IMG/VR virus record: IMGVR_UViG_3300036945_000814
Location: 1-64,000 of that record
DNA length: 64,000 bases
Direction: 5' to 3' (one strand)
Source of the DNA: a virus
The notes beneath the pieces are model-generated. The model was not told the DNA's origin. It did not search any database and saw only the letters and a program-made list of their open reading frames with translations. Shown here piece by piece: positions 1 to 64,000 of this stretch. A program made the translations under genes and the position numbers. Numbering within the stretch: the stretch's first letter is position 1; the number at the start of each line of letters is the position of its first letter.

Positions 1-477
1 CGCACCGCCATCTTCGCCTCCGCCCTCCGCCACCTCGCGGCCAACTTCGGGACCGACCGGGCGTTGACCCTCACCAACGACGAGGCAAAGGCGGTCTACG
101 CGCTCCTCTTGGTGCAGCCGGGCGTCGCCGCCGCGTCGGAGGAGCAGGAGGCCGAGATCGAGCGCCAGCGTGTCGCGCACATCGCCGGCATCAAGGCCGT
201 CACCGAGAAGTCCCTGCCCGCCGGCAGCACGTTCACGGTCACGGCCGAGGGGCAGCTCGACTACAAGAACACGCCGTGGATGCGCCCTGTCGTCGACGGC
301 GCCGTCTGCACCGTCCGCCGTTACCGGATGCGCTCCAGCAACGGCTGGAAGAAGACGCGCGAGCTGTCTTTCACCTTCACGGCCGCCGATGGCGAGCAGC
401 GGGATGGCATCCTCAATGACCCCCGCGCAAAAGACGTCGTCGTCGTGGCCGTCGCTGGCGCCGCGGTGTCGGTGTGA
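1..477 (+). CDS. Hypothetical protein, 5' end outside window
   Basis: The frame is open from base 1, so the start lies upstream; a TTG at 64 is the first possible start inside the window but the residues before it look coding. The visible product has an alpha-helical first half with a Glu/Gln-rich stretch, then a beta-rich half with WMRPV and SFTFTAADG that could form a small barrel. No family recognised. It ends in a GTGA overlap with the next gene, which suggests translational coupling. Confidence 0.6.
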   Translation, partial: RTAIFASALRHLAANFGTDRALTLTNDEAKAVYALLLVQPGVAAASEEQEAEIERQRVAHIAGIKAVTEKSLPAGSTFTVTAEGQLDYKNTPWMRPVVDGAVCTVRRYRMRSSNGWKKTRELSFTFTAADGEQRDGILNDPRAKDVVVVAVAGAAVSV

Positions 478-827
478 GCGGCGCGACTGAATGGATCCGC
501 TGCCGTTGTGGCGGCCTGACGCTCGCCTTCGTTGACCGCCGGGATGGCGCCCTTTGCGGGCAATGCGCCGAGGCCGCTGCCGTCGTCGTCGCCCGCTCCG
601 GCTACACCCACGTCGACCACGGGCGGCGTCTTGTCGGGTGCGCGTGCCCGACGTGCATGGAGATCACCGTCTCGAACGACATGAGCAAGCCCGAGCTGTG
701 CTCGGACTGCGAGCGGGCCGGGTGCGACGGCGTCGGCGAATGCCGCTGCGCCCCCGAGGACCACGACGACCTTCGCGCGGCCCGCGCGGCCGCAGGGATC
801 CACGACTTCCGAAAGGCGCCCCGATGA
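474..827 (+). CDS. Small Cys-rich zinc-ribbon-like protein
   Basis: 117 residues. The GTG start overlaps the previous stop by four bases. Cysteine pairs occur as CRC near residue 10, CGQC near 29, CPTC near 60, then CSDC and a final CRC, enough for one or two structural zinc sites. The last third is acidic and then basic. No catalytic motif is visible and no family recognised; proteins of this type are common as small adaptors in phage early regions. It runs into the next gene through an ATGA overlap. Confidence 0.65.
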   Translation: MSGATEWIRCRCGGLTLAFVDRRDGALCGQCAEAAAVVVARSGYTHVDHGRRLVGCACPTCMEITVSNDMSKPELCSDCERAGCDGVGECRCAPEDHDDLRAARAAAGIHDFRKAPR

Positions 828-1039
828 CCCTCCTCACCAACCCCTACGACTGGCACCGCGCCCCCGATCCTGCCGCCCCCGGCCCTTGCCCGGTCTGCGG
901 ATCTGGCGTCGCCGGCCGACGGCCGCACCGTCGCGGCAAGAGCGATCGGTTTTGGATCGTCCGCGGCGTGAATACACAACCCGTGGTGGTCGCTCCCACG
1001 GCCGACCACAAGGCGAGCGCAGATCCGATCGCCCCCTAG
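824..1039 (+). CDS. Small hypothetical protein with one CxxC pair
   Basis: 71 residues, started at the ATG in the ATGA overlap at 824. A longer open frame extends upstream but that part is only the shadow of the preceding gene. The sequence starts with MTLLTNPYDWHRAPDP, then CPVCG near residue 22 and a short basic stretch. A single Cys pair cannot make a full zinc finger without partners, so it may dimerise or be unstructured. Function unknown. Confidence 0.5.
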   Translation: MTLLTNPYDWHRAPDPAAPGPCPVCGSGVAGRRPHRRGKSDRFWIVRGVNTQPVVVAPTADHKASADPIAP

Positions 1040-1093
1040 ACACGGCGCCTGAGCTGTGGCGTCATGTGCGTGCGTTGAAGGGGCCGGTGTAAG

Positions 1094-2896
1094 ATGGATC
1101 TGCAATCAGTCGTGTGTGAGCTTCCGCGGTGGGAGCCGTTCATCCGTCGCTTTGTGGCAAAGGACTGGCTGCGTCATCGCCTCGCTGTCGAGACGGATGA
1201 CGTGCGCTCGGAATGCCGATGGCGCGCGCTTCAAGCCCTCGCACAGCTCCGGGCCAAGCGGCCTGCGCTCAAGGGCACCATCGACGAAACGCGCATCGTC
1301 AACCGGGCCATCGCCCGCGCTTTCGTCGACCTCATCCGAAAAGCGAACCGACTTTCTCGTTGCACCGACGAGACGACGGCGTACACCATCGAAAGCGGCG
1401 CGAGCTGGATACCCACAGCGTCGACGCCGTCATTGGAGGACGACTACATCGAGGCCGAGCACATGCGTGCCGTGCTCGATGCCTGTGAGCAGATCCGGTC
1501 GATCATGGGCGACGACGTCTACCAAGACGTCTTGCGCGCGGTCGATGGTGAGCAAGTCGTCGGCGTGCCCCGCGCCGACTCGTTGCGCGCCGCCGGTGTT
1601 CGACGTACAGCGATCCGATCTGCGCGACGCATTATCGCGCCAGACCACGGGATCAGGATTCCAACCCCGCCAAAAAGGACGACCCCTATGAGCGACAAGA
1701 CCGCAGCATCACTGAACGACGACGACCTCGCCCGCGTCGCGCTGACCTACAAGCAGATCCACGGCGCCAAGGTGGTTTCCTTGGATCGCGCTCATCTGCT
1801 CGAAAAGGTCGACGCCGTGAACCTCACCGCCGACGGCATCTACCCGTTCCCGCCGTGCTTCACCGACGCCACGCAGTACGACCCCGCCGATCAGGCGTGC
1901 GCCGAGGACTGCGACTTTCGCACCGAGTGCAGGGCCACGATCCCCGCCTACTACGAGCCCGCCATCGAGGCGCAGCTCGTCCAGCTCAAGGGCGGCGCCA
2001 CCGCTCCCGCGGCGAAGGTCGTCAAGGCCCCCAAGGCCGCCAAGGCCCCGAAGCCCGCCGTCGAGCCTGCCGCCGTCGCCGTCGAGCCGTCGCGACCCGA
2101 AACGAAGGGCGAGCAACTTTCTCGGATCGTCGAGAAGATCCAGCCCGCCCCCGCCGTCACAGCGGCCCCATTGAAGGAGGCCGAAGCCATGACCACGAAG
2201 ACCCCGAAGACCAAGACCGCCGCCAAGCCGAAGGCCGCCGCCAAGGCCGCCAAGCCGAAGGCAGAGAAGCCCGCGAAGGCCGCCGCCAAGCCGAAGGCAG
2301 AGAAGCCCGTGAAGGCCGCCAAGGCCGCCAAGGCGAAGAAGCCCCGCGAGCCCGGCAAGACCGTTCTGCACGCTCCTGTGGCCCTCTCGACGCGCGCTGG
2401 CGTGCTCAAGGGCAAGACGCGCAAGACGCGGCCCGACGGTCGCGTGTGGGCTCGGCTGCCGCAGGGCTCGGCCGCGGCGCTCGCCGAGCTTCCCGTCGGC
2501 ACCAAGCGTGAGCGTGATCTCGACGGCGTCCGCTACTTCGTCAAGAAGATCAAGGACGGCGAGACGGTGACGACCGCCGGCGGCGTCGAGCGCAAGCGCG
2601 ACGGCGTGTGGCGCTTGCTCGGCAAGGCCAAGATCGACAAGGACGGCAAGGCGGGCGACATGACCGCCCTTGACGTCGAGGGAAGCCTCGGCGTGATCAC
2701 GCGGTTCGTCACCGGCACGAACGTGTGGAGCGCATCGCGCTTCTGGTCGATCATCCCTGCGTTGCTCGATCCGAAAAGCCCGAGCTTCGCGCCGGCGAAG
2801 TGGAAGGCCGCGTCGATCTACGCCTACGGGACCGCGAAGGCCCCCAAGGCGAAGAAGGCGGCGAAGAAGGCGAAGGCGAAAGCGAAGGCGGCGTGA
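1094..2896 (+). CDS. Sigma-like N-terminus fused to histone-H1-like basic protein
   Basis: 600 residues with no internal stop, in three parts. Residues 1-190 resemble a small sigma factor: an acidic then aromatic helix (ETDDVRSECRWRAL), a basic helix ending DLIRKANRLSR (region 2-like), and a late helix-turn-helix-like VGVPRADSLRAAGVRRTAI (region 4-like). Residues 199-330 carry a Cys cluster, CAEDCDFRTEC. Residues 330-425 are Lys/Ala/Pro repeats like histone H1, and the end is again basic. In-frame ATGs at 1688 (M199) and 2189 (M366) each follow a good Shine-Dalgarno, so shorter products may also be made. The sigma assignment is a pattern reading with no profile support; the H1-like composition is plain. 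It ends in a GTGA overlap. Confidence 0.55.
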   Translation: MDLQSVVCELPRWEPFIRRFVAKDWLRHRLAVETDDVRSECRWRALQALAQLRAKRPALKGTIDETRIVNRAIARAFVDLIRKANRLSRCTDETTAYTIESGASWIPTASTPSLEDDYIEAEHMRAVLDACEQIRSIMGDDVYQDVLRAVDGEQVVGVPRADSLRAAGVRRTAIRSARRIIAPDHGIRIPTPPKRTTPMSDKTAASLNDDDLARVALTYKQIHGAKVVSLDRAHLLEKVDAVNLTADGIYPFPPCFTDATQYDPADQACAEDCDFRTECRATIPAYYEPAIEAQLVQLKGGATAPAAKVVKAPKAAKAPKPAVEPAAVAVEPSRPETKGEQLSRIVEKIQPAPAVTAAPLKEAEAMTTKTPKTKTAAKPKAAAKAAKPKAEKPAKAAAKPKAEKPVKAAKAAKAKKPREPGKTVLHAPVALSTRAGVLKGKTRKTRPDGRVWARLPQGSAAALAELPVGTKRERDLDGVRYFVKKIKDGETVTTAGGVERKRDGVWRLLGKAKIDKDGKAGDMTALDVEGSLGVITRFVTGTNVWSASRFWSIIPALLDPKSPSFAPAKWKAASIYAYGTAKAPKAKKAAKKAKAKAKAA

Positions 2897-3156
2897 CCGC
2901 CGGGGCGTGGTCCGTCAACCTCACCGATCCGTCTCGCACCAGACGCCTCACTGACGTCGAGTGCGAGGCGTTCTCGGCGCCCATGTTCATCACGGGCGCG
3001 CTGATCTGCGCCGAGGTCGTCTTTTGGAGCGCCCCGTGGTCGACGTGGATCGTGCTCGTGAGGGACCGCACGGGCCGCTCGTTCCCCGAGGGCGCCCGCG
3101 AGGTCGCCACGCACGAGCTTGACGACTACGCCCGCCTGATTCTCGGAGTGCGCTGA
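2893..3156 (+). CDS. Small hypothetical protein
   Basis: 87 residues, started at the GTG that overlaps the upstream stop. The longer frame upstream is only Glu/Gly-rich shadow of the H1-like tail. The product has a hydrophobic central segment (FITGALICAEVVFW) followed by WSTWIVLVRDRTGRSF, which looks more like a beta-rich core than a membrane span. It abuts the DNA polymerase start directly, so it belongs to the replication operon. Function unknown. Confidence 0.6.
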   Translation: MTAGAWSVNLTDPSRTRRLTDVECEAFSAPMFITGALICAEVVFWSAPWSTWIVLVRDRTGRSFPEGAREVATHELDDYARLILGVR

Positions 3157-5199
3157 ATGCTTTTCCCCGAGTACGGTTTGCTGCCAGCTCGGTTCGACGG
3201 TCGCGTCTCGGTTGTGACCGACGCCGCGGCGCTGCCGAGCTGGCACGCCCTACTCAAACGCCTCTCGGTCGAAAGCTGGGTGGCGTGGGACACCGAGACG
3301 TCAGGGTTCGACTACTTCAAGCAGGCTCGCATCATCGGGCACGTCTTCGGGTTCGATCTCGGCGACGGCCAAGGCCCGCGCGGCGTCTACTTCCCGATCC
3401 GTCACGCGACGCATGAGCAGCAGCTTCCCGTCGAGTGGGTGACGTGGATGGTGCAGGACATCCTCGGCGACCCGCGCGCGACCGTGCTCGGCCACAATCT
3501 CAAGTTTGATCTCAACTTCGCCGCCGCTGACGGCATCGTCTGTCGGGCCACGTTGCACGACACGATGATCATGATCGCGTTGCTCGACGAGAACCGGCCG
3601 AAGGAGCTGGAAAGCTGCGTCTACGACTTCGGCATCGACGAGCACGCCTACGAAATGAAGTCGGTGGTGCAGAAGATCCTCGGCGACGAGTGCAAGCGCC
3701 GCGGCTACAAAAAGAGCACGGCCCCCGGCTTCCTCTGGATCCCGCCGAGCATCCTCGGTCGCTACGGCTGCAAGGACGGCTACAACAGCCTCGCGCTCGC
3801 CGCGAAGCTCCTGCCCATGATCCACAACGGCGGCTTCGCCGAGCTGTACCAGACAGAAATGGATCTCACGCGCTACCTGCAACGCGCGGAGTTCATCGGC
3901 ACGCCCCTCGACATCCCCTACCTGCAAAACGTCCACCGCGTCGCCGAGCAGCAGGCCGACACCTTCCAGCGCGAGATCCATCGCCGTGTCGGGTTCGATC
4001 TCAAGCTGTCGAGCGACGTCGAGCTGCGGCGGTTCCTCTACGAGTCTGGCCCCGGCCGCTGTGGGTTCCCCGTCACGCACTACACGGAGAAGGGGCGACC
4101 GAAGCCGTGGGGCACCACGCCCGAGGAGCGCGCGGGCACGCCCTCGTGCGACTCGCGCGCGATCAAGGCGATGATGCGCCTCAACTGGCCGGGCACCGTC
4201 GAGGTGCTGTCGACGCTCCTGAAATGGCGCGAGCAGGACAAGATCCTGTCGACGTACACGACGCCGATGATCACCAAGAGCGACGCGAACGGGGTGCTGC
4301 ACACGTCGCTGAATCAGGTGAAGACGAACACGGGCCGCCTCTCGTCGAGCGGCCCCAACCTGCAAAACATCAAGACGCCTGACGACGAATCGAACGAGGT
4401 CGACGTCGTCAACATTCAGCGCGCGTTCCTCGTGCCCGAGGGCATGACGCGCCTGTACATCGACTTTTCACAGATCGAGCTTCGCGTGCTGGCCTTCGAG
4501 TGCCGTGATCCAACAATGGTCGCGGCGTTCATCAACAAAGAGGACATCCACACGCGCACGTCGATGGAATGCTTCAACAGCAAGGAGAAACGCTACCGAC
4601 GCATCGCCAAGGTGCTCAACTTCGGGATCAGCTACGGCATGTCGGCGATGGGCGTCATGGAGAACCTGAACGACAACGCGGACCCGGCCGCCGGCATCGA
4701 CTACGTCACCGAGGAACAAGCGCAGAGCTACTTGGATCGCTTCCACAAACGCTACCCGCGCGTCGGCGAGTGGTGCAAAGAGCTGTATGCGGACATGCGG
4801 CGGAAGAAAGATCCGTACTTCGTCAACCGCTTCGGCCGTCATCGCCGCATCCCCGAAATGAACCACGTCGGCGGCGGCCGTGGCCGTGCGGAACGGCAGG
4901 CCGTGGCGAGCTTCATTCAGGGCGAGGCCGCCGACATCAACAAGGTCGCGATGGTGCGCGTGGGCCGCCGGCTGGAGCAGGCACGAGCCCTCGGGCGCTA
5001 CAGCGGCAACCTGATCCTCACCGTCCACGACGAGAACCAGATCGACGTCGAGACGCGGTACGCCTACGAGGCTTGCATGGATCTCAAAGCCGACATGGAG
5101 CACTTCCCGCAGTTTCAACCGATCGACATCCTCGCGGCGGCCGAGTGGTCGACGACGACGTGGGCAGACAAAAAACCCGTAACGAAGAAGGCGGCATAG
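3157..5199 (+). CDS. polA: Family A DNA polymerase with 3'-5' exonuclease domain
   Basis: 680 residues, probably the replicative polymerase. The exonuclease domain comes first: DTETSGFD at D45/E47 (Exo I), LGHNLKFDLNF (Exo II) and YGCKDGYNS (an Exo III-like variant). The polymerase domain follows: SSGPNLQNIK, motif A DFSQIELR (D436), motif B with K485 in RRIAKVLNFGISYG, and motif C HDE at 624-626. Both catalytic aspartates are present. There is no 5' flap-nuclease domain, as in T7-type phage enzymes. The ATG follows the previous stop without a gap. Assignment to family A is secure; the replicative role is inferred from the recombination genes that follow. Confidence 0.97.
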   Translation: MLFPEYGLLPARFDGRVSVVTDAAALPSWHALLKRLSVESWVAWDTETSGFDYFKQARIIGHVFGFDLGDGQGPRGVYFPIRHATHEQQLPVEWVTWMVQDILGDPRATVLGHNLKFDLNFAAADGIVCRATLHDTMIMIALLDENRPKELESCVYDFGIDEHAYEMKSVVQKILGDECKRRGYKKSTAPGFLWIPPSILGRYGCKDGYNSLALAAKLLPMIHNGGFAELYQTEMDLTRYLQRAEFIGTPLDIPYLQNVHRVAEQQADTFQREIHRRVGFDLKLSSDVELRRFLYESGPGRCGFPVTHYTEKGRPKPWGTTPEERAGTPSCDSRAIKAMMRLNWPGTVEVLSTLLKWREQDKILSTYTTPMITKSDANGVLHTSLNQVKTNTGRLSSSGPNLQNIKTPDDESNEVDVVNIQRAFLVPEGMTRLYIDFSQIELRVLAFECRDPTMVAAFINKEDIHTRTSMECFNSKEKRYRRIAKVLNFGISYGMSAMGVMENLNDNADPAAGIDYVTEEQAQSYLDRFHKRYPRVGEWCKELYADMRRKKDPYFVNRFGRHRRIPEMNHVGGGRGRAERQAVASFIQGEAADINKVAMVRVGRRLEQARALGRYSGNLILTVHDENQIDVETRYAYEACMDLKADMEHFPQFQPIDILAAAEWSTTTWADKKPVTKKAA

Positions 5200-5200
5200 C

Positions 5201-5710
5201 ATGGATCGTGAATCAGCAGCACAGCACGTTCGCGCAGGCATGACCGGGATCGCCGCGGCGATGTCGTCAATGCGCCCGTTCACCATCAACGGCCAGACGT
5301 GGGCCGCGCAGCAGCTCATCGAGCTGCTTGTCGTCGACCCCGGCAACATCGACGTCCACATCGCGCACCTTCCTGCGTGGGTCGCGTTTTGGGGCGTCAC
5401 GAGCGGCGACGCCAAGCACAGTTTCGACGCGCACGAGGCCGCCTACCGCGTGGCCCGCGATCAATGGGCGATGAAGAAGCGCGCCGACGGCAAGATGACG
5501 AAAGACGCGCTGGACGAGGCGTGGCGCTGCACCCCGGAGTACCCGACGTGGTACGCGCAGAAGGCCGAGCTTGAGCGCGCGTGGAACGCCGCGCAGTTTG
5601 TCTACGAAGCCTTCAATCGAAAGAGCACGATGCTCTCCGCGCTGGCCCGGATGTACGCCGACGAGAAGATCGCCGGCGCCGCCGGGCGCAAGGACTACGG
5701 AGCGCGCTGA
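5201..5710 (+). CDS. UvsY-like recombination mediator candidate
   Basis: 169 residues, ATG one base after the polymerase stop. After a folded-looking N-terminus the protein is a long helix from about residue 65 to 160: an aromatic patch (EAAYRVARDQWAMKK), GKMTKDALDEAW, a proline turn, then a heptad-like helix ending AFNRKSTMLSALARMYADEK. That layout is typical of small phage UvsY-type mediators, which help the recombinase displace SSB from single strands. The next genes encode the SSB and the RecA-like recombinase, which supports the role. It could instead be an unrelated coiled coil; no sequence-level proof here. Confidence 0.55.
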   Translation: MDRESAAQHVRAGMTGIAAAMSSMRPFTINGQTWAAQQLIELLVVDPGNIDVHIAHLPAWVAFWGVTSGDAKHSFDAHEAAYRVARDQWAMKKRADGKMTKDALDEAWRCTPEYPTWYAQKAELERAWNAAQFVYEAFNRKSTMLSALARMYADEKIAGAAGRKDYGAR

Positions 5711-5736
5711 CGACAAGCCCGCGCGCCAGCGATAGA
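5709..5736 (+). promoter_or_regulatory. Class B phage promoter, copy 1 (before SSB)
   Basis: GACGAC at 5709-5714, a 16-base spacer, then GATAGA at 5731-5736 preceded by CCAGC. It overlaps the stop of the UvsY-like gene and lies about 50 bases before the SSB start. The predicted +1 near 5743 leaves a leader of about 45 bases with an AGGAG ribosome site. Confidence 0.55.
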
Positions 5737-5786
5737 GATTCACAAGCCCACGAACGCCAGCCGAACCAACAGCAGGAGCCTCCCAG

Positions 5787-7325
5787 ATGACGCAGCCCCC
5801 GAACCCCTACGGCCCGCCGCCCGTCCACCAGCAGCAGCACGGCGTGCAGCTCGATCCCGCCCTCGCCGCCGAAATGGCGCGCTTGCAGCAGGCGGTCACG
5901 GCCCGCAGCAGCGGCCGCAGCGAGCACGAGAAGCGCGACGACGAGTGGTACGAGACGAACAAGCCCGACGCGGTCGGCCGCACGACCGAGGGCTACATCC
6001 TCGCTCTCCCGATCTCGTTGGCCTCTCCGGGCGCGCTTCCGTTCGCGATGACGGCGCAGCATCACATCACCGTGCGCGGCAAGCAGTCGTCGGTGATCTG
6101 CCCCAAGCGCGATGCGCAGATCCGAGATCCCGAGGGCCGCAACGGCCCCCCGCCTGAGTGTCCGATCTGTGACGCTGCGGAGTTCTGTTTCAAGGAAATG
6201 TACCGCTTCGAGAAGGGCACCGCCGAGGGCGAAATGTGGAAGCAGCGGGGCAAGGATCTCAACCCGCGCGACCGTTGCTTCATGAACGTCTTTGATCTCG
6301 ACAACGTGCAGGGTCACTGGAAGGTGAACGCCGAGACGGGCACCGCCGGCGCCGTGCCCAAGATTTGGGGCTTCGGCCCCGAGGTCATGAAGAAGCTCAT
6401 GGCGATTGCCGGTGAGGTCGGCCCGTTCTGGCACCCGTCCGCGTTCACGCGCCTCAAGATCCTCTGCACCCGCACCGGGACCGAGCAGCGGAACATCAAG
6501 TACGACGTCACGCTGACCATGCCGATCGCTGGCGTGCAGATCCCGCAGGGCTACGAGGGCGCGCTGCAACAGCTCATCGACATCGACTACTACCGCCGCG
6601 TCCGGCCTCTCGCCGAAATGGCCGCGTTCGTGCCCGGCTATGCGCGCGTCGGCGGTGAAGGCGGCGGCAGCATGGCCGCCCCGCCTGCGATCCCCAACCC
6701 CTACGCGCCGCCGCCCCCCAACCCCTACGCGCCCCCGCAGCAGCAGTACGCGCCGCCTCCGGCGCAGTACGCGCCCCCGCAGCAGCAGTACGCGCCGCCT
6801 CCGGCGCAGTACGCGCCACCCCCACAGGCCGCGCAGTACGCGCCCCCGGTCACGCCTCCGCCGGCACCCCCGCCGGCGCAGTACGCGCCACCCCCACAGG
6901 CCGCGCAGTACGCGCCCCCGGTCACGCCTCCGCCGGCACCCCCGCCGGCGCAGTACGCGCCACCCCCACAGGCCGCGCAGTACGCGCCGCCACCGCCGGC
7001 CCCTGCGGCCTACGCGCCTCCTGCGGCGGCCTACGCGCCCCCGCCGATGCCGGCCTACGCGCCCCCGCCCGCGGCGGCTCCCCCGCCGTACACGCCGCCG
7101 GCGGCTCCGGGCTACCCGCCTCCCCCGCCCGCCGGGCCGGCCTACTCGCCGCCGCCGGCCCCGCAGTACGCTCCGCCGGCGCCTTCGGCCCCGCCGTGGG
7201 ATCAGCAGCAGGCCGCCCCGCCCCCGGCGGCACCCCCGGTCCCTCCTATGGCGCCGCCGGCATCCTCGCCGCCGGCGCCGGCGGGAATGCCGTCGCTGCC
7301 GCCCCTGCCGCCCCTGCCGAGGTGA
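5787..7325 (+). CDS. gp32-like single-stranded DNA-binding protein with proline/tyrosine repeat tail
   Basis: 512 residues. The core (about 45-295) resembles phage gp32-type SSBs: a start like DDEWYETNKPDAVGRTTEGY, a Cys pair in PPECPICDAAEFC that could bind zinc, and beta strands around NIKYDVTLTMP. From about residue 290 the rest is Pro/Ala/Tyr/Gln repeats of the YAPPP type, including two 42-bp and two exact 72-bp tandem DNA repeats. The tail ends LPPLPPLPR, not in the acidic tip usual for bacterial SSB. The role, coating single strands for polymerase and recombinase, is inferred from the core and its neighbours. An AGGAG ribosome site precedes the ATG. Confidence 0.75.
   Translation: MTQPPNPYGPPPVHQQQHGVQLDPALAAEMARLQQAVTARSSGRSEHEKRDDEWYETNKPDAVGRTTEGYILALPISLASPGALPFAMTAQHHITVRGKQSSVICPKRDAQIRDPEGRNGPPPECPICDAAEFCFKEMYRFEKGTAEGEMWKQRGKDLNPRDRCFMNVFDLDNVQGHWKVNAETGTAGAVPKIWGFGPEVMKKLMAIAGEVGPFWHPSAFTRLKILCTRTGTEQRNIKYDVTLTMPIAGVQIPQGYEGALQQLIDIDYYRRVRPLAEMAAFVPGYARVGGEGGGSMAAPPAIPNPYAPPPPNPYAPPQQQYAPPPAQYAPPQQQYAPPPAQYAPPPQAAQYAPPVTPPPAPPPAQYAPPPQAAQYAPPVTPPPAPPPAQYAPPPQAAQYAPPPPAPAAYAPPAAAYAPPPMPAYAPPPAAAPPPYTPPAAPGYPPPPPAGPAYSPPPAPQYAPPAPSAPPWDQQQAAPPPAAPPVPPMAPPASSPPAPAGMPSLPPLPPLPR
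6726..6953 (+). repeat. Tandem coding repeats in SSB tail (2 x 42 bp, then 2 x 72 bp)
   Basis: Two 42-bp units (6726-6767, 6768-6809) encode YAPPQQQYAPPPAQ. Two 72-bp units (6810-6881, 6882-6953) encode a 24-residue unit beginning YAPPPQAAQYAPP, and a partial third unit follows. The 72-bp units look identical at DNA level, which points to recent duplication, and the copy number is likely to vary between isolates. Confidence 0.9.
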
Positions 7326-7519
7326 CGCGGATTCGCGGGCAGGTGTGGCTACCTGCTCGCGCTGACGGGATGCCGGTCTGCTTCGGCACGGCCGGATTCG
7401 ACGACGACGACAGATCGTGCCGCGACTGCAAGGTCGCCATGTGGTGCTCACCCGCGGCCGCAACCAAGCGACGACACACGCCGAGGCAGCAGGCCACGGC
7501 CCTACAGATCCGAGGATGA
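7322..7519 (+). CDS. Small Cys-rich protein between SSB and recombinase
   Basis: 65 residues, started at the GTG in the GTGA overlap with the SSB stop; the longer open frame upstream is the shadow of the SSB tail. It has one possible metal site, CRDCKVAMWC near residues 33-42, followed by a basic C-terminus. Its position between SSB and recombinase suggests an accessory in the same complex, but nothing in the sequence proves this. Confidence 0.6.
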   Translation: MTRIRGQVWLPARADGMPVCFGTAGFDDDDRSCRDCKVAMWCSPAAATKRRHTPRQQATALQIRG

Positions 7520-7522
7520 TTC

Positions 7523-8710
7523 ATGGCGTTCCCACGCAAGCGCGGCGGCAAAGCAGCGGCCACAGCGGCAACGAACAAAGCGGCGAAGGCGCCGGCGAAA
7601 GCCGCGCCGACGGCAAAGAGCACGCCGGCGACCAAAGGCGCCAAGGGCAAGCTCCTTGACTTCGACGACGCCCTCGCCGCGCTTGTGAAGGGAGCGCCGA
7701 GCGGCGGCGACGCGCAAACGCTGCTCGGCGCCGAATCGCTCGACGATCTGTGGAGCAAGCCGCGCCACTACTTGAGCACGCGCTCGGTGGCCCTCGACGC
7801 CATCATCGGCGTCCCCGGCATCCCAAGCGGGCGCCTGACCGAGATTTACGGAGCGGAGGCCGCCGGCAAGTCGACCATCGTCGACCAGCTCATCGCCGAG
7901 ACGCAGAGCCGCGGCGGGCTCGCTGCCCTTGCCGACACCGAGCACGCCCGCGACTTGAGCTACATGGCGCGTCTCGGCGTCGACATCGAGCGAATGCCGT
8001 CGATCCAAGCTCACTCCATCGAAAGCGTGTTCGAGCATCTTCGGTATTGGGCCATCAAGGGCCGCGAAGCCCTCGGCCCCGACGTGCCCATGCTGTACGT
8101 CTGGGACAGCGTCGCCGGCACGCCGACGCGCGCCGAAATGAACGCCAGCGTCGATCAGAAGTTTCAGGCGGAGGCGGCCAAGGTCATCAAGCAGCAGTTT
8201 CGCGCCGTCACGCAGATCATCGCCGAGCATCAAGTCGCGTTCGTCTGCACGAACCAAGTCTACAAGAAAATGGGCAACTTTTTCGGTCCCGAGGATGAGA
8301 CGTATGGCGGTGGCGGGATCAAGTACCACGCGACCCTGCGCATCGGACTTCGGTACGCCGGGCAGGTGAAGCCCCGAGGGGCATCGGCCGAAGACCGCGT
8401 GCCGCAGATCGGCCAGCTCGTCGAGGCCAAAGTCACCAAGAACAAGATCGCGCCGCCGAACCGCTGGCGGAAGTTTGGGATCATCTACGGCTATGGCGTC
8501 GACAACACATGGTCGTTGTTCACCGATCTGCAAGGCAACGGCATCGCGCAAAGCGGGTCGTGGTTCTCGCTGACCGAAGAGGTGCAGGACGCCGTCGGCA
8601 TCAAGGTGCCGTCGTGGCAGGGCGGTCACTTCGGCCTCGCCGACGTGCTGCGCGAGCACCCCGCCCTCTACGCCAAGCTGCTCACCCTCTACGCGGAGAA
8701 GTGCAAATGA
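7523..8710 (+). CDS. RecA/UvsX-like strand-exchange recombinase
   Basis: 395 residues. An Ala/Lys-rich N-terminal stretch of about 40 residues precedes the ATPase core. Walker A is GAEAAGKST (K116), Walker B is MLYVWDSVAG (D195), and GIPSGRLTEIYG matches the strand before the P-loop in RecA/UvsX. Further on, FVCTNQVYKKMG aligns with the loop region, and GGGGIKYHATLRI matches the segment before the C-terminal strands. It would form filaments on single strands and drive strand invasion, feeding recombination-dependent replication with the SSB, the UvsY-like protein and gp46/47. A GAGGA ribosome site precedes the ATG. Confidence 0.9.
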   Translation: MAFPRKRGGKAAATAATNKAAKAPAKAAPTAKSTPATKGAKGKLLDFDDALAALVKGAPSGGDAQTLLGAESLDDLWSKPRHYLSTRSVALDAIIGVPGIPSGRLTEIYGAEAAGKSTIVDQLIAETQSRGGLAALADTEHARDLSYMARLGVDIERMPSIQAHSIESVFEHLRYWAIKGREALGPDVPMLYVWDSVAGTPTRAEMNASVDQKFQAEAAKVIKQQFRAVTQIIAEHQVAFVCTNQVYKKMGNFFGPEDETYGGGGIKYHATLRIGLRYAGQVKPRGASAEDRVPQIGQLVEAKVTKNKIAPPNRWRKFGIIYGYGVDNTWSLFTDLQGNGIAQSGSWFSLTEEVQDAVGIKVPSWQGGHFGLADVLREHPALYAKLLTLYAEKCK

Positions 8711-8910
8711 GCGGAGCCGTCGACACCACCAACAAGCACCTCGTCTCGACAATCGACGGCGGCGACGTCGTCATCATCAACCCGCCGCCGCGGCTGGCGC
8801 GCATGAGCCGCGTTGACGCGCTCACGTTCGCTGCTTGGATCGTCGTCGTCGCCGACACCGGCGACGACCCCACCTTCGCCGAGATTCGCGAAGCCATCGA
8901 GGGCACATGA
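8707..8910 (+). CDS. Small hypothetical protein
   Basis: 67 residues, ATGA overlap with the recombinase gene at 8707. The product has a beta-rich start (STIDGGDVVIINPP), the helix VDALTFAAWIVVVAD and an acidic end, TFAEIREAIEGT. A real gene is supported by the overlaps at both ends. Function unknown. Confidence 0.6.
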   Translation: MSGAVDTTNKHLVSTIDGGDVVIINPPPRLARMSRVDALTFAAWIVVVADTGDDPTFAEIREAIEGT

Positions 8911-9404
8911 ACCAGCCTGCCACCAAGCGACCACGAGGCCCTGCGCGGATGCGGCTCGACTCCCTCGACGGGAGCCTGACCGGCATGAGCAACGTGCTGC
9001 TCGATCGCGCGCGCACCTATCTCACAGGCGACGAGGTCTTCGAGGAGCTGTACCGGCACGCGGTGCAGCTTGAAAAGGACGTCGACGAAGGCGACGACGG
9101 CGAACGCATCGACGACTTGCAGATCGAGAAGAAGGCGTTGTTCAAGGGCGCCCGAGAGGCAGTCAAAGACCTCACAGAGAAGCACAAGGCGTATGAGGCC
9201 GCGGTGCGCCGCCTTGTCGACCTCAACGACAAGCTCTCTGCGCTCGCGGACAAGTGCGACGGCACCATCGCCGATGGGATCAACCTCAAGGAAGCGATCG
9301 ACGCGATCCACGACGATCTCGACGACGCGATCGGCGACATCCCCGACACCCAAGAGCCGATCGACGAGCTTCAGGGCGTCATCGACGACACGACCGAGGA
9401 CTGA
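8907..9404 (+). CDS. Acidic coiled-coil protein
   Basis: 165 residues from the ATG overlapping the previous stop. After a basic 20-residue start the protein is nearly all helix, with heptad-like stretches such as EKKALFKGAREAVKDLTEK and LDDAIGDIPDTQEPIDELQ, and is strongly acidic toward the end. It lies between the recombinase and the gp47-like nuclease, so a structural role in recombination is plausible. No family recognised. Confidence 0.6.
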   Translation: MNQPATKRPRGPARMRLDSLDGSLTGMSNVLLDRARTYLTGDEVFEELYRHAVQLEKDVDEGDDGERIDDLQIEKKALFKGAREAVKDLTEKHKAYEAAVRRLVDLNDKLSALADKCDGTIADGINLKEAIDAIHDDLDDAIGDIPDTQEPIDELQGVIDDTTED

Positions 9405-9405
9405 C

Positions 9406-10422
9406 GTGATCATTTTTTCGGACCTCCACCTTGAGCCCAAGAGCGCCGAGACGGCGCTTGAGGTGCTTCGTCGCATCCCTGACGTGTGCAGGGCGCGGAA
9501 GGACAAGCACGTCGCGTTCCTCGGCGACTTCTGGATGGTCCGCCACACGCTGCCGGTGAAGCTGGCGCTCGACGCGCGCGACATCATGCGCTCGTGGTTC
9601 ACCTCGGGCGCCGTGGATCGGTTCGACGTTCTCGTCGGCAACCACGATCAGATCGACCTCGACGGGCGCAACGCGCTTGAGGTGTTCGACGACCTCGGGC
9701 ACGGCACCGTCGTCCACACCGAGCCCGGCTGGACGCCGGCCGGGTTCTGGCTGCCATACCGGCACACGCACGACGAGATCCGCGAGATCCTGCGGGCGGC
9801 GACGGCGACGGCGCGCAACGAGCCGCCCGTGTTGTTCGCGCACATCGGCCTGCTCGGCGCGTGGATGAACAACACCAAGCGCGACGACTTCGGCTTCCCC
9901 GCCAGCGAGATCGTCGACCTCGGATTCAAGCGCGTGTTCTGCGGCCACTACCACCGGCACAACATGGTGCAGAAGGGCGTGCTCTACGTCGGGTCGCCGT
10001 ATCAGGTGAGCTACGCCGAGGCCGATCAGGAGAAGGGCGTCCTCTCGTGGGACGGCCAGCGATCCGAGTTCATCCCGTGGGAGGTCGGCGCGCGCCACTA
10101 CAAGGTCGTGTTCGACGCCGACCACCCGGCGGCACTGGAAATGCCCCGCGTTCGCCCCGGTGACAAGCTGTGGGTCGTCGTCAAGGGCCAGATGGCCGGC
10201 GCCGCGCAAAAGGCCGTGCAGGACAACCTCACCGCGCTGGGCATCACCCCTGCGCGCATCGACGTCGACTTGCAGCCGGAGCTTGCCGCGGCCCGCATCG
10301 ACATCCGCCCCGAGGAAACCCGCGCGCAGCTCGCCGCGCGCTACGTCGCCGCGCAGGACATCCCCGAGGACTACCGCGCGCTCTTGCTCACCACGCTCGC
10401 CACCGTCACGAAGGCCCCATGA
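9406..10422 (+). CDS. gp47/SbcD-like metallophosphoesterase nuclease subunit
   Basis: 338 residues from a GTG two bases after the previous stop. All calcineurin-like metal motifs are present: FSDLHLE at the N-terminus, FLGDFW, VGNHDQ, FAHIGLL and CGHYHRH. This is the layout of SbcD, Mre11 and T4 gp47. It should pair with the SbcC/gp46-like ATPase encoded 0.3 kb downstream to resect DNA ends for strand invasion. The longer frame upstream of 9406 is shadow. Confident for the fold and pairing; exact polarity of the nuclease is not visible. Confidence 0.93.
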   Translation: MIIFSDLHLEPKSAETALEVLRRIPDVCRARKDKHVAFLGDFWMVRHTLPVKLALDARDIMRSWFTSGAVDRFDVLVGNHDQIDLDGRNALEVFDDLGHGTVVHTEPGWTPAGFWLPYRHTHDEIREILRAATATARNEPPVLFAHIGLLGAWMNNTKRDDFGFPASEIVDLGFKRVFCGHYHRHNMVQKGVLYVGSPYQVSYAEADQEKGVLSWDGQRSEFIPWEVGARHYKVVFDADHPAALEMPRVRPGDKLWVVVKGQMAGAAQKAVQDNLTALGITPARIDVDLQPELAAARIDIRPEETRAQLAARYVAAQDIPEDYRALLLTTLATVTKAP

Positions 10423-10739
10423 GCGAAGCCGGTAACGCTCGCCGTTTGCGCGAGATCGAAAGGCGCGTCAGCCGCGCCACGTTCGCTCCGTGGTCTGTCG
10501 GCGACGACGCCGGCATCCGCCGGGGAGGTATCCGGTTGTTCGAGGGCGTGAAGGGCGGCGAGCAGGATCGCGACAACGCGCATTTTGTCGCCGCTGCACG
10601 GGACGACATCCCGTGGCTTCTGGCGCGTGTCGCGCAGCTTGAGGCCGCGTTGCAGACGCTCCCGAAGAACCCTTCGCGCAGCGCCATGAACGCGCTCGCC
10701 TTGGACGCGCTTGAGCGCGACCCGATTGACGAGGAATAG
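10419..10739 (+). CDS. Ea22-type small phage protein
   Basis: 106 residues, ATGA overlap with the gp47-like gene. It has the pattern seen in many phage proteins of the Ea22 type: FAPWS near residue 23, then NAHFVAAARDDIPWLLARV and a short leucine helix. Such proteins usually have no assigned role. It separates the two nuclease subunits, and the next ATG follows its stop directly, so expression is probably coupled. Confidence 0.65.
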   Translation: MSEAGNARRLREIERRVSRATFAPWSVGDDAGIRRGGIRLFEGVKGGEQDRDNAHFVAAARDDIPWLLARVAQLEAALQTLPKNPSRSAMNALALDALERDPIDEE

Positions 10740-12752
10740 ATGCGCCTGCTCCACCTCACTGCTACCAACTTCGGCCCGTTCGCCGACCCCGGCGTCGACC
10801 TCGACCTCGCAGGGCAAGGGCTCGTCGCCGTCGTCGGCACCAACCGCACCGACCCCGGATTCGACGCCAACGGCGTCGGCAAGAGCAGCATCCTCGACGC
10901 GCTCATGTGGGCGCTGTTTGGCGAGACGGGCGCCCGCCGCGAGACGTCGAGCAACGACAGCGGGCTCAAGGGCGATGAGGTCGTCAACGAGCGCGCCGGC
11001 AAGGACTGCGTCGTCGTCGTCGACTTCGCGCGCGACAACGGGCAAGTCGTGCGCGTGCGCCGCTGGCGTCGCGCCAAGCCGGACGCCGACAGCAAGCGCG
11101 GCAGCGGCGTCGACGTTGCGGAGCGCGTTCACGAGGGAACGTCGGTGGCGTTCGTGCAGGTTGCCAACCTCGACAAGAGCAACGTGCAGGCCGCCATCGA
11201 CTCGCGACTCGGGTTCGATCGCACACTGTTTTGCCAGACGGTTGTTCGCGGGCAGGAGGACACGTTTTCGTTCGCGCAGGCCACGCCCAAAGAGCGGTTC
11301 GACATCCTCACGCAGATCGAAGACCTGTCGGAGCTGGACGCATGGGACGAGAGGTTTCGAGCCCGCGCGCGCTTGCTCGCTCACGAGCTGGCGGTCCTGT
11401 CCGGTGCGACCCGCGGCAAAGAGGCCACGATCACCGTCTACCGCGAGCAGGCCGTCCGCGACGCCGACGCCGCCGAGCGGTGGGAAAGCGACAGGCAGGG
11501 ACGCCTCGGTGAGCTGCACCGGCGCCACGGCGCCGCGCTCGGCGCCCTCGCCGAAGTCGACGCCCGCTTGGCGACCAAGGCCGACCACGGCGTGCGCCTT
11601 GCCGGCGTCGACGCCGCCCTCGCCGCCCTACAGCCGCCGGCAGAGCCCGCCGACCTCGCCGCGTGGGAGCAGCATCACCGCGAGCTGCAAGCGCAGCTCG
11701 GGGCAGCCCGCGGCGAACGGGACCGGATCTCGGCCAAGCTCACGCGCATGGCCGCGCAGCGTGAAGGTGAGTGCGAGTCGTGCGGGCAGGCCGTGACCGG
11801 CGATCACCTCACCGCGCACCGCGGGCAGCTTGAAGCCGACGCCTACGCCGCCAACGTGAAGCTCACCACGGTTTCGTCGTTGGCCAACGACGCCGCCGCC
11901 GTCATCCGTACCGCCCGACAAGCCTACGAGCAGGCACGGGCCGCTGTGCAGGCGCAGCGCGGGCAACTGGAGTACGAGCGCGGGCAACTGCTCGGCGCTC
12001 TCGGCGCCGCGCGGGCCGAAGAGGCCGGTCGCGCGCGCATCGTCGAGCAGCTTGTGCGCCTCGATGCCGACGTCGCATCGACGGCCAGCGCCGCCAACCC
12101 CGTGCAGGCCGTGTCCGCCGACCGTGAGGCCGTGCTTGCGGGCCTTGAGGCCGAGCTTGCCGCCGCCAAGGCCGCGGAGTCTGGCAAGGCCGCCGAGGCG
12201 GGCCTGTGCGAGTGGTGGACGCGCAATATCCCGTCGCTCAAGGCATGGATCTTCGACAGCGTCGTCGGGGAGATCACCCGCGAGGCAAACCGCTGGCTGT
12301 CGGTGCTCACCGGCGGCCTGTGCTGGGTCGAGGTCACGGCGACGTCGACCACGAAGGCCGGCGACGTGCGCGACAAGATCGGGCTCAAGTGCCTGCGCTG
12401 GAACCCTGACGGGACGACGACCGAGCGCGAGTACCGCCAATGGAGCGGCGGCGAAAAGCGGCGCATCGCACTGGCGATCGATTGGGCGCTCGCCCACCGT
12501 CTCGGCCAGCGGTCCAAGGGCGTCTGCACGTTCCTCGCGCTCGACGAGGTGGACCGACACCTTGACGCCGGAGGACGTTCCGGGCTCCTATCTGCCATTG
12601 ACATTCTTCGTCGCGAGAAGGAGAGCATTATTATCGTGTCTCACGATCCAGACTTCCGCGCGAAGCCCGACGTGACATGGCGTGTGATCAAACAATCGAC
12701 GGGTTCCGTCGTGGAGGTTTCAAGTGGTCGAAAAGATCAAAGCAAAGCATGA
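10740..12752 (+). CDS. gp46/SbcC-like SMC-type ATPase, zinc hook present
   Basis: 670 residues. Walker A is ANGVGKSSILDAL (K48), the Q-loop is near FCQTVVRGQEDTF, and a CESCGQ zinc hook (C345, C348) sits mid coiled coil. The ABC signature is WSGGEKRRIALA (568-579) and Walker B is FLALDEVDRHLDAGG (D602/E603). This is the ATPase arm of the Mre11-Rad50 type nuclease, working with the gp47-like protein. The arms are short, as in phage gp46, compared with over 1000 residues in bacterial SbcC. Translation starts right after the upstream stop. Confidence 0.95.
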   Translation: MRLLHLTATNFGPFADPGVDLDLAGQGLVAVVGTNRTDPGFDANGVGKSSILDALMWALFGETGARRETSSNDSGLKGDEVVNERAGKDCVVVVDFARDNGQVVRVRRWRRAKPDADSKRGSGVDVAERVHEGTSVAFVQVANLDKSNVQAAIDSRLGFDRTLFCQTVVRGQEDTFSFAQATPKERFDILTQIEDLSELDAWDERFRARARLLAHELAVLSGATRGKEATITVYREQAVRDADAAERWESDRQGRLGELHRRHGAALGALAEVDARLATKADHGVRLAGVDAALAALQPPAEPADLAAWEQHHRELQAQLGAARGERDRISAKLTRMAAQREGECESCGQAVTGDHLTAHRGQLEADAYAANVKLTTVSSLANDAAAVIRTARQAYEQARAAVQAQRGQLEYERGQLLGALGAARAEEAGRARIVEQLVRLDADVASTASAANPVQAVSADREAVLAGLEAELAAAKAAESGKAAEAGLCEWWTRNIPSLKAWIFDSVVGEITREANRWLSVLTGGLCWVEVTATSTTKAGDVRDKIGLKCLRWNPDGTTTEREYRQWSGGEKRRIALAIDWALAHRLGQRSKGVCTFLALDEVDRHLDAGGRSGLLSAIDILRREKESIIIVSHDPDFRAKPDVTWRVIKQSTGSVVEVSSGRKDQSKA

Positions 12753-13242
12753 GCCGGAGTGGCATCTGCTCGAAGGTTTCTTCACGCGCGAAGACGGCAT
12801 GGAGCCCGCGAGCATCGACGGCGTGCCCGTGCTCATCCCCGGCAAGCTCGGGGAAGTCCCCGTGATCCAGATTCCCGCGTCGGCGACGCCCGACGTGTTC
12901 GATCGGATCTCCAAGGCCGTCATTGAAGCCGCCGGCGTCGAGCCGTTCATCATCACGAGCAACGTGCAGATTCTCCGGTTCAAGCGAATCAGCGAGAAGA
13001 AGGCGAAGGCGATGATGGCGAAGACGAAAGAGCAACTGAGCAGAATCGGAGCAGAGCGTGATCGACTTCAAGGCGAAGATGAAGCAGCCGCCGACGCCGA
13101 CGCCGAAGAGGGCGATGGGGATGGATCTGAGCCCGACGGGCTCGGCGTTGGTGACGCTGGAGCAGACGGAGCCGAGGGGGCCGGTGACGGTGGTGGCGAT
13201 GACGCTGCTCAACCGGGGCTCGTCGAAGAACAAGAAGCCTGA
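12724..13242 (+). CDS. Hypothetical protein with acidic tail overlapping resolvase gene
   Basis: 172 residues from a GTG inside the end of the gp46 gene. Residues 1-105 look folded: HEPEWHLLEGFFTREDG, IPGKLGEVPVIQIP, AAGVEPFIITSNVQILRF. Residues from about 112 on are Asp/Glu/Gly/Ala-rich and lie over the start of the RuvC-like gene in another frame for 185 bases. Either the acidic tail is real and the two genes truly overlap, or the resolvase starts later near 13115. No family recognised. Confidence 0.6.
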   Translation: MVEKIKAKHEPEWHLLEGFFTREDGMEPASIDGVPVLIPGKLGEVPVIQIPASATPDVFDRISKAVIEAAGVEPFIITSNVQILRFKRISEKKAKAMMAKTKEQLSRIGAERDRLQGEDEAAADADAEEGDGDGSEPDGLGVGDAGADGAEGAGDGGGDDAAQPGLVEEQEA

Positions 13243-13741
13243 CGACGCGAACCTCAAGGGGTTCTCGACGGCCAACCTCGCCTACGTCGGCGCCGCCGTC
13301 GGGTACGAGCTGTCGACGCGCAAGCCCGGCATCGTCTGCCTTGAGGACTACTCCGGCGGCCACGGCCCGCAGGCGATCCACCTCCCGTTCATCGGTGAGG
13401 TGGGCGGCGTCGCGAAGCTGTGGATGCACCAGACGCAGGTGCGGTGGTACGAGCTGGCCGCGTCGACGCTCAAGAAGTTCGTCACGGGCTCCGGCGCCGG
13501 CAAGAAAGAGCAAATGTGGCTCGGCGCCTATAAGCGGTGGGGCGTCGACGCCACCGTGCTCGGCGACGACAACAACGTGCTCGACGCCTACTGCCTCGCC
13601 CGCGCCGGCCTCGCCCTCTTGTGGCACGAGGAAGATCCATCGACGATGACGAAGACCGACGCCGTCGCGCTCAAGCCGATCCGCGTCGGCGGATCGCCGC
13701 GCTTGAAGAAACCGAAAGCCAAGAAAGGGATCGACGAATGA
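13058..13741 (+). CDS. RuvC-like Holliday junction resolvase
   Basis: 227 residues from a GTG with GGAG six bases upstream; an ATG at 13115 (MGMDLSPTG) is the alternative. RNase H-fold motifs: first strand MGMDLSPTGSALV (D23), VCLEDYSGG (E96) and DDNNVLDAYCLARAG (D176), the arrangement of RuvC and phage resolvases. It would cut branched intermediates left by the recombination-dependent replication genes upstream, before packaging. The C-terminus is basic. The fold assignment is strong on motif spacing; branch specificity is inferred. Confidence 0.8.
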   Translation: MIDFKAKMKQPPTPTPKRAMGMDLSPTGSALVTLEQTEPRGPVTVVAMTLLNRGSSKNKKPDDANLKGFSTANLAYVGAAVGYELSTRKPGIVCLEDYSGGHGPQAIHLPFIGEVGGVAKLWMHQTQVRWYELAASTLKKFVTGSGAGKKEQMWLGAYKRWGVDATVLGDDNNVLDAYCLARAGLALLWHEEDPSTMTKTDAVALKPIRVGGSPRLKKPKAKKGIDE

Positions 13742-14196
13742 TGAACAACGACGACGCCGTTGCCCGCTGGGAGGCCCGCAACGCGAAAAAGCTCTTCGCC
13801 GAAGAAGTGCAGGCCATCGAAGACCGCCGCAAGAACCGCATGATCGCGTTCACGCGCACGGACCTCATGCGCGCGACGCTGGCCGAGGCCGCCTACCGGA
13901 CGGCCGTCGCCCTCGGCATCCCGCCCAACCTGTGCCGCGCTGCGCTCGTGCCCGACCCGGAGACGAAGAAGTACAAGCCCGGCATCGAGATCGACAAGAG
14001 CGTGCCCGTCGACGAGGTCGCCCTGCGGCACGTCTTCGGCTTCGCCTTTCGGCAGGTGAGCGAAGAATGGTCGTTTGACCTCGCCTACGCCGCCCACGAC
14101 GCGCAGTACGCCCCGCAGCTCGCTGAATCCATCCCCCGGAAAGAAGACCTCGCCGCCTTCGGCCAGCGCGTGAAGGCATGGCTGCAACCGGCATGA
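13738..14196 (+). CDS. Hypothetical protein
   Basis: 152 residues; ATG at 13738 overlaps the resolvase stop, with a second ATG directly after and an AAAGGGA ribosome site. Mostly helical, with RRKNRMIAFTRTDLMRATLAEAA, then GIPPNLCRAALVPDPE and a C-terminal helix-rich part with several aromatic residues. No conserved motif I can name. It is coupled to the next gene by an ATGA overlap. Confidence 0.6.
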   Translation: MMNNDDAVARWEARNAKKLFAEEVQAIEDRRKNRMIAFTRTDLMRATLAEAAYRTAVALGIPPNLCRAALVPDPETKKYKPGIEIDKSVPVDEVALRHVFGFAFRQVSEEWSFDLAYAAHDAQYAPQLAESIPRKEDLAAFGQRVKAWLQPA

Positions 14197-15008
14197 GGCA
14201 ACCCGGCAAGCGCCCCCCGCCGCCACCGAAGGCGCCCCCGGCGAAGGTGGTGGCCCCGCCTCGTTCGCGTGCGCGTGCGCCGCTTGTGGTGGCGGAGCCG
14301 ACGCGCCGCACGCCGGCGGCCGATCTGTTCGCGTCCCTCGACGCCATCCGCGACGCCCACGATCCGACCGCCAGCGCGCAGAGCAAGCGGGAATGGTCGG
14401 GGTGGTTGCGCAAGCTCGCGGCCATGCTCGTGATCAACGACGACCTTGAGCGGTCTGTCGTGAGCTGGCACCGCGAGCATTTCTCGGATCTCATCGGGCT
14501 CGTGACGATACAGAAGTGGTGCCAAGCCGACGGCTGGCTACGCCAGCGTGAAGAACGGATCGCGAAGTTTCGCGAGGCCGTCGAGCGCCAGATCGGCACC
14601 GACAATGTCCGCGCGTTCGTCGACGATCTGCGACGCCTCGACGCCCTGCACACCGACGTCGCTGACAAGCTCGCAGGCAAGGGCAACACGATCAAGCGTC
14701 TCGTCCCCGAGGACGGCAAGATGGTGGAGCGCAGCGTCGACGTCATCCCGGCGACGTTCGACAAAAGATCCGAAGCAATCGCCGCCCTCGTCTCTCTCGA
14801 TCGCCGTCGCGACGAGAAGCGCAAGGGCGTGCTCGGCGGCCTGCCTTCCGCCCTCGGGACCGGGGCAGCACCCGGAGGCGTCACCGTGAGCACTACAATC
14901 ACCCTGAGCCCTGCCGTGGCGCGGGCAATGGCGCGGGCCAAGCTCGTTGCCGAGCGCGGCGAAGTCGAGGGCGTGACGGCGCCCGAGGAAGGCGAGGACG
15001 ACGAATGA
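14193..15008 (+). CDS. Possible small-terminase-like or other helix-turn-helix protein
   Basis: 271 residues from the ATG in the overlap at 14193; an ATG 15 bases upstream exists but reads through the previous gene. A proline/Ala/Arg-rich N-terminus (about 45 residues) is followed by a helical domain in which VTIQKWCQADGWLRQREER resembles the DNA-recognition part of phage small terminases, then FREAVERQIGTDNVRAFVDD. The C-terminus is acidic. TerL is 23 kb away, so context does not support this strongly; it may be another DNA-binding protein. Confidence 0.4.
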   Translation: MRQPGKRPPPPPKAPPAKVVAPPRSRARAPLVVAEPTRRTPAADLFASLDAIRDAHDPTASAQSKREWSGWLRKLAAMLVINDDLERSVVSWHREHFSDLIGLVTIQKWCQADGWLRQREERIAKFREAVERQIGTDNVRAFVDDLRRLDALHTDVADKLAGKGNTIKRLVPEDGKMVERSVDVIPATFDKRSEAIAALVSLDRRRDEKRKGVLGGLPSALGTGAAPGGVTVSTTITLSPAVARAMARAKLVAERGEVEGVTAPEEGEDDE

Positions 15009-15226
15009 GCGGCCAGCAAGTCGACCACCCGAAGCACTACGGCGGCGACACGCCCTATGAGGCGATCAAGGTCATCGAGGCGTGGCAGCTCGGGTTCTGC
15101 CTCGGCAACACGGTCAAGTACATCGCGAGGGCCGACCACAAGGGATCGCGCCTGACGGATTTGGAGAAGGCCGCGTGGTATCTCGCTCGTGAGATCCAAC
15201 GCGAGAAGGAACGCCAGAAGGGGTGA
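15005..15226 (+). CDS. DUF3310 protein
   Basis: 73 residues, ATGA overlap. It matches the phage DUF3310 pattern throughout: VDHPKHYGG at the N-terminus, YEAIKVIEAWQLGFCLGN, TVKYIARADHKG, then DLEKAAWYLAREIQ. The family is widespread in phage replication regions and often linked by annotation to nucleotide metabolism, but its biochemistry is not established. Full length for the family. Confidence 0.88.
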   Translation: MSGQQVDHPKHYGGDTPYEAIKVIEAWQLGFCLGNTVKYIARADHKGSRLTDLEKAAWYLAREIQREKERQKG

Positions 15227-15227
15227 C

Positions 15228-15602
15228 GTGGACAGTGTCGTCGTTCTGCGGCAGGCGTACAAACGCCCGACTCGTCCGGCTCCTCCGGCGTCGTTGCGGC
15301 GCGCCTACAAGCGGGGCCGCCACCCGTCTGACGAGCTGTTGCCGACCGCGCCGAAAGACCCGCGGCCAAAGTGGTTCCTCGACGTTCTCATGCTCGGCGC
15401 CGTCCGTTGTCCGCGGAAGTGGTCAGAGATCGCCATTGAGGGCTGCGCGCAGCTCCAAGCCTCGCAGCACGACCAATGCGCGGCCGTGAAGTGCGTTTTT
15501 CTCGGCAAGGGCGGGATGTTCATGGCCGAGGTGGACGCCTGCAAAAGAGCGGGGATCGCGCCGAAGACCGGGCCGCGAGGGAAGCTCCCGATCGTGCCGT
15601 GA
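15228..15602 (+). CDS. Small basic hypothetical protein
   Basis: 124 residues from a GTG two bases after the DUF3310 stop. The N-terminal third is rich in Arg, Pro and Tyr with the motif AYKR twice (RQAYKRPTRP and RRAYKRGRHP). The rest has cysteines (VRCPRKW, EGCAQL, QCAAVKC) and a short basic end. It may bind nucleic acid, but this is only a compositional guess. The gene is followed by a class B promoter. Confidence 0.5.
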   Translation: MDSVVVLRQAYKRPTRPAPPASLRRAYKRGRHPSDELLPTAPKDPRPKWFLDVLMLGAVRCPRKWSEIAIEGCAQLQASQHDQCAAVKCVFLGKGGMFMAEVDACKRAGIAPKTGPRGKLPIVP

Positions 15603-15610
15603 AGGCCGCC

Positions 15611-15638
15611 GCCGACAAGCGCGCATCGCGGCGATAGA
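15611..15638 (+). promoter_or_regulatory. Class B phage promoter, copy 2
   Basis: GCCGAC at 15611-15616, a 16-base spacer, GATAGA at 15633-15638 preceded by GCGGC. The predicted +1 at about 15645 falls between the GTG at 15644 and ATG at 15647 of the following gene, so the transcript would be leaderless or nearly so. No Shine-Dalgarno is present. Confidence 0.6.
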
Positions 15639-15643
15639 TCCCT

Positions 15644-15988
15644 GTGATGACAAAACGAAAGACCCCGGCCGATGTCCGCCTTGCAGGCGGCGCCATGACC
15701 TTCGCAATGCTGCACGGCGACCACGCCGCGGCCACAGCCGCGCTCGTCGAGAAGTACGCCCGTCGGATCCAAGCCAGCCCCGCCGACGACGCGCGAGGAC
15801 ACCTCGTCCAGTTCGCCACCGAAGCCTTTGGAGGCTTCTGCGACCGCACGGCGGCCGGCTTCGTCGCGTGGGTCGAGGAGGGCGGCATTCAGTGCCCGTC
15901 GTGCGACGAAGGCACGGCGGAAATGCACCGCATCGACGACGAGGGAGGCTTTGCTTGCGCCGCCTGCGGCTACAAAGAGACGAGGTGA
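15644..15988 (+). CDS. Zinc-ribbon protein
   Basis: 114 residues; GTG at 15644 or the ATG directly after it (15647). The first 85 residues are helical, with AAATAALVEKYARR and FATEAFGGFCDRTAAGF. The C-terminus is a clear four-cysteine ribbon: CPSCDEGTAEM then CAACGYKE. The ribbon resembles those of nucleic-acid or protein adaptors; no catalytic residue seen. Probably expressed from its own class B promoter with no leader. Confidence 0.65.
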   Translation: MMTKRKTPADVRLAGGAMTFAMLHGDHAAATAALVEKYARRIQASPADDARGHLVQFATEAFGGFCDRTAAGFVAWVEEGGIQCPSCDEGTAEMHRIDDEGGFACAACGYKETR

Positions 15989-16257
15989 GCGACGACGTCA
16001 TGCTCATCCTGACAGGCAGCGAGCACCGTCGGCTCGTCGAGCTGGCGTTGCGGACGCTCACGATCGACAGCATCGACGACGAGACGCACCTATTCATCCG
16101 CAAGCTCGTCCACCCACGACAGATCCAAGACATAGGAATAGGAGACGCCCACCATGACGACGACGACAACGACAAAGCCTGCCAAGTCCCCCCGCAAACG
16201 CAAAGCGGCTGCCCCCGGTGCGGATGCCCCGTCGGCTCCCGATTCATCCGTCGCTGA
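15985..16257 (+). CDS. Small hypothetical protein, 3' end overlaps clamp gene
   Basis: 90 residues from a GTG in a GTGA overlap. The first 55 residues look folded (MLILTGSEHRRLVELALRT, DETHLFIRKLVHP). The last 35, with a run of Asp and CPRCGCP, lie over the start of the clamp gene in another frame for about 100 bases and may be an accident of that sequence. Function unknown. Confidence 0.5.
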   Translation: MSDDVMLILTGSEHRRLVELALRTLTIDSIDDETHLFIRKLVHPRQIQDIGIGDAHHDDDDNDKACQVPPQTQSGCPRCGCPVGSRFIRR

Positions 16258-17485
16258 CGACGGCGGCACGCTGGCCCGGATCCATGCCGCCGGCATCGCC
16301 TCTCTGGCGCCATCGTCGGCAATGGAGCCGCAGGCGCAGAGCCTCACGCGCGCGGACGCGGACGACGCTGCCGCCGATGCCGCCGCCGCCGAAGAGGCGG
16401 GCTCGCTGCTCGCGTCAGCCCTCGCGAGGGCCTTGAGGTTCGCGGACAAGGAGCGCGCCCTCGTCCGGCTCACCAGCGGGAGCGTGACGGCCACCAGCCC
16501 GCGGGGCACCATCATCGTGCCGTGGGATGCGCCCACGTTGCCCGCTGACGGCGTTGTGGTCGATGGCCGGCGGCTGCACCGCTGCCTGCGTGCCGCCGGC
16601 CCTGTCGCGCAGCTCCGGGTCGACAGCGCGCGGCTTGTCGTCAGCTTCGGCGCTCGTCGGTTCTCGCTCGCGCTCGTGCCCGAGCAGATCGACGCGCACG
16701 TCCCCACACGGGACGGCGTCGACTTTCAGCCGTTCTTCCCGTCGGTGTTCCGCGCGGCCGCGGCCTTTTCGGGCGACGACAAGATCGAGCCGCCGGAGCT
16801 GAGTGGCGTGAACATTTCCCGCGGCGGCTGCATCGCGTGCGATCGGCGTGGCCTCATCGCCACCACCGGCGCCACCGGCGCGCAGCTCGTGATCACGCTG
16901 CCTCGTGACACGTTCGACGGGCTCTCGGTCGGCGAGGATGGATCCGACGTCGTCTACCTTGGGGTTTCCTCCGAGGGCCACGCCGTCATCGTCGACCCGC
17001 GCACGGGAGAATGGCGCGTCGTCGTCGCGTGGTCGCCGTCGTTCCCTGACGTGCGTGGCGTGCTCTCTCGGTGGGATGCGGCCCTGACGGTCGACATCGA
17101 CAAGGCTGCTTTCGTCTCGGCGCTCAAGCAGTTTCGGATCGTGCAGTCGGCGGGCTCGTCGGTGAAGTTTCGCGTGTGGACGACAGCGCCCGCCGACGGG
17201 GCGGCGGCCGGCGACTGGATCGAAATGGAGGGCGGCGACCCCGGCGTCGCGTGCCAGTTTGTCGCGCGTCTCGGCGTGCGGATTCAGCGCCTCACGCCCG
17301 TCGGCGTGCCCGGCCACGACACGAGCATGATCCGCGTGTGCTTCGCCCTCGACGAGCTGTTGAAGCTCGCCGCCGCTCACCCCGGCGACGTGGTGCGCCT
17401 CGGCTTCGGCAAGGACGAACGCTCGCCCCTCATCGTCAAGAACGCCGCCTTCGAGGCCGGCGTGATGCCGATGGTGGACAGGTAG
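16154..17485 (+). CDS. dnaN: DnaN-like sliding clamp
   Basis: 443 residues; ATG with GGAG about eight bases upstream. The first 95 residues are Thr/Lys/Ala-rich linker and acidic helix. The rest reads as clamp repeats: RFADKERALVRLTSG, then FQPFFPSVFRAAAAF, then ALTVDIDKAAFVSALKQF. It ends in PLIVKNAAFEAGVMPMVDR, very like the MPMR end of bacterial beta clamps. Its role would be tethering the family A polymerase to DNA. A clamp is unusual beside a T7-like polymerase. Two following small genes carry clamp-binding-like N-termini, which supports the call. Confidence 0.75.
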   Translation: MTTTTTTKPAKSPRKRKAAAPGADAPSAPDSSVADDGGTLARIHAAGIASLAPSSAMEPQAQSLTRADADDAAADAAAAEEAGSLLASALARALRFADKERALVRLTSGSVTATSPRGTIIVPWDAPTLPADGVVVDGRRLHRCLRAAGPVAQLRVDSARLVVSFGARRFSLALVPEQIDAHVPTRDGVDFQPFFPSVFRAAAAFSGDDKIEPPELSGVNISRGGCIACDRRGLIATTGATGAQLVITLPRDTFDGLSVGEDGSDVVYLGVSSEGHAVIVDPRTGEWRVVVAWSPSFPDVRGVLSRWDAALTVDIDKAAFVSALKQFRIVQSAGSSVKFRVWTTAPADGAAAGDWIEMEGGDPGVACQFVARLGVRIQRLTPVGVPGHDTSMIRVCFALDELLKLAAAHPGDVVRLGFGKDERSPLIVKNAAFEAGVMPMVDR

Positions 17486-17487
17486 CC

Positions 17488-17709
17488 ATGTTCGATGGGC
17501 AGCTCGTCATCGACTTTGCGACCGAGCTGCGGCGCCCCCCGCCGGGGTGGGCGTACTGCCCGTGCAGCAAGCTCGTGTCGCTCGCCGACGAGCCGGCCTT
17601 TGCCGAGGACGCGGCGGGCAACATGCGCGCATGGCACCGGCTGTGCCGCATGGCCGAGCACGACGAGCAACGCGCCAAGCGCGCACGACGGAGGCTGCAC
17701 GGTGTTTGA
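17488..17709 (+). CDS. Small protein with N-terminal clamp-binding-like peptide
   Basis: 73 residues; ATG three bases after the clamp stop. It opens MFDGQLVIDFATELR, where QLVIDF fits the six-residue beta-clamp-binding pattern QxxLxF with Ile for Leu. The rest holds CPCSK near residue 30 and CRMAEHDEQ near 55, then a basic end. The next gene opens with nearly the same peptide. I infer a partner of the adjacent clamp; its own activity is unknown. Confidence 0.65.
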   Translation: MFDGQLVIDFATELRRPPPGWAYCPCSKLVSLADEPAFAEDAAGNMRAWHRLCRMAEHDEQRAKRARRRLHGV

Positions 17710-18037
17710 GGGTCAACTGCTCATCGACTTCGGTATCACCGTCGCGTCCGCGTCGCCGCCTGCTCGCGCGTCGGCGCTCTCGACGTCGTCGGCGTCCTAC
17801 GCCGCGGCTGTCGCCACCGGGCAGCTTTCCAAAGCGCGTGCCGAGGTGGTGGAGGCGCTGAGAATGGCCGGCCCGATGACAGGGGCGGAGCTTGACGCAT
17901 GGATGACGGATCGCGGAGGCCGAGGGCACTACCACAAGAGGCTGTCCGAGCTGCGCCGCGCTGGCGCGGCGACGGACGACGGGGCGAGGCCCTGCCGCGT
18001 CACGGGGCGCAAGGCGCTTGTGTGGCGGGCGCTGTAG
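17702..18037 (+). CDS. Winged-helix protein with N-terminal clamp-binding-like peptide
   Basis: 111 residues from a GTG overlapping the previous gene by eight bases. It begins with residues FEGQLLIDFG, matching the previous protein and the clamp-binding pattern QxxLxF. After a Ser/Ala linker the C-terminal half is a winged helix: RAEVVEALRMAGPMTGAELD, then YHKRLSELRRAGAATDDG and a wing strand, GRKALVWRAL. Likely binds DNA while tethered to the clamp, an inference from motif and neighbour. Target unknown. Confidence 0.65.
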   Translation: MFEGQLLIDFGITVASASPPARASALSTSSASYAAAVATGQLSKARAEVVEALRMAGPMTGAELDAWMTDRGGRGHYHKRLSELRRAGAATDDGARPCRVTGRKALVWRAL

Positions 18038-18046
18038 CCTCGGCTC

Positions 18047-18922
18047 ATGGACAAGCTCACCTCGTTCGTTTTCTCGGGCTCGGGCACGCGCCTGTTCGCT
18101 TTCATCGGCGCCCTGCGCGTGTTGTTCGCCGCCGGCTACAGACCGAAGCAGCTCATCGGCACCAGCGGAGGCGGGCTCATCGCGCTGTTCATCGCAGCGC
18201 ACTACGACCCCCGCGAGCCGATGGCAGTCCTCGACAAGCTCGAAGCGTTCGCGCGCGGCTTGCAGATCGGGAAGCTGCTCGACCCCGCATGGTTCCCGCG
18301 CTGGCCGCGGTACTGGCATGGGCCGTACAAGGGCGCGCGCATCCGCGCCAAGCTCGACGAGGCCCTGCCCGCGAAGTGGACCGACATGAAGCTGCCCGTC
18401 TTCGTGGTGACCAGCGACCGTAACGGCGACGTGGCGAAGGTGTGGGGCGAAGCCGACGGCATCGCTCCCGCTCTCGCAGGCCGTGCGACGATGTCGCTCC
18501 CCATCTTCGACGCCGTGGAGATCCAAGGGCACTACCACACCGACGGCGGCACGCGGGCCAACTATCCTCTCTCGTTCTTCGGCGACGACGAGAACGTCGT
18601 CGGGCTGCGCTTCCGACCCCTCGCCCACAAGGCCATCGCCGGGCCGGGCGAGAAGGCGCCGTCGGTGCAGACGTTCGCCAACACTGTCGAGTTCAACATC
18701 GACAACATCGACGACATGATCGAAGCGACGTCGCGGATGCACATGGCCGCCGCGCAGAAGGCATCGACCATCATGCTCGACGTGCCCGGCAGCGGCATGG
18801 ACTTCGACGTCGACGACGAGGACATCACCCGCCAGATCCAAGCGGGGGCCGCGAGCGCGAAGAAGTGGCTCACCGCCCGCAATCGCAATCCGGCGACGCC
18901 AGATCCGGGTGGGCTCTACTAA
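18047..18922 (+). CDS. Patatin-like phospholipase/acylhydrolase
   Basis: 291 residues. Patatin features: an oxyanion-type loop FSGSGTRLFAFIGAL near the N-terminus, the nucleophile elbow GTSGGG with S40, and the catalytic DGG at D166 in HYHTDGGTRANYP. The enzyme class cleaves acyl esters of lipids. No signal peptide, so it acts in the cytoplasm or reaches membranes after lysis. TAGCCT at 18035-18040 puts a predicted +1 exactly on the ATG, but no -35 is visible. Rare in phages; a role in lysis or virion entry is possible but unproven. Confidence 0.85.
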   Translation: MDKLTSFVFSGSGTRLFAFIGALRVLFAAGYRPKQLIGTSGGGLIALFIAAHYDPREPMAVLDKLEAFARGLQIGKLLDPAWFPRWPRYWHGPYKGARIRAKLDEALPAKWTDMKLPVFVVTSDRNGDVAKVWGEADGIAPALAGRATMSLPIFDAVEIQGHYHTDGGTRANYPLSFFGDDENVVGLRFRPLAHKAIAGPGEKAPSVQTFANTVEFNIDNIDDMIEATSRMHMAAAQKASTIMLDVPGSGMDFDVDDEDITRQIQAGAASAKKWLTARNRNPATPDPGGLY

Positions 18923-18941
18923 GAGATCCAAGGTCTTACGC

Positions 18942-18954
18942 GGATCTGTGATCC
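18942..18954 (+). promoter_or_regulatory. Palindromic operator-like site, copy 1
   Basis: GGATCTGTGATCC, a shortened form of the GGATCTG..CAGATCC palindrome found upstream of the other two matching promoters. It lies 28 bases upstream of the -35 of the 18983 promoter. Its position upstream suits an activator or a repressor. Confidence 0.4.
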
Positions 18955-18982
18955 ATGTACGCCTTAGTTCCTAGTCTCATGC

Positions 18983-19010
18983 TTGACACCGGAAACGAAG
19001 TGCGTAGGAT
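18983..19010 (+). promoter_or_regulatory. Class A sigma-70-like promoter, copy 1
   Basis: TTGACA at 18983-18988, a 16-base spacer, TAGGAT at 19005-19010. The surrounding block from TAGTCTCATGC to the -10 is shared with copies at 23615 and 24593. The predicted +1 near 19017 gives a 20-base leader with GGAG before the ATG at 19037, so this copy is leadered. Confidence 0.8.
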
Positions 19011-19036
19011 GGGCTCACCAACCACGGAGCCCGCCA

Positions 19037-19699
19037 ATGACCACCGCCACCGCCGCCGCCGTCCTGACCCCCGCCGAAGTCATCGCCATCATGGCCGCCA
19101 AGGCTCCTGCCCTTCGCGTCACCTTCCTCGCGCTGCTGGCGCGCGCCACCGCAGTCGCCAAGGCGCGCAAGACGCTCTCCGATGACGAGCTGAATGCGAT
19201 GAACGGTGAGGTCGGCGAGGCTCACCGCTCGTGCGGGTTTGGCGACGCCCACATGCTGTGCGAGGACCACCTCGTCGGCTCGCACCACGACAAGGTGCAG
19301 AAGGACGCGAACGGTCGATCGGTGTTTCACTACATGCCCGAAGCCGACAAGATCAAGGAGCAGACGTGCGAGGCGATGATCGCCCTCGTCGCCTCCCCCG
19401 AGGAGCGCGCCGCCCTCCGCCAGTGTGGGACCGACTGCTACAACACCGTGGCAGGCCGTCGTCGCCACGCGAGCAAGCTCGCCAACGCGACCGGCCGCGC
19501 CAACGACGCCGTCGCCGCCGCTGCCTTCGCCGTCGGCGAGAACGTCGAGGTCCACGCCTTCGGCCATTGGTACGACGGCGTCGTCAAGAGCTTCAACAAG
19601 AACGGCCGCGCCGTCGTCGAGTACACCACCGGCACCGGCATCACCCGTGAGAAGACGATGGAAGCCGACAAGATCCGCAAGGCCGGTGTGAGCGCGTGA
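19037..19699 (+). CDS. Hypothetical protein with Tudor/SH3-like C-terminus
   Basis: 220 residues. The ATG at 19037 is preferred to one at 18983 because the promoter covers the latter, and GGAG precedes 19037. The N-terminal 160 residues are helical with Cys/His scattered (HRSCGFGDAHMLCEDH). The C-terminal 55 residues, beginning VGENVEVHAFGHWYDGVVK, look like a small Tudor or SH3-like barrel. First gene of a class A promoter operon that ends in a strong terminator. Function unknown. Confidence 0.65.
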   Translation: MTTATAAAVLTPAEVIAIMAAKAPALRVTFLALLARATAVAKARKTLSDDELNAMNGEVGEAHRSCGFGDAHMLCEDHLVGSHHDKVQKDANGRSVFHYMPEADKIKEQTCEAMIALVASPEERAALRQCGTDCYNTVAGRRRHASKLANATGRANDAVAAAAFAVGENVEVHAFGHWYDGVVKSFNKNGRAVVEYTTGTGITREKTMEADKIRKAGVSA

Positions 19700-19707
19700 G
19701 CGCGGAG

Positions 19708-19740
19708 GAAAGGCCCTTTCACGAGGGCCTTTCTTTGTCT
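19708..19740 (+). terminator. Intrinsic terminator
   Basis: Perfect 10-bp stem GAAAGGCCCT / AGGGCCTTTC around the six-base loop TTCACG, followed by TTTGTCT. It closes the single-gene unit driven from 18983. Confidence 0.9.
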
Positions 19741-19779
19741 CATCTTTGCGACTATGCTCACGTTTTCGGAGGACCGCAC

Positions 19780-20025
19780 ATGACCACCACCCTCGCCGAC
19801 ATTTTCGCCGAAGAAGACGCGGCCGCCAGCGCCGCGTTCCGCGCCACGCAGACGCCGGGCACGCCCGAGTACCTGCGCGAGCAGGCACGGCTCGCCGCCG
19901 ACCGCGCGCGCCGTGACGCCGAGCCCGTCGCCGAGATCCCCGACCCCGACGAGGACGACGAGGACGACGAGGACGAGAGCGAAGAGGGCGACGACGAAGA
20001 GAACGACGAAGGCGAGGACGCATGA
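19780..20025 (+). CDS. Small protein with long acidic tail
   Basis: 81 residues; ATG chosen because CGGAGG lies eight bases upstream and the preceding bases form a terminator. Residues 1-50 are helical (TLADIFAEEDAAASAAFRA). Residues 53-81 are almost only Asp and Glu. Such tails can mimic DNA or bind basic proteins; no evidence which. TATGCT at 19753-19758 is a possible -10 but no good -35 is visible. An ATGA overlap couples it to the XRE-type gene. Confidence 0.6.
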   Translation: MTTTLADIFAEEDAAASAAFRATQTPGTPEYLREQARLAADRARRDAEPVAEIPDPDEDDEDDEDESEEGDDEENDEGEDA

Positions 20026-20450
20026 CCGCAGACGAGATCAAAGCCGGCGTCAAGCTGCTCAACCCCGGCGGCTACGAGGTCGACGGCCTCGTCGTCGAGG
20101 TGAAGGGCGGCAAGGCTCTTGTCGCCTACGACGACGGCCGGCAGAGCGAGTGGATCGGCGTGAAGCACCTCACGCGCAAGATCGGTCGCCCCGCCGGCGC
20201 CGGCGTGCGCGTGCCGCTGGCGCCGCGCACGGTGGGCATCGAGCGGCGTTTCGCCGAGGTGTTGAAGCGGGAAATGGCCCGCCAGAACCTCACATGGGAG
20301 GCCCTTGCGGAGCGCAGCGGCGTGAGCAGGGCGACCATCGCCCGGATCCTCGCCGACAACGCCTGCGGCGCCACCGACACCGTCGAGGCCCTTGCAGGCG
20401 CGCTTGGCATCGCCCCCGGCAAGTTTTGGGAGGTCACGGCGACAACGTGA
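20022..20450 (+). CDS. XRE-family helix-turn-helix regulator
   Basis: 142 residues. The N-terminal half is a small beta barrel-like region (GGYEVDGLVVEVKGGKALVAY). The C-terminal part is an XRE/Cro-type domain: LTWEALAERSGVSRATIARI, then VEALAGALGIAPGKFWEV, residues about 88-138. It has the position and fold expected of a regulator for the palindromic sites at 18942, 23545 and 24557, an inference from proximity only. The KOW/Tudor-like first half is unusual for such regulators. Confidence 0.75.
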   Translation: MTADEIKAGVKLLNPGGYEVDGLVVEVKGGKALVAYDDGRQSEWIGVKHLTRKIGRPAGAGVRVPLAPRTVGIERRFAEVLKREMARQNLTWEALAERSGVSRATIARILADNACGATDTVEALAGALGIAPGKFWEVTATT

Positions 20451-20465
20451 CCCGGCGGCGATAGG
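20438..20465 (+). promoter_or_regulatory. Class B phage promoter, copy 3
   Basis: GGCGAC at 20438-20443, a 16-base spacer, GATAGG at 20460-20465 preceded by GCGGC. The predicted +1 is exactly the A of the ATG at 20472. A TAAGG lies too close to the ATG to be a normal ribosome site, so leaderless translation is likely. Confidence 0.65.
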
Positions 20466-20471
20466 TAAGGC

Positions 20472-21341
20472 ATGGCAAAGAAGAAGACACCGAAGGCGGC
20501 CGAAGAAGCCACCGACCCGCCGCCGGCCGCGGCCACCCCCGTCACCCTCGCCTTCGAGGGTGACTGCTTCGCGTTGCTGGCCTCGCTCAAGGGCGCCAAC
20601 CTCGACGGCTGCATCACGGATCTCCCGTACCCAACGCTTGAGCGGCATCGCGCGCGCGGGACCACGACCCGGCTCAAGGCCAGCGCGGCCAGCTCGAACC
20701 CGTGGTTCGGCACGCTCAAGATCGACGAGCTGGCAACGGCGCTCAAAGGCATCTACGACGCGCTCAAGCCCGCGGCCTACGCCTTTGTCTTCGTGGACGA
20801 CTCCACGGCCCTCCTGCTCGCACACGAGCTGGGCGTGGCTCCTGCGCTGGCGAAGCTCATCTACCGGCCGACCTCCGAAGCTCCGCGCGACAGCATCGGC
20901 TTCGGATGGTGGAACCCGGCGACTTGGATCAAGACCAGCAACGCCGACCCGACCAAGCCCCGCGGCGGCGCCGGCTACCATTTCCCCGGCGCCACCGAGC
21001 GCATCCTGATCTTGGAAAAGGGCAAGAGCCAACTGCACGCGCAGTACCCCAACGCCTTCCTCGATCCGCGGCCGCTGCGCCAGAAGGGCGCCACGATCCA
21101 AAGCGCGACGGCCAAGCCCATCGCCATCGCCGAAAAGCTCGCGCGCGCCTTGAGCCCGCCCGGCGGCCGCATCCTCGATCCATTCATCGGGTCGGGCACG
21201 CACGCCGAGGGCATCCTGCGAGCCGGCTGCACACCCGTCGTCGGAGACGTGGACCTCAAGCTGTTCCGCGACTGGCAACGCAACGTGTTCAAGCGCGAGT
21301 GGTGCGAGCCCGCCAACGGGGCGTGGGAGCGGATGCGATGA
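20472..21341 (+). CDS. Beta-class DNA (N6-adenine or N4-cytosine) methyltransferase
   Basis: 289 residues. The catalytic motif IV is DLPYPT (D50-Y53), a DPPY variant, and it precedes the SAM-binding motif I, DPFIGSGTHAEG (236-247); this order defines the beta class. Between them GYHFPGATERILILEKG fits the usual strand. No restriction enzyme is near, so it is an orphan enzyme that could protect phage DNA. Target unknown; the overabundant GATC-containing heptamer in this genome is one candidate site. Transcribed from a class B promoter. Confidence 0.88.
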   Translation: MAKKKTPKAAEEATDPPPAAATPVTLAFEGDCFALLASLKGANLDGCITDLPYPTLERHRARGTTTRLKASAASSNPWFGTLKIDELATALKGIYDALKPAAYAFVFVDDSTALLLAHELGVAPALAKLIYRPTSEAPRDSIGFGWWNPATWIKTSNADPTKPRGGAGYHFPGATERILILEKGKSQLHAQYPNAFLDPRPLRQKGATIQSATAKPIAIAEKLARALSPPGGRILDPFIGSGTHAEGILRAGCTPVVGDVDLKLFRDWQRNVFKREWCEPANGAWERMR

Positions 21342-21787
21342 CGGACGAAGGGAACATCATGACGACTTGGATCAACGTCAAGCTGCTCGCGCCTGAGTGC
21401 AAACCCGAGCGCAAGACGGCGGGCGCTGTCGGCTATGACCTCGTCGCGCGCGTCGCGGTCACCGTCCCGCCCGGCAAGGTCGGGAAGGTGCTGACCGGCG
21501 TGTGCCTTGAGCTGCACCCCGGCGAGGAAGCGCAGGTGCGCCCGCGCTCCGGGCTCTCGTTGCGGGGCATCATCGGCGTCCCCGGCACCGTCGACAGCGA
21601 CTACCGCGGCGAAGTCGGGTGCCTGCTGCACAACACGACCGCCGAGCCGTTCGCCGTCGAGGCCGGCGACCGCGTCGCGCAGCTCGTGTTCTCGCGCGTG
21701 CTGCTCCCCACGCTCACCGTGTGCGCCGAGCTTGGCAGCACCGACCGCGGCGAAGGCGGCTTCGGCTCGACGGGCGGCAAGGCATGA
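21338..21787 (+). CDS. dut: dUTPase (trimeric)
   Basis: 149 residues from the ATGA overlap at 21338; an ATG at 21359 with GGGA upstream may be the true start. All five trimeric dUTPase motifs appear in order: AGAVGYDL, RPRSGLSLRG, GTVDSDYRGEV, GDRVAQLVF and STDRGEGGFGSTG. The enzyme turns dUTP into dUMP, keeping uracil out of DNA and feeding dTMP synthesis with the dCMP deaminase at 29.2 kb. Complete and typical in length. Confidence 0.96.
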   Translation: MTDEGNIMTTWINVKLLAPECKPERKTAGAVGYDLVARVAVTVPPGKVGKVLTGVCLELHPGEEAQVRPRSGLSLRGIIGVPGTVDSDYRGEVGCLLHNTTAEPFAVEAGDRVAQLVFSRVLLPTLTVCAELGSTDRGEGGFGSTGGKA

Positions 21788-21837
21788 CCGGCGTCGCGTT
21801 CATGGTGGCAAGATCCGTAGGACGGAGGCTACCGCCC

Positions 21838-22248
21838 ATGCGTCTCACCCTCACCGTCGCGTCGACCATCGTCGACCAGCGCACCCGCGCGTCGTTCTCA
21901 CCCGCGTGCGTCGCCGATCTTGTCGTGCAGCTCAACACGCGCGAATACCCTGTGAGCTACGAATACCGCTCGGCGAGTCTGTGCGGGAAGTCGATCCCCG
22001 GCACCGCAAGGCTCGACGGAACCGACGTGCTCGTGGACGTCGAGGTAGCAGCCGCATGGTGGACGATCGACGAGCTGGAAAGAGTCGTAACCGATGGCAT
22101 CGGCGGTGGCGTCGCTGGCCGTTCGCTGTCCGAAAGCGCCGTCGGCACGATCCACACGACGGAGAAGATCCGTTTGACGGAGCTGACGCTGTTGCAGCTC
22201 CATTCGTCGGCCAACCCAAGGCGGCCCGCAACAAAGGCGGCAACGTGA
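21838..22248 (+). CDS. Hypothetical protein
   Basis: 136 residues. An ATG at 21784 overlaps the dUTPase stop, but the one at 21838 has a strong GGAGG and the residues before it look random, so 21838 is chosen. The sequence is beta-rich at first (RLTLTVASTIVDQ, YPVSYEYRSASLCG) and then helical. No motif recognised. A GTGA overlap leads into the next gene. Confidence 0.55.
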   Translation: MRLTLTVASTIVDQRTRASFSPACVADLVVQLNTREYPVSYEYRSASLCGKSIPGTARLDGTDVLVDVEVAAAWWTIDELERVVTDGIGGGVAGRSLSESAVGTIHTTEKIRLTELTLLQLHSSANPRRPATKAAT

Positions 22249-22760
22249 ACGTGCAAGAGCCCACCACGTTTTTCATGCCCGGCGACGACCCTCGCCCCGT
22301 GCTGTTGTCCGCGGTGACGATCCTCGATCGCGCCACGCTCCGACAGCTCGACGCGGAATCGCTGGCGCGTCTGTGGCACGACATCCACGCAGGCACCCGC
22401 GCGCGCTTGACGACGAGCGTCGCCCGCTTCTACCTCGACCACCACGACGTCACGATCCATGATGAGCCAGCATCGTGCGCGCTGGCGTGGGACGGCGACG
22501 ACAACGCCGTCGGCTATGTGCTCTCGGCGATGGCCTACAAGCACGTCGACCTTTCGCACGCCCTCGCCGACGTGGAGGACCACCGCGAGGGGGAATGGAT
22601 CAGGCTGCACACGAAGTGCGGATGCGAGTCGCGATCCATGCGCTACCCGGCGCCGCTCCCCTTGACGATTCACAAGAGCGTCGCAGGCGGAGGCGTGCGC
22701 ACGTTCCGCAAAGGCGCCGTCAACACCTTCGGCGCGACCACCTACCACGAGGTCACATGA
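22245..22760 (+). CDS. Hypothetical protein
   Basis: 171 residues from the GTG in the overlap at 22245. The middle has ATLRQLDAESLARLWHDIHAG and RFYLDHHDVTIHDEPASCAL, the end HTKCGCESRSMRYPAPLPL. Several His and Cys residues could bind metal, but no known pattern fits. Coupled to both neighbours by overlaps. Confidence 0.55.
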   Translation: MNVQEPTTFFMPGDDPRPVLLSAVTILDRATLRQLDAESLARLWHDIHAGTRARLTTSVARFYLDHHDVTIHDEPASCALAWDGDDNAVGYVLSAMAYKHVDLSHALADVEDHREGEWIRLHTKCGCESRSMRYPAPLPLTIHKSVAGGGVRTFRKGAVNTFGATTYHEVT

Positions 22761-23308
22761 AGATCCGATCCGGCATGTTCGTGCTTGTTCGCCCCGGCGT
22801 TCTCCACGCCGTCGACGCCGACACCGTCTTTCGCGTGTGCCGCACCGTCGTCGACGACATCAGCGGAACCACGCCGCCGCCGATCGTGTCGCTGATCGTG
22901 CATTCGACGAGGGAGCTGTACGCGCCTCGGTTTTTGGAGGTGAACCCCGACGACGTGATCGAATACGTCTACCCGCCCGAGCGCCCGCCCGAGCCGCGTG
23001 ACGTGCTCACGGGCCTCACGGCGACCGAGGAAGCCACCGCCTACCGCCAGCGCCGCGACGCCAACCTGTACGGCACCGAGCCCCTGCCGCCGCTCGGGTG
23101 GGATGACGCCGCGCTCGTGTTCCGCACGCCGCACGGCCCGATCACGTTGCAGACGATCCGCGCCTTCGAGGGCACCTTGTTCGCCTCGGTGCCCGACCAG
23201 ATCCGGCCGGCGCTGGAGTGGCTTTGCCACCTCGTCGGCCCGCTCCGCGGCGATCTCGCCGCCGCTTCTCGAAACGAACGAATGAAGGGACAGCATGTTC
23301 ACGATTGA
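22757..23308 (+). CDS. Hypothetical protein
   Basis: 183 residues, ATGA overlap. The N-terminal part is beta-rich (KIRSGMFVLVRPGVLHAVD, VSLIVHSTRELYAPRFLEV), then a proline-rich link (PPERPPEPRDV) and a helical end. This could be a small barrel followed by helices. No family recognised. The last 14 bases overlap the next gene. Confidence 0.6.
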   Translation: MKIRSGMFVLVRPGVLHAVDADTVFRVCRTVVDDISGTTPPPIVSLIVHSTRELYAPRFLEVNPDDVIEYVYPPERPPEPRDVLTGLTATEEATAYRQRRDANLYGTEPLPPLGWDDAALVFRTPHGPITLQTIRAFEGTLFASVPDQIRPALEWLCHLVGPLRGDLAAASRNERMKGQHVHD

Positions 23309-23525
23309 CGACGCCCGCAACGCCATGAAGACCGCCGAGATCCACCTTGCCCGCTCGCCTGCCGTCGACGGCGGCACCGTGCGGATCACATGGATCCCGG
23401 CGAAAAACGCCTTCACGTTGCAGCATACGAATCGGGATGGCGCAGTCGTTTCGACGACGACAAGCACCACGCTCGAAAGCATTTTCGGCGCCTTTGACGA
23501 GAAGGCCAAGAAGGCCACGCGCTAA
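23295..23525 (+). CDS. Small hypothetical protein
   Basis: 76 residues; ATG with GAAGGGA nine bases upstream, overlapping the previous gene by 14 bases. One helix (IDDARNAMKTAEIHLA) is followed by strands (GGTVRITWIPAKNAFTLQHT) and a basic end. Last gene before the class A promoter region at 23.54-23.65 kb. Confidence 0.65.
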   Translation: MFTIDDARNAMKTAEIHLARSPAVDGGTVRITWIPAKNAFTLQHTNRDGAVVSTTTSTTLESIFGAFDEKAKKATR

Positions 23526-23544
23526 CGCGCGATGCCGATACATT

Positions 23545-23582
23545 GGATCTGCGCAGATAACCCCCCGGATCTGCGCAGATCC
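23545..23582 (+). promoter_or_regulatory. Tandem palindromic operator-like sites, copy 2
   Basis: GGATCTGCGCAGAT at 23545-23558 and the perfect 16-bp palindrome GGATCTGCGCAGATCC at 23567-23582 lie in tandem 22 bases apart (start to start), i.e. about two helical turns. The -35 of the promoter begins 33 bases after the second site. This spacing suits two dimers binding on one DNA face. Confidence 0.6.
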
Positions 23583-23614
23583 AACTTTATTTTCGGTTGT
23601 TTCTAGTCTCATGC

Positions 23615-23642
23615 TTGACACCGGAAACGATGCGCGTATGAT
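23615..23642 (+). promoter_or_regulatory. Class A sigma-70-like promoter, copy 2 (leaderless)
   Basis: TTGACA at 23615-23620, a 16-base spacer, TATGAT at 23637-23642. The predicted +1 is the A of the ATG at 23649, with GGGCGC between. AT-rich DNA (ACTTTATTTTCGGTTGTTT) lies between the operators and the conserved block, where an UP element would be. Confidence 0.85.
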
Positions 23643-23648
23643 GGGCGC

Positions 23649-23876
23649 ATGAACACCGCCGCCCACATCGAGCTTCGCCTGACCATCACCAAGACCGGCG
23701 CCGTCCGCTACCACTACTGGCCCCGCCGCTCGTTCCGCACCCTGCCGATCGCTCGCGCCGAAGCCGAAGCGCGCATGGTGGCCGGCACCGCCCACGTCTA
23801 CGAGACTTGCGACTACCTCACCGGCGACGGCACCGCCGTCCGCACCAGCACGATCGCCGCCACGGAGATCCAATGA
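23649..23876 (+). CDS. Small protein from a leaderless promoter
   Basis: 75 residues. The ATG coincides with the predicted +1, so there is no ribosome site. The product is beta-rich and basic: HIELRLTITKTGAVRYHYW, then FRTLPIARAEAEARM and a second pair of strands. It has the look of a small DNA mimic-free host-takeover protein but no family is recognised. An ATGA overlap links it to the DUF6884 gene. Confidence 0.65.
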   Translation: MNTAAHIELRLTITKTGAVRYHYWPRRSFRTLPIARAEAEARMVAGTAHVYETCDYLTGDGTAVRTSTIAATEIQ

Positions 23877-24550
23877 GCAGCACCGTCGTTCTCATCGCCT
23901 GCTGCGGCCAGAAGGCCGACACCGCCTGCAAGGCGCGCGACCTCTACCGCTCGCAGCTCTTTCGCAAGTCGGTGGCCTACGCCGAGCGCCGCGGGCTCGC
24001 GTGGGCCATCCTCTCCGCCGAGCACGGCGTGGTCATGCCCGACGACGTGATCGCGCCCTACGACGTGACCCTGACGAACATGAGCGCCGCCGAGCGCCGC
24101 GCGTGGGCGCGCAAGGTCAACGCGCAGATCCGCGCCACCTTCCCCGCCGCGCGCTTCGTCGTGCTCGCAGGCAAGCACTACCGCGCCGCACTCGACGGTG
24201 CGTGGATCCTCAAGACGCCTTGTTCGTCCGTGTCTGTCGACGTGCCGGCCGTGCTCACGCACGAGGCGCCGATGGAAGGCATGGGCATCGGCGACCAGCT
24301 CGGTTTTCTGACGCGCGATGCGGCCTGCTACATGCCCGAGGACGCGGCCGAGCTGCCCGGCGAGCCCGAGGTCGTGCGCGTGTGCGCCGCCTGCCTCGCC
24401 TGCATCCACACCGGCGCCGACCCCGACTTCCCCTTCGTCCTCGCCAGCGCCGCCGACTGCGAGGCCGCCGACCACGCCGACAACCAGCCCGACGCGCACG
24501 ACGCCTACGTCGATCGCTACGGCGACACCCTCGACCATTGGGATCGCTAA
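23873..24550 (+). CDS. DUF6884 family protein
   Basis: 225 residues from the ATG overlapping the previous stop. It matches the DUF6884 pattern: VVLIACCGQKADTACKARDL, YRSQLFRKSVAYAERR, then AILSAEHGVVMPDDVIAPYD. The family occurs in phages and mobile elements; no confirmed reaction. The C-terminal 70 residues add CAACLACIHTG and an acidic end beyond the common domain. It would be co-transcribed from the leaderless class A promoter. Confidence 0.8.
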   Translation: MSSTVVLIACCGQKADTACKARDLYRSQLFRKSVAYAERRGLAWAILSAEHGVVMPDDVIAPYDVTLTNMSAAERRAWARKVNAQIRATFPAARFVVLAGKHYRAALDGAWILKTPCSSVSVDVPAVLTHEAPMEGMGIGDQLGFLTRDAACYMPEDAAELPGEPEVVRVCAACLACIHTGADPDFPFVLASAADCEAADHADNQPDAHDAYVDRYGDTLDHWDR

Positions 24551-24556
24551 CCCCGC

Positions 24557-24572
24557 GGATCTGTGCAGATCC
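24557..24572 (+). promoter_or_regulatory. Palindromic operator-like site, copy 3
   Basis: GGATCTGTGCAGATCC, a 7+2+7 inverted repeat that differs from the perfect copy at 23567 by one central base. It lies 20 bases upstream of the -35 of the 24593 promoter. Confidence 0.55.
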
Positions 24573-24592
24573 AAACTATTTTAGTCTCATGC

Positions 24593-24620
24593 TTGACACC
24601 GGAAACGAAGTGCGTAGGAT
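24593..24620 (+). promoter_or_regulatory. Class A sigma-70-like promoter, copy 3 (leaderless)
   Basis: TTGACA at 24593-24598, a 16-base spacer, TAGGAT at 24615-24620. The predicted +1 is the A of the ATG at 24627. The block from TAGTCTCATGC through the -10 is identical to copy 1 at 18983. Confidence 0.85.
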
Positions 24621-24626
24621 GGACCC

Positions 24627-24806
24627 ATGAACACCACCACCGCCTACAGCCTGACCGCCTCACTGTTTGACGCCGCCAACGCCGTGATCGCCATGTTTGG
24701 CGGCCGCACGATGTGCCGCCGGTGGGGCAGCGAGGGCTTCACCGACTTCGCCGGCATGGTGACCATCGTCCGCCGTCAGACGGGCCTCAACCGCGACGCC
24801 GCCTGA
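24627..24806 (+). CDS. 59-residue protein from a leaderless promoter
   Basis: A short gene starting exactly at the predicted transcription start. It begins MNTTTAYSLTASLFDAANAV, has a central FGGRTMCRRWGSEGF and ends in a basic helix. No ribosome site is present. The promoter copy directly before it is the main support. It heads a run of about ten small coupled genes. Function unknown. Confidence 0.6.
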   Translation: MNTTTAYSLTASLFDAANAVIAMFGGRTMCRRWGSEGFTDFAGMVTIVRRQTGLNRDAA

Positions 24807-24843
24807 ATCACCGCCACCGCCGCACACCGAAGGAGCAACCGCC

Positions 24844-25095
24844 ATGAGCCGCGACATCGAACAACGCATCGGCGCCCTTGCCATCGAAGCCTACGAAGCC
24901 GGCGACGCCGTCGGCGCTGGCGTGTGCCTCCGCGCCCTCGGCTACCGCATCGTCGCCGAGCCCGCCGAGGCCCGGTGGACCATCGGCCGCTTCCGCCTCG
25001 GCCCGCAGGACGTCACCGCCATCCGCACGGCAGCTCCGAACAAGGCCGCCGCGCTCAAGGCCGCGACCGCGATGCTCAAGGCCGGTGAGGCATGA
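24844..25095 (+). CDS. Small hypothetical protein
   Basis: 83 residues; ATG with AAGGAG upstream. It starts with an amphipathic helix (DIEQRIGALAIEAYEAGDA), then RWTIGRFRLGPQDV and a C-terminal Ala/Lys helix. First of a chain joined by ATGA overlaps down to 27.6 kb. Confidence 0.65.
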   Translation: MSRDIEQRIGALAIEAYEAGDAVGAGVCLRALGYRIVAEPAEARWTIGRFRLGPQDVTAIRTAAPNKAAALKAATAMLKAGEA

Positions 25096-25295
25096 CCGCG
25101 CCGCGGGCCTCACGCTGCACGATCACCGAGTACGCCGGCGCCCCTGCCGTCGTCCTCAACCTGTCCGACGCCCTCGTCGTCGCGTGCGCGGACATCCTCG
25201 CCGACATCCCCGCGGACTTCGCCGACGAAGCCGCCCACGCGCGCAAGCGCATCAACCACGCCATCACAGAAGCCCGGAGCGCCACATGGTCATGA
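25092..25295 (+). CDS. Small hypothetical protein
   Basis: 67 residues, ATGA overlap. Beta start (ASRCTITEYAGAPAVVLNL) then a helix with FADEAAHARKRINHAI. It ends in an ATGA overlap with the next gene. No family recognised. Confidence 0.6.
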   Translation: MTAPRASRCTITEYAGAPAVVLNLSDALVVACADILADIPADFADEAAHARKRINHAITEARSATWS

Positions 25296-25552
25296 TCCAA
25301 TACGCCCCCTTTGCCGTCACCAAGACCACCGTCGACGCCCTCGTGGCCGTGACCGGGTGGGGCGGCTCGTGCCCCGGCGAATGCCCCGCCACCGCCCTCA
25401 CCCCGAGCAGCCTCAAGGCGATGCTCAAGGCTGGCTACGTCGAGCCCGCCACCCGCGACGCCGCCCGGCCCGAGGTGCCCCGCTACCGCGCGACGCAGCT
25501 CGGGCAGATGGTGCTCACCCTCGCCGCGGCCGCCGCCAAGGTGGCCCCATGA
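25292..25552 (+). CDS. Small winged-helix-like protein
   Basis: 86 residues from the overlapping ATG at 25292; another ATG six bases upstream is possible. APFAVTKTTVDALVAVTGW, LTPSSLKAMLKAGYVEPA and PRYRATQLGQMVLTL together resemble a small winged helix with a recognition helix and wing. It may bind DNA. No profile check was possible. Confidence 0.55.
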   Translation: MIQYAPFAVTKTTVDALVAVTGWGGSCPGECPATALTPSSLKAMLKAGYVEPATRDAARPEVPRYRATQLGQMVLTLAAAAAKVAP

Positions 25553-25740
25553 TCGGCCCGGTACGGCCCCCGCCCACGCCGCCCGTGTTGTGCCCCTCGT
25601 GCGAGCGCGCCGAGTGCCTGCTGTGGCGCAGGGAACGCCTCCGCCTGTTGAACGAGCGGGCTCTCCACAAGGCGATCAACTTCGGGATGTCGTGGGGCGG
25701 TACCGCCGCCACGCTCGTCGACTACGCGAGGAAACCATGA
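25549..25740 (+). CDS. Small Cys-pair protein
   Basis: 63 residues, ATGA overlap. Proline-rich start, one CPSCERAEC cluster near residue 15-23, then a helical basic end. Probably a small metal-binding or structural peptide. Unknown role. Confidence 0.55.
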   Translation: MIGPVRPPPTPPVLCPSCERAECLLWRRERLRLLNERALHKAINFGMSWGGTAATLVDYARKP

Positions 25741-26051
25741 GCCGCTACAAGCTCCCCAACGTGTCGAGCAAGTACGGCGCGCCGATGGGCCGTCACGCCG
25801 ACGGCACCGGCACCCGCGAACGCTGCCGACTCTTCTACGTCCCGTTCGTCGACGGCGACTACGACCAAGGCGGCGCCTATTGGGGCAGCCCCGCGAACCT
25901 GTGGGCCTGCCTCGATGACGACTTGGATCCCATCGCGTTCGTTCGAGCTGGCGACCGCGCCGCTGCCTACGCCGCGGTTGTGGAAGCCGTCGGCCCGGTG
26001 AAGCTCGCCAAGCCCGTGAAGGGCACCACCAAGAAAGCAGGCACGCCATGA
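25737..26051 (+). CDS. Small hypothetical protein
   Basis: 104 residues, ATGA overlap. The central part is rich in aromatic and acidic residues (RCRLFYVPFVDGDYDQGG, NLWACLDDDLDPIAFV), ending in a Lys-rich tail. No family recognised. Confidence 0.6.
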   Translation: MSRYKLPNVSSKYGAPMGRHADGTGTRERCRLFYVPFVDGDYDQGGAYWGSPANLWACLDDDLDPIAFVRAGDRAAAYAAVVEAVGPVKLAKPVKGTTKKAGTP

Positions 26052-26263
26052 AGGCCACCGTTGCAGGAAGCCCCGCCGAAGCACGCGAGCACGGCAACCC
26101 CCGCCCACGTCTCACCAGCGACGGCTACACCCGCACAGGAGGGAGCCCGACCCCGTGGCAGGTGAAGTGGGAGGGCCGCTGGCGCCGCGTCTACCTGACG
26201 CAGACGGGCAACATGGGAACGACGTTCATCCGCCCGTTCGTCGTCGTCGCGGTGACGCCATGA
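26048..26263 (+). CDS. Small basic hypothetical protein
   Basis: 71 residues, ATGA overlap. A flexible start is followed by a beta meander, TPWQVKWEGRWRRVYLTQTG and TTFIRPFVVVAVTP, compatible with a small nucleic-acid-binding barrel. Role unknown. Confidence 0.6.
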   Translation: MKATVAGSPAEAREHGNPRPRLTSDGYTRTGGSPTPWQVKWEGRWRRVYLTQTGNMGTTFIRPFVVVAVTP

Positions 26264-26649
26264 CCCCGCGCCCCCGCCGCCCCGACATGCTCTTGAAGGC
26301 CCTCGTGCGCGAGGGCACCGGCGGCCCCGGCCACCCCGAAGGGAGATCCAACACCGTCGGCGCATGTTGGATCAACAAAGACGGCAGCATGTCGATCTCG
26401 CTCCGACCGGGTGTGGTTCTGAGCTGGAACGATGGCTTGCAGCTCACAGCGTTCCCGCCGTTCCCGCAAGGCCGGAGGACGGAGCGCCCGGACCCTGAGA
26501 TCCCCGAGACGGACGACCCCGGCCCGGACCCGTGGCAGGGACCAGAGCCCGTGGTGGCGGATCGCCTCGCCCCCGCCAAGGCCCAACACCCCGCCCACGT
26601 CGCTGCGCGCATCAAGCACGGCGACGGCGTCGACGAGAACACCCGATGA
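26260..26649 (+). CDS. Hypothetical protein
   Basis: 129 residues, ATGA overlap. After ACWINKDGSMSISLRPGVVL, which reads as strands, the rest is proline- and acid-rich (RPDPEIPETDDPGPDPWQ) and probably disordered. Similar beta-plus-disorder proteins are common in phage accessory regions; no role assigned. Confidence 0.55.
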   Translation: MTPRPRRPDMLLKALVREGTGGPGHPEGRSNTVGACWINKDGSMSISLRPGVVLSWNDGLQLTAFPPFPQGRRTERPDPEIPETDDPGPDPWQGPEPVVADRLAPAKAQHPAHVAARIKHGDGVDENTR

Positions 26650-26804
26650 CCCTGCAAGACATCGTGAGCGCCCTGTTGGCAGACGAAACCGTGCAGGCCC
26701 GTGCGCAGACCGACCCGGTCATGCACGCCGTCTGTCAGACCCTCCGTCACGCCCTGCTAAAGATCCAAGCGGAAGCCACCGCAGATGAGGACTGCCCCGG
26801 ATGA
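26646..26804 (+). CDS. 52-residue helical protein
   Basis: ATGA overlap at both ends. Almost entirely helix (LQDIVSALLADETVQARAQ, VCQTLRHALLKIQAEAT). Too short for a family call; it could be a small dimeric coil. Confidence 0.5.
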   Translation: MTLQDIVSALLADETVQARAQTDPVMHAVCQTLRHALLKIQAEATADEDCPG

Positions 26805-27196
26805 GCAAGAACCCCACAAGACCGTGCGCCGACTGCCCCTACCGCAAGGACGCCCCCGCCGGGCACTGGCACCCGGAGGAGTTCGAGAAGGTGAAGCGAG
26901 CGCAGCAAGGGGAGCGCGAGGGAGGCATGGCCGCCATGACCGGAGCCTTCGCCTGCCACAAGCACGCGAAGCTCCCGGCCAGCGACCGCGGATGGTGCGC
27001 CGGGTGGGCGCTACAGCAACGCGCCGACGGTGTGCCGAGCCTGTCGCTGCGCCTCATGCTGACGCGCCCCGACGCCCTCGCCGACTTCCAAGCTCTCGAC
27101 GGCACGGGGCTGGATCTCTACCCGAGCGTGAACGCGATGCTCAAGGCCAACGCGCACGCGAACAGCACCGCCAAAAGATCCAAGAGGAAGCCATGA
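26801..27196 (+). CDS. DUF6283 protein
   Basis: 131 residues, ATGA overlap. The N-terminus has the family signature PCADCPYRKDAPAGHW, and later FACHKHAK and WCAGWALQ complete a set of Cys/His residues able to bind zinc. The family is found in actinobacteria, proteobacteria and their phages with no known reaction. The last 15 residues are basic. Confidence 0.75.
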   Translation: MSKNPTRPCADCPYRKDAPAGHWHPEEFEKVKRAQQGEREGGMAAMTGAFACHKHAKLPASDRGWCAGWALQQRADGVPSLSLRLMLTRPDALADFQALDGTGLDLYPSVNAMLKANAHANSTAKRSKRKP

Positions 27197-27624
27197 GCGA
27201 CGAAAGATCCAAGGGCGACGACCCTACCAACGAGCCACGATCCAAGCACGACGCGCCGGGCATGGATCGCCGCCCCCACGCGCACGCCATCGCCGAAGCG
27301 ACCGTCAAGGCGCTCATGCGCTACCCGGACCACGGGCTCGCAGACACGGCCTATCCGCGCCTCGGACGTGAGGTCGTCGACGCCGCCCTCGACCGCCTGC
27401 TGCTCACCGCCCAGCGCGCCACCCTCAACGCCGCAAAGGCCGCCGAGGTGGAAGCGCGCTGCGCCTGCCTGACCGACCTCGTCGAGCGCGCGATCCCCCT
27501 GCTGGCCGATGCCACAGGAGGCGGCCGCTTGGCAGGCGACGCCCGCGCGGCCCTCGACGCCTTCGCCAAGGTCGCCGCCCGCGAGGCGGAGCTGCTGGCC
27601 GCGTTGCGTCAGGGGGGCTCATGA
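27193..27624 (+). CDS. Helical hypothetical protein
   Basis: 143 residues, ATGA overlap. A charged, probably disordered start (about 35 residues) is followed by helices: AIAEATVKALMRYPDH, REVVDAALDRLLLTAQRATL, then a CACL pair and a C-terminal Ala-rich helix. The same reading frame stays open after its stop for another 99 codons; see the next entry. Confidence 0.6.
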   Translation: MSDERSKGDDPTNEPRSKHDAPGMDRRPHAHAIAEATVKALMRYPDHGLADTAYPRLGREVVDAALDRLLLTAQRATLNAAKAAEVEARCACLTDLVERAIPLLADATGGGRLAGDARAALDAFAKVAAREAELLAALRQGGS

Positions 27625-27921
27625 CCACGACTCCGGCGAAACTACTCAACCGAGGATCCGCCATCCGTCGTCGACGCCGCCGGGTGGTGGAAGCATCCCC
27701 GCTACAGCGAGTTTGAGCAGCGCGACGGCGCGCGAGGCTTTGCCGTCGCCGTGCGATCCATCAAACACAACTGGAAAACAGGCGGCGAGGAGGTGGAATG
27801 GAAACCCGGCGTCATGCAGGTTGCAGGTTGCCGATGTCTACCACCACAACGATCGCAGCCTCGTGAGGTGGTGATCCGGGCTGGCCGCGTTGCGTCGCCC
27901 TTGACAGTCTCGCGCGTTTGA
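27621..27921 (+). pseudogene. Possible frameshifted gene
   Basis: An ATG overlapping the previous stop opens a peptide of only 31 codons (27621-27716). In the frame of the preceding gene, bases 27625-27921 are open with no usual start codon before a GTG at 27757, yet this frame reads like protein: VVDAAGWWKHPRYSEFEQ, then RSIKHNWKTGGEEVEWKPG. One indel near 27650 would join the ATG to it. It could be a decayed gene, a programmed frameshift or an assembly error. The stretch to 28000 otherwise holds only a promoter. Confidence 0.45.
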
Positions 27922-27928
27922 CGACAAT
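27901..27928 (+). promoter_or_regulatory. Class A sigma-70-like promoter, copy 4
   Basis: TTGACA at 27901-27906, a 16-base spacer, GACAAT at 27923-27928. The flanks differ from the three-copy block, but hexamers and spacing fit. The predicted +1 near 27935 gives a 65-base leader for the H1-like gene. Confidence 0.65.
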
Positions 27929-27999
27929 CGAAAGCAGTACAGCGGAGCCGGTTCGCGCGCGGCCCGCTTCAACCACGCGCGCATCGAAAGCAGGACACC

Positions 28000-28305
28000 A
28001 TGAGCAAGACGACGAAGAAGGCCGCGCCGAAGGCGAAGGCCGCCCCGAAGGCCGCGAAGGCGCCGGCGAAGAAGGCCCCCAAGGCGAAGGCCGCGCCGAA
28101 GGCGAAGGCGAAGGCCGCCCCCAAGCTCACCGACGCGCAGCTCAACGTGCTCAAGCGCGTGGCCGCGAGCGCCGACCAGAGCGCGACCGGGTTCGACCGC
28201 CGCACCCTCAACGCCCTGTCGGCGAAGAAGCTGATCGCGGGCACCAAGGCCGTGCGCGTCACGGCCGCCGGCAGCGCCTACCTCGGCGCCCCCGCGGCCG
28301 CCTGA
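28000..28305 (+). CDS. Histone-H1-like protein with winged-helix-like C-terminus
   Basis: 101 residues. The first 42 are Lys/Ala/Pro repeats of the KAAPKAK type, as in bacterial H1-like proteins. The rest, LTDAQLNVLKRVAASADQ, TLNALSAKKLIAGTK and a final strand pair, resembles a small winged helix. It has its own class A promoter and is followed by a terminator, so it is an independent unit, probably made in quantity. Likely coats or condenses DNA; whether phage or host DNA cannot be seen. Confidence 0.75.
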   Translation: MSKTTKKAAPKAKAAPKAAKAPAKKAPKAKAAPKAKAKAAPKLTDAQLNVLKRVAASADQSATGFDRRTLNALSAKKLIAGTKAVRVTAAGSAYLGAPAAA

Positions 28306-28328
28306 CGGTTCGATCGAGCTGGAGCAGG

Positions 28329-28358
28329 AAGGCGCCCCACGCGGGCGCTTTTCTGTTT
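28329..28358 (+). terminator. Intrinsic terminator after H1-like gene
   Basis: Stem GCGCCC / GGGCGC with loop CACGC, extended by a G-T and A-T pair, followed by TTTTCTGTTT. Confidence 0.85.
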
Positions 28359-28424
28359 CCGGGCTCGCATTCGATGGAACAGGCCGACCATCGGTCACAA
28401 TCAAACGACGTCCGATAGCGCGGT

Positions 28425-28452
28425 GGCGACAACGACGGACGCCGGCGATAGA
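28425..28452 (+). promoter_or_regulatory. Class B phage promoter, copy 4
   Basis: GGCGAC at 28425-28430 continuing AACG as in copy 3, a 16-base spacer, GATAGA at 28447-28452 preceded by CCGGC. The predicted +1 is at 28459, one base before the ATG at 28460. It follows the terminator at 28329, so it must start a new transcript. Confidence 0.65.
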
Positions 28453-28459
28453 TCCGAGC

Positions 28460-29206
28460 ATGGGATCAGCTCTCTCGCCGAACGAACAACGCACCATCGA
28501 ACGTCACATCCGCGACGGTCGAACGCTCAAGTGGATCGTGCGACGCACAAACCGTGGGGCCGGTTCCGTTCACAGAGTTCGCCGAGCAATCGGCCTAGCA
28601 CGCGAGGCAACCGTGTCGATGACAGACGCAGACGTGGAATCGAGATCCAAGGCTTTTGTAGCTGCCATGTTGGAGCAGATACCGGAAAGGGTGCATCGGA
28701 TTGGCTCGTTCTTCGGTCTGCGTTCGATGCTCAAGGAGCTGTTTGACCATGCCGTTGTCGACGTCGACGGTCGCGCGCCATCCGCATCCGACCGGGAAGA
28801 GGTCGCCGTTGCGCACGCGAAGAGTCACAACATGATCGTGTTGGGGATGCAGCCGAACAAGCGAGTGCAGCGGATCAGCGTGCCCGACTTTCTGCGGTTG
28901 GCTCGTTCCTGTGAGCCGGTTCGCGTTGCTGTCGCATCGCTCAATCTCAACCCGTATCCGCCTCCGCCGCTGCCGCCCATGCCGCCGAAGTACACTGCTC
29001 CGCCTCCGCCTCCGCCTGCTCCGCCTCCGCCTGCTCCGCCTCCGCCGAACAAGGTGCTGTCCGCCGCCTTTGATCACCTCTTGCTTGAGGCGGCTCGATC
29101 CGGCCGCTTCGATGTCGTCTGGCAGGTGTCCGTCGCCTACGCACACTTCCACGCCCACAGCGGCGCTCGTGTCGTCATGCCGGCTGGCTACGCGGTGCAG
29201 CCATGA
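28460..29206 (+). CDS. Helix-turn-helix protein with proline-rich linker
   Basis: 248 residues. The N-terminal 55 residues hold a possible helix-turn-helix (LSPNEQRTIERHIRDGRTLK, TNRGAGSVHRVRRAIG). The middle is helical, and from about 165 a run of Pro (PPPPLPPMPPKY and more) leads to a last helical domain. The start codon has no ribosome site and sits next to the class B +1. It might be a transcription factor; no family recognised. ATGA overlap with the deaminase gene. Confidence 0.6.
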   Translation: MGSALSPNEQRTIERHIRDGRTLKWIVRRTNRGAGSVHRVRRAIGLAREATVSMTDADVESRSKAFVAAMLEQIPERVHRIGSFFGLRSMLKELFDHAVVDVDGRAPSASDREEVAVAHAKSHNMIVLGMQPNKRVQRISVPDFLRLARSCEPVRVAVASLNLNPYPPPPLPPMPPKYTAPPPPPPAPPPPAPPPPNKVLSAAFDHLLLEAARSGRFDVVWQVSVAYAHFHAHSGARVVMPAGYAVQP

Positions 29207-31323
29207 AACAAGGTGATCCAATGAACAAGAGCAATCGCCCGTCATGGGATGACTACTTCCTCGCCATCGCGCGCACCGTCGCCACACGCTCGCCCTGCGT
29301 GAAGCGACAGGTGGGCGCCGTGCTCGTCTCCGAAGACCGCGCGATCCTCGCCACGGGCTACAACGGCCCGCCCCGCGGCGCCCCCCACCGCGACGAGACA
29401 ACGTGCGTGCGCATCGGCATCCCGAGCGGTGAACGCGCCGACGTCGTCTGCTGTGCGCACGCCGAGATCAACGCCATCGCCCAAGCCGCGCGCCACGGCG
29501 TGCCCGTCAAGGGCTCGACGCTCTACGTCACGACGTCGCCGTGCGCGTGGTGCGCGAGATCCATCGTCAACGCCGGCGTCGTGCGCGTCGTGCGCGGCGG
29601 CGACTACGCCGACAAGGTGGCAGCCGACGTGTTCCGCGAGAGTGGCGTGCCCGTCGAGTGGGGCGGGCTGACGGGAGCGCAGATCCAAGCCGCCGTCGAC
29701 AAGGGCAAGGCCGACGCGGACAAGCTCCGCAAGGCCGGGTGGCAGCACGGGCTCTTGCCCGACCGCCAGCGCCCCGCCTACTGCCACGGCCAGTGCGTCA
29801 ACGCTCCCGAGGGTGCGCTGCCGCGGTTGCGCGAGTTCAACGTGCTTTGCGCCGGGTGCGTGCAGGAAATGGATCGGGCGACTGAGAAGGCCCTCACAGA
29901 CGCCGCCAACGACTCGGTCGATCCTGCCTACTGGCGTGGGAGCGATGACGGCGTAGCGGGCACCCTGCGCGCAATCACGGGCATCCTCGACGGCCCCTTG
30001 ACCTCCGATCCATCTTTCGGTGGCGCCGAGCTGAATGCCGTCGCCCGACGCATCATCGCGATCCGCACCGAGCTGGACGCCGTCCACAGCGACCTCGGCG
30101 CCGAGTGCGAAACACGGATCGCAGCCGAGCTTGTCGCCCGCACTGAGACGGCCATCGCCGTCGAGTTCAGTCTCGTCGCCGATGAGCGGGGCATGGAGCT
30201 GGACCGGATCAAGACCGAGATCCAACGCTCGCTGGCCGCGGCTGGCGTGCCGCTCCCTGACGAAGACCCGACAGCGCAAGGTGAGATCCCGATGGCCGTG
30301 GGGAAGCTCGACGCGGCCGCCACGCTGCTCAGCCTCCGCGTGCAGGCTCTTGAGGGCGGCATCCCCGCGATGATGGCCGTCGCCCAGATGGAGCGCGCCG
30401 AGGCCATCGATCAGGCGGGACGGGACGCCCGCCGCGCTGACGAGAACGCCGACGCGGCCGCTACGGCCCGCGCGAGCCTCGGCAGCTTCGTTGCGCTCAT
30501 TGACGTCTCGTGCGGCGGGAGCGGCACCGCTGCACCCGAGCGCGTGATCGAGAAGGTCCAGTCGATCCATTCCGAGCTGGCGCTCGCGCGCGACAGTTTC
30601 AGGCTGACCGACGAAGAGAACAACCGCTTGCGCGAAGAGAAGGCAGAGGCCCGCGACCGAGCGACGGGCATGACGGCCTCTCGCCACGTTCCAGCGAACA
30701 AAGACCCCGTGCGACTTGCGCTGGCCCATGTTCTCGGTCGTCTCGGCGGAGATCCAACCCCTCTCGTTCTCAACGACGCGACGGCAGAGGCGATGTCTGA
30801 TGAGATCCACGCTCTCGTGCAGCACCTCGAAGAACGCGCCCGCGACGCGATGGCCGCGGCGAACGGCAAGCTGTCTGACGAGATCCAAGCGGTACGCAAC
30901 GAGCGCGATGAGTGGGCCGCGAAGGCGCACAGCTCGCGCATGGAGTCGGACAGGGAGACGGCCCGCGCCGACAAGGGCGCCGCCGACGCCGCCCACAACG
31001 CGGGGCTCGTCATCGCCGAGAACCGGGAGCGGCAGAAGCTCCACGAAGAGATCCAACGCCTTGAGGCGTGGGTCGAGGGCAAGGGTTCTCTCGGCGAAGG
31101 CCGCGTCTCAAAGGCCGTGCTCAAGTACGCCCGCGATCACGAGGAGCGCACATGGACGGCCGCCGAGCGATCGGGCAAAGCCGCCATCACCCTCGACGCC
31201 GTCTACGCCGTCGCCCTCGACGCAAGCGTGAGCGGAAACCCGAGGGCGCTGGCCGAGATCCTTGATCTCTACAGCAAGCACAAAGCAAGCATGAAAGCCG
31301 ACAGCACCATCGGCCAGCGATAG
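29203..31323 (+). CDS. dCMP deaminase fused to long coiled-coil region
   Basis: 706 residues from the overlapping ATG; a second ATG at 29221 follows AAGGTG. Residues 1-170 are a dCMP/cytidine deaminase: VKRQVGAVLVSED, the zinc motif CCAHAEINAI (H86, with the catalytic Glu after it) and SPCAWCARSIV (C114, C117). Then comes a Cys-containing link (CHGQC, CAGCVQ) and about 430 residues of charged helix such as LTDEENNRLREEKAEARDR. Phage dCMP deaminases are normally about 150-190 residues, so the tail is extra. It supplies dUMP for dTTP with the dUTPase. Confidence 0.85.
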   Translation: MKQGDPMNKSNRPSWDDYFLAIARTVATRSPCVKRQVGAVLVSEDRAILATGYNGPPRGAPHRDETTCVRIGIPSGERADVVCCAHAEINAIAQAARHGVPVKGSTLYVTTSPCAWCARSIVNAGVVRVVRGGDYADKVAADVFRESGVPVEWGGLTGAQIQAAVDKGKADADKLRKAGWQHGLLPDRQRPAYCHGQCVNAPEGALPRLREFNVLCAGCVQEMDRATEKALTDAANDSVDPAYWRGSDDGVAGTLRAITGILDGPLTSDPSFGGAELNAVARRIIAIRTELDAVHSDLGAECETRIAAELVARTETAIAVEFSLVADERGMELDRIKTEIQRSLAAAGVPLPDEDPTAQGEIPMAVGKLDAAATLLSLRVQALEGGIPAMMAVAQMERAEAIDQAGRDARRADENADAAATARASLGSFVALIDVSCGGSGTAAPERVIEKVQSIHSELALARDSFRLTDEENNRLREEKAEARDRATGMTASRHVPANKDPVRLALAHVLGRLGGDPTPLVLNDATAEAMSDEIHALVQHLEERARDAMAAANGKLSDEIQAVRNERDEWAAKAHSSRMESDRETARADKGAADAAHNAGLVIAENRERQKLHEEIQRLEAWVEGKGSLGEGRVSKAVLKYARDHEERTWTAAERSGKAAITLDAVYAVALDASVSGNPRALAEILDLYSKHKASMKADSTIGQR

Positions 31324-31324
31324 G
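31297..31324 (+). promoter_or_regulatory. Class B phage promoter, copy 5
   Basis: GCCGAC at 31297-31302, a 16-base spacer, GATAGG at 31319-31324 preceded by CCAGC. It is inside the end of the deaminase gene and its TAG doubles as the stop codon. The predicted +1 is at 31331, one base before the ATG at 31332. Confidence 0.55.
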
Positions 31325-31331
31325 AACAAGC

Positions 31332-31952
31332 ATGAGCAACAACAACGACCCCTGCCCGAAGTGCGGCGAGCCCCTTGAGTACGACGAGGTCGACGTAGGC
31401 GTCGGCGTCATCCGCGGCAACGCGGGCTGCCCTGCGTGCCACTGGATGCCAGCGGCGTTGGTCGAGGACATCGCCGTCGCCGACCGCTACAAGGCCCGCG
31501 AGCGCACCGACCCACACGTCGAAGCGGTGGCGCGCGAGATCCAACGATTGCAGGCGTACACGCGCACGACGCAAGCGGCGTTCGACGATCTCGCCGTCGC
31601 CCAAGAGCGCAACGTGTGGCTCACGAGCCGCGTCGATGGGCTGCTTGAGGACAACAACCGCTACCTTGAGGAAGGCCGTCGATCACGTCGGGAGCTAACC
31701 GACGCGAAGACCGTCAATGCGCTCGTCGTTCGTCAGCTCGTGACGTTGCGCGAGGCGCTGGAGTTCTACGCCGACGAGAACAACTATGATGAGGCCGGCG
31801 TCTGCGGCACCGTGACGACATCGCACGATCCAACTTCCGTCGGCTCCGGCCCCGAGTCGGAAACAGATCCAGACCTCGGCGCCGTCGCCGAGCAGGCGTT
31901 GCAGGATGTCATGGGCATCGAGCGCACGCCCCTTGAGCCGGTGAAGCCATGA
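31332..31952 (+). CDS. Zinc-ribbon plus coiled-coil protein
   Basis: 206 residues. An N-terminal ribbon, CPKCGEPLEY then GCPACHWMP, is followed by a long helix (residues about 50-135) with EVAREIQ-type heptads, and an acidic low-complexity end. It may pair with the coiled coil of the deaminase next door, an inference from position. Likely leaderless from the class B promoter. ATGA overlap to the next gene. Confidence 0.65.
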   Translation: MSNNNDPCPKCGEPLEYDEVDVGVGVIRGNAGCPACHWMPAALVEDIAVADRYKARERTDPHVEAVAREIQRLQAYTRTTQAAFDDLAVAQERNVWLTSRVDGLLEDNNRYLEEGRRSRRELTDAKTVNALVVRQLVTLREALEFYADENNYDEAGVCGTVTTSHDPTSVGSGPESETDPDLGAVAEQALQDVMGIERTPLEPVKP

Positions 31953-32650
31953 CTCAATCCGTCCCCACCTCTTTCGTTTCGGATCTCTTGTCGTGCTCCG
32001 CATCGACAGCCATCAAGCACATGCGGGCGCATGGGTTCGAGCCTGTTGGTCGAAGTGGCGTCTCTTTTCTTTGGAAGCGCGCCGACGTCGATACCGTCGC
32101 GGACGAGCGCCGCCGATGGCAGGAGCAGGATGGTGCGTCTCATCCGGCCGTGGCAGCTTGGATGGATCGCGACGAGCACGGCGCGGCCGAAGAGGCGCAG
32201 GATCGCGACATCGTCGCGGAGCGGTGGGGGAAGCCGCTCGATGCCGCCAAGCTCGCCGAGCACCGCGCAGCGGCAGACAGGCGCAAGGTGGGCGCCGATG
32301 CTGTCGTCACACGAGAAACCATCGTGGCGCTCACCAACGCGACCAACACCGGGCGACTTCGATCCAAGTCGATGAGGGACGCGGCGGAAGACGAACGGCG
32401 CTACCGCGCGCAGCACCCCCGACCAGCCCGTGTGTTCCGTTTGCCGCAAGGCTCGCCGCAGACATGGCGCGCGTCCTTGTACGAGGTCGTTGTCACAGAC
32501 GCCTTCGTCAAGGGAACCGACGCGCTGCGGGAGAAGCTGCTCATTGACGCGGGCTGCCGATTCCGCTTGTCGCCGCGTTTGACGTCGTGGGCGAAGAACG
32601 AATACTACGCCCGCCTGCGCCGAGAAGTTTTTGCAGACGGTGAAGCATGA
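31949..32650 (+). CDS. Possible MerR/excisionase-like DNA-binding protein
   Basis: 233 residues, ATGA overlap. The first 50 residues (VSDLLSCSASTAIKHMRAHG, then GVSFLWKRADVD) resemble the winged helix of small excisionase or MerR-like proteins, where a helix pair is followed by a wing and a return strand. The rest is helical and charged without a known motif. Role unknown. Confidence 0.5.
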   Translation: MTQSVPTSFVSDLLSCSASTAIKHMRAHGFEPVGRSGVSFLWKRADVDTVADERRRWQEQDGASHPAVAAWMDRDEHGAAEEAQDRDIVAERWGKPLDAAKLAEHRAAADRRKVGADAVVTRETIVALTNATNTGRLRSKSMRDAAEDERRYRAQHPRPARVFRLPQGSPQTWRASLYEVVVTDAFVKGTDALREKLLIDAGCRFRLSPRLTSWAKNEYYARLRREVFADGEA

Positions 32651-33018
32651 GGCCGCCGCTCATCTACATTGCCGGCCCGTTCACTGGCCCGACCGCGTGG
32701 GACATCGCTGAGAACGTGCGCGAGGCTGAACGCTACGGGCTCTTGGTGGCGAAGGCCGGCGGGATGCCCGTTATCCCGCACGCCAACACGCATCTTTTTC
32801 ACGGGCAGCTCACCGCCGAGTTCTGGTACGCCGGGACGCTCGCTCTCATGCGCGCGTGCGACGGCGTGTTTCTCTGTCGACGTTGGCGCGACAGCGTGGG
32901 GGCAAAGAAAGAGGCTGCGGAGGCAGGGCGGCTCGGGCTGCCGACCTTCGACTACCAAGGGCCGCACAACGATCCTGCGATCGCTGACTTCGTGGCGGAC
33001 TGCGTCGGTGGGCCGTGA
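32647..33018 (+). CDS. DUF4406 / nucleoside 2-deoxyribosyltransferase-like
   Basis: 123 residues, ATGA overlap. It follows the family: [39 protein letters not shown], then [17 protein letters not shown]. Members share the fold of enzymes that cleave or exchange the base of deoxynucleosides. The usual catalytic Glu position is uncertain here. It sits beside a SLOG-family gene, so the pair may act on a nucleotide or modified nucleotide. Confidence 0.82.
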
Positions 33019-33584
33019 AGGTTCTAGTGTGTGGCGGCCGCGCGTTCGACGACTACGCGATGGTGATCCGCGTCTTGGATCGCGTCCATGAGTCGACGCC
33101 CGCCGGGATCTCCCTCGTGATCCACGGCGACGCCAACGGCGCGGACCGGCTCGGCGGCGCGTGGGCCGTGCTCCGCCGCCTGCCCGTGCAGGCGTTCCCC
33201 GCACGCTGGCAAGCGGAGGGCAAGGCCGCCGGCCCGCTCCGCAATCAACGGATGCTCGACGAGGGCAAGCCCGACCTCGTCGTCGGCTTCCCCGGCGGCA
33301 CCGGCACGCGCGACATGCTCACCCGCGCCGAGAAGGCCGGTGTGCTGCGCTACGAGCTGCCCACGCGCTTCATCCTCGACCCCGGCCCCGTCACATCCCG
33401 TTTCGACGGCCAGCGCCATCACATTCCCGCGCAGCGACTCGCCTACCTGTACGGCGTGCCGCTCAATCGCACCGTGAGCGCCGCAGAGACGCGCGGTCGG
33501 GGCAACTGGCCCGCCAACTGGCCCGTGCTCGCCCCGAGCTTTGACGGCACCTACGGCCCCGCAAGGGCCATCGAGGATCCATGA
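33015..33584 (+). CDS. DUF2493 (YspA-like SLOG family) protein
   Basis: 189 residues from the GTG in the overlap. The first 110 fit DUF2493: [55 protein letters not shown], and [15 protein letters not shown] proteins bind nucleotides or nucleotide-derived ligands. The C-terminal 75 residues, with [19 protein letters not shown], are extra. The partner in its proposed pathway may be the DUF4406 gene it overlaps. Confidence 0.85.
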
Positions 33585-33883
33585 ACGACCGCGAGCGTTT
33601 CTACAGTCTCATGCGCGAGCTGCACACGGTCACCGAGCACAGCCGGCGCTCGGTGATCGCGGCGATGGACGACATCATCCGCAGGAACCAGAACGGCCCC
33701 CCGCACGGTCACGCCGACGGGTCGTTCTCCCCGGCGCAATGGACGATCGCCCGCGACCTCATCTACGCGATCGAAAACTTCAACACCGCGTGGCGCAAGG
33801 CCCTCGCCCTCGCGGCCCCCGACCTCATGGCCGCCGCGCCCCCGGATCGCGACGGCTTCATCGACGACGATCTTCCCTTCTGA
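33581..33883 (+). CDS. Small protein ending in an SSB-like acidic tip
   Basis: 100 residues, ATGA overlap. Helical, with [20 protein letters not shown] and [19 protein letters not shown]. It ends [12 protein letters not shown], nearly the tip of bacterial SSB (DDDIPF), but has no OB fold. In bacteria this tip recruits RecO, PriA, exonuclease I and others. I infer that the protein docks on host SSB partners. Function untested. Confidence 0.7.
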
Positions 33884-33897
33884 CGACGAGGTGATTC

Positions 33898-34137
33898 ATG
33901 GCAAGAGGCATCAACGACGAGACGACGCGCCGCACCGGCGACGGCGACGACAAGCACGAGATCGAGGACTGCACGGCCGTCGGCAGCACTGAGAAGGCGC
34001 TGCGCGTGATCGTGCATGGCACGGCAATGTGGATCCCGCTGTCGCAGATCCATGACGACAGCGAGGTCTTCGAGAAGAACCACACCGGGACGCTCGCGGT
34101 CAAAGGTTGGTTCGCGCGCAAAAACGGCTGGGCGTAA
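33898..34137 (+). CDS. Small conserved-looking phage protein
   Basis: 79 residues; ATG with GAGGTG upstream. It contains KALRVIVHGTAMWIPLSQIH, then DDSEVFEKNHTGTLAVKGWF, a pattern I have seen in small phage proteins where a short beta sheet ends in a WFA motif. Function unknown. Confidence 0.65.
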   Translation: MARGINDETTRRTGDGDDKHEIEDCTAVGSTEKALRVIVHGTAMWIPLSQIHDDSEVFEKNHTGTLAVKGWFARKNGWA

Positions 34138-34142
34138 CCGCT

Positions 34143-34355
34143 GTGGACTGTGAGACGTGCGGCGACCTTGGCTATGCTTGGATCCCGTGCGTCCGCTACA
34201 GCAGCTCGCATGTGCATCGGAAGGGCGAGGCGGCCCGCGCCATCGTCGCCCACCGTGAGCGGTTCCGCGCCCCGTGCGACTGTGAGCGCGGCGCCGAATG
34301 GATCGAGGCCCGGAGGAGCGGCGAGGAGCTGACCGACGCCGCCGATGACGACTAG
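34143..34355 (+). CDS. Small Cys-rich protein
   Basis: 70 residues from a GTG five bases after the previous stop. It opens DCETCGDLGYAWIPC and has CDCERG near residue 48, so one zinc site is likely. The end is acidic. The start is uncertain since no clear ribosome site is present. Confidence 0.5.
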   Translation: MDCETCGDLGYAWIPCVRYSSSHVHRKGEAARAIVAHRERFRAPCDCERGAEWIEARRSGEELTDAADDD

Positions 34356-34374
34356 GCCGCCCACCAGCGATAGA
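34347..34374 (+). promoter_or_regulatory. Class B phage promoter, copy 6
   Basis: GACGAC at 34347-34352, a 16-base spacer, GATAGA at 34369-34374 preceded by CCAGC. The predicted +1 at 34381 gives a 13-base leader beginning at CGGAGG, the ribosome site of the gene at 34394. Confidence 0.6.
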
Positions 34375-34393
34375 TTCACTCGGAGGTTCTACA

Positions 34394-34864
34394 ATGACCG
34401 CACACGCAGCCCTGCCCCCTCTCCCTCACAACGTGGTCGCCATGAAGCCCACCAAAGCCACCGTCACGATCACCGGCCCCGACGGCAAGACGTCAGGCGC
34501 CATCGACCTCAAGAAGCTCGAAAAGGCCGCCGACATGCTCGCCGAGGCCACCGGGCGCAAGCCCGGCAAGCGCCCCGTCGTCGACGTCGACCCCGAAGAG
34601 GTCGCCAAGCTGGAGAAGCTGCTCGGCGAAGAAGCCGTGGCCGCCCTCCGCGACTGCGACCACGCCGAGCTGCGCGAGCGCATCGTCACCCTGTCCGAGC
34701 ATGAGGTCGAGACGGAACAGGCGATGAAAAAAGACGACGGCATGGCCGCCTTGAAGGAACAGCTCAAGAACGCCGCGGCCACCTACAAAGAGACGATCAA
34801 GTTTCTCAAGGCCCGCCGCCGCTTCGCCGTCCTGCTCATGGCCGAGCGCGGGCGCCCGGTGTGA
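34394..34864 (+). CDS. Helical hypothetical protein
   Basis: 156 residues with CGGAGG before the ATG. A beta start (KATVTITGPDGKTSGAIDL) is followed by helices: KLEKAADMLAEATGRKPG, EEVAKLEKLLGEEAVAAL, then a long charged coiled coil to the end. No family recognised. It heads a chain of overlapping small genes that runs to the endolysin. Confidence 0.65.
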   Translation: MTAHAALPPLPHNVVAMKPTKATVTITGPDGKTSGAIDLKKLEKAADMLAEATGRKPGKRPVVDVDPEEVAKLEKLLGEEAVAALRDCDHAELRERIVTLSEHEVETEQAMKKDDGMAALKEQLKNAAATYKETIKFLKARRRFAVLLMAERGRPV

Positions 34865-35091
34865 GCGACCCCAACCCCTTCGACGATGAGGCCGACACCG
34901 ACCCGCAGGGCGCACCCGTCCTGCACGTCGAGGGGAATGTCGTGCGCTACCGCGGCGAAGCGTTCGACCTCACCGGCATCGTCTTCGCCGACGACGTCGC
35001 GAGGATCAAGCGCCTCGCCGCGTGGCTCGACGAAGTCAACGAGCGCCAGCGGCTTGCACAGCACGCCCGCACCCACCCCGGAAAGTTCTGA
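34861..35091 (+). CDS. Small hypothetical protein
   Basis: 76 residues from the GTG in the GTGA overlap. A short sheet (PVLHVEGNVVRYRGEAFDL) leads into a helix with ARIKRLAAWLDEVNERQ. It shares its last base with the next ATG. Confidence 0.6.
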   Translation: MSDPNPFDDEADTDPQGAPVLHVEGNVVRYRGEAFDLTGIVFADDVARIKRLAAWLDEVNERQRLAQHARTHPGKF

Positions 35092-35309
35092 TGCCCGACG
35101 AAACCAAGACCATCACCGAGAACCTTGCCGCCCTCGCCGACACGCTCGGGACGTGGGCGGCTTTCGCCTCTCGATGCGCCGCCGCCGTCCACAAGGACAT
35201 CCCCGGCGGCCGCACGCTGCACATGAGCCTCGGTGTCCTCGCCGGTTCGCTCAACTATGCCCGCAACGAGGCCCGCCGGGCCTCCGACTGGAAACCCGAT
35301 GAGCGATGA
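35091..35309 (+). CDS. Small hypothetical protein
   Basis: 72 residues. Mostly helix: KTITENLAALADTLGTWAAF and MSLGVLAGSLNYARNEA. The ATG overlaps the previous stop by one base. Unknown role. Confidence 0.55.
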   Translation: MPDETKTITENLAALADTLGTWAAFASRCAAAVHKDIPGGRTLHMSLGVLAGSLNYARNEARRASDWKPDER

Positions 35310-35541
35310 AGCCCACGACGAGATCCAAGCACTCCGCACGGCGCTCAAACAGGCCACGGCCGAGCGCGACGCCGCGCGCGTGCTCGTGATCGAGGCCGAG
35401 CGGTTCCTGCGGGACGCGGGCGCCCTCGACCTCCCCACGGGATGCACCGACCACGTCAACGTCGTGGCGCTCGCCTTCCGCGCTTCCTGCACCCTCGAAC
35501 GTATGCGGCGCGAGCTGGCCGCCGCCAAAGGAGCCCCGTGA
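35299..35541 (+). CDS. Small coiled-coil protein
   Basis: 80 residues, overlapping the previous gene by 11 bases. One long helix (DEIQALRTALKQATAERDAA, then LVIEAERFLRDAG), a CTDH turn and a last helix. No family recognised. Confidence 0.55.
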   Translation: MSDEAHDEIQALRTALKQATAERDAARVLVIEAERFLRDAGALDLPTGCTDHVNVVALAFRASCTLERMRRELAAAKGAP

Positions 35542-35822
35542 CCACGATCCGAATCATCGCGCAGATCCAGTACACCGGCGTCGAGCCCCGCATGGTCAGC
35601 AAGTCTTTCGACATTGCCCGCGACCTCGTCGCCGACCCCATCGAGGTCAACGACGTGCTCGTCCTCGGGACCGACTTCCTTTCGACCCGCGTGCTCATTT
35701 CCGCGGCGCAGGGCGGCGACCCGCCGACCTTCCGTCGCGAGATCCTTGCCGTCGGCACCGCGGTTGACGTCGACGTGGCCGTCAACCTCGCCGAAGTCGC
35801 AGGGTGGACGGTCGACCGATGA
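35538..35822 (+). CDS. Small beta-rich hypothetical protein
   Basis: 94 residues from the GTG in the overlap. Strands dominate: TIRIIAQIQYTGVEPRMVSK, DVLVLGTDFLSTRVLI, and AVDVDVAVNLAEVAGW. Could be a small sandwich. Unknown role. Confidence 0.55.
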   Translation: MTTIRIIAQIQYTGVEPRMVSKSFDIARDLVADPIEVNDVLVLGTDFLSTRVLISAAQGGDPPTFRREILAVGTAVDVDVAVNLAEVAGWTVDR

Positions 35823-36139
35823 TCGGCACACCGCAACTGCACCAACGAGCGAGCGGCACCTATCGCGTCGACGGAATGAACCTCGCCGACACCCGCGTGC
35901 GCCTCACGTTCCCCGCGTCGTTCGACGTCGAGGCCATGCGCGGCGTCACTGTCGACGCCACCGTGTTCGCCGAGCGGCCCGACAGCACGCACCCGCTGTG
36001 GTGCGACTTCAAGCACCCCGGCGACGGCCACTGGCGCTCCGTGTTCGCGCAACGTGCTTGGATCGAAGCCTCGACCGAGCCCGCCACCCCTGCCGAGCCC
36101 GCCATCAAGCGCGGGCCATTCAAGAGGCCCCCACGATGA
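35819..36139 (+). CDS. Small beta-rich hypothetical protein
   Basis: 106 residues, ATGA overlap. Contains TRVRLTFPASFDVEAMRGVT, then HPLWCDFKHPGDGHWRSVF and a proline-rich basic end. Unknown role; coupled to the small basic gene that follows. Confidence 0.55.
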   Translation: MIGTPQLHQRASGTYRVDGMNLADTRVRLTFPASFDVEAMRGVTVDATVFAERPDSTHPLWCDFKHPGDGHWRSVFAQRAWIEASTEPATPAEPAIKRGPFKRPPR

Positions 36140-36294
36140 CGCCGCTCTTCGCCGCCCTCATCACCCCCGTGCTCATGGCCTCCGGCGACGGCGTCGCCCA
36201 CGGATGGCCGGGACCGCCGAAGCGCAAACGCGCCCCGAAAGCCAAGCGCAAGAAGCGCAAGGCCGTGAAGGCCGCACGAAAGGAGCAACGATGA
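36136..36294 (+). CDS. 52-residue protein: hydrophobic N-terminus, strongly basic tail
   Basis: ATGA overlap at both ends. The start, MTPLFAALITPVLMASGDG, could be a short membrane span or uncleaved signal. The rest (KRKRAPKAKRKKRKAVKAA) is almost all Lys, Arg and Ala. It lies 0.5 kb before the endolysin, so a small holin or cationic membrane peptide is possible; equally it may be a DNA-binding peptide. Confidence 0.5.
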   Translation: MTPLFAALITPVLMASGDGVAHGWPGPPKRKRAPKAKRKKRKAVKAARKEQR

Positions 36295-36545
36295 TCCAAA
36301 CCCTGCACTACCGCCCCGACGACGACTGCCTCGTCGTCGTCAACGAAGACGGCACCATCGCCGCCGCAACCAACGCCAGCGACTTGCTCGCCCGCAAGAC
36401 GCAAGACCCCGAGGCCGCCAAGGTCGGGCTCCTGCGGTTCCTCGACTTCAAGGACTGGCAGGCCAAGGTCGCTGGCCGCGTCCTGTGGACGGGCTCCGTC
36501 GAAAGCGCGATGGCGACGGCACCGCGCCTGCGGCCGCGCCTGTGA
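36291..36545 (+). CDS. Small hypothetical protein
   Basis: 84 residues, ATGA overlap. A beta hairpin (YRPDDDCLVVVNEDGTIAAA) then helices with RFLDFKDWQAKVAGRVLW. Unknown role. GTGA overlap to the next gene. Confidence 0.55.
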   Translation: MIQTLHYRPDDDCLVVVNEDGTIAAATNASDLLARKTQDPEAAKVGLLRFLDFKDWQAKVAGRVLWTGSVESAMATAPRLRPRL

Positions 36546-36781
36546 GCTTCGCGGCGTTCTCTCGGCGCTCGTGGTGGCACGAGCGGCTTCCCGCCGCTCC
36601 GCCTCCGCCTGTGCTTCCGCTCGTCGCTGGCACGCCCTACGACGATCTTTTGATCGCCACGGATCAGGCGCTACGGGTCGCCAACGAAGCACACCGGCGC
36701 GTGCTTCGGGCCATAGGGCCGCGCCACATCGACCCGCTCACCCTCGCGAACGAGAACCCCGAGCACATCCCGCGGCTGTGA
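36542..36781 (+). CDS. Small hypothetical protein
   Basis: 79 residues from the GTG overlapping the previous stop. Trp/Pro-rich start (SRRSWWHERLPAAPPPPVLP) followed by a helix with DLLIATDQALRVANEAHRRV. Its stop lies just before the promoter and hairpin of the endolysin. Confidence 0.5.
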   Translation: MSFAAFSRRSWWHERLPAAPPPPVLPLVAGTPYDDLLIATDQALRVANEAHRRVLRAIGPRHIDPLTLANENPEHIPRL

Positions 36782-36812
36782 GACTGTGAACGTCCGGGCT
36801 ATGCTGCCCGGA
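36778..36812 (+). promoter_or_regulatory. Endolysin promoter within a start-region hairpin
   Basis: GTGAGA at 36778-36783, a 16-base spacer, TATGCT at 36800-36805. The predicted +1 is the A of the endolysin ATG at 36812. Inverted repeat arms TCCGGGC (36793-36799) and GCCCGGA (36806-36812) flank the -10, which forms the loop. Transcripts from upstream would carry the full hairpin; a local transcript would not. Confidence 0.55.
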
Positions 36813-37912
36813 TGACGCTCCCCTCCAAAGCCGAAGCCGAAGACTTTTTCTCGCAGCTCCGTCGCTTTTCCAAGCGGCTCGTGAACAAGGCGCTCCCCGG
36901 CACCGCCGACAGCAGCCCGAACATGAAGCCGTACAGCAAGGGCAAGCCCAAGGGCGCGATCCTGCACTACACGGCGTCGGGCAACTGGCAGAGCCCGGTC
37001 AAGTGGTTCAACGACTTCAAGGTGTGCAGCGCCCACGTCGTCGTCGCCCACAACCTCGACCCCATCGCCGCCGGCCTCGCCGATGACCTTCCGCTCGTGA
37101 AGGCGCTCCCCGTCACCGTGATCCAATGCATCGACCCGCGGCAGGCCGCATGGCACGCGACGTGGGCCAACGGCCTCTGCTACGGCATCGAGAACCGAAA
37201 CGCCGGGCTCGTGAAGCGCGACAACCCGAGCGCCCCATGGCGACACTGGCCGCCAGCGAAGGGCAACCCCGACGAATGGACCTCGCTTGCCCCCAAGACC
37301 GGCCAAGGCTACGTCGCGACCTCCGACACCCTCGGCTACGAGCCCTACAGCAAGGCGCAGCTCGCCGCGAACGTCATCCTGCTCCGCTACGTCGGCGCCC
37401 TCGGCGGCGCCGCCCTTGAGCCCCATTGGGTGCTTCCTCACAGCGCCGTGCAGGGCAACAAGTACGACACCGGCCCGCTCTTTCCGATCCATGAGATCCG
37501 CCGTCTCGCGTGCATCGACACGGCCGCCGATCCCATGACCGCCCTCGAAACCATCGAGCCCGACGAGGCCACGTCCGGCGACGACCTCGACATCCCGCCG
37601 ACGGGTGAGCACCTTGAGCAAGCACCCTTGCAGGAGCGCGAGGCCATCGAAGCCGCCATCGCAGGGCTCGCCGTCGTCGAGGCCCACATCCCGAACAAGC
37701 CGCACGCCTTCGCCCACCTCGTGCGGCCGAGCCTCGACAAGCTCGGGTTCTTCGTCCCCTCACCGCCCGATCCCCGCGTCGTCGACGTGTGGCTGCGTCG
37801 CGCGCTTTGGATCTTTCAGACCGGCATCAAGATCGAAGCGACGTGCGTGCCCGATGACGTCACACGCGCCAAGCTCGCCGAGCGGCTGGCGACGCTTGGC
37901 CTCCCCGCGTGA
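36812..37912 (+). CDS. Endolysin: N-acetylmuramoyl-L-alanine amidase (amidase_2 type)
   Basis: 366 residues. The catalytic domain spans about 40-235: KGAILHYTASGNWQSPVKW with the first zinc His, CSAHVVVAHN, AWHATWANGLCYGIENRN, and WVLPHSAVQGNKYDTGPLF with the second His and the K-D pair typical of amidase_2. The C-terminal 130 residues, with DPRVVDVWLRRALWIFQTG, may bind peptidoglycan. No signal peptide, so release would need a holin; none is clearly seen. No ribosome site precedes the ATG; see the promoter entry. GTGA overlap with the terminase. Confidence 0.88.
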   Translation: MTLPSKAEAEDFFSQLRRFSKRLVNKALPGTADSSPNMKPYSKGKPKGAILHYTASGNWQSPVKWFNDFKVCSAHVVVAHNLDPIAAGLADDLPLVKALPVTVIQCIDPRQAAWHATWANGLCYGIENRNAGLVKRDNPSAPWRHWPPAKGNPDEWTSLAPKTGQGYVATSDTLGYEPYSKAQLAANVILLRYVGALGGAALEPHWVLPHSAVQGNKYDTGPLFPIHEIRRLACIDTAADPMTALETIEPDEATSGDDLDIPPTGEHLEQAPLQEREAIEAAIAGLAVVEAHIPNKPHAFAHLVRPSLDKLGFFVPSPPDPRVVDVWLRRALWIFQTGIKIEATCVPDDVTRAKLAERLATLGLPA

Positions 37913-39600
37913 GCGCCCCCGTCGACCTCGAAGCGATGTCACCGGCCGACGCCAACGCCGTCGAGCTGGCGATGCAGCGCGCGAGCGTTGCCTACTTCGC
38001 TTCCCGCAACCTCTCGGGTCCGCCGGAGGCGCCCTACAACGGGCGTTTCATCGTCGGCGACCACCACCTTGAATGGGATGAGCTTGCGACTTCGGATCGC
38101 GTCTGCGTGCTTGCCCCGCGCGATCACGGCAAGTCGTTTTTCTGGAACAAGGCTTTCCCGATCTGGAAAGCAGCCTTCGGACTGCCGGGGCAGATCGGCT
38201 ACATTTTCTCGGTCAATCAGGACAAAGCCAACGAAATGCTCCAGATTCTCGTCGAGGAGCTGACAGGCAATCCGCGGCTCGCGTGGCTCACCCCCGTCGA
38301 TTGGGAACGACGGTGGAGCAAGCGCCGCATCCGCCTCACCACCGGCGTCGAGATCCGTGCAAGAGGCTTCGGCGTCAAGGTCCGCGGCGGCCATCCACAT
38401 TGGATCGTCAACGACGACATCCTGAGCGACGAGAACATTTACAGCGAGACGATCCGCAACAAGGCGATCGACTACTACCTGTCCGCCATCACGAACATGG
38501 TCGTGCCCGGCGGCCAGATCGCGACCATCGGCACGCCGATGCACCAAGCCGACCTCTACGCGCACCTCCGCGACAGCGGCCGATACAAAATGTGGGAGAA
38601 GCCCGCGCTCGATCGCGTGACGGGCAAGGCGCTGTGGCCCGCCCGCTACAACGAGGCCCTGCTCGCCGACCGCAAGCAGGAGATCGGCTCCGTCCGGTTC
38701 ACGCGCGAGTTCCTTGTGCGGCCCATGTCCGACGACATGAGCTTGTTCCCGTCGTACCTCTTCGACGGCGAGCCCTTCCGCCAGCGCAACGTGAAGATGG
38801 GGATGCCCCTCGGGTTCTGGCAGGCCCTTGGGATCCGCTGCTACATCGGCGTCGACATCGCACTGAGCGCCGAGACGGGCGCCGACTATCTCGTGATCTT
38901 CGTCCTCGGGATCGACGGCGACGGCAACCGCTGGGTCGTGGACATCCACCGCGACAAGGGCGTGCCCTACGCCCGGCAGCTCGACCTCATCGTCGAATAC
39001 AGCCGCCGCTACGACGCCGCCCTCGTGTTCGTCGAGGCCAACCAAGCGCAGCGCGTGTGGGGCGACGAGCTGATCCGCACGACCGACATCCCGATCAAGA
39101 AGTTCACCACGATCGGCAAGGGCGTCGGCGCCGGCAAAACGATGTCGCAGACCGCGAACAAGAACGACCTCGCCAAAGGCGTGCCGTCGTTGCGTCCGCT
39201 GCTCGAAAACAAGAAGTGGCGATGCCCGCAAGGCGACACGCAGTCCGTCGAGAAGGCGCGTATCTGGATCGGCGAAATGAACGCCTTTTCTTGGATCAAC
39301 GGCAAGGTGCAGGGCGTCGGCTCCCACGACGACACCGTCATGGCAGCATGGATCGCAGAGCAGGCCGTGCGCCGCGGCGGGTTCTCGGCGAGCTTCGGAG
39401 ACGGTGAGGGGGAGATCGATCCCCGTGCGCTGGCGAAGCACGCCGAGCGCATCGCCGCTCTTGCCGAGGGCCGCGGGCCAGCGGACAATGGGGCCGCGGC
39501 TTCCGTCAATCCAAGCGGGAGCAGCGGCAACCTCGGCGCGTCTGATATGACTTCGGATCAACAGCTTTGGGCCGCGGTCCCGTTCTACCAGCAAGGGTGA
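37909..39600 (+). CDS. terL: Terminase large subunit
   Basis: 563 residues from the GTG in the overlap. ATPase motifs: Walker A APRDHGKSFFW (69-79, K75), Walker B WIVNDDIL (D169, D170) and a coupling region near AKFAT-like IATIGTPMH. The nuclease domain has IGVDIALSAETGADYLVI (D316), FVEANQAQRVWG and a final HDDTVMAAWI (D474, D475), which complete an RNase H-like active site. It pumps DNA into the prohead and cuts it. The length is normal. Small terminase not certain; a candidate is at 14.2 kb. Confidence 0.95.
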   Translation: MSAPVDLEAMSPADANAVELAMQRASVAYFASRNLSGPPEAPYNGRFIVGDHHLEWDELATSDRVCVLAPRDHGKSFFWNKAFPIWKAAFGLPGQIGYIFSVNQDKANEMLQILVEELTGNPRLAWLTPVDWERRWSKRRIRLTTGVEIRARGFGVKVRGGHPHWIVNDDILSDENIYSETIRNKAIDYYLSAITNMVVPGGQIATIGTPMHQADLYAHLRDSGRYKMWEKPALDRVTGKALWPARYNEALLADRKQEIGSVRFTREFLVRPMSDDMSLFPSYLFDGEPFRQRNVKMGMPLGFWQALGIRCYIGVDIALSAETGADYLVIFVLGIDGDGNRWVVDIHRDKGVPYARQLDLIVEYSRRYDAALVFVEANQAQRVWGDELIRTTDIPIKKFTTIGKGVGAGKTMSQTANKNDLAKGVPSLRPLLENKKWRCPQGDTQSVEKARIWIGEMNAFSWINGKVQGVGSHDDTVMAAWIAEQAVRRGGFSASFGDGEGEIDPRALAKHAERIAALAEGRGPADNGAAASVNPSGSSGNLGASDMTSDQQLWAAVPFYQQG

Positions 39601-39604
39601 CTCC

Positions 39605-42600
39605 ATGAGCCTGATCCTCGACCTCAAGAAAAGCGCCGCCATCCTGAACGCAGGCGGCGAGGGGCAAGAGAAGCGGTGGACGCGCTATCCGGGCGCCGCC
39701 AGCATGTTCAACGCCCGCGACGCCGAGCACCGCGAGACGCAGCGGCTCATGACGCAGATGCCCACGCCGAAGCTCGCCATCAGCGACGGCAACTTCACGA
39801 GCCCCGACGACGTGGTGAAGGGCCTCGGCTTTGGCGCCACCGACGAGACGTTGTGGGCGCACCGCGTGGCCCGCATGGTCGCCCGCGCGCCGAGCGAAAT
39901 GGCGCTGCGCAAGGCTGTCGTCGGCGACCTCCGCGGCGAGGCCCTTGAGCCCCCGCTGCGCGCCGAGCTTGGCCGCCGCATCCTCTCGCTGTACCGGCAG
40001 AGCGCCGGCGGCAAGCCGCTTGAGAAGGGCTTTCCGCCGAAGAAGGGCGCTCCGCCCGCCGGCGGCCGCCCGCCCATGATGGGCGCCCCCGACGAAGACG
40101 AGGGCAACAGCGCCGGCGGCGACGGCGCCGCCGGTCCCGCCCCGATGCCGAAGCCCGCGATGAAGCCGGGCGGCCCGATGGGCAAGCCCGCCTCTCTCGG
40201 CGGCAAGCCCGGCGAGGCCCCCGGCGGCGTCGGCCGCAACCCCGCCGTCGACGCCGCGGAGCTGACCGAGCTGCCCGACGACAAGAGCCTGTTGCAGAAC
40301 AAGATCCATGCGCTGCACGAAGACCTCAAGAGCTGCCAAGGCCCGATCACCGGCAACGCCGCGCTGATCCACATGCACAACGACATCAAGGCGCAGATGC
40401 GCGCCGCCTACCGCGATCCGAACCCCGAGATCGTGAGCGACATCGATCACAAGATCCATCACTTCAAGAAGATGCTCGAAGGCCCGCCCCCGCCCGAGGT
40501 CGACCCCAACGACCCCAACGCGCAGGGCGACCCCGGCGCCGGTGGCTACGGCGACCGTGGCGGCCCGCCCAAGCCCGGAGCGATGGCCGGATCCCCGCCC
40601 TCCGGCCGGCAGCCCGGCAAGCGCCCTCCGCCGCCGCCCATGATGGGCAAGAGCGAGCGCGCCAAGGGCGCCCGAAAAGGAGGGCCACCCCGCCCTTTTG
40701 ACCTTGGCCGCCGCGCGATTGCCGCGGCGGCCTTCGACGACTTCTGCAAGGGCGCCGGACACAAGTACCTGCGGCGCCTGCCGACGGGGAAGGCGAAGCC
40801 GCGCTATCGCTACATCTACAACGCCGCCAAGGCCGTCGACACCAAGGCGCGCCCGAGCGTCGGCGAGAAGATCAAGGTCGATCACAACGGACAGGCCGGT
40901 CACTACGAGGTGAAGCGCGTCATGCGCTCCGGGCAGGTCGAGATCCATCACGACGAGACGGGTCACCGCATGGTGATCCACCGATCCAAGCTGCACGACC
41001 TCGTGCGCGACGTCCACGCACCCGCCAAGCTCGACCGCCAGCTCGAAAACCAACGCCTCGACGAAGCGCACCGCAAGGTCGACATGCTTCCCCGATCCAA
41101 GCAGGGCGTGCTCGACAGTATCAAGGCCGCGAGCGGCATCGACGACCACGACCTCGCACAAGCCGACGCGGCCTACGCCGCGTGGAAGGGCCGCGGCCGC
41201 AAAGGCCCGAAGCCGACGCGCGCTGGCAAGGGCGGCGAGCTTGACTCGTTCTCCGGCGACCTCAAGCGCGGCAAGCACTACTCGTCGCTGCTCGAAGCGT
41301 TCGAGGTCGCCACCAAGGGCGCAAAGACGTGGCGCGACATCGCGCCCGTGATCCAACAGCTCCGCGAGGTGCCGGGATTCGAGAACGCGCACCTTCCCGA
41401 AGACGCCTTGCTGCGGCACGCGATGCAGGACCGGGAGCGCGAAGACGCCCCCGACACGCGCCGCGTGGACCCCGAGACGTATGGATCGACGCTGTCGAAC
41501 ACCGTCGATGACGGCGGCTTTGACTGGACGAGCGGCGAGCAGCACCCGGCCCTGTCCACGCCCTCGCAGCTCAAGGCGGCGAAGAAGCGCGCCGCAGCAG
41601 CGAAGAAGGCCGGCAAGGCCGCCGAGCCCGTCGCCCCGCCGCGCGAGGCCCCCGCCGTCGCCGACGACGAGCCCTACACGCCGTCGGACCCCGACGCCCC
41701 CGGCGCGGACAGTGGCGAGCCCGAGCCCGCCGGCGATGTTTCTTTCGACTTCGGCGCCAGCGCGCCCGACGAGCCCGATGAGTGGGGAACCGATATGTGG
41801 CGATCCGACGTGAACCTTGTCCTCGATCTGCGCAAGGCCGCGGACATTTTCGACGGCGTCTCCAAAGAGGAAGCGCGTGGCCTCGCCCGTGCGCTCAACG
41901 TCGACATGGGGAAGATCGATCTCGCACAGTGGAAGCGGGGCATCGCGCATGAGCGCGAGCACTCCGACCTCACCCGCGACCCCGTCAAGATCGCGCGCAT
42001 CGCTCTCGCCCACCTCAAAGAAGATCCATCGTACTACGTCAAGCTCGGCAAGATGGAGAAGGCCGACGGCGGCACCGTGACGATGAAGGCCCCCAAGGCG
42101 CCCGCGCCGCCAGCGCCAAAGGCCCCCGCTCCCGCCCCCAAGGCCCCGAGCGCGTCTCCCGCTCCCGCCGCCGCCCCCAAGCCCCCGAGCGCCCCCGCGC
42201 CGTCCGCAGGGGCATCCACGGCCGTCGGCCGGGCACCGAAGCCCCCGAGCGCCAGCGCGCCCCCGCCGCCGTCGGCGAAGCCGACGGCGCCCCCGCCGTC
42301 GAGCGCAGCAGCTCCGACCAAGGCCGGCCCGGCCCCGAGCGAGCCCGCGCACGCCAAGTTCCAAGAGCTGCAAGCCAAGCACGCCGAGGCCCTGTCGTCG
42401 CTCCAAAGCGCGCACGCCGCCATGACCGCGCACGCCGAGAAGCACGGCATCGCCATGCCCTCGTCGAGCGCGCCGCCGACGACGTCGAACGCACCGACGG
42501 CGATCTCGGGCAGCGGCCCGCGCGTCGACCACAGCGTCGCCCGCGGTCCAAGCTCGGCAGCGCCCGCCGCCCCGGCGGCGCACGATGACGACGTGTTCGC

Positions 42601-45600
42601 CCCCATCGGTTCCGGCGGAGGTGCCACCGGCGTCGCCCGCAAGACGCCCGCCCCCGGCAAGCCTGCCGCTGGCAGCGACGGCAGCGAGTTCAAGCACCTT
42701 TCCGGCCCCGTCTCCGGCGAGACGCCCGAGGAGTCGGTGCCCAAGGCCGACGGCATCCTCGCCCACGGCGTCGTCGGTCACACGTCGAGCGGCAAGCAGG
42801 TGTCGCTCGGCATGAACACCGACAAGCTCACGCCGCAGGAGGCGCACGAGGCGTCGTTGCTGCACCGTGACGCGCAGGAGCACTTGCTCAACGCGGCACG
42901 GCACACGGGCAACGCCGAGTACAAGACCGCCGCGCGTGCGCACCTCGACGCCGAGTTTTCGCACGCATCGAGCAGCGTGAGCGCGACCGCTCAAGCCACC
43001 GATCCGACTGAGCAGAAGCCGTGGGCCGGTCCCGGCGGAGGCGGGCCGGGCGCGCGCACCGCGGACGAGCACAAGCAGCAGGCGGCGGCCACGGACGCTG
43101 TCGCCGACAAGCACGAGGCGGCCGGAAACACCAAGCTGGCGACGGTGTACCGCACCGCCGCTGACGCATCACGCAAGGCAGCGGCCTCGGCCCCGGCGAA
43201 GCCCGGCGCGGCGCCTGCGGCGCACGATGACGACGTGTTCGCACCGATGGGATCGGCCACGAAGTCTCTGTCGGCGGTGTGGGATCGGTTGTCCGCGTGG
43301 CACCCGTCGCCCATGTGGGCGGGCGAGGACATCGGCATGAGCTTCGGCCACCTTCTGAGCAAGGCGATGGGCGTCGAGCAGGCCGGGCACAAGTACATCA
43401 AGCGCACAGCCAAGGCCGGCGGCGGGTACGACTACGTCTACGCCGACGAGCCCCACAGCAAGGAAACGCTCAAGGGTGCGCCCATCGGGTCGACCTTGAC
43501 GGCGCTGCACAATGGATCGTCGGCGACGTACACGAAGAAGGGCAAGGACGACTGGCACGGCGCCACCGGCGGCCCGATCTCGTCGGGATGGTTCGTGGGC
43601 AAGCCCGGAATGCTCACGCACGGCCCCGCACACCCCGAGCCCGTCCACGCGCCGGCGCCGGCGCCCGTCGCAGCTCCGCCGGCACCGAAGCCCACGGCCT
43701 CGAAGCCTGCCGGCAAGCCCGTGCAGGGCAGCCTGTTTGACATGCTGACGGCGCCCGCCCCGGCGGCCGAGCGCCCCAACAACTTCGAGACGATGCCCGA
43801 CAAGCCGGCGGCGTCACCGATGGCGGAGGCCGTGAAGGAAGCCGAGAAGCAGCCGGCGACGTTCGAGGTGCAGGCCGCTGCGGCCATCGACGACGCGAAC
43901 GCCGCCGACGACCGCGGCGACGAGGCCGCCCACCGCGAAGCAAGCAAGCGCCTCGCCGAGATCCGATCTGCGGCCGCCGAGGCCGAAAAGCCCGCAGCGC
44001 CCGAGCGCGACCGCCCCAACAACTTCGTCACCATGCCGGATCCCGAGCCCGGCGAGGCCAAGCCGAAGGCGCCGTCGGCCGCCGAGAAGACGAAGCGCGA
44101 GAAGTTCGAGGAAGCCAAGGCCAAGGCCGGCGCAGCCTCACCGATGGCCGAAGCGACGAAGGAAGCCACCAAGCAGCCCGCCGACGTGAGCGGCGCGTGG
44201 AAGCTCACCTACGACGCGGAGGCGGAAGACGCGGAAGAGGCCAAGATCAGCGAGCGCCACGCGAAGTTTCTGGAGGACAAGAAGAAGGCCCTCGCCGTCG
44301 CCGAACGCGCTCAAAAGAGCGCGCAGCACAGCATCGACTACGACAAAGAGCACTTCAAGATGAAGCGCGACGGCGTGCCGTGGGCCGCGAAGCCGACGCA
44401 GCTCAAGTCGCTGCAACTGCGCACCGCAGAGCTGGCGCACGCCAAGATGGATCTTGAGTACTCCACGCAGCGTTTTGCAGGCGCCGCCAAAGAGCGAGCG
44501 GAGCAGCGCGCCACCCGCAAGGCCGCCGCGGAGCGCCATGTGCGTGAAGCCCCGGAGCGCACGAAGGTCGCAGCCGCGGCCCGCGAGCGCATCGCCGCCG
44601 AAGAGGCACGCCAGAAGGCGGCCCGGCTCGTGATGACCGAGTCGACGAAGACCTCCCGCCAGCGCGAGCGCGAGACGGGTGAGCACATCGCCGCTTCGGC
44701 AAAGGACCGCTCAGACGAACGTCGCATGATCACGACGGGCGACCTTGGATCGATGACGTTCTCCGACGCGCACCGTCTCGTGAACAAGCGGAACGCGATG
44801 CCGGTCTACGGCGCCGACGAGTTCCAAGCCAAGGGCGCGAGCCCCGGCGCGGCCCACATGGGCCTCGCGCTGGCGAACCTCATCGCGCCGTCGCCGCCCG
44901 AGGACAGTGACGACGCCCGCCGCCGGTACCTTGAGGGCATCCGCCTCGTGCATGGCGTGCTGGACAGCGCGAACACCGTCGCCGACTACGCCGAGGCGCG
45001 CAAAGAGCTTGCGGCCATGCACAGCGGCGACAACGTCCCGAAGACGGAGATCCATTCAGCCGTCAAAAAGACGGCTGACGAAAAGGCGGCTGACGTCAGA
45101 AAATACCAAGCGGACTACCGCGCTTGGCAGTCCTCCCACAGCGGCACTCGCCCCGAGTCGCCGCAGGACTATCACGGCATCACCACCTACCCCGGAAACT
45201 ACATCCGCGAGGTGTTGACGCCCCGTGTGAAGGCGCAAGATCCAGACCTTGAGGTCGGCTACGAGTACGTCGATTCTGGCGGCGCCGGTGAGCGTCTGTC
45301 GTTCTTCACCTATTCCAAGTCGAGGAAAGAGGCGATGCGCAAGACCATCGACGCCCTCGGCAAGAGGTTCGTCGATCATGTGGTCGGCGACGGGAAGGTC
45401 TGGAACGACGCGAAGGCCAAGGCGCAGGAAGCCGAAGACATGGGCCTTGCCGGGTGGGATCACCTCGACAAGACCGACGAGGAAAAGGCACGAGCGCGGG
45501 AAGCCACCAAAGCCGAGAAGGCGAAGCTGGCGGAGAACGAGAGTGGCAGCGGCAAGGAAACCAAGCTCCGCTGGCGCCGGTCGATCTCGAAAAAGCCCGC

Positions 45601-46618
45601 CGTGATCGGCGCCAAGGTCACGATCACAGACTCGGACCCCGAGCGGTTCCGCAAGACCTTCAACTTCCGTGGCGAGCAGCCCGGCGAGGCCATCCCCGAC
45701 GCCGAGCTGAATCACCACCGCAAGTACGCCGAAATGGCGTTCCACGACCTCGCCGACGTGCTCGGCATCGAGCCCCGGCAGGTGTCGATGAACGGTCGGC
45801 TCGCGATGGCGTTTGCCGCGCGCGGCAAGGGCGGAGCGATGGCCCACTATGAGCCGGCGGAAAAGGTCATCAACGTCACCCGGTTCGCAGGTGCCGGTAC
45901 CGTCGCCCACGAGTGGGGGCACTTCATGGACAACATCGTCGCCGAGCTGCACCGAGGTGGGTCCACCAAGAGCGCCGTGTACGCATCCGCGGGTGAGGGC
46001 GAGGGGATGCCGGCGGAGCTTGCCGCGGCCTACGCGAAGTTCAACGCCGCGCTGAAAGAGCCGAACCCCAAGACGATCGAACGCTTGAAGAAGGATCACG
46101 CCGACCTCGACAAAGAGTACGAGGACACGCGGAAAATGCTGAGAGAACACCCCGCGAACACGAGGGCCGACAAGACACCCGAGCAGCGCAAGGCCGACGT
46201 GGACAGCTACAACGTGATCGTCAAGAACCTTGGGCACATTTCCACGCAGCAAAAGCTCATCCAAAACTTCCTGCGCAACCCGACGTCGGACTACATGCAC
46301 GACGCCATCGGCCGCGACGGCGGAAGGCGCGGCAAGTATTGGTCGAACCCGCAGGAGCTTTTCGCCCGCGCCTTTGAGAGTCATGTGCAGCACAAGCTCG
46401 AAAGCCAAGGCCGGCGCAACAGCTACCTCGTCGACGGCGCTGTCGGCCCCGGCAGCCCCTACCCGCAGGACGATGAGCTGTCGAAGATCCACGGCGCGAT
46501 CGGTGGCATCATCACGGCCATTCACGGCGCCAAGCTCTTCGAGAAGGCCCTCAAGGCGCTATCGTCTGTCCCGCTGACGGCGCGGCGGCGCGGCCCCAAG
46601 CTCGTGATCGCCGCTTAG
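39605..46618 (+). CDS. Giant polyvalent protein with DUF5661-like, LPD1 and zincin domains
   Basis: 2337 residues. It begins SLILDLKKSAAIL; a related start, VNLVLDLRKAADIF, recurs near residue 738, as if two ancestors fused. Domains: GHKY module at 385; DUF5661-like about 748-820 (EHSDLTRDPVKIARIALAHL); Pro/Ala linkers; second GHKY at 1261; RPNNF-type motifs at 1390 and 1470; long coils; then LPD1, FRKTFNFRGEQPGEAI, with the zincin motif HEWGH (2102-2106) and FARAFESHVQHKL. Polyvalent proteins of this kind (described by Iyer, Aravind and colleagues, 2017) are thought to enter the host with phage DNA. Position between terminase and portal fits. Confidence 0.85.
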   Translation: MSLILDLKKSAAILNAGGEGQEKRWTRYPGAASMFNARDAEHRETQRLMTQMPTPKLAISDGNFTSPDDVVKGLGFGATDETLWAHRVARMVARAPSEMALRKAVVGDLRGEALEPPLRAELGRRILSLYRQSAGGKPLEKGFPPKKGAPPAGGRPPMMGAPDEDEGNSAGGDGAAGPAPMPKPAMKPGGPMGKPASLGGKPGEAPGGVGRNPAVDAAELTELPDDKSLLQNKIHALHEDLKSCQGPITGNAALIHMHNDIKAQMRAAYRDPNPEIVSDIDHKIHHFKKMLEGPPPPEVDPNDPNAQGDPGAGGYGDRGGPPKPGAMAGSPPSGRQPGKRPPPPPMMGKSERAKGARKGGPPRPFDLGRRAIAAAAFDDFCKGAGHKYLRRLPTGKAKPRYRYIYNAAKAVDTKARPSVGEKIKVDHNGQAGHYEVKRVMRSGQVEIHHDETGHRMVIHRSKLHDLVRDVHAPAKLDRQLENQRLDEAHRKVDMLPRSKQGVLDSIKAASGIDDHDLAQADAAYAAWKGRGRKGPKPTRAGKGGELDSFSGDLKRGKHYSSLLEAFEVATKGAKTWRDIAPVIQQLREVPGFENAHLPEDALLRHAMQDREREDAPDTRRVDPETYGSTLSNTVDDGGFDWTSGEQHPALSTPSQLKAAKKRAAAAKKAGKAAEPVAPPREAPAVADDEPYTPSDPDAPGADSGEPEPAGDVSFDFGASAPDEPDEWGTDMWRSDVNLVLDLRKAADIFDGVSKEEARGLARALNVDMGKIDLAQWKRGIAHEREHSDLTRDPVKIARIALAHLKEDPSYYVKLGKMEKADGGTVTMKAPKAPAPPAPKAPAPAPKAPSASPAPAAAPKPPSAPAPSAGASTAVGRAPKPPSASAPPPPSAKPTAPPPSSAAAPTKAGPAPSEPAHAKFQELQAKHAEALSSLQSAHAAMTAHAEKHGIAMPSSSAPPTTSNAPTAISGSGPRVDHSVARGPSSAAPAAPAAHDDDVFAPIGSGGGATGVARKTPAPGKPAAGSDGSEFKHLSGPVSGETPEESVPKADGILAHGVVGHTSSGKQVSLGMNTDKLTPQEAHEASLLHRDAQEHLLNAARHTGNAEYKTAARAHLDAEFSHASSSVSATAQATDPTEQKPWAGPGGGGPGARTADEHKQQAAATDAVADKHEAAGNTKLATVYRTAADASRKAAASAPAKPGAAPAAHDDDVFAPMGSATKSLSAVWDRLSAWHPSPMWAGEDIGMSFGHLLSKAMGVEQAGHKYIKRTAKAGGGYDYVYADEPHSKETLKGAPIGSTLTALHNGSSATYTKKGKDDWHGATGGPISSGWFVGKPGMLTHGPAHPEPVHAPAPAPVAAPPAPKPTASKPAGKPVQGSLFDMLTAPAPAAERPNNFETMPDKPAASPMAEAVKEAEKQPATFEVQAAAAIDDANAADDRGDEAAHREASKRLAEIRSAAAEAEKPAAPERDRPNNFVTMPDPEPGEAKPKAPSAAEKTKREKFEEAKAKAGAASPMAEATKEATKQPADVSGAWKLTYDAEAEDAEEAKISERHAKFLEDKKKALAVAERAQKSAQHSIDYDKEHFKMKRDGVPWAAKPTQLKSLQLRTAELAHAKMDLEYSTQRFAGAAKERAEQRATRKAAAERHVREAPERTKVAAAARERIAAEEARQKAARLVMTESTKTSRQRERETGEHIAASAKDRSDERRMITTGDLGSMTFSDAHRLVNKRNAMPVYGADEFQAKGASPGAAHMGLALANLIAPSPPEDSDDARRRYLEGIRLVHGVLDSANTVADYAEARKELAAMHSGDNVPKTEIHSAVKKTADEKAADVRKYQADYRAWQSSHSGTRPESPQDYHGITTYPGNYIREVLTPRVKAQDPDLEVGYEYVDSGGAGERLSFFTYSKSRKEAMRKTIDALGKRFVDHVVGDGKVWNDAKAKAQEAEDMGLAGWDHLDKTDEEKARAREATKAEKAKLAENESGSGKETKLRWRRSISKKPAVIGAKVTITDSDPERFRKTFNFRGEQPGEAIPDAELNHHRKYAEMAFHDLADVLGIEPRQVSMNGRLAMAFAARGKGGAMAHYEPAEKVINVTRFAGAGTVAHEWGHFMDNIVAELHRGGSTKSAVYASAGEGEGMPAELAAAYAKFNAALKEPNPKTIERLKKDHADLDKEYEDTRKMLREHPANTRADKTPEQRKADVDSYNVIVKNLGHISTQQKLIQNFLRNPTSDYMHDAIGRDGGRRGKYWSNPQELFARAFESHVQHKLESQGRRNSYLVDGAVGPGSPYPQDDELSKIHGAIGGIITAIHGAKLFEKALKALSSVPLTARRRGPKLVIAA

Positions 46619-46629
46619 GCGTCTCACGG

Positions 46630-46657
46630 TTGACACTACGAATGGAGCGCCTACAAT
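46630..46657 (+). promoter_or_regulatory. Class A sigma-70-like promoter, copy 5 (near-leaderless)
   Basis: TTGACA at 46630-46635, a 16-base spacer, TACAAT at 46652-46657, the closest to consensus in the window. The predicted +1 at 46664 is one base before the ATG at 46665. It separates the two giant genes. Confidence 0.8.
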
Positions 46658-46664
46658 GGTTCGC

Positions 46665-49600
46665 ATGACCACACACGACACCATCGAAGACGCTTCCTTC
46701 GGTTTGCTGCTCAAGGCCGACATCGACGACGCCCTCGACGATCTCGAAAAGGCTTTCGGGTCGGAGCGGGCCGGCCACAAGTACAGCTCCCGCCGACGCA
46801 ACGCGAAAGGCGAGTGGGAGTACGAGTACGCCACCGACAAGACGAAGGCGCACGCGCAAATGGCGTTCACCTTCGCCGCGGCGCACGGCACCCCCGAGCA
46901 GCAGGATCGCGCCCTCGACGTGCTCAAGCGCGTCGAGCCGGACAGGTGGCCCGACCACGTCCACGCGGCCAACGTCGCGCACGAGGCCGCGGTCATCCAC
47001 GCGGCGAACGTCGCCCACGAAGCGGCCGCCCGACCCCTGCCACCATCGCCAGCGCACGAGCACAGCCCCCCGGCCGCCGCCGCGCCCCCTGCCGTCGTGA
47101 GGTTCACGCAGGGCGAGCCCAAGCCCGCCGTCGCCGCGGCCCGTGCGCTGGATGCCTCCCGTGCGAGCCTGATCCGCGCTGGCATCGGCCTGCGCGCCAA
47201 CGCAGAAGAGAAGACCCCTATCGAGGCCGTGGCCGGCCGCGCGGCCGCGCTTCGCAGCTCCGCCTCGTCGCTTTTCAATGAGTCGATCCGCATGGGCATC
47301 GTGAACGACGACCCGCGCACCGCGCGGAAGTTCACGGCCGAGGAACATCGGGCGCTGGCCGCCGCGCACACCGCCCTCTTCGACGAGTTCCGCGAGCTGT
47401 ACGCGCGCTCGATGACGATGCGCATTCGCCCGCCCTCCGGCATGACCGCCGCCGACGCCGATGCGCTCCGCTCCCAGCTCGAACGCGACTTCAAGGGGCA
47501 CGCCAAGCTCGCTCAAGCCCACAACGACGCCGCCAACGCGGCGTCGGGCAAGCCCGCACCCGCGGCCGCTGTGCCGCTCGTGGTCGCGCCTGTGGCGACT
47601 TCGGTCGCTCCGGCGCTGGACGCCGGCCCGGTGCAGCTCATGGACGCCGCCGCCCGCCTCATCGCCGAGCGTGCGAGCGGCGCGCCGCCGGCGTTCAAGG
47701 CCGTCGACAACAACCGCGTCACCATCGGTGGCGTCAAGATGATCGTGCAGGGTGGCTTCCTCGGCGACGCTCCCGCGCACCGCGCGTGGGCGGAGACGGC
47801 CGGCACGTTCTCGGCCGACGCGCAGCACTTCGACGGCGGCCGGGCCTACCGCGTCGCCACCGAGGCGGAGCGTGTGGCCGCCGTGGCGATGATCCCGCGT
47901 CTCCGCGGCTCCGTGAACGTCAACGCGCCCGCACCGGCCCCTGCCCCGGCGCCCGTCGTCGCCGAGCCCGTGCGCCCCGTCGACGACTTCACCGGCGCGT
48001 TCAGGGCGCTGAGTGACGGCAGCGGCGCCGAAGAGATCGTGACGCTCCCGTCGGGATCCAAGATCGGGCTGTCCTACGTCAGCGGACAGGCCAAGGCGCG
48101 CCCCGTCGGAGGCGGCATCGGCCGCAAATGGGATGCGACCGCGACGAAGCGCGCCCTCGCCGCCTTCGAGGCCAAGGTCGCCGCCCTCGGCCCCGCGTGG
48201 CACGCCGCCCACAACGCCATGTACGGCGTCGCCGCCGCCCCGACGCCGCTCGTGGTGGCGCCCGTGGAGACGGCCGCGCCGAAGCGCAAGCGCGCCAACA
48301 ACTTCGAGACGATGCCCGACGGCGACAGGCCCAACAACTTCGACACGATGCCCGAGGAGATCAAAGACCCGTCGCCGCGCGCCACAAAGATCCGAGAAAA
48401 CCGCGAAGCTCGCGAAGCCGAAGCCGCGTTGGAAGCCGGAGCCGAGCGACTGACGGGCGAAGAACGCCACGCCGCCCTGACCCGCATGGGCCAACACTTG
48501 CACGAGGTGCAGGACTTCCGGGCCGGCAAAGACGACACGGGCATGAGCGGCGCCGACATGCTGACGTGGCGCCGATCGACCACCGCACCCCGCAAGGCCA
48601 GCGTCCTCCGCAAGTACCGCCGCCAGCTCGTCGAGAGTTTCGGCGACCTCTACTTCAAGGCCGGGCTGCACGAGAAGGAGCCGATCCCCAAGGGGCACGT
48701 TCCTGCCGTCGGCGAATGGACCGAGCGCGGCGGGCTCGTCATCAAGGCCGACGGCTACCTCGGGACGAAGTTCAACGCATGGAAGAACCTGCTCAAAGAG
48801 CACGGCTTTCGCTGGAATGGATCACGCGGCGACGAAAGCGCCGACGGGATGCACGCAGAGAAGGCGGCGCTGCTCGACATCCCCGGCTTCATCGAGGCGG
48901 CGAACAAGATCGGGATCCATGTCGAGATCCCCGAGAAGCCCGAGGTCGCCCTCGATGCGCCAGCGGCGGCCAACGAGCCCGAGGCGCCCCTGCCCACGCC
49001 CGAGCGGCCGTCGGCGGATCGCCCGACGACCACCGAGGACACGCAGCGGGTCATCAACGCCATTCGCGCCAAGCAGGGCCAGCGCGGCACCGTCGCCGTC
49101 ACCGTGAAGCCCGACGGCAAGTTTGCTTTCTACGCCGTCGACTACCGCAAGACCGAGGTGCCCGGCTCGTTCAACCACATCATGTCGAACAAGAACGGGC
49201 AGATCACCGGGCTCATGGAGGTCGACTCCAAGGACGCTTTCTCGCGCACCACCTACGACGCCGCCCTCGTGACCGAGGCGCTTGGCAAGCTCCGCGACGC
49301 CAACCCGACCTTCCATTTCTACATCGACCCGAAGGCCGCCGCCGCCATCGACAAGGCCGGCGCCGACAAGGCCGCAGCCGAGAAGCCGATCCCAGAAGTC
49401 GAGGCCCTGCTTGCCGACGGCTTCGCGCTCAAGCCCTACCAGAACGCGATGGTGCGGTTCCTCGACAGCAACGACGGCAACGCCATCGTCGGCGACGAAA
49501 TGGGCCTTGGCAAGACGCTGCAATCGCTCGCGTGGGTGGCGAAGAACAACAAGAAGGCCATCGTCGTCGTCCCCAAGGTCGTGCGCCGCACTTGGATCGA

Positions 49601-50987
49601 AGAGGCGCACAAGTTTTTCCCCGGACACTTCAACGCGAAAGAGCTGCGATCCAAGGATCTGCTCACGAAGAAGAAGGCCAAGGCCGGCAAGGCCGACGCC
49701 GGCGGCCTCTCGTTCATCGACGAGCTGATGGCAACCGACAGCCCGATGGATCTCACGGGCAAGAACCTCGTGACGGTCAACTACGAGTCGCTTGAGAAGT
49801 TCATGCCCTACCTCAAGGCCGCCGGGTTCGACACGATCATCGTCGACGAATCGCACCGCGCGAAGAACCCGAAGGCGAAGACGACGCAGGTGATCCAAGC
49901 CATCGCGAAGACGATGAAGCATCGCATCCTCATGTCCGGCACCGCGGTCAAGAACGGCAAGGATGAGCTTTTCACGCAGCTCGAAATGGTGAAGCCCGGC
50001 CTGTGGGGCTCGGCGAAGGAGATCAAGTTTTCCACGCATGGCGCTGCGTGGAACAAGATGCGGGACCACTACCTCGCGCGATCCAAGAAGAACGTGCTCA
50101 AGGATCTCCCCGAGAAGACGACCACGATCAGCCTGCTCTACGCCCCCGGCGCGCCGGACATCGGCAAGATGAAAGAGCCGACGCCGCCACCGGCGAACGC
50201 CACCGCGAAGCAGATTGCGGCCTACGAAAAGGCCGCCGAAGAGTGGGAATCGTGGATGGAAGGGGCCGCCGACGGCGACGGCATCAACGAGGACATCGGC
50301 GATCTCATGGACGGCGGGTCGTCGATCGGCGAGTACAGCCGCGTCCGCGGCCAGCTCGCGCTGGCGAAGGTCGACGGCACCGTCGACATGGTGCAGGAGA
50401 TCCTTGATAGCTCCGACAGCAAGGTGCTCGTGTTCACCGAGTCGGTTGCCGCGGCGAAAGCCATCGCCGAAAAGCTCGGCAGCGAGGCGATCCTGCACTA
50501 CGGGCAGCAGAGCGACGACAAGCGCGAAGACGCGAAGAAGGAGTTTCAGCGCGAGGGATCCCCCAAGCGCGTGTTCGTCTCGACCCGCCCGTCGCTGGCC
50601 GTCGGCGCCACGCTCACGGCCGCCGACAAGGTCGTGTTCAACGACCTCCCGTGGACGGCCGCCGACGTGCGCCAAGCCGAGGACCGCGCGCACCGCGTGG
50701 GCCAGAAGAACGCCGTCAACGTCTACTGGAACGTCGCCGAGGACAACAAGTTCGACGAGAACGTCTCCGCCATCCTCCGCCGGAAGTACGACCTCTCGAA
50801 GAAGATCAACGAGGGGCAGCAGCTTTCGCCCGAAGAAAAGGCGTGGATGAGCAAGCCCGTCACCATGCGCGAAGTCATGGATCGCATCAAGGGCAAGCCC
50901 TCCGGCCCGCCCGAGCCCAAGATCGAAAAGAGCGCCAAGGCGCAGCTCCGCGACATGACCCGCGCGCTGATCAAAGCGGCAAGCTAG
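46665..50987 (+). CDS. Giant polyvalent protein with SNF2-type helicase domain
   Basis: 1440 residues. The ATG at 46665 fits the promoter better than one nine bases upstream that overlaps the -10. Layout: acidic start, GHKY module at residue 37, Ala-rich coil, two RPNNF-type motifs (543, 555), a helical domain, then SNF2 ATPase from about 915. Helicase motifs: YQNAMVRFL, Walker A GDEMGLGKTLQ (943-953), DESH (1061-1064), LMSGTAVKNG, VLVFTESVAAAKAI, and RAHRVGQKNAVNVYW. It ends with FDENVSAILRRKYDLS. The helicase resembles SMARCAL1-type remodellers. Probably a virion-borne enzyme; inferred from its place and GHKY tag. Confidence 0.88.
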   Translation: MTTHDTIEDASFGLLLKADIDDALDDLEKAFGSERAGHKYSSRRRNAKGEWEYEYATDKTKAHAQMAFTFAAAHGTPEQQDRALDVLKRVEPDRWPDHVHAANVAHEAAVIHAANVAHEAAARPLPPSPAHEHSPPAAAAPPAVVRFTQGEPKPAVAAARALDASRASLIRAGIGLRANAEEKTPIEAVAGRAAALRSSASSLFNESIRMGIVNDDPRTARKFTAEEHRALAAAHTALFDEFRELYARSMTMRIRPPSGMTAADADALRSQLERDFKGHAKLAQAHNDAANAASGKPAPAAAVPLVVAPVATSVAPALDAGPVQLMDAAARLIAERASGAPPAFKAVDNNRVTIGGVKMIVQGGFLGDAPAHRAWAETAGTFSADAQHFDGGRAYRVATEAERVAAVAMIPRLRGSVNVNAPAPAPAPAPVVAEPVRPVDDFTGAFRALSDGSGAEEIVTLPSGSKIGLSYVSGQAKARPVGGGIGRKWDATATKRALAAFEAKVAALGPAWHAAHNAMYGVAAAPTPLVVAPVETAAPKRKRANNFETMPDGDRPNNFDTMPEEIKDPSPRATKIRENREAREAEAALEAGAERLTGEERHAALTRMGQHLHEVQDFRAGKDDTGMSGADMLTWRRSTTAPRKASVLRKYRRQLVESFGDLYFKAGLHEKEPIPKGHVPAVGEWTERGGLVIKADGYLGTKFNAWKNLLKEHGFRWNGSRGDESADGMHAEKAALLDIPGFIEAANKIGIHVEIPEKPEVALDAPAAANEPEAPLPTPERPSADRPTTTEDTQRVINAIRAKQGQRGTVAVTVKPDGKFAFYAVDYRKTEVPGSFNHIMSNKNGQITGLMEVDSKDAFSRTTYDAALVTEALGKLRDANPTFHFYIDPKAAAAIDKAGADKAAAEKPIPEVEALLADGFALKPYQNAMVRFLDSNDGNAIVGDEMGLGKTLQSLAWVAKNNKKAIVVVPKVVRRTWIEEAHKFFPGHFNAKELRSKDLLTKKKAKAGKADAGGLSFIDELMATDSPMDLTGKNLVTVNYESLEKFMPYLKAAGFDTIIVDESHRAKNPKAKTTQVIQAIAKTMKHRILMSGTAVKNGKDELFTQLEMVKPGLWGSAKEIKFSTHGAAWNKMRDHYLARSKKNVLKDLPEKTTTISLLYAPGAPDIGKMKEPTPPPANATAKQIAAYEKAAEEWESWMEGAADGDGINEDIGDLMDGGSSIGEYSRVRGQLALAKVDGTVDMVQEILDSSDSKVLVFTESVAAAKAIAEKLGSEAILHYGQQSDDKREDAKKEFQREGSPKRVFVSTRPSLAVGATLTAADKVVFNDLPWTAADVRQAEDRAHRVGQKNAVNVYWNVAEDNKFDENVSAILRRKYDLSKKINEGQQLSPEEKAWMSKPVTMREVMDRIKGKPSGPPEPKIEKSAKAQLRDMTRALIKAAS

Positions 50988-51017
50988 AGTAGATCCGTTC
51001 ACCCCCGAGGACCGCCC

Positions 51018-53276
51018 ATGAGCACCAACGAAGCCACCGCCCTCTTGAACGACTCGCCGCTGCTCAAGTCGGACGACGGCCACAAGTACGTCAAGCGTGA
51101 GGGGATGCCCGGCGCCTACAAGTACACCTACGCCGACGGCAGCACCGGCCACACCGAGCACAAGCCCACGTTTCAGCTCGGCGCCGCGGCGCATCAACAG
51201 GGCCTCTTCGGCGCCAGCTCCTACGAGAAGAAGCCGGCGAAGCCGAAGGCCCCCGATCCCTTGGCGCACCGGCAGGTCGATATGTTCGCGCCGAAGCCGG
51301 CAGCCGCCACAGCGCCCGCGCCCGCGCCCGCGCCCGAGCCCGCGTCGAAGTTTGACGAGGTCGTTTCAGCCGCCTACACGCAGCGCGCCCGCGAGGCCGG
51401 CGCTGCCTCGGCCCATGCTCGCGAAATGGATCAAGCCGGCTACCACGGAGGCATCAGCAACGCCCACAGGCACGCCGCTTCCGCGCATCGTCGAGCCGGC
51501 GAGGCCGCCATCGCCCTTGGTCACGGCGCCAACACCGCCATGCACGGCAAGCAGATGGCGCACCACGAGAAGCAGGCGGATCTCGACGACGACATCGCCG
51601 CACGCCACGCCGCAACGCGCAGCGGTGCCGCAAAGGAGGCTTCCGACCGCGTCATGGCTATCGCCGACAAGGCGAAGAAGACGACGATGGTCGACACGCC
51701 CGCGGGGCCGCGTGAGTCCACGCCGGGCGGGCTCAAATGGTACGGCGACAAGCCCCACAACCCGGAGGCGCTGGCCGCGGCGCGTGAGGCTTACGGCAGC
51801 GCCAAGTCCGAAGGCCGCAGCGACAAGCTGGCCCACAGCAAGGCGTCGAAGGCCGCGCAGAAGCACCTCGGCGGCGTCACCGGCGCGTGGGATCACGCGA
51901 CGCACGCTCAAGAGCTGCACGATCACGCGAACGGGAACCGGCACGAGATCCCCGGCGGCGCCGACCGCGCAGGGCCACCGCCCCGTGCGCCCGCGAAGAA
52001 GAAGTCCCCGAAGGCGCAGGCCACGCACGCGGCCAAGGTCGCCGACGCCGCTTCGGCGAAAGAAAACGCCGCCGATCACGCGCACGACATGGGATCCAAG
52101 GCGACCACCCTTTCCACGGCCGCCCACCGCCTTTCCAACGCCGGCGGCGACATGGGAAGCGCGAACCACCAAGCCGCGCACGAGGCGCACAAGGCCGCCG
52201 CCGCTGCCAACCGCGAGGCCGCCTCGGCGTTCCAGCAGCCGGGCGCCAGCGTGAGCATTGCAGGCAAGTCGTTCTCGTCGCTGCACGAGGAGCGCGCGAA
52301 GGCGCACGACGAGAAGGCCGGCGATCACTGGCGCGAGGCGGTCAAGGCGCGCTCCGACGAAGAGGGTGAGCCATTCAGCCAAGCCGCGACGCACAAGGTC
52401 GACGGCACGAAGAAGACGGATCTCGACAAGCTGCACGAAGGTGTGGCGGACCTCAAGCCATCCGCCATGCGCAGCGACGGGCACTTCACGCGGGCTGCCG
52501 ACAAGTTCAAGGCGCTGCGCGACCACATCCACGAGAAGGTCGGCGCCCATCCCGCGCACGCGCACGCGAGCAAGGCGTTCACCCTCGCCAACACCGCGGC
52601 GCAGTCGTCCGGCAGCTACGACGTCAAGACGCGCCGCGAGCACATGGAAGGCGCGCAGCAGCACGCGCAGAAAGCGATCGACGCGATGAAGGGCATGGGC
52701 AAGAGCATGGATCACGAGGTCGGAATCTCCCGCTTCCAAGACCGCTCCGCCGGCCGTCCCGCCGCCGGCGGCGTGTACGACGGGCTCGGCTCCGGCATGG
52801 TCGATCCCACCGTGGATCGCCCGCGCTACGCCGGCCGCGCCCCCAATCAGGTGATCGCCGTCGGCGTCGCTGGCGACAGCAACGACCGCAACACCTTCGC
52901 CTACCAGAAGGGCCGGCAGTCCGGCGCCACGTTGGATCTGGCGAAGTCGGCGATGATCGGCGCCGTCAAGGACGGCTACCGGATGCAGCTCATCGCCGTC
53001 GCCGACGCCAACCCCGTTGCCTCGCTCATCATGCGCGGCCGCGTGGAAGGCGAGCGCCCGATGGTGCCCGCCGAGCTGCGCAAGAGTGTGCAGCTTTCCG
53101 CGCCCGACCCCGACGCCGTCGTCGCCTTCGCCGCGGCTGCCCTCAAGGCTGCCAGCGACCGCAACCCGCAGCTTCGGGAAGGGCTCTCGCGCCTCGGCGT
53201 CTCCCGTGCCACCCTGTACGCGACCCTTGAGGCGCTGGCCCTCACACCGGCAGGGATGACCGCCGGCAACCGATAG
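51018..53276 (+). CDS. Ala/His/Lys-rich protein with GHKY module
   Basis: 752 residues; ATG with GAGGA upstream. GHKYVKREG starts at residue 21 and YKYTYADGSTG follows. A Pro/Ala linker leads to about 430 residues of Ala, His and Lys-rich helix (EMDQAGYHGG-like segments, HAHDMGSKATTLSTAAH). From about 610 a folded segment begins (NQVIAVGVAGDSNDRNTFAY, YRMQLIAVADANPVASLI). The end, REGLSRLGVSRATLYATLEA, is helix-turn-helix-like. No enzyme motif. Likely a structural or ejected protein; it shares its tag with the two giant genes before it. Confidence 0.7.
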   Translation: MSTNEATALLNDSPLLKSDDGHKYVKREGMPGAYKYTYADGSTGHTEHKPTFQLGAAAHQQGLFGASSYEKKPAKPKAPDPLAHRQVDMFAPKPAAATAPAPAPAPEPASKFDEVVSAAYTQRAREAGAASAHAREMDQAGYHGGISNAHRHAASAHRRAGEAAIALGHGANTAMHGKQMAHHEKQADLDDDIAARHAATRSGAAKEASDRVMAIADKAKKTTMVDTPAGPRESTPGGLKWYGDKPHNPEALAAAREAYGSAKSEGRSDKLAHSKASKAAQKHLGGVTGAWDHATHAQELHDHANGNRHEIPGGADRAGPPPRAPAKKKSPKAQATHAAKVADAASAKENAADHAHDMGSKATTLSTAAHRLSNAGGDMGSANHQAAHEAHKAAAAANREAASAFQQPGASVSIAGKSFSSLHEERAKAHDEKAGDHWREAVKARSDEEGEPFSQAATHKVDGTKKTDLDKLHEGVADLKPSAMRSDGHFTRAADKFKALRDHIHEKVGAHPAHAHASKAFTLANTAAQSSGSYDVKTRREHMEGAQQHAQKAIDAMKGMGKSMDHEVGISRFQDRSAGRPAAGGVYDGLGSGMVDPTVDRPRYAGRAPNQVIAVGVAGDSNDRNTFAYQKGRQSGATLDLAKSAMIGAVKDGYRMQLIAVADANPVASLIMRGRVEGERPMVPAELRKSVQLSAPDPDAVVAFAAAALKAASDRNPQLREGLSRLGVSRATLYATLEALALTPAGMTAGNR

Positions 53277-53284
53277 GAGCCCGC

Positions 53285-55045
53285 GTGGACCTCATCAAGC
53301 CCGAGCAGATCCGCGCCATGATGGCGACGGCCATCGAGTCAAAGCTCTCGCAGGCCGTGCATGACGCGACCGGCGAGGCCATCGAGCGGCTTGTCGAGGC
53401 GCAGATCCAAGATCAGCTCGCCCCGATGATGGGCGGGCTGCTCGCCAAGGGCAACGGCGGCGACCCCGGCCCGCGCCCCGGCCAGCTCTCGCAGACGACG
53501 GCCGCCGACCCCAAGGGCCTGCTCTACGATCCGTTCACGGCCCTCGACCAGATGGGCTTTCGCGAGCGCCCGAGCGCCATCACGTTCCGCACGCTCGGCG
53601 AAATGGCCCGGCGGGTGCCGCCGTTCTCGGCGTACCTGCAAACGCGGTTGAACCAGATGGCCGCCTTCTGCGAGCCGCAACCCGACGAGCACAGCGTCGG
53701 GTTCAAGTTTGTCCTCAAGGACAAGCAGGCGAACCTGTCGAAGAAGATGCAGCGCCGCAACGACGAGCTGACCCGGTGGCTCTCGGCGATGGGCGACCCC
53801 GAGCTGAACATCAAGCGCGACAAGTTTGGCGCGTGGATGCGCAAAAGCATGTGGGATTCCCTCGTCTACGATCAGATGACGACGGAGATCGTGCCCCGCA
53901 AAGATGGATCGGCGCCGTCGTACATCCGCGCGCTCGACGCCGCCACGATCCGTGTTTCCGACACGCTCGACGAGGTCGACTACATCGACGAGACGATCCA
54001 ATACGTTCAGATTTACGACGACACGATCATCGCGGAGTTCAAGGAACACGAAATGATCTTCGGGATCCGAAACCCGCGCAGCGACATTCGCTACAGCGGC
54101 TACGGAATGCCCGAGCTGGAAATGCTGATCAGCATCGTCACCGCGCTCCTTTGGGGCATCGACTACAATGCCAAGTTTTTCTCGCAGGGCTCGGTCGCGA
54201 AGGGCCTGCTCAACTTCAAGGGCGCCATCCCCGAGAAGGAGCTGATCGCGTTCCGCCGTCAGTGGTACTCGATGATCACCGGCGTGCAGAACGCTTGGCG
54301 CACTCCCGTCGTCAACGCGGAAGACGTGCAATGGCTCAACATGCAGTCGAGCAACCGCGACATGGAGTTTGCGGCTTGGATCGACTGGCTGCTCAAGGTG
54401 ACGTGCGCCGTCTGCCAGATCGCCCCCGAAGAGATCGGGTTTCAGTTTGGCAACGCGGGCCAGACCTCGACGATGTCGGAGGGCTCGCAGGCCGACAAGC
54501 TGGCGCAGAGCAGGGACAAGGGCCTCATCCCTCTCGCCAAGTTTGTCTGCGAACAGCTCAACGACAAGGTGATCGACAAGCTCGACAACCGCTTCCGGTT
54601 GGAGTTTGCCGGCGTGAACGCACGCACCGCCGAGGCGTTGATCGACTTGCAGACCAAAGAGGTCAAGACCGTCAAGACCGTCGACGAGGTCCGCAAAGAG
54701 CGCGGCGAAGATCCATTGCCCGACGGGCTCGGCGCCGTCATCCTCGACTCGGTGTGGTTGCAGTTCATGCAGGCGAAGAACGCCGAGAAGCAGCAACAGC
54801 AGCAGGCCGGAGGCGGCGACGGCTACGGCGCCCCGCCCGGCTCCCCGCAGATGGACGGCGCGCCCCCGTGGGAAGGCGACGGCACCGATCAGCAGGAGCA
54901 ACCGGACGATGCCGGCCAAGGCGGCGACGTTGACGCGGGAGGCGCACCGCCCGACGATGTGCAGAAGAGCGGACGCAGCGGCTTCGGCCTTTCGCCGGCC
55001 CAACAGCGCGCGCTCCGCACGTTGGATCTTGAGGTCGATCTGTGA
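53285..55045 (+). CDS. Portal protein
   Basis: 586 residues from a GTG with TAGGAG upstream. Typical portal features: SAITFRTLGEMARRVPPF at about 97, DELTRWLSAMGDPEL, NPRSDIRYSGYGMPELEM, then the conserved helix LLWGIDYNAKFFSQGSVAKG and LNFKGAIPEKELIAFRR. The stem and crown helices (AAWIDWLLKVTCAVCQIAPE) follow, then a Gln/Gly/Asp-rich tail. It forms the ring through which DNA enters and leaves the capsid. A GTGA overlap leads to the next gene. Confidence 0.9.
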   Translation: MDLIKPEQIRAMMATAIESKLSQAVHDATGEAIERLVEAQIQDQLAPMMGGLLAKGNGGDPGPRPGQLSQTTAADPKGLLYDPFTALDQMGFRERPSAITFRTLGEMARRVPPFSAYLQTRLNQMAAFCEPQPDEHSVGFKFVLKDKQANLSKKMQRRNDELTRWLSAMGDPELNIKRDKFGAWMRKSMWDSLVYDQMTTEIVPRKDGSAPSYIRALDAATIRVSDTLDEVDYIDETIQYVQIYDDTIIAEFKEHEMIFGIRNPRSDIRYSGYGMPELEMLISIVTALLWGIDYNAKFFSQGSVAKGLLNFKGAIPEKELIAFRRQWYSMITGVQNAWRTPVVNAEDVQWLNMQSSNRDMEFAAWIDWLLKVTCAVCQIAPEEIGFQFGNAGQTSTMSEGSQADKLAQSRDKGLIPLAKFVCEQLNDKVIDKLDNRFRLEFAGVNARTAEALIDLQTKEVKTVKTVDEVRKERGEDPLPDGLGAVILDSVWLQFMQAKNAEKQQQQQAGGGDGYGAPPGSPQMDGAPPWEGDGTDQQEQPDDAGQGGDVDAGGAPPDDVQKSGRSGFGLSPAQQRALRTLDLEVDL

Positions 55046-55416
55046 AAGCTCTCCGCTCGCTCAAGCTCACCCTCACCGGCGACACCGACGCCGCCAAGCT
55101 CTTTGAGCAGGTCTTTGACCGGCAGGAGGACGTGGCGACGGTCGTCGCGTGGGAGAACAGCGGGATCCGCCGCGTAGCGGCCGCGGCCATCGGCGCCGCC
55201 ATCCCCTTCGGCGGCATCACCACCGCGTCGATGCTGCTCATCGCCAGCGACAAGGACATCGTCGTGCGCATCAACGGCGGCGCCGAGAACATCGCCGTGA
55301 AGAAGGCGACCGCTGGCCGCGGCGTCTTCTACCTTGAGGGCGCTGTCACCTCGGTCGTGATAGACAATCCCGGCACCGAAGACGCGACCATCGTGTACGC
55401 CCTCGCGGGCGTGTAG
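55042..55416 (+). CDS. Small structural protein, beta-rich
   Basis: 124 residues from the overlapping GTG. A helical start (TDAAKLFEQVFDRQEDVATV) then strands: GGITTASMLLIASDKDIVVR, GVFYLEGAVTSVVID, and a final strand, DATIVYALAGV. This strand order suggests a jelly-roll. Next to the portal it may be a decoration, collar or connector protein; not assigned more closely. Confidence 0.6.
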   Translation: MKALRSLKLTLTGDTDAAKLFEQVFDRQEDVATVVAWENSGIRRVAAAAIGAAIPFGGITTASMLLIASDKDIVVRINGGAENIAVKKATAGRGVFYLEGAVTSVVIDNPGTEDATIVYALAGV

Positions 55417-55461
55417 CATCGGATCTCAACACTACGGGCGTGCCCCGAAGGAGAAGCAGCA

Positions 55462-55866
55462 ATGGCCTTGAAGACCACCCTCACCCCTGCCGAGCACGCC
55501 AACGTCGTGCAGGGGCTCACCCTCCCTCTCACCCTCTCCGGCAACGTCGCCGGCGCGATGTCGACCGGCACCAAGGGCCAGATGCTCTTGGATGGCCCCT
55601 CGGCCATCCGCAACATCCGCGCGCGTCTCGGCGTGTGCGGCACCGTCGGCGCCACCGTCGTCGAGGTCAAGAAGAACGGCGCCGTCGTCGCTTCCGTCTC
55701 GATCGACAACACGGCCGCCGACCCGACGCAGCTCGTGGGCCTCCCCACGTCCGATGCGCTGGCGAAGTGTGACGCGGGCGACCTCATCGAGATCGCCGTG
55801 TCGGCCATCGGCACCGGCTCGACGGACCTCGTCGCGACGGCCCACATCGACCGCCGCTTCGAGTGA
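55462..55866 (+). CDS. Small structural protein, jelly-roll-like
   Basis: 134 residues; ATG with AAGGAG upstream. Strands with repeated Gly and Thr: TLPLTLSGNVAGAMSTGTKG, IRNIRARLGVCGTVGATVVE, KNGAVVASVSIDNTA, and DLIEIAVSAIGTGSTDL. This pattern is common in phage head- or fibre-associated jelly-rolls. It has no homologous enzyme. Overlaps the next gene by a GTGA. Confidence 0.65.
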   Translation: MALKTTLTPAEHANVVQGLTLPLTLSGNVAGAMSTGTKGQMLLDGPSAIRNIRARLGVCGTVGATVVEVKKNGAVVASVSIDNTAADPTQLVGLPTSDALAKCDAGDLIEIAVSAIGTGSTDLVATAHIDRRFE

Positions 55867-56141
55867 GCGACCGCGGCGCCCCAAAGGCCCGCATTCGCGT
55901 CGAGCTTTCGCCCGGCGTCGTGGCAACGCACGATGTCCGGGCGAAGCTCGTTTCACAGGTGGCCGCACAGCTCGGCGTCGACCCGCACGCGGACTGCACG
56001 CACGGCGACCTCGAAAAGAGCGACAAGCCGGCGCCAAAGCTCCGGCACCGCGCCCCGCAAGAGGGCATCGAGCAGGCAGTCAGGCTCTATGAGGCCATGC
56101 TGCGCGCCATGATCGACGACATCGCCGCGGCCTTGAAGTAG
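55863..56141 (+). CDS. Small hypothetical protein
   Basis: 92 residues from the overlapping GTG. A beta start (ARIRVELSPGVVATHDV) and CTHGDLEKSDKPAPK in the middle, then a helix (EGIEQAVRLYEAMLRAMIDD). Followed by a GGAGGAG site for the MuF gene. Role unknown. Confidence 0.55.
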   Translation: MSDRGAPKARIRVELSPGVVATHDVRAKLVSQVAAQLGVDPHADCTHGDLEKSDKPAPKLRHRAPQEGIEQAVRLYEAMLRAMIDDIAAALK

Positions 56142-56162
56142 CGTCGCGGAGGAGATTCCCCC

Positions 56163-59100
56163 GTGGCGCTGTGGACTGCCGATCAGCTTGCGAAAGTCCG
56201 CGCCGTCATCGCGCGGCACCATGCGGCGATCACCATCGCCATCTTCGGACACAAGGCCCTGCCCGACGACCTCGTCAAAGACCTCCGGGCCTCCGGCATC
56301 CCCGTGCCCACCGGCCCGCAGCTCATCGACGACGCCTTCACCTACGGGCAGCTCGTTGCCCTCCTTCGCGATCCGAAGCTCGCCACCAAGAGCCCCGCCG
56401 AGATCGCCGAGCTTGTGGCCGCCCGCAAGATCCCGTTGCAGCTCACGCCGTCTGAGAAGGCCGCCGTCGAAGTCGCGCGCACGCACGCCGGGCAGTACGT
56501 CGTCGGCCTCGGCACCCGCGTCGCGGGGCAGGTCATGGCCGCCGTCACCGGCGCCGAGGCCAACCTCACCCCCGAGCGCATGGTCGAGATCATTCAGGAC
56601 AAGACCGCCGGCAACCTCGCCCGGCGCGAGACGATCGACAGCCTGAGATCCGACCTCGGGCACGCGATGGGCAACTGGACCCGCGACTGGCAGCGCATCG
56701 CGATGACCGAGTCGAACAACGCGATCCAAGAAGGCACCGCGGCCACCATCGAGAAAGAGCACGGCGTCGACGAGCTTGTGTCGAAGATGCCGCGCCCCGA
56801 CGCCTGCCCGGACTGCAAGCGCCTGTACCTCCGCGGCGGCGAGCCCATCATTTTCAAGCTCTCCGAGCTGCGTGCCAACGGCAGCAACGTCGGCCGAAAG
56901 AAGCGCGACTGGAAGCCGACCATCGAGGCCGTCCACCCGTGGTGCGGATGCGTGCTCGTGCGAATCCCCGCGGGCATGGTCTGGGAGGACGGCGAGCTTG
57001 TCGTCGACAAGGCGGAGAAAAGCCAAGCGGGTATTGAAATGCCCGCCCGGCCCGCATTTCAATACCCGCTGCGGAAAGCCGCCCGCAAGCTCCACGGTCG
57101 CCTCACGTTTGCCGGGATGCCGATCAGCATCGAGAACCGCCGGGGCTCGTTCCGCCATTGGTTCGACCCGGTCGCCAAAGAGCACGGCAAGACCAAGGTG
57201 CTTTTCCCCTACGGCTACATCCGGCTCACCGAGGCCGCCGACGGCGACCACGTCGACGTCTACGTCGGCCCGCTCAAGACGGCGCCCAACGTCTACGTCG
57301 TCCACCAACGCAAGAAGAAACCGGATGGATCTTTCGGCGGCTACGACGAGGACAAGGCCATGCTCGGTTTCCCGTCGGCCAGCGCGGCGAAGCGGGCCTA
57401 CCTCGCGCACTACAGCGACCCGAGATTCTTCGGGGCGATGACGACCATGACCGTCGCCGAGTTCAAGGTAAAGCTCGTGGAGAACCGGGGGCGAAAGATC
57501 ACGAAGGCATGGCGCGAGCCGACGGCGCTCGTGATCGACATGCTGGCGAAGAGCTATGCCCCGTGCGTGCGCTGTGGCGAAATGTCGAAGGAGTCGAGCA
57601 GCGACGGCGCCGAGCCGTGCTGGACGTGTCGCAAGGCGCTCGAAGCCGCCGGTACGCCCTACGTTCGCGCCGGGTGGAAAGACGGCGTGGAGCTGGCGAA
57701 AGCCGGCGGCCCGTACATCGGCCCCAAGGGCGGCAAATGGGCCGACCCCGAGCACACCGTTGCGTGGCAAGAGCCCGGCGGCGTCGAGAGCCTGCCCCAC
57801 CTTGAGGACGAAAAATGGGATGACGGCACCGTCGTTCGCTGGCGGCAAAGCCCGTTCGTTCACGCGCCGCCCCGGTCAAAGCCGCAGCTCCCGTCGTCAA
57901 CGCCAACCTCGATCGAGCACGTTCCCCTCGACAAGCTGCACGCAACGCAGAAGCGCGTCACCGAGGGGGGCGTGCAGAAGTACCTCGACAAGCCGTTGAA
58001 CGCGGCCGCCGACGACAAGCTCGATCTCCCGCTCGTCACCGTCGACAAAGACGGCAAGCACTTCATTCAGGACGGGCACCACCGTCTCACGGCCGCCAAG
58101 CTCCGCGGCGAGGCGTCCGTTCCCGTCCGGGTGCAGCGAGAAAAGGCCGAGGAGAAGAAAACGCACGAACCGCTGGCGCCCGACTACGAGCCGAAGGTCG
58201 GCGACGAGCACGCGATCCCCGGCCCGCACGGCATGGCCGCGTTCACGGCGCGCATCGAGCACGTCGGCGACGACCATGTGCGGATCTCGCAGAACCACGG
58301 CGACGAGCGTCGCGGCACAGGGGCTCACGGTACAAGGGTGCCGAAAGCGGCGGTGTCGCACTTCGTCAACGACCTCCGCGGCGTCGTTCACGGCCCGCCG
58401 TCGAGCGACCCGCGCGTGCAGGCGGTACTCGACGGCAAGGCCGAGCACCTTGGCAAAGGCGACGACGGCATCGCCTTCCGCGTCGGCGACACCGTCGTCA
58501 AGGCGTCGACGACGGTGCCCTACCAACCGTTCAACGAAAACTACTTGACGCCGGCGACGGCGGCCGAGCGCATGGTCGAGCAGGTGAACACGTCGAACGC
58601 GATGCACGCCGACGGCGTGCCCGGCATCATGCGTTCCGAGCTTGTCCACAACGGCGACAAGGCGTTTCAGATCAAGCCCTACGTCGAGATCCCCGACAAG
58701 CTCACCCGCGAACAACTCGACAGCGTCGCCGATTCAGTGCTCAAGGCGCACGCCGCCGGCTACACGTTCAACGACGAGATCCAAGTAGGCGTTCACGAGG
58801 GCAAGCTCGTTCACTTCGACACCGGCAAGGCGGCGAAGGCGCCCGACGAGAAGCGCCTCAAAGAAAGAGCCGAAGACGACGAGGAACGCCTCAAAGACCT
58901 CTTCGCCAAGCACGGCGAGAAGTTCCAGACGACGAAAGAGAAGCACAACCCGCTCATCGAGTGGGAGGAAATGGCGTCGCGAGATCCAAAGAAGATGACA
59001 GATGCCGAGCGCAGCAAGCACGCCTCGCTTCTGTGGATGCACAGCCTCAAGGTGAAGTCGTTTCGCGATCGGGCTGATCCCGTCGACAAAGACTTCTACG

Positions 59101-59621
59101 ACGTGGTCTACAACAACCAAGAGATCGAAGACGCCATCAATCGGTTCAAGTCGCCGATCCGAGAAGCCATCGACGTGCTCAAGTCTGCGTTCGATTCCAT
59201 GAGCGCCGGTGAATCCATCGAGCAGCTTGGCCGCTCGACGTCGCGACTCGGTATGATGAGCTGGCGTGGAAACGAAGACTCACCCCGGCCCGAGCGCCCC
59301 GCGGACATCGTCGGGATCACCGACGACATGGGGCTCACCGTCAAGGGGCGGAAGAAGCGAAAGAAGAAGCACGCCGAGGACAAAGCCGACGCGCGACGCA
59401 GCCGGTTGTCGCCCGCAGACCGCTTCGCCGCCGCCAAGCGGATGCCCAAAAAGGACGCCGTGAAGCCCCTCGCCCCCGACGCGCTCAAGGAAGCCCGTGA
59501 GCAGTCGCGAGACGCCGTGGAAGCCAAGCGCGAGCGCATCCGCGACGACCTCGCTCGGCGGCAGGCGAACAAGCCCCCGATGGATCCCATCCGCATTGCG
59601 CGAGCGAAGGGAGAATCGTGA
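56163..59621 (+). CDS. MuF-type polyvalent head protein with pyrophosphatase-, ParB- and kinase-like segments
   Basis: 1152 residues from a GTG behind GGAGGAG. Residues 1-285 are MuF-like: TAGNLARRETIDSLRSDLGH, then zinc-binding CPDCKRLY and HPWCGCV. About 315-440 resembles the phage inorganic pyrophosphatase-type domain: LFPYGYIRLTEAADGDHVDV and DEDKAMLGFPSASAAK. Then a Cys ribbon (CVRCGEMS, CWTCRK), GGPYIGPKGGKWADP, and a ParB-like DGHHRLTAAK (D637). About 760-890 reads like a kinase fold: LGKGDDGIAFRV, VVK (K780), HAAGYTFND, and HFDTGKA (D886). Mu gpF is a minor head protein; the added domains suggest injection. Kinase call is tentative. Confidence 0.85.
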   Translation: MALWTADQLAKVRAVIARHHAAITIAIFGHKALPDDLVKDLRASGIPVPTGPQLIDDAFTYGQLVALLRDPKLATKSPAEIAELVAARKIPLQLTPSEKAAVEVARTHAGQYVVGLGTRVAGQVMAAVTGAEANLTPERMVEIIQDKTAGNLARRETIDSLRSDLGHAMGNWTRDWQRIAMTESNNAIQEGTAATIEKEHGVDELVSKMPRPDACPDCKRLYLRGGEPIIFKLSELRANGSNVGRKKRDWKPTIEAVHPWCGCVLVRIPAGMVWEDGELVVDKAEKSQAGIEMPARPAFQYPLRKAARKLHGRLTFAGMPISIENRRGSFRHWFDPVAKEHGKTKVLFPYGYIRLTEAADGDHVDVYVGPLKTAPNVYVVHQRKKKPDGSFGGYDEDKAMLGFPSASAAKRAYLAHYSDPRFFGAMTTMTVAEFKVKLVENRGRKITKAWREPTALVIDMLAKSYAPCVRCGEMSKESSSDGAEPCWTCRKALEAAGTPYVRAGWKDGVELAKAGGPYIGPKGGKWADPEHTVAWQEPGGVESLPHLEDEKWDDGTVVRWRQSPFVHAPPRSKPQLPSSTPTSIEHVPLDKLHATQKRVTEGGVQKYLDKPLNAAADDKLDLPLVTVDKDGKHFIQDGHHRLTAAKLRGEASVPVRVQREKAEEKKTHEPLAPDYEPKVGDEHAIPGPHGMAAFTARIEHVGDDHVRISQNHGDERRGTGAHGTRVPKAAVSHFVNDLRGVVHGPPSSDPRVQAVLDGKAEHLGKGDDGIAFRVGDTVVKASTTVPYQPFNENYLTPATAAERMVEQVNTSNAMHADGVPGIMRSELVHNGDKAFQIKPYVEIPDKLTREQLDSVADSVLKAHAAGYTFNDEIQVGVHEGKLVHFDTGKAAKAPDEKRLKERAEDDEERLKDLFAKHGEKFQTTKEKHNPLIEWEEMASRDPKKMTDAERSKHASLLWMHSLKVKSFRDRADPVDKDFYDVVYNNQEIEDAINRFKSPIREAIDVLKSAFDSMSAGESIEQLGRSTSRLGMMSWRGNEDSPRPERPADIVGITDDMGLTVKGRKKRKKKHAEDKADARRSRLSPADRFAAAKRMPKKDAVKPLAPDALKEAREQSRDAVEAKRERIRDDLARRQANKPPMDPIRIARAKGES

Positions 59622-59839
59622 GGTGCCCCGAGTGCAACGCGCAGCTCATGCAAAAGAGCGAGGGCAAGCTCAAGCTGCGCGTGCCGATCCTCGTCTTTTC
59701 CGCCGACGGCGAGTCGTGCGTCACCAACTGCCAGCGATGCAAGGCAGAGATCCCCCTGCCCCTCACGCTCGCAAAAAGCGCGGTGCCCGCGGATGAACCG
59801 CCACCGCGGCTCGTCACCACGCGCTTGACGCGGTCGTGA
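59618..59839 (+). CDS. Small Com-like zinc-ribbon protein
   Basis: 73 residues from the GTG overlapping the MuF stop. Two Cys pairs, RCPECNAQLMQKSEGKLKLR and CQRCKAEIPLP, form a compact ribbon. Small proteins of this shape next to head genes resemble Com-type regulators, but the likeness is only in size and Cys spacing. Length and start are consistent with a complete protein. Confidence 0.7.
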   Translation: MRCPECNAQLMQKSEGKLKLRVPILVFSADGESCVTNCQRCKAEIPLPLTLAKSAVPADEPPPRLVTTRLTRS

Positions 59840-59854
59840 TCCAGACCCTAGCCT
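59825..59854 (+). promoter_or_regulatory. Possible promoter for a short RNA
   Basis: TTGACG at 59825-59830, an 18-base spacer, TAGCCT at 59849-59854. The predicted +1 near 59861 lies 78 bases before the end of the terminator at 59899. Weaker than class A and only tentatively called. Confidence 0.35.
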
Positions 59855-59875
59855 GACCATCGACACCCAATGGCC

Positions 59876-59893
59876 TTGACCACGAACGGTCAA
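59876..59893 (+). repeat. Inverted repeat TTGACC / GGTCAA
   Basis: Perfect 6-bp arms with a six-base centre (ACGAAC) directly before the terminator. It may be an operator or part of the RNA structure of the short transcript. Confidence 0.5.
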
Positions 59894-59898
59894 AAGAG

Positions 59899-59938
59899 GC
59901 GGGCGGTACAGCGAAAGCTGCGCCGCCCGTTTTCGTTT
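59899..59938 (+). terminator. Intrinsic terminator with GAAA tetraloop
   Basis: Outer stem CGGGCGG / CCGCCCG (59900-59906, 59923-59929), a 2x2 internal loop, inner stem CAGC / GCTG closed by GAAA (59913-59916), then TTTTCGTTT. It separates the MuF operon from the protease gene 14 bases later. Confidence 0.88.
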
Positions 59939-59951
59939 CAGGAGATCCATT

Positions 59952-60794
59952 TTGCAGGAATCAGACGCTCCGGCATTCAACTTCGACTTCGACATCGAAG
60001 TGTTCGAGAAGGCCGGCGTCGCTCCTGAGAAGGCGCGCCGCATCGGCGGCTTCGTGTCCACGAGCGCCCTCGACAAGCAGGGCGAGCGCGTCTTGCAGGA
60101 AGGGCTCGACTTTTCCCCGTTCCTGCAAGACGGGTGGTTCAACGACAACCACAGCAAGGCCACCGCCGACATCGTCGGCTTCCCCGAGACGGCCAAGCTC
60201 ATCCGCAAGGGCGAGCGCCTGCCGAGCGGCACGTCGGCCGACAAGACCGGATGGTTCGTCGAGGGCTACCTCCTGCAAGGGCACCCGCCGAGCGACCGTA
60301 TCTGGGAGCTGGCGAAGGCGTTGCAGAAGACGCCGCGGCGTCTCGGGTTCTCCGTCGAGGGCCGCGTCACGCAGCGGATGAACAAGGCCGGCGAGCCCAT
60401 CGTCGCCCGCGCCGTCGTCAAAAACGTCGCGGTCACCAACTGCCCCGTCAACAATCAGACGTCGCTCGAAGTGCTCGCCAAGAGCCTGAGCGCCATCGAA
60501 ATGAGCAAGGCGCTTGAGGTCGGGCCGCCGCCCGGTCCCGCGAGCGACCCCGGCTCCATCCCCGCCGGCGTGCCCCTGTCGGGCATGGGCGCGGGCCGCG
60601 TGCTCATGCCTGAGTCGATCGGCGGCTACGCCGGCGCCTTCGGCAACCCCAACGGTGCGCAGCCCCGGAAGAAGAAGAAGAAGAAGCTCACCAAGAGCGC
60701 CGCGTTGGATCTCATTCACAGCCGCTATCCGGGCATCACCAACCACACGGCGGCGCGGATCTTCCGCTTCGCTGTCGCACACGCCTCTCACTGA
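59952..60794 (+). CDS. Prohead protease-like protein
   Basis: 280 residues from a TTG; CAGGAG lies about nine bases upstream and no better start exists. It has the run GGFVSTSALDKQGERVLQEG, then LQDGWFNDNHSKATADIVGF, LPSGTSADKTGWFVEGYLL and PRRLGFSVEGRVTQRM, a pattern of phage XkdF/S78-type prohead proteases. The His in NDNHS and Ser in GFSVEG are the likely catalytic pair. The end is Lys-rich. It would cut scaffold and capsid proteins during maturation; the scaffold-like gene comes next. Confidence 0.8.
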   Translation: MQESDAPAFNFDFDIEVFEKAGVAPEKARRIGGFVSTSALDKQGERVLQEGLDFSPFLQDGWFNDNHSKATADIVGFPETAKLIRKGERLPSGTSADKTGWFVEGYLLQGHPPSDRIWELAKALQKTPRRLGFSVEGRVTQRMNKAGEPIVARAVVKNVAVTNCPVNNQTSLEVLAKSLSAIEMSKALEVGPPPGPASDPGSIPAGVPLSGMGAGRVLMPESIGGYAGAFGNPNGAQPRKKKKKKLTKSAALDLIHSRYPGITNHTAARIFRFAVAHASH

Positions 60795-60814
60795 GAGAGC
60801 AGGAGAAGAACCAC

Positions 60815-61723
60815 ATGGCGAAGAAGCACCCCACCCTCGACACCGAGCCCCTTTTCAAGAGCGACGACGGCGACCTCGACGACGAGCCCGGTATGCCCGA
60901 AGCCGAGGACGCCGACGAGGACGACGAGGACGAGGACGGCGACGGCGTCGACGACGAGGAAGAGGAGCAGATGAAGTCGGATCTCACCGAGGACACGCTC
61001 ATCAAGGCGCTCGACGAGATGGACAGCATCGCCGTCGCCGCGTCCAACGGAATCTCGCCGCGGGAGCAGGCCCTCGCCTCCAAGCTCGCGTCTGGCACCC
61101 CCCTCACCAAGTCGGAGCGTGCCGAGCTGGCCGCGGCCGGCGAACCGATGGCCAAAAGCCACAAGGAGTCTTTCGTGGAGAATCCGCAGATCGCGCAGGG
61201 TTTCGAGGTTTCCGAGTTCCTCGACGCCGCGCTCACCAAGGTCGCCGAAGCCCTCGACACCAACCGCGAGGAAATGACCAAGTCCTTCGGCGAGGTCGGC
61301 GAGTTCAACCGCGCCCTCGCCAAGTCGCTCAACGCCCTCGGCGCCGTCGTCATCGCGCAGGACAAGAAGATCCGGCAGCTCGAAAAGAGCCTCGCCGGTG
61401 AAGCTCCCCGGCGCGTGGTCGAAGCGGCCCCCGCCAAGGGCGTCACCTCCTCGCGCAGCTCCGTCGGCCAGCGGGTCAACGACAGCGGCGGGATGCGCAA
61501 GTCGCAGGCCGCCGGCGGCGCCACGCTCACCAAGGGCATGATCCTCGACACCCTCGACGATCAGATCGCCAAGAGCGACGGCCAGCGCGGCGTGGTCGAC
61601 GGCGTCGACCTCGTGCTCGAAAGCTCGCGCTACGAGACGACGCAGCTCCTCTCCCCCGACGCCATGCGCCTCGTCTGCAAGGCGCGCGGGATCGACCCCT
61701 CCACCCTCGGGCTGAACGGCTGA
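60815..61723 (+). CDS. Scaffold-like protein
   Basis: 302 residues with an AGGAG site. Composition fits a scaffold: a very acidic first 55 residues (DADEDDEDEDGDG), then helices (SEFLDAALTKVAEALDTN, NRALAKSLNALGAVVI) and a basic C-terminal third. Position between protease and capsid genes supports it. No sequence family is recognised, and the final 50 residues are folded-looking. Confidence 0.7.
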   Translation: MAKKHPTLDTEPLFKSDDGDLDDEPGMPEAEDADEDDEDEDGDGVDDEEEEQMKSDLTEDTLIKALDEMDSIAVAASNGISPREQALASKLASGTPLTKSERAELAAAGEPMAKSHKESFVENPQIAQGFEVSEFLDAALTKVAEALDTNREEMTKSFGEVGEFNRALAKSLNALGAVVIAQDKKIRQLEKSLAGEAPRRVVEAAPAKGVTSSRSSVGQRVNDSGGMRKSQAAGGATLTKGMILDTLDDQIAKSDGQRGVVDGVDLVLESSRYETTQLLSPDAMRLVCKARGIDPSTLGLNG

Positions 61724-61785
61724 TCGCCGGCTGAATCCCGTTCACGACCACCGTTCACTTCACAGAAGATCCAAGGAGAATCACC

Positions 61786-63225
61786 ATGAGCTACGGTACT
61801 TTTGTCGGCGCTTCCGACTACGACGGCATCGAAGGCTTCGGCTCGGCGAGCGCCGAGGAAATGCAGAACCTCAACAAAGCCTTGCGCTCCGGTCAGGACC
61901 GCAACGCCCCCGGCACCGTCGTCGCTGGCGACGGCTTCACCCTCAAGCCTGAGAGCTTGGATCGCACGTTGAAGAACGTGACGTACCGGATGGAGCACAT
62001 CCAGTTCTGGAAGTTCCTCGACAAGACCCCGGCCTACAACACGGTCGAGGAGTACAGCCGGCTCCGTGAGTACGGCAACGGCGTCGCGGCCTTCATCGAG
62101 GAAGGCGAGCTGCCCGCCGAGGACGACGCGACCTACTCGCGTGAGTTCAACATCGTGAAGTACATGGGCACGACCCGGCGCATCACGCATGTGATGCAGA
62201 CCGTGCGCACCCACATCGGCTCCGCGGTCGCGCAGGAGACGGTCAACGGCACCATGTGGCTGCTCCGGCAGGTCGAGAAGGCGCTGTTCTACGCCGACTC
62301 GTCGATGGTCCCGGCCGAGTTCGACGGCCTCTTCACGCAGCTCGAAGCGCAGTCGCCGAACATCGTCGACATGCGCGGCAAGCCGCTCAACCAAGACGTG
62401 ATCGAGGAAGCCGCGCACGTCATCCGGGCTTCGCCCAACTACGGCATCCCGACGGATCTGTGGATGGCCGACGGCGTCTACAGCGACCTCGCGCGCCTGT
62501 TCTACCCCACGCAGCGCAGCGAGATCCCGACCCCGGCCAGCGCCGGTGACGGGTACGTCGGCTTCGCGGTGAAGGGGATGCGCACGCAGGCCGGCCCGAT
62601 CCGGTTCCAGCCCGACGTGTTCATCGAGCCCGGTCGCGCCCCCGCGGCCGCTGGCATCGGCGACATCGCCAAGCGCCCCGGCCTCCCCACCATCGGCGTC
62701 GCCGCCGCTGGCGCCCCCGGTGGCGGTGAGGTGTCCCTGTTCGTCGGCGCCAGCGAGGACTTCCGCTACCGCGTGGTCGCGAAGAACCGCTACGGCCTGA
62801 GCGTCCCCGTGGACGTGAACGGCGGCGCCGCGATCACCGTGGCCGCCGGCCAGAAGGTGTCGTTCACGATCACCGACGGTTCGCCGTTGGCCTCGTGCTA
62901 CGTCATCTACCGCACCAAGGCGAACGGCCTGCTCGTCGACGCCGTCGAAATGATCACCGTGCGTCGCACCGGCGCCGTCACGGCTTTCGGCGATCTCAAC
63001 AAGGATCTGCCCGGCACCACGAAGGCCGCGCTGTTGCAGGGCAACCGCGAGAACATCATGGTCAAGCAGCTCGCGCCGTTCACGCGCATCCCGCTCGCCA
63101 CCGTCGACACGTCGATGCGTTGGTCGCAGGTGCTCTACCTGACGCTCACCCTGCACAGCCCGAACAAGAACGTGCTGTTCAAGAACGTCGGCCGCATCGA
63201 GGGCACCAAGAACCTCGCCGTCTGA
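61786..63225 (+). CDS. Major capsid protein with Ig-like insertion
   Basis: 479 residues; AAGGAGA seven bases before the ATG. It starts MSYGTFVGASDYDGIEGFGS, which could be a delta segment removed by the protease. The central part, YSREFNIVKYMGTTRRITHV and AQETVNGTMWLLRQVEKAL, matches phage HK97-like capsid core helices. From about 300 an Ig/fibronectin-like domain is inserted (EVSLFVGASEDFRYRVVAKN, QKVSFTITDGSPLASCYVIY). It ends with strands before IEGTKNLAV. Two hairpins follow, as expected for a highly expressed gene. Confidence 0.9.
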   Translation: MSYGTFVGASDYDGIEGFGSASAEEMQNLNKALRSGQDRNAPGTVVAGDGFTLKPESLDRTLKNVTYRMEHIQFWKFLDKTPAYNTVEEYSRLREYGNGVAAFIEEGELPAEDDATYSREFNIVKYMGTTRRITHVMQTVRTHIGSAVAQETVNGTMWLLRQVEKALFYADSSMVPAEFDGLFTQLEAQSPNIVDMRGKPLNQDVIEEAAHVIRASPNYGIPTDLWMADGVYSDLARLFYPTQRSEIPTPASAGDGYVGFAVKGMRTQAGPIRFQPDVFIEPGRAPAAAGIGDIAKRPGLPTIGVAAAGAPGGGEVSLFVGASEDFRYRVVAKNRYGLSVPVDVNGGAAITVAAGQKVSFTITDGSPLASCYVIYRTKANGLLVDAVEMITVRRTGAVTAFGDLNKDLPGTTKAALLQGNRENIMVKQLAPFTRIPLATVDTSMRWSQVLYLTLTLHSPNKNVLFKNVGRIEGTKNLAV

Positions 63226-63232
63226 TGGTGAC

Positions 63233-63250
63233 GCCGGGGTGAACCCCGGC
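63233..63250 (+). other. Stable hairpin after capsid gene
   Basis: GCCGGGG / CCCCGGC with TGAA loop, only eight bases after the capsid stop. There is no T-run, so it is not a terminator alone. It may protect the 3' end of the mRNA. Confidence 0.6.
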
Positions 63251-63257
63251 TAGGATG

Positions 63258-63297
63258 AGGGCCGTTGCGCGATCCGTGCAACGGCCCTTTCCCTTTT
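63258..63297 (+). terminator. Intrinsic terminator after capsid gene
   Basis: Stem AGGGCCGTTGC / GCAACGGCCCT (11 bp) with a nine-base loop, then TTCCCTTTT. It lies after the hairpin at 63233. Confidence 0.88.
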
Positions 63298-63309
63298 CGC
63301 GGAGACAAC

Positions 63310-63837
63310 GTGGCGAAGAAACTGTTTTGCAAGTTCACCCACGAGCGCGGCGAAAAAGTGTTCGTCGGCGGCAAGCTCTACGTCATCGGCGCTGACGGGT
63401 TCCTTGAGGTGGACGACGCGCACGCGCCGCTGCTCCTGCTCAACGACGCGAAGTGGGCCGACCCCGCGGTGACGTCCCCCTACAAGCGCCCCACCGGGCC
63501 GCCGGCGCTCATCCTCGCCGACGCCCAAGGCCGCGAGCTTCCCCCGGCCGAGGCGGCCAAGATTCAGCAGGCAGCCGCCCTCAAGGCCGTGGAGCTTGCC
63601 ACCAAGGCGCCCGAGCCCGAGCCCGCCCCGGTCCCGCCCGAGCCCGAGGTCGTCGAGCCTGAGCCCGCCCCGGCGGAATGGCCGACCATGAGCACCGACA
63701 GCTCGAAGCGCGACATGCTGGCGAACCTCGAAAAGCTCAAGGCCGCGGGTCATGTGGCCGCCGCCGACTTCCACGACAAGATGAGCAAGATGGATCTGCT
63801 TGAGGTCATCGAGCGCGCCTACGACTCGATGGCCTGA
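63310..63837 (+). CDS. Small capsid-adjacent structural protein
   Basis: 175 residues from a GTG; an in-frame upstream ATG lies inside the terminator and is rejected. GGAG precedes 63310. The first 75 residues form strands (KLFCKFTHERGEKVFVGGKL). A Pro/Glu/Ala linker (residues about 105-135) is followed by a helical end (SSKRDMLANLEKLKAAGHVA). It could be a head completion or tail-join protein. No family recognised. Confidence 0.65.
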   Translation: MAKKLFCKFTHERGEKVFVGGKLYVIGADGFLEVDDAHAPLLLLNDAKWADPAVTSPYKRPTGPPALILADAQGRELPPAEAAKIQQAAALKAVELATKAPEPEPAPVPPEPEVVEPEPAPAEWPTMSTDSSKRDMLANLEKLKAAGHVAAADFHDKMSKMDLLEVIERAYDSMA

Positions 63838-63842
63838 TCGCG

Positions 63843-63871
63843 TTGCGCTCACGCGCACGCACCGTGATACT
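63843..63871 (+). promoter_or_regulatory. Possible promoter before last gene
   Basis: TTGCGC at 63843-63848, a 17-base spacer, GATACT at 63866-63871. Four of six -10 bases and three of six -35 bases match sigma-70. Tentative. Confidence 0.3.
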
Positions 63872-63898
63872 TGAACCACCACCCCACCGGAGGCACCC

Positions 63899-64000
63899 AT
63901 GTCCAACCTTTCCGCCGAGCAGAAGGCCGCGCTCAACAAGCTCGGTGATCACTTCCCCGGCCTCGGTCGCACCGACGGCATCGTCCCCGCGCAGCTCGGC
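63899..64000 (+). CDS. Hypothetical protein, 3' end outside window
   Basis: 34 codons are visible: MSNLSAEQKAALNKLGDHFP and onward. CGGAGG lies before the ATG. Directly after capsid genes one would expect a head-completion protein, but too little is seen to say. Confidence 0.55.
   Translation, partial: MSNLSAEQKAALNKLGDHFPGLGRTDGIVPAQLG

Follow-up and report, generated by a model that had tools for sequence, protein, structure and literature searches.

GHKY and GPYIG modules directly behind predicted prohead-protease sites in the polyvalent head-cargo proteins of uncultivated phages

Two kinds of short conserved module, GHKY (type A) and GPYIG (type B), recur in the giant multidomain proteins encoded among the head genes of uncultivated phages, and at the sequence level both kinds directly follow a short motif, [LIM]xK|[SAG], where the bar marks a predicted cut. 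The original prediction, which took the GHKY module for a capsid-packaging or ejection signal, had missed this, the strongest association of all: a predicted prohead-protease site stands directly ahead of nearly every module, and a role linked to processing is thus indicated at least as much as one in packaging or ejection. The module is probably the second half of a release-and-tag cassette, such that predicted cleavage would cut the cargo into tagged payloads.

Results

The head operon and its cargo

The window, by which we mean the whole 64,000-nt stretch analysed here, part of a 107-kb virus record, contains a set of head genes that all lie on the + strand. The large terminase subunit gene (TerL, 37909..39600) is followed by those of a 2337-aa polyvalent protein with DUF5661, LPD1 and a zincin-like HEWGH stretch (39605..46618), a 1443-aa SNF2 helicase polyvalent protein (46656..50987), and a 752-aa cargo protein with no known domain (51018..53276). 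Next come the genes for the portal (53285..55045), a MuF (minor head)-InPase-ParB polyvalent protein (56163..59621), a head maturation protease of the SPO1 type (59952..60794), the head scaffold (60815..61723) and an SU10_MCP-like major capsid protein (MCP; 61786..63225). The protease matches PHROG_1028 (E=3e-41), and its His67 and Ser134 are invariant in 18 homologues, as befits a catalytic His and Ser. Two relatives emerged from a search with the portal, L006 (85%) and L009 (46%), both with the same modules in more copies.

Judged by their sequences, the module-bearing proteins of the window have the typical make-up of polyvalent proteins encoded in a head operon and are its predicted cargo: they are multidomain (DUF5661 with LPD1 in one, a MuF-like N-terminus with InPase and a ParB-like region in another) and are encoded with the portal-terminase head genes. 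Across 51 module proteins the domains include InPase, ddrB-ParB, SNF2, RadC, zeta toxin, RNA ligase and SAM lyase, among others. Examples are found at L009:11942-16978 and L009:3673-6795, where module-bearing cargo has a SAM-lyase-like domain, ddrB-ParB and a zeta-toxin-like kinase, and at other loci with RNA ligase, RadC, GGDEF or topoisomerase. We also note a MuF protein (L009:17443-20223) whose cysteine/histidine region is interrupted by Hint/intein domains (Hint_2 E=8e-9), and, in the window at 29203-31323, a protein of 706 aa whose N-terminal part is a dCMP deaminase domain and whose long remainder is unassigned.

Modules of the window

The GHKY module is present at residue 385 (GHKYLRRLPTGKAKPRYRYIYN, 40757..40822) and residue 1261 (GHKYIKRTAKAGGGYDYVYA, 43385..43444) of the 2337-aa protein, at the N-terminus of the SNF2 helicase protein (GHKYSSRRRNAKGEWEYEYA, 46773..46832) and at residue 21 of the 752-aa protein (GHKYVKREGMPGAYKYTYA, 51078..51134). 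All four are where they had been predicted, with the tails YRYIYN, YDYVYA, YEYA and YKYTYA; the helicase GHKY is residue 40 from the start at 46656 and residue 37 from an alternative Met at 46665. These four occurrences of the full pattern in 28,406 aa of called proteins compare with none in 300 within-protein shuffles of the called proteins of the 107-kb record, in which the tetrapeptide by itself appears a mean of 0.06 times per shuffle. The MuF protein had been credited with a similar sequence, and GPYIGPKGGKW is indeed there (GGPYIGPKGGKW at 57705, in the MuF-InPase-ParB protein, 56163-59621), as part of a single type B module (GPYIGPKGGKWADPEHTVAW, 57708..57767); its supposed position between terminase and portal is wrong, however, as it lies downstream of the portal.

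A predicted protease site, identified by motif match, stands ahead of all five modules: FCK|G (40742..40753), 3 residues upstream of the module at 40757, then LSK|A (43355..43366), LEK|A (46743..46754), LLK|S (51060..51071), and LAK|A (57693..57704) ahead of the GPYIG module. A short HNGxxxxY region, which may be a small beta domain, comes after both modules of the 2337-aa protein (window 40850-41100 and 43500-43650) and is seen in L009 and L006 as well.

The motif ahead of the modules

The generality of this arrangement is evident among non-redundant modules at IMG/VR loci selected by module, scored for [LIMFV]xK[SAG] no more than 18 residues upstream: such a site precedes 95 of 103 type B and 27 of 34 type A modules, compared with 12-13% of random control positions in the same proteins. 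In type B the motif Lys is mostly 2 or 3 residues ahead of the module. A site within 18 residues is missing for roughly 8% of type B and 20% of type A modules, although the majority of these do have one a little farther up. Site density reaches ~0.8-1.0 per 10 residues just upstream of the module, falls to zero over the next 40 residues and stays near zero to about +90, so that the module opens a site-free stretch. The residues N-terminal to the site are poorly conserved.

For a held-out set the protease alignment was used to scan the viral collection, so that the loci were chosen by neither module nor motif, although some lie in contigs already represented; the module profiles used on it were built without the upstream residues. 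All 59 module matches in this set are on the protease strand and none is downstream of the protease, and a site precedes 41 of 45 non-redundant modules, against 10% of control positions. Of the 38 held-out protease loci with 8 kb or more of upstream sequence, 22 contain a module. The signal is positional, as no general LxK excess is found over whole polyvalent proteins (9 vs 7.1 expected in the 2337-aa protein), and many motif matches may therefore not be cut.

The motif as a predicted prohead-protease site

We infer from enrichment and homology that the motif is where the SPO1-type prohead protease of the phage cuts. Within the window genome LxK[SAG] is strongly enriched only in the protease (7 sites vs 1.0 expected) and the scaffold (10 vs 0.9), and the MCP has an LNK|A site near its N-terminus, at K31; scaffold and protease thus hold several copies of a short motif that also occurs at the start of the shell protein. 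The scaffolds of 15 relatives, taken by gene position after the protease with no motif assumed, yield KS (109 vs 25) and L.K (101 vs 28) as the top-ranked residue pairs, and the MCPs of relatives have in common an N-terminal LxKA-type stretch.

Among cultured phages the closest proteases belong to SPO1 and the Herelleviridae; they are homologous at ~42% identity and encoded in the same protease-scaffold-MCP order with the same LxK[SAG] enrichment. In SPO1, a distant cultured phage that serves as an independent control, the scaffold has 11 sites vs 1.3, the protease 8 vs 1.5 and the MCP an LNK|A, and the neighbouring tail genes have no LxK[SAG] excess. The GPYIG module, present in the window phage, was not found in SPO1 by profile search. 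A search of the accessible literature returned no paper measuring the cleavage rule of the SPO1-type protease lineage. The motif has the form of rules known elsewhere, L/I-x-E for gp21 of T4 (PMC9026906) and A-x-E|S for gp245 of SPN3US (PMC10052503), with Lys at P1, and this supports its reading as a cleavage site.

Distribution of the modules

Searches of the viral collection with DNA patterns identified 87 stretches with GP[YF]IGPxGGKWAD and 24 with GHKY. An SPO1-type protease is encoded in 27 of the 29 longer module-bearing records, the other two being fragments, and in those 27 records all 149 modules (94 B and 55 A) are on the protease strand, 1.8-32.6 kb upstream of the protease gene. 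The proposed tie between the module and head cargo is thereby borne out. Further module variants include GDYYRRVVLPNGKVKYFYTE, VGPRGGKIVGYRRGHLPIYAGS and GGKYI[KR]R after LFKG (L009:3673-6795, L009:20444-21370, L085, L089).

Among 84,980 cellular species genomes only 2 have the exact GPYIG pattern, and in at least one of the two it falls within the head genes of a split prophage. In this genome, the Myxococcales MAG CP070713.1 (L232-L234), modules are situated among TerL, portal and MuF genes, with protease, scaffold and MCP elsewhere in the assembly, the two parts of the prophage head region lying at 0.56 Mb and at 2.90 Mb in the assembled chromosome; we read the locus as a split or mis-scaffolded prophage. 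Plasmids gave two matches, at E 2-4, and none for GHKY, and tblastn of cultured phages with a single module gave nothing useful. The one weak match, in MT835611, falls in a short frame devoid of any phage-like protein and was judged to be due to chance.

Structure, relationship and exchange of the modules

AlphaFold2 predicts a beta hairpin for the GHKY module of the 752-aa protein, with strands at 20-24 and 27-31 and a pLDDT of ~84 for the block against a whole-model mean of 62, in agreement with the hairpin originally suggested. For GPYIG there is no confident fold. A fold search with the type A model gave no significant match, and library searches with the modules gave none for B in Pfam, for A in PHROGs, or for either in the PDB.

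The likeness between the two modules is partly real, in that the slot occupied by GPYIG in the window MuF protein holds a GHKY module in L006; as for their sequences, profile-profile comparison detects no homology (hhalign probability 0.4%), and the similarity is therefore one of position and use rather than proven descent. Over most of the region ahead of the module the two MuF proteins share 70-95% identity; this drops to ~20% across the module and payload, and the proteins are alike again at the next predicted site, VLK|S (59175..59186), which is the downstream end of the exchanged payload. The exchanged segment consists of GPYIG plus the ParB-like region in the window, and of GHKY plus another domain in L006. 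As the divergence is bounded by the module and the next site, a module together with the payload between two sites behaves as a single exchangeable cassette.

Discussion

That modules almost always come right behind a predicted protease site suggests that cargo is packed as a chain and cut into separately tagged payloads inside the head. Polyvalent cargo is encoded between the terminase and the head protease, with its modules behind [LIM]xK|[SAG]; enrichment and homology suggest that the SPO1-type prohead protease would cut at this motif, much as gp21 cuts L/I-x-E in T4. Cargo would enter the prohead as long chains, and there the protease would cut it while digesting the scaffold and trimming the capsid protein. 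Payload domains would be freed with the GHKY hairpin or GPYIG at or near the new N-terminus, and the module would be kept on the mature payload and ejected with the DNA. A module so retained would most likely define and protect the new N-terminus and dock or feed the payload within the head.

A packaging tag, a protease-presentation element and a retained N-terminal cap are all compatible with the sequence data. If scaffold, portal or capsid interior bound the module and so brought the cargo in, the cleavage site would be secondary; this is the packaging or ejection signal first proposed, and although all module proteins of the window are predicted cargo, modules are strictly confined to head-operon cargo, and the T4 capsid targeting sequences (CTS) are a precedent for short signals adjoining protease sites (PMC9026906), we consider it rather unlikely. 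A tag would not need the tight spacing of module B to its site, and the T4 arrangement, in which the conserved signal is N-terminal to the site and is removed, is not what is seen here: the conserved module is C-terminal to the cut and the residues before the site vary. That the module has a fixed place after the cut speaks for a role connected with cleavage or the new N-terminus, and less for a removable targeting peptide like that of T4. Such a role could amount only to prime-side recognition or presentation, with the module holding the scissile bond open or docking the protease for cuts at the domain borders of folded multidomain proteins and doing nothing later, which would fit the close fixed spacing, the Gly-rich P' residues and the site-free stretch behind the module. 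We regard this as unlikely, since the predicted cleavage of scaffold, protease and MCP involves no module, which makes the module unnecessary for cleavage as such, and since the conservation of its aromatic residues seems more than a spacer needs.

It is quite improbable that the module acts after ejection by directing payloads, jointly with clamp-binding-like QLxLF motifs in its vicinity, to DNA or a host factor. Motifs of the QL[SDG]LF type are enriched near modules (22 vs 0.96 by shuffling), yet they are absent from most module proteins, and the module's own sequence has no known link to them. Clamp-binding-like motifs (QL[SDG]LF, QxxLDF) are observed, for example, in L009 ORF 7344-9782, L006 7251-9776, L015 3461-8260, L025, L040 and L060, with QVDMF in the 752-aa protein of the window, and by these sequences some payloads may bind the host replication clamp. 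Were the module neutral, a linker between domains or a recombination junction that homologous exchange of cargo cassettes has spread, this would account for its being the breakpoint of payload exchange between close relatives; such neutrality is very improbable in view of two unrelated modules, each strongly conserved in protein sequence across very divergent phages and always in the same slot.

The release-and-tag reading has features in common with several known systems. Polyvalent proteins (Iyer et al. 2017) are likewise multidomain, lie beside terminase, portal and MuF genes and contain LPD1, InPase, ddrB-ParB, SNF2 and MuF domains, whereas GHKY/GPYIG modules and LxK prohead-protease sites are not described in the accessible part of that account (PMC5512222). 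Both here and in T4 a short P3-x-P1 motif occurs in scaffold, shell, protease and packaged internal proteins, but here P1 is Lys rather than Glu, the sites are repeated inside giant proteins, and the conserved element follows the predicted cut and would stay on the cargo (PMC9026906). In SPN3US and phiKZ, ejected head proteins are cut at a motif of three residues that is preferably followed by Ser at P1'; their P1 is Glu, however, the propeptides are mostly single and N-terminal, and no shared module is described (PMC10052503, PMC5694885). DarA and DdrB of P1 are injected head proteins processed during head assembly, though with neither a module nor an LxK rule reported in the accessible portions of the sources (PMC12810830, PMC5512222). 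No relevant paper came up in a full-text literature search for the module strings, and one for polyvalent proteins with prohead protease led to nothing beyond the 2017 paper (PMC5512222).

In the prior view polyvalent proteins are separated by their own metallopeptidases, processing by such built-in enzymes being proposed in the accessible part of the 2017 account (PMC5512222). A wider reading, which we put forward as a real possibility and short of an expectation, is that of a plug-in delivery code common to many uncultivated phages, whereby any payload behind an LxK| site and GHKY or GPYIG would enter the prohead in a polyprotein, be cut free by the prohead protease, be kept by its exposed N-terminal module and be ejected with the DNA, two unrelated modules having converged on this use. 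The rule of LxK|[SAG] followed by a module would predict packaged domains, cut positions and mature payloads across many uncultivated phages, and the module could serve as a natural tag with which to load proteins of choice into phage heads.
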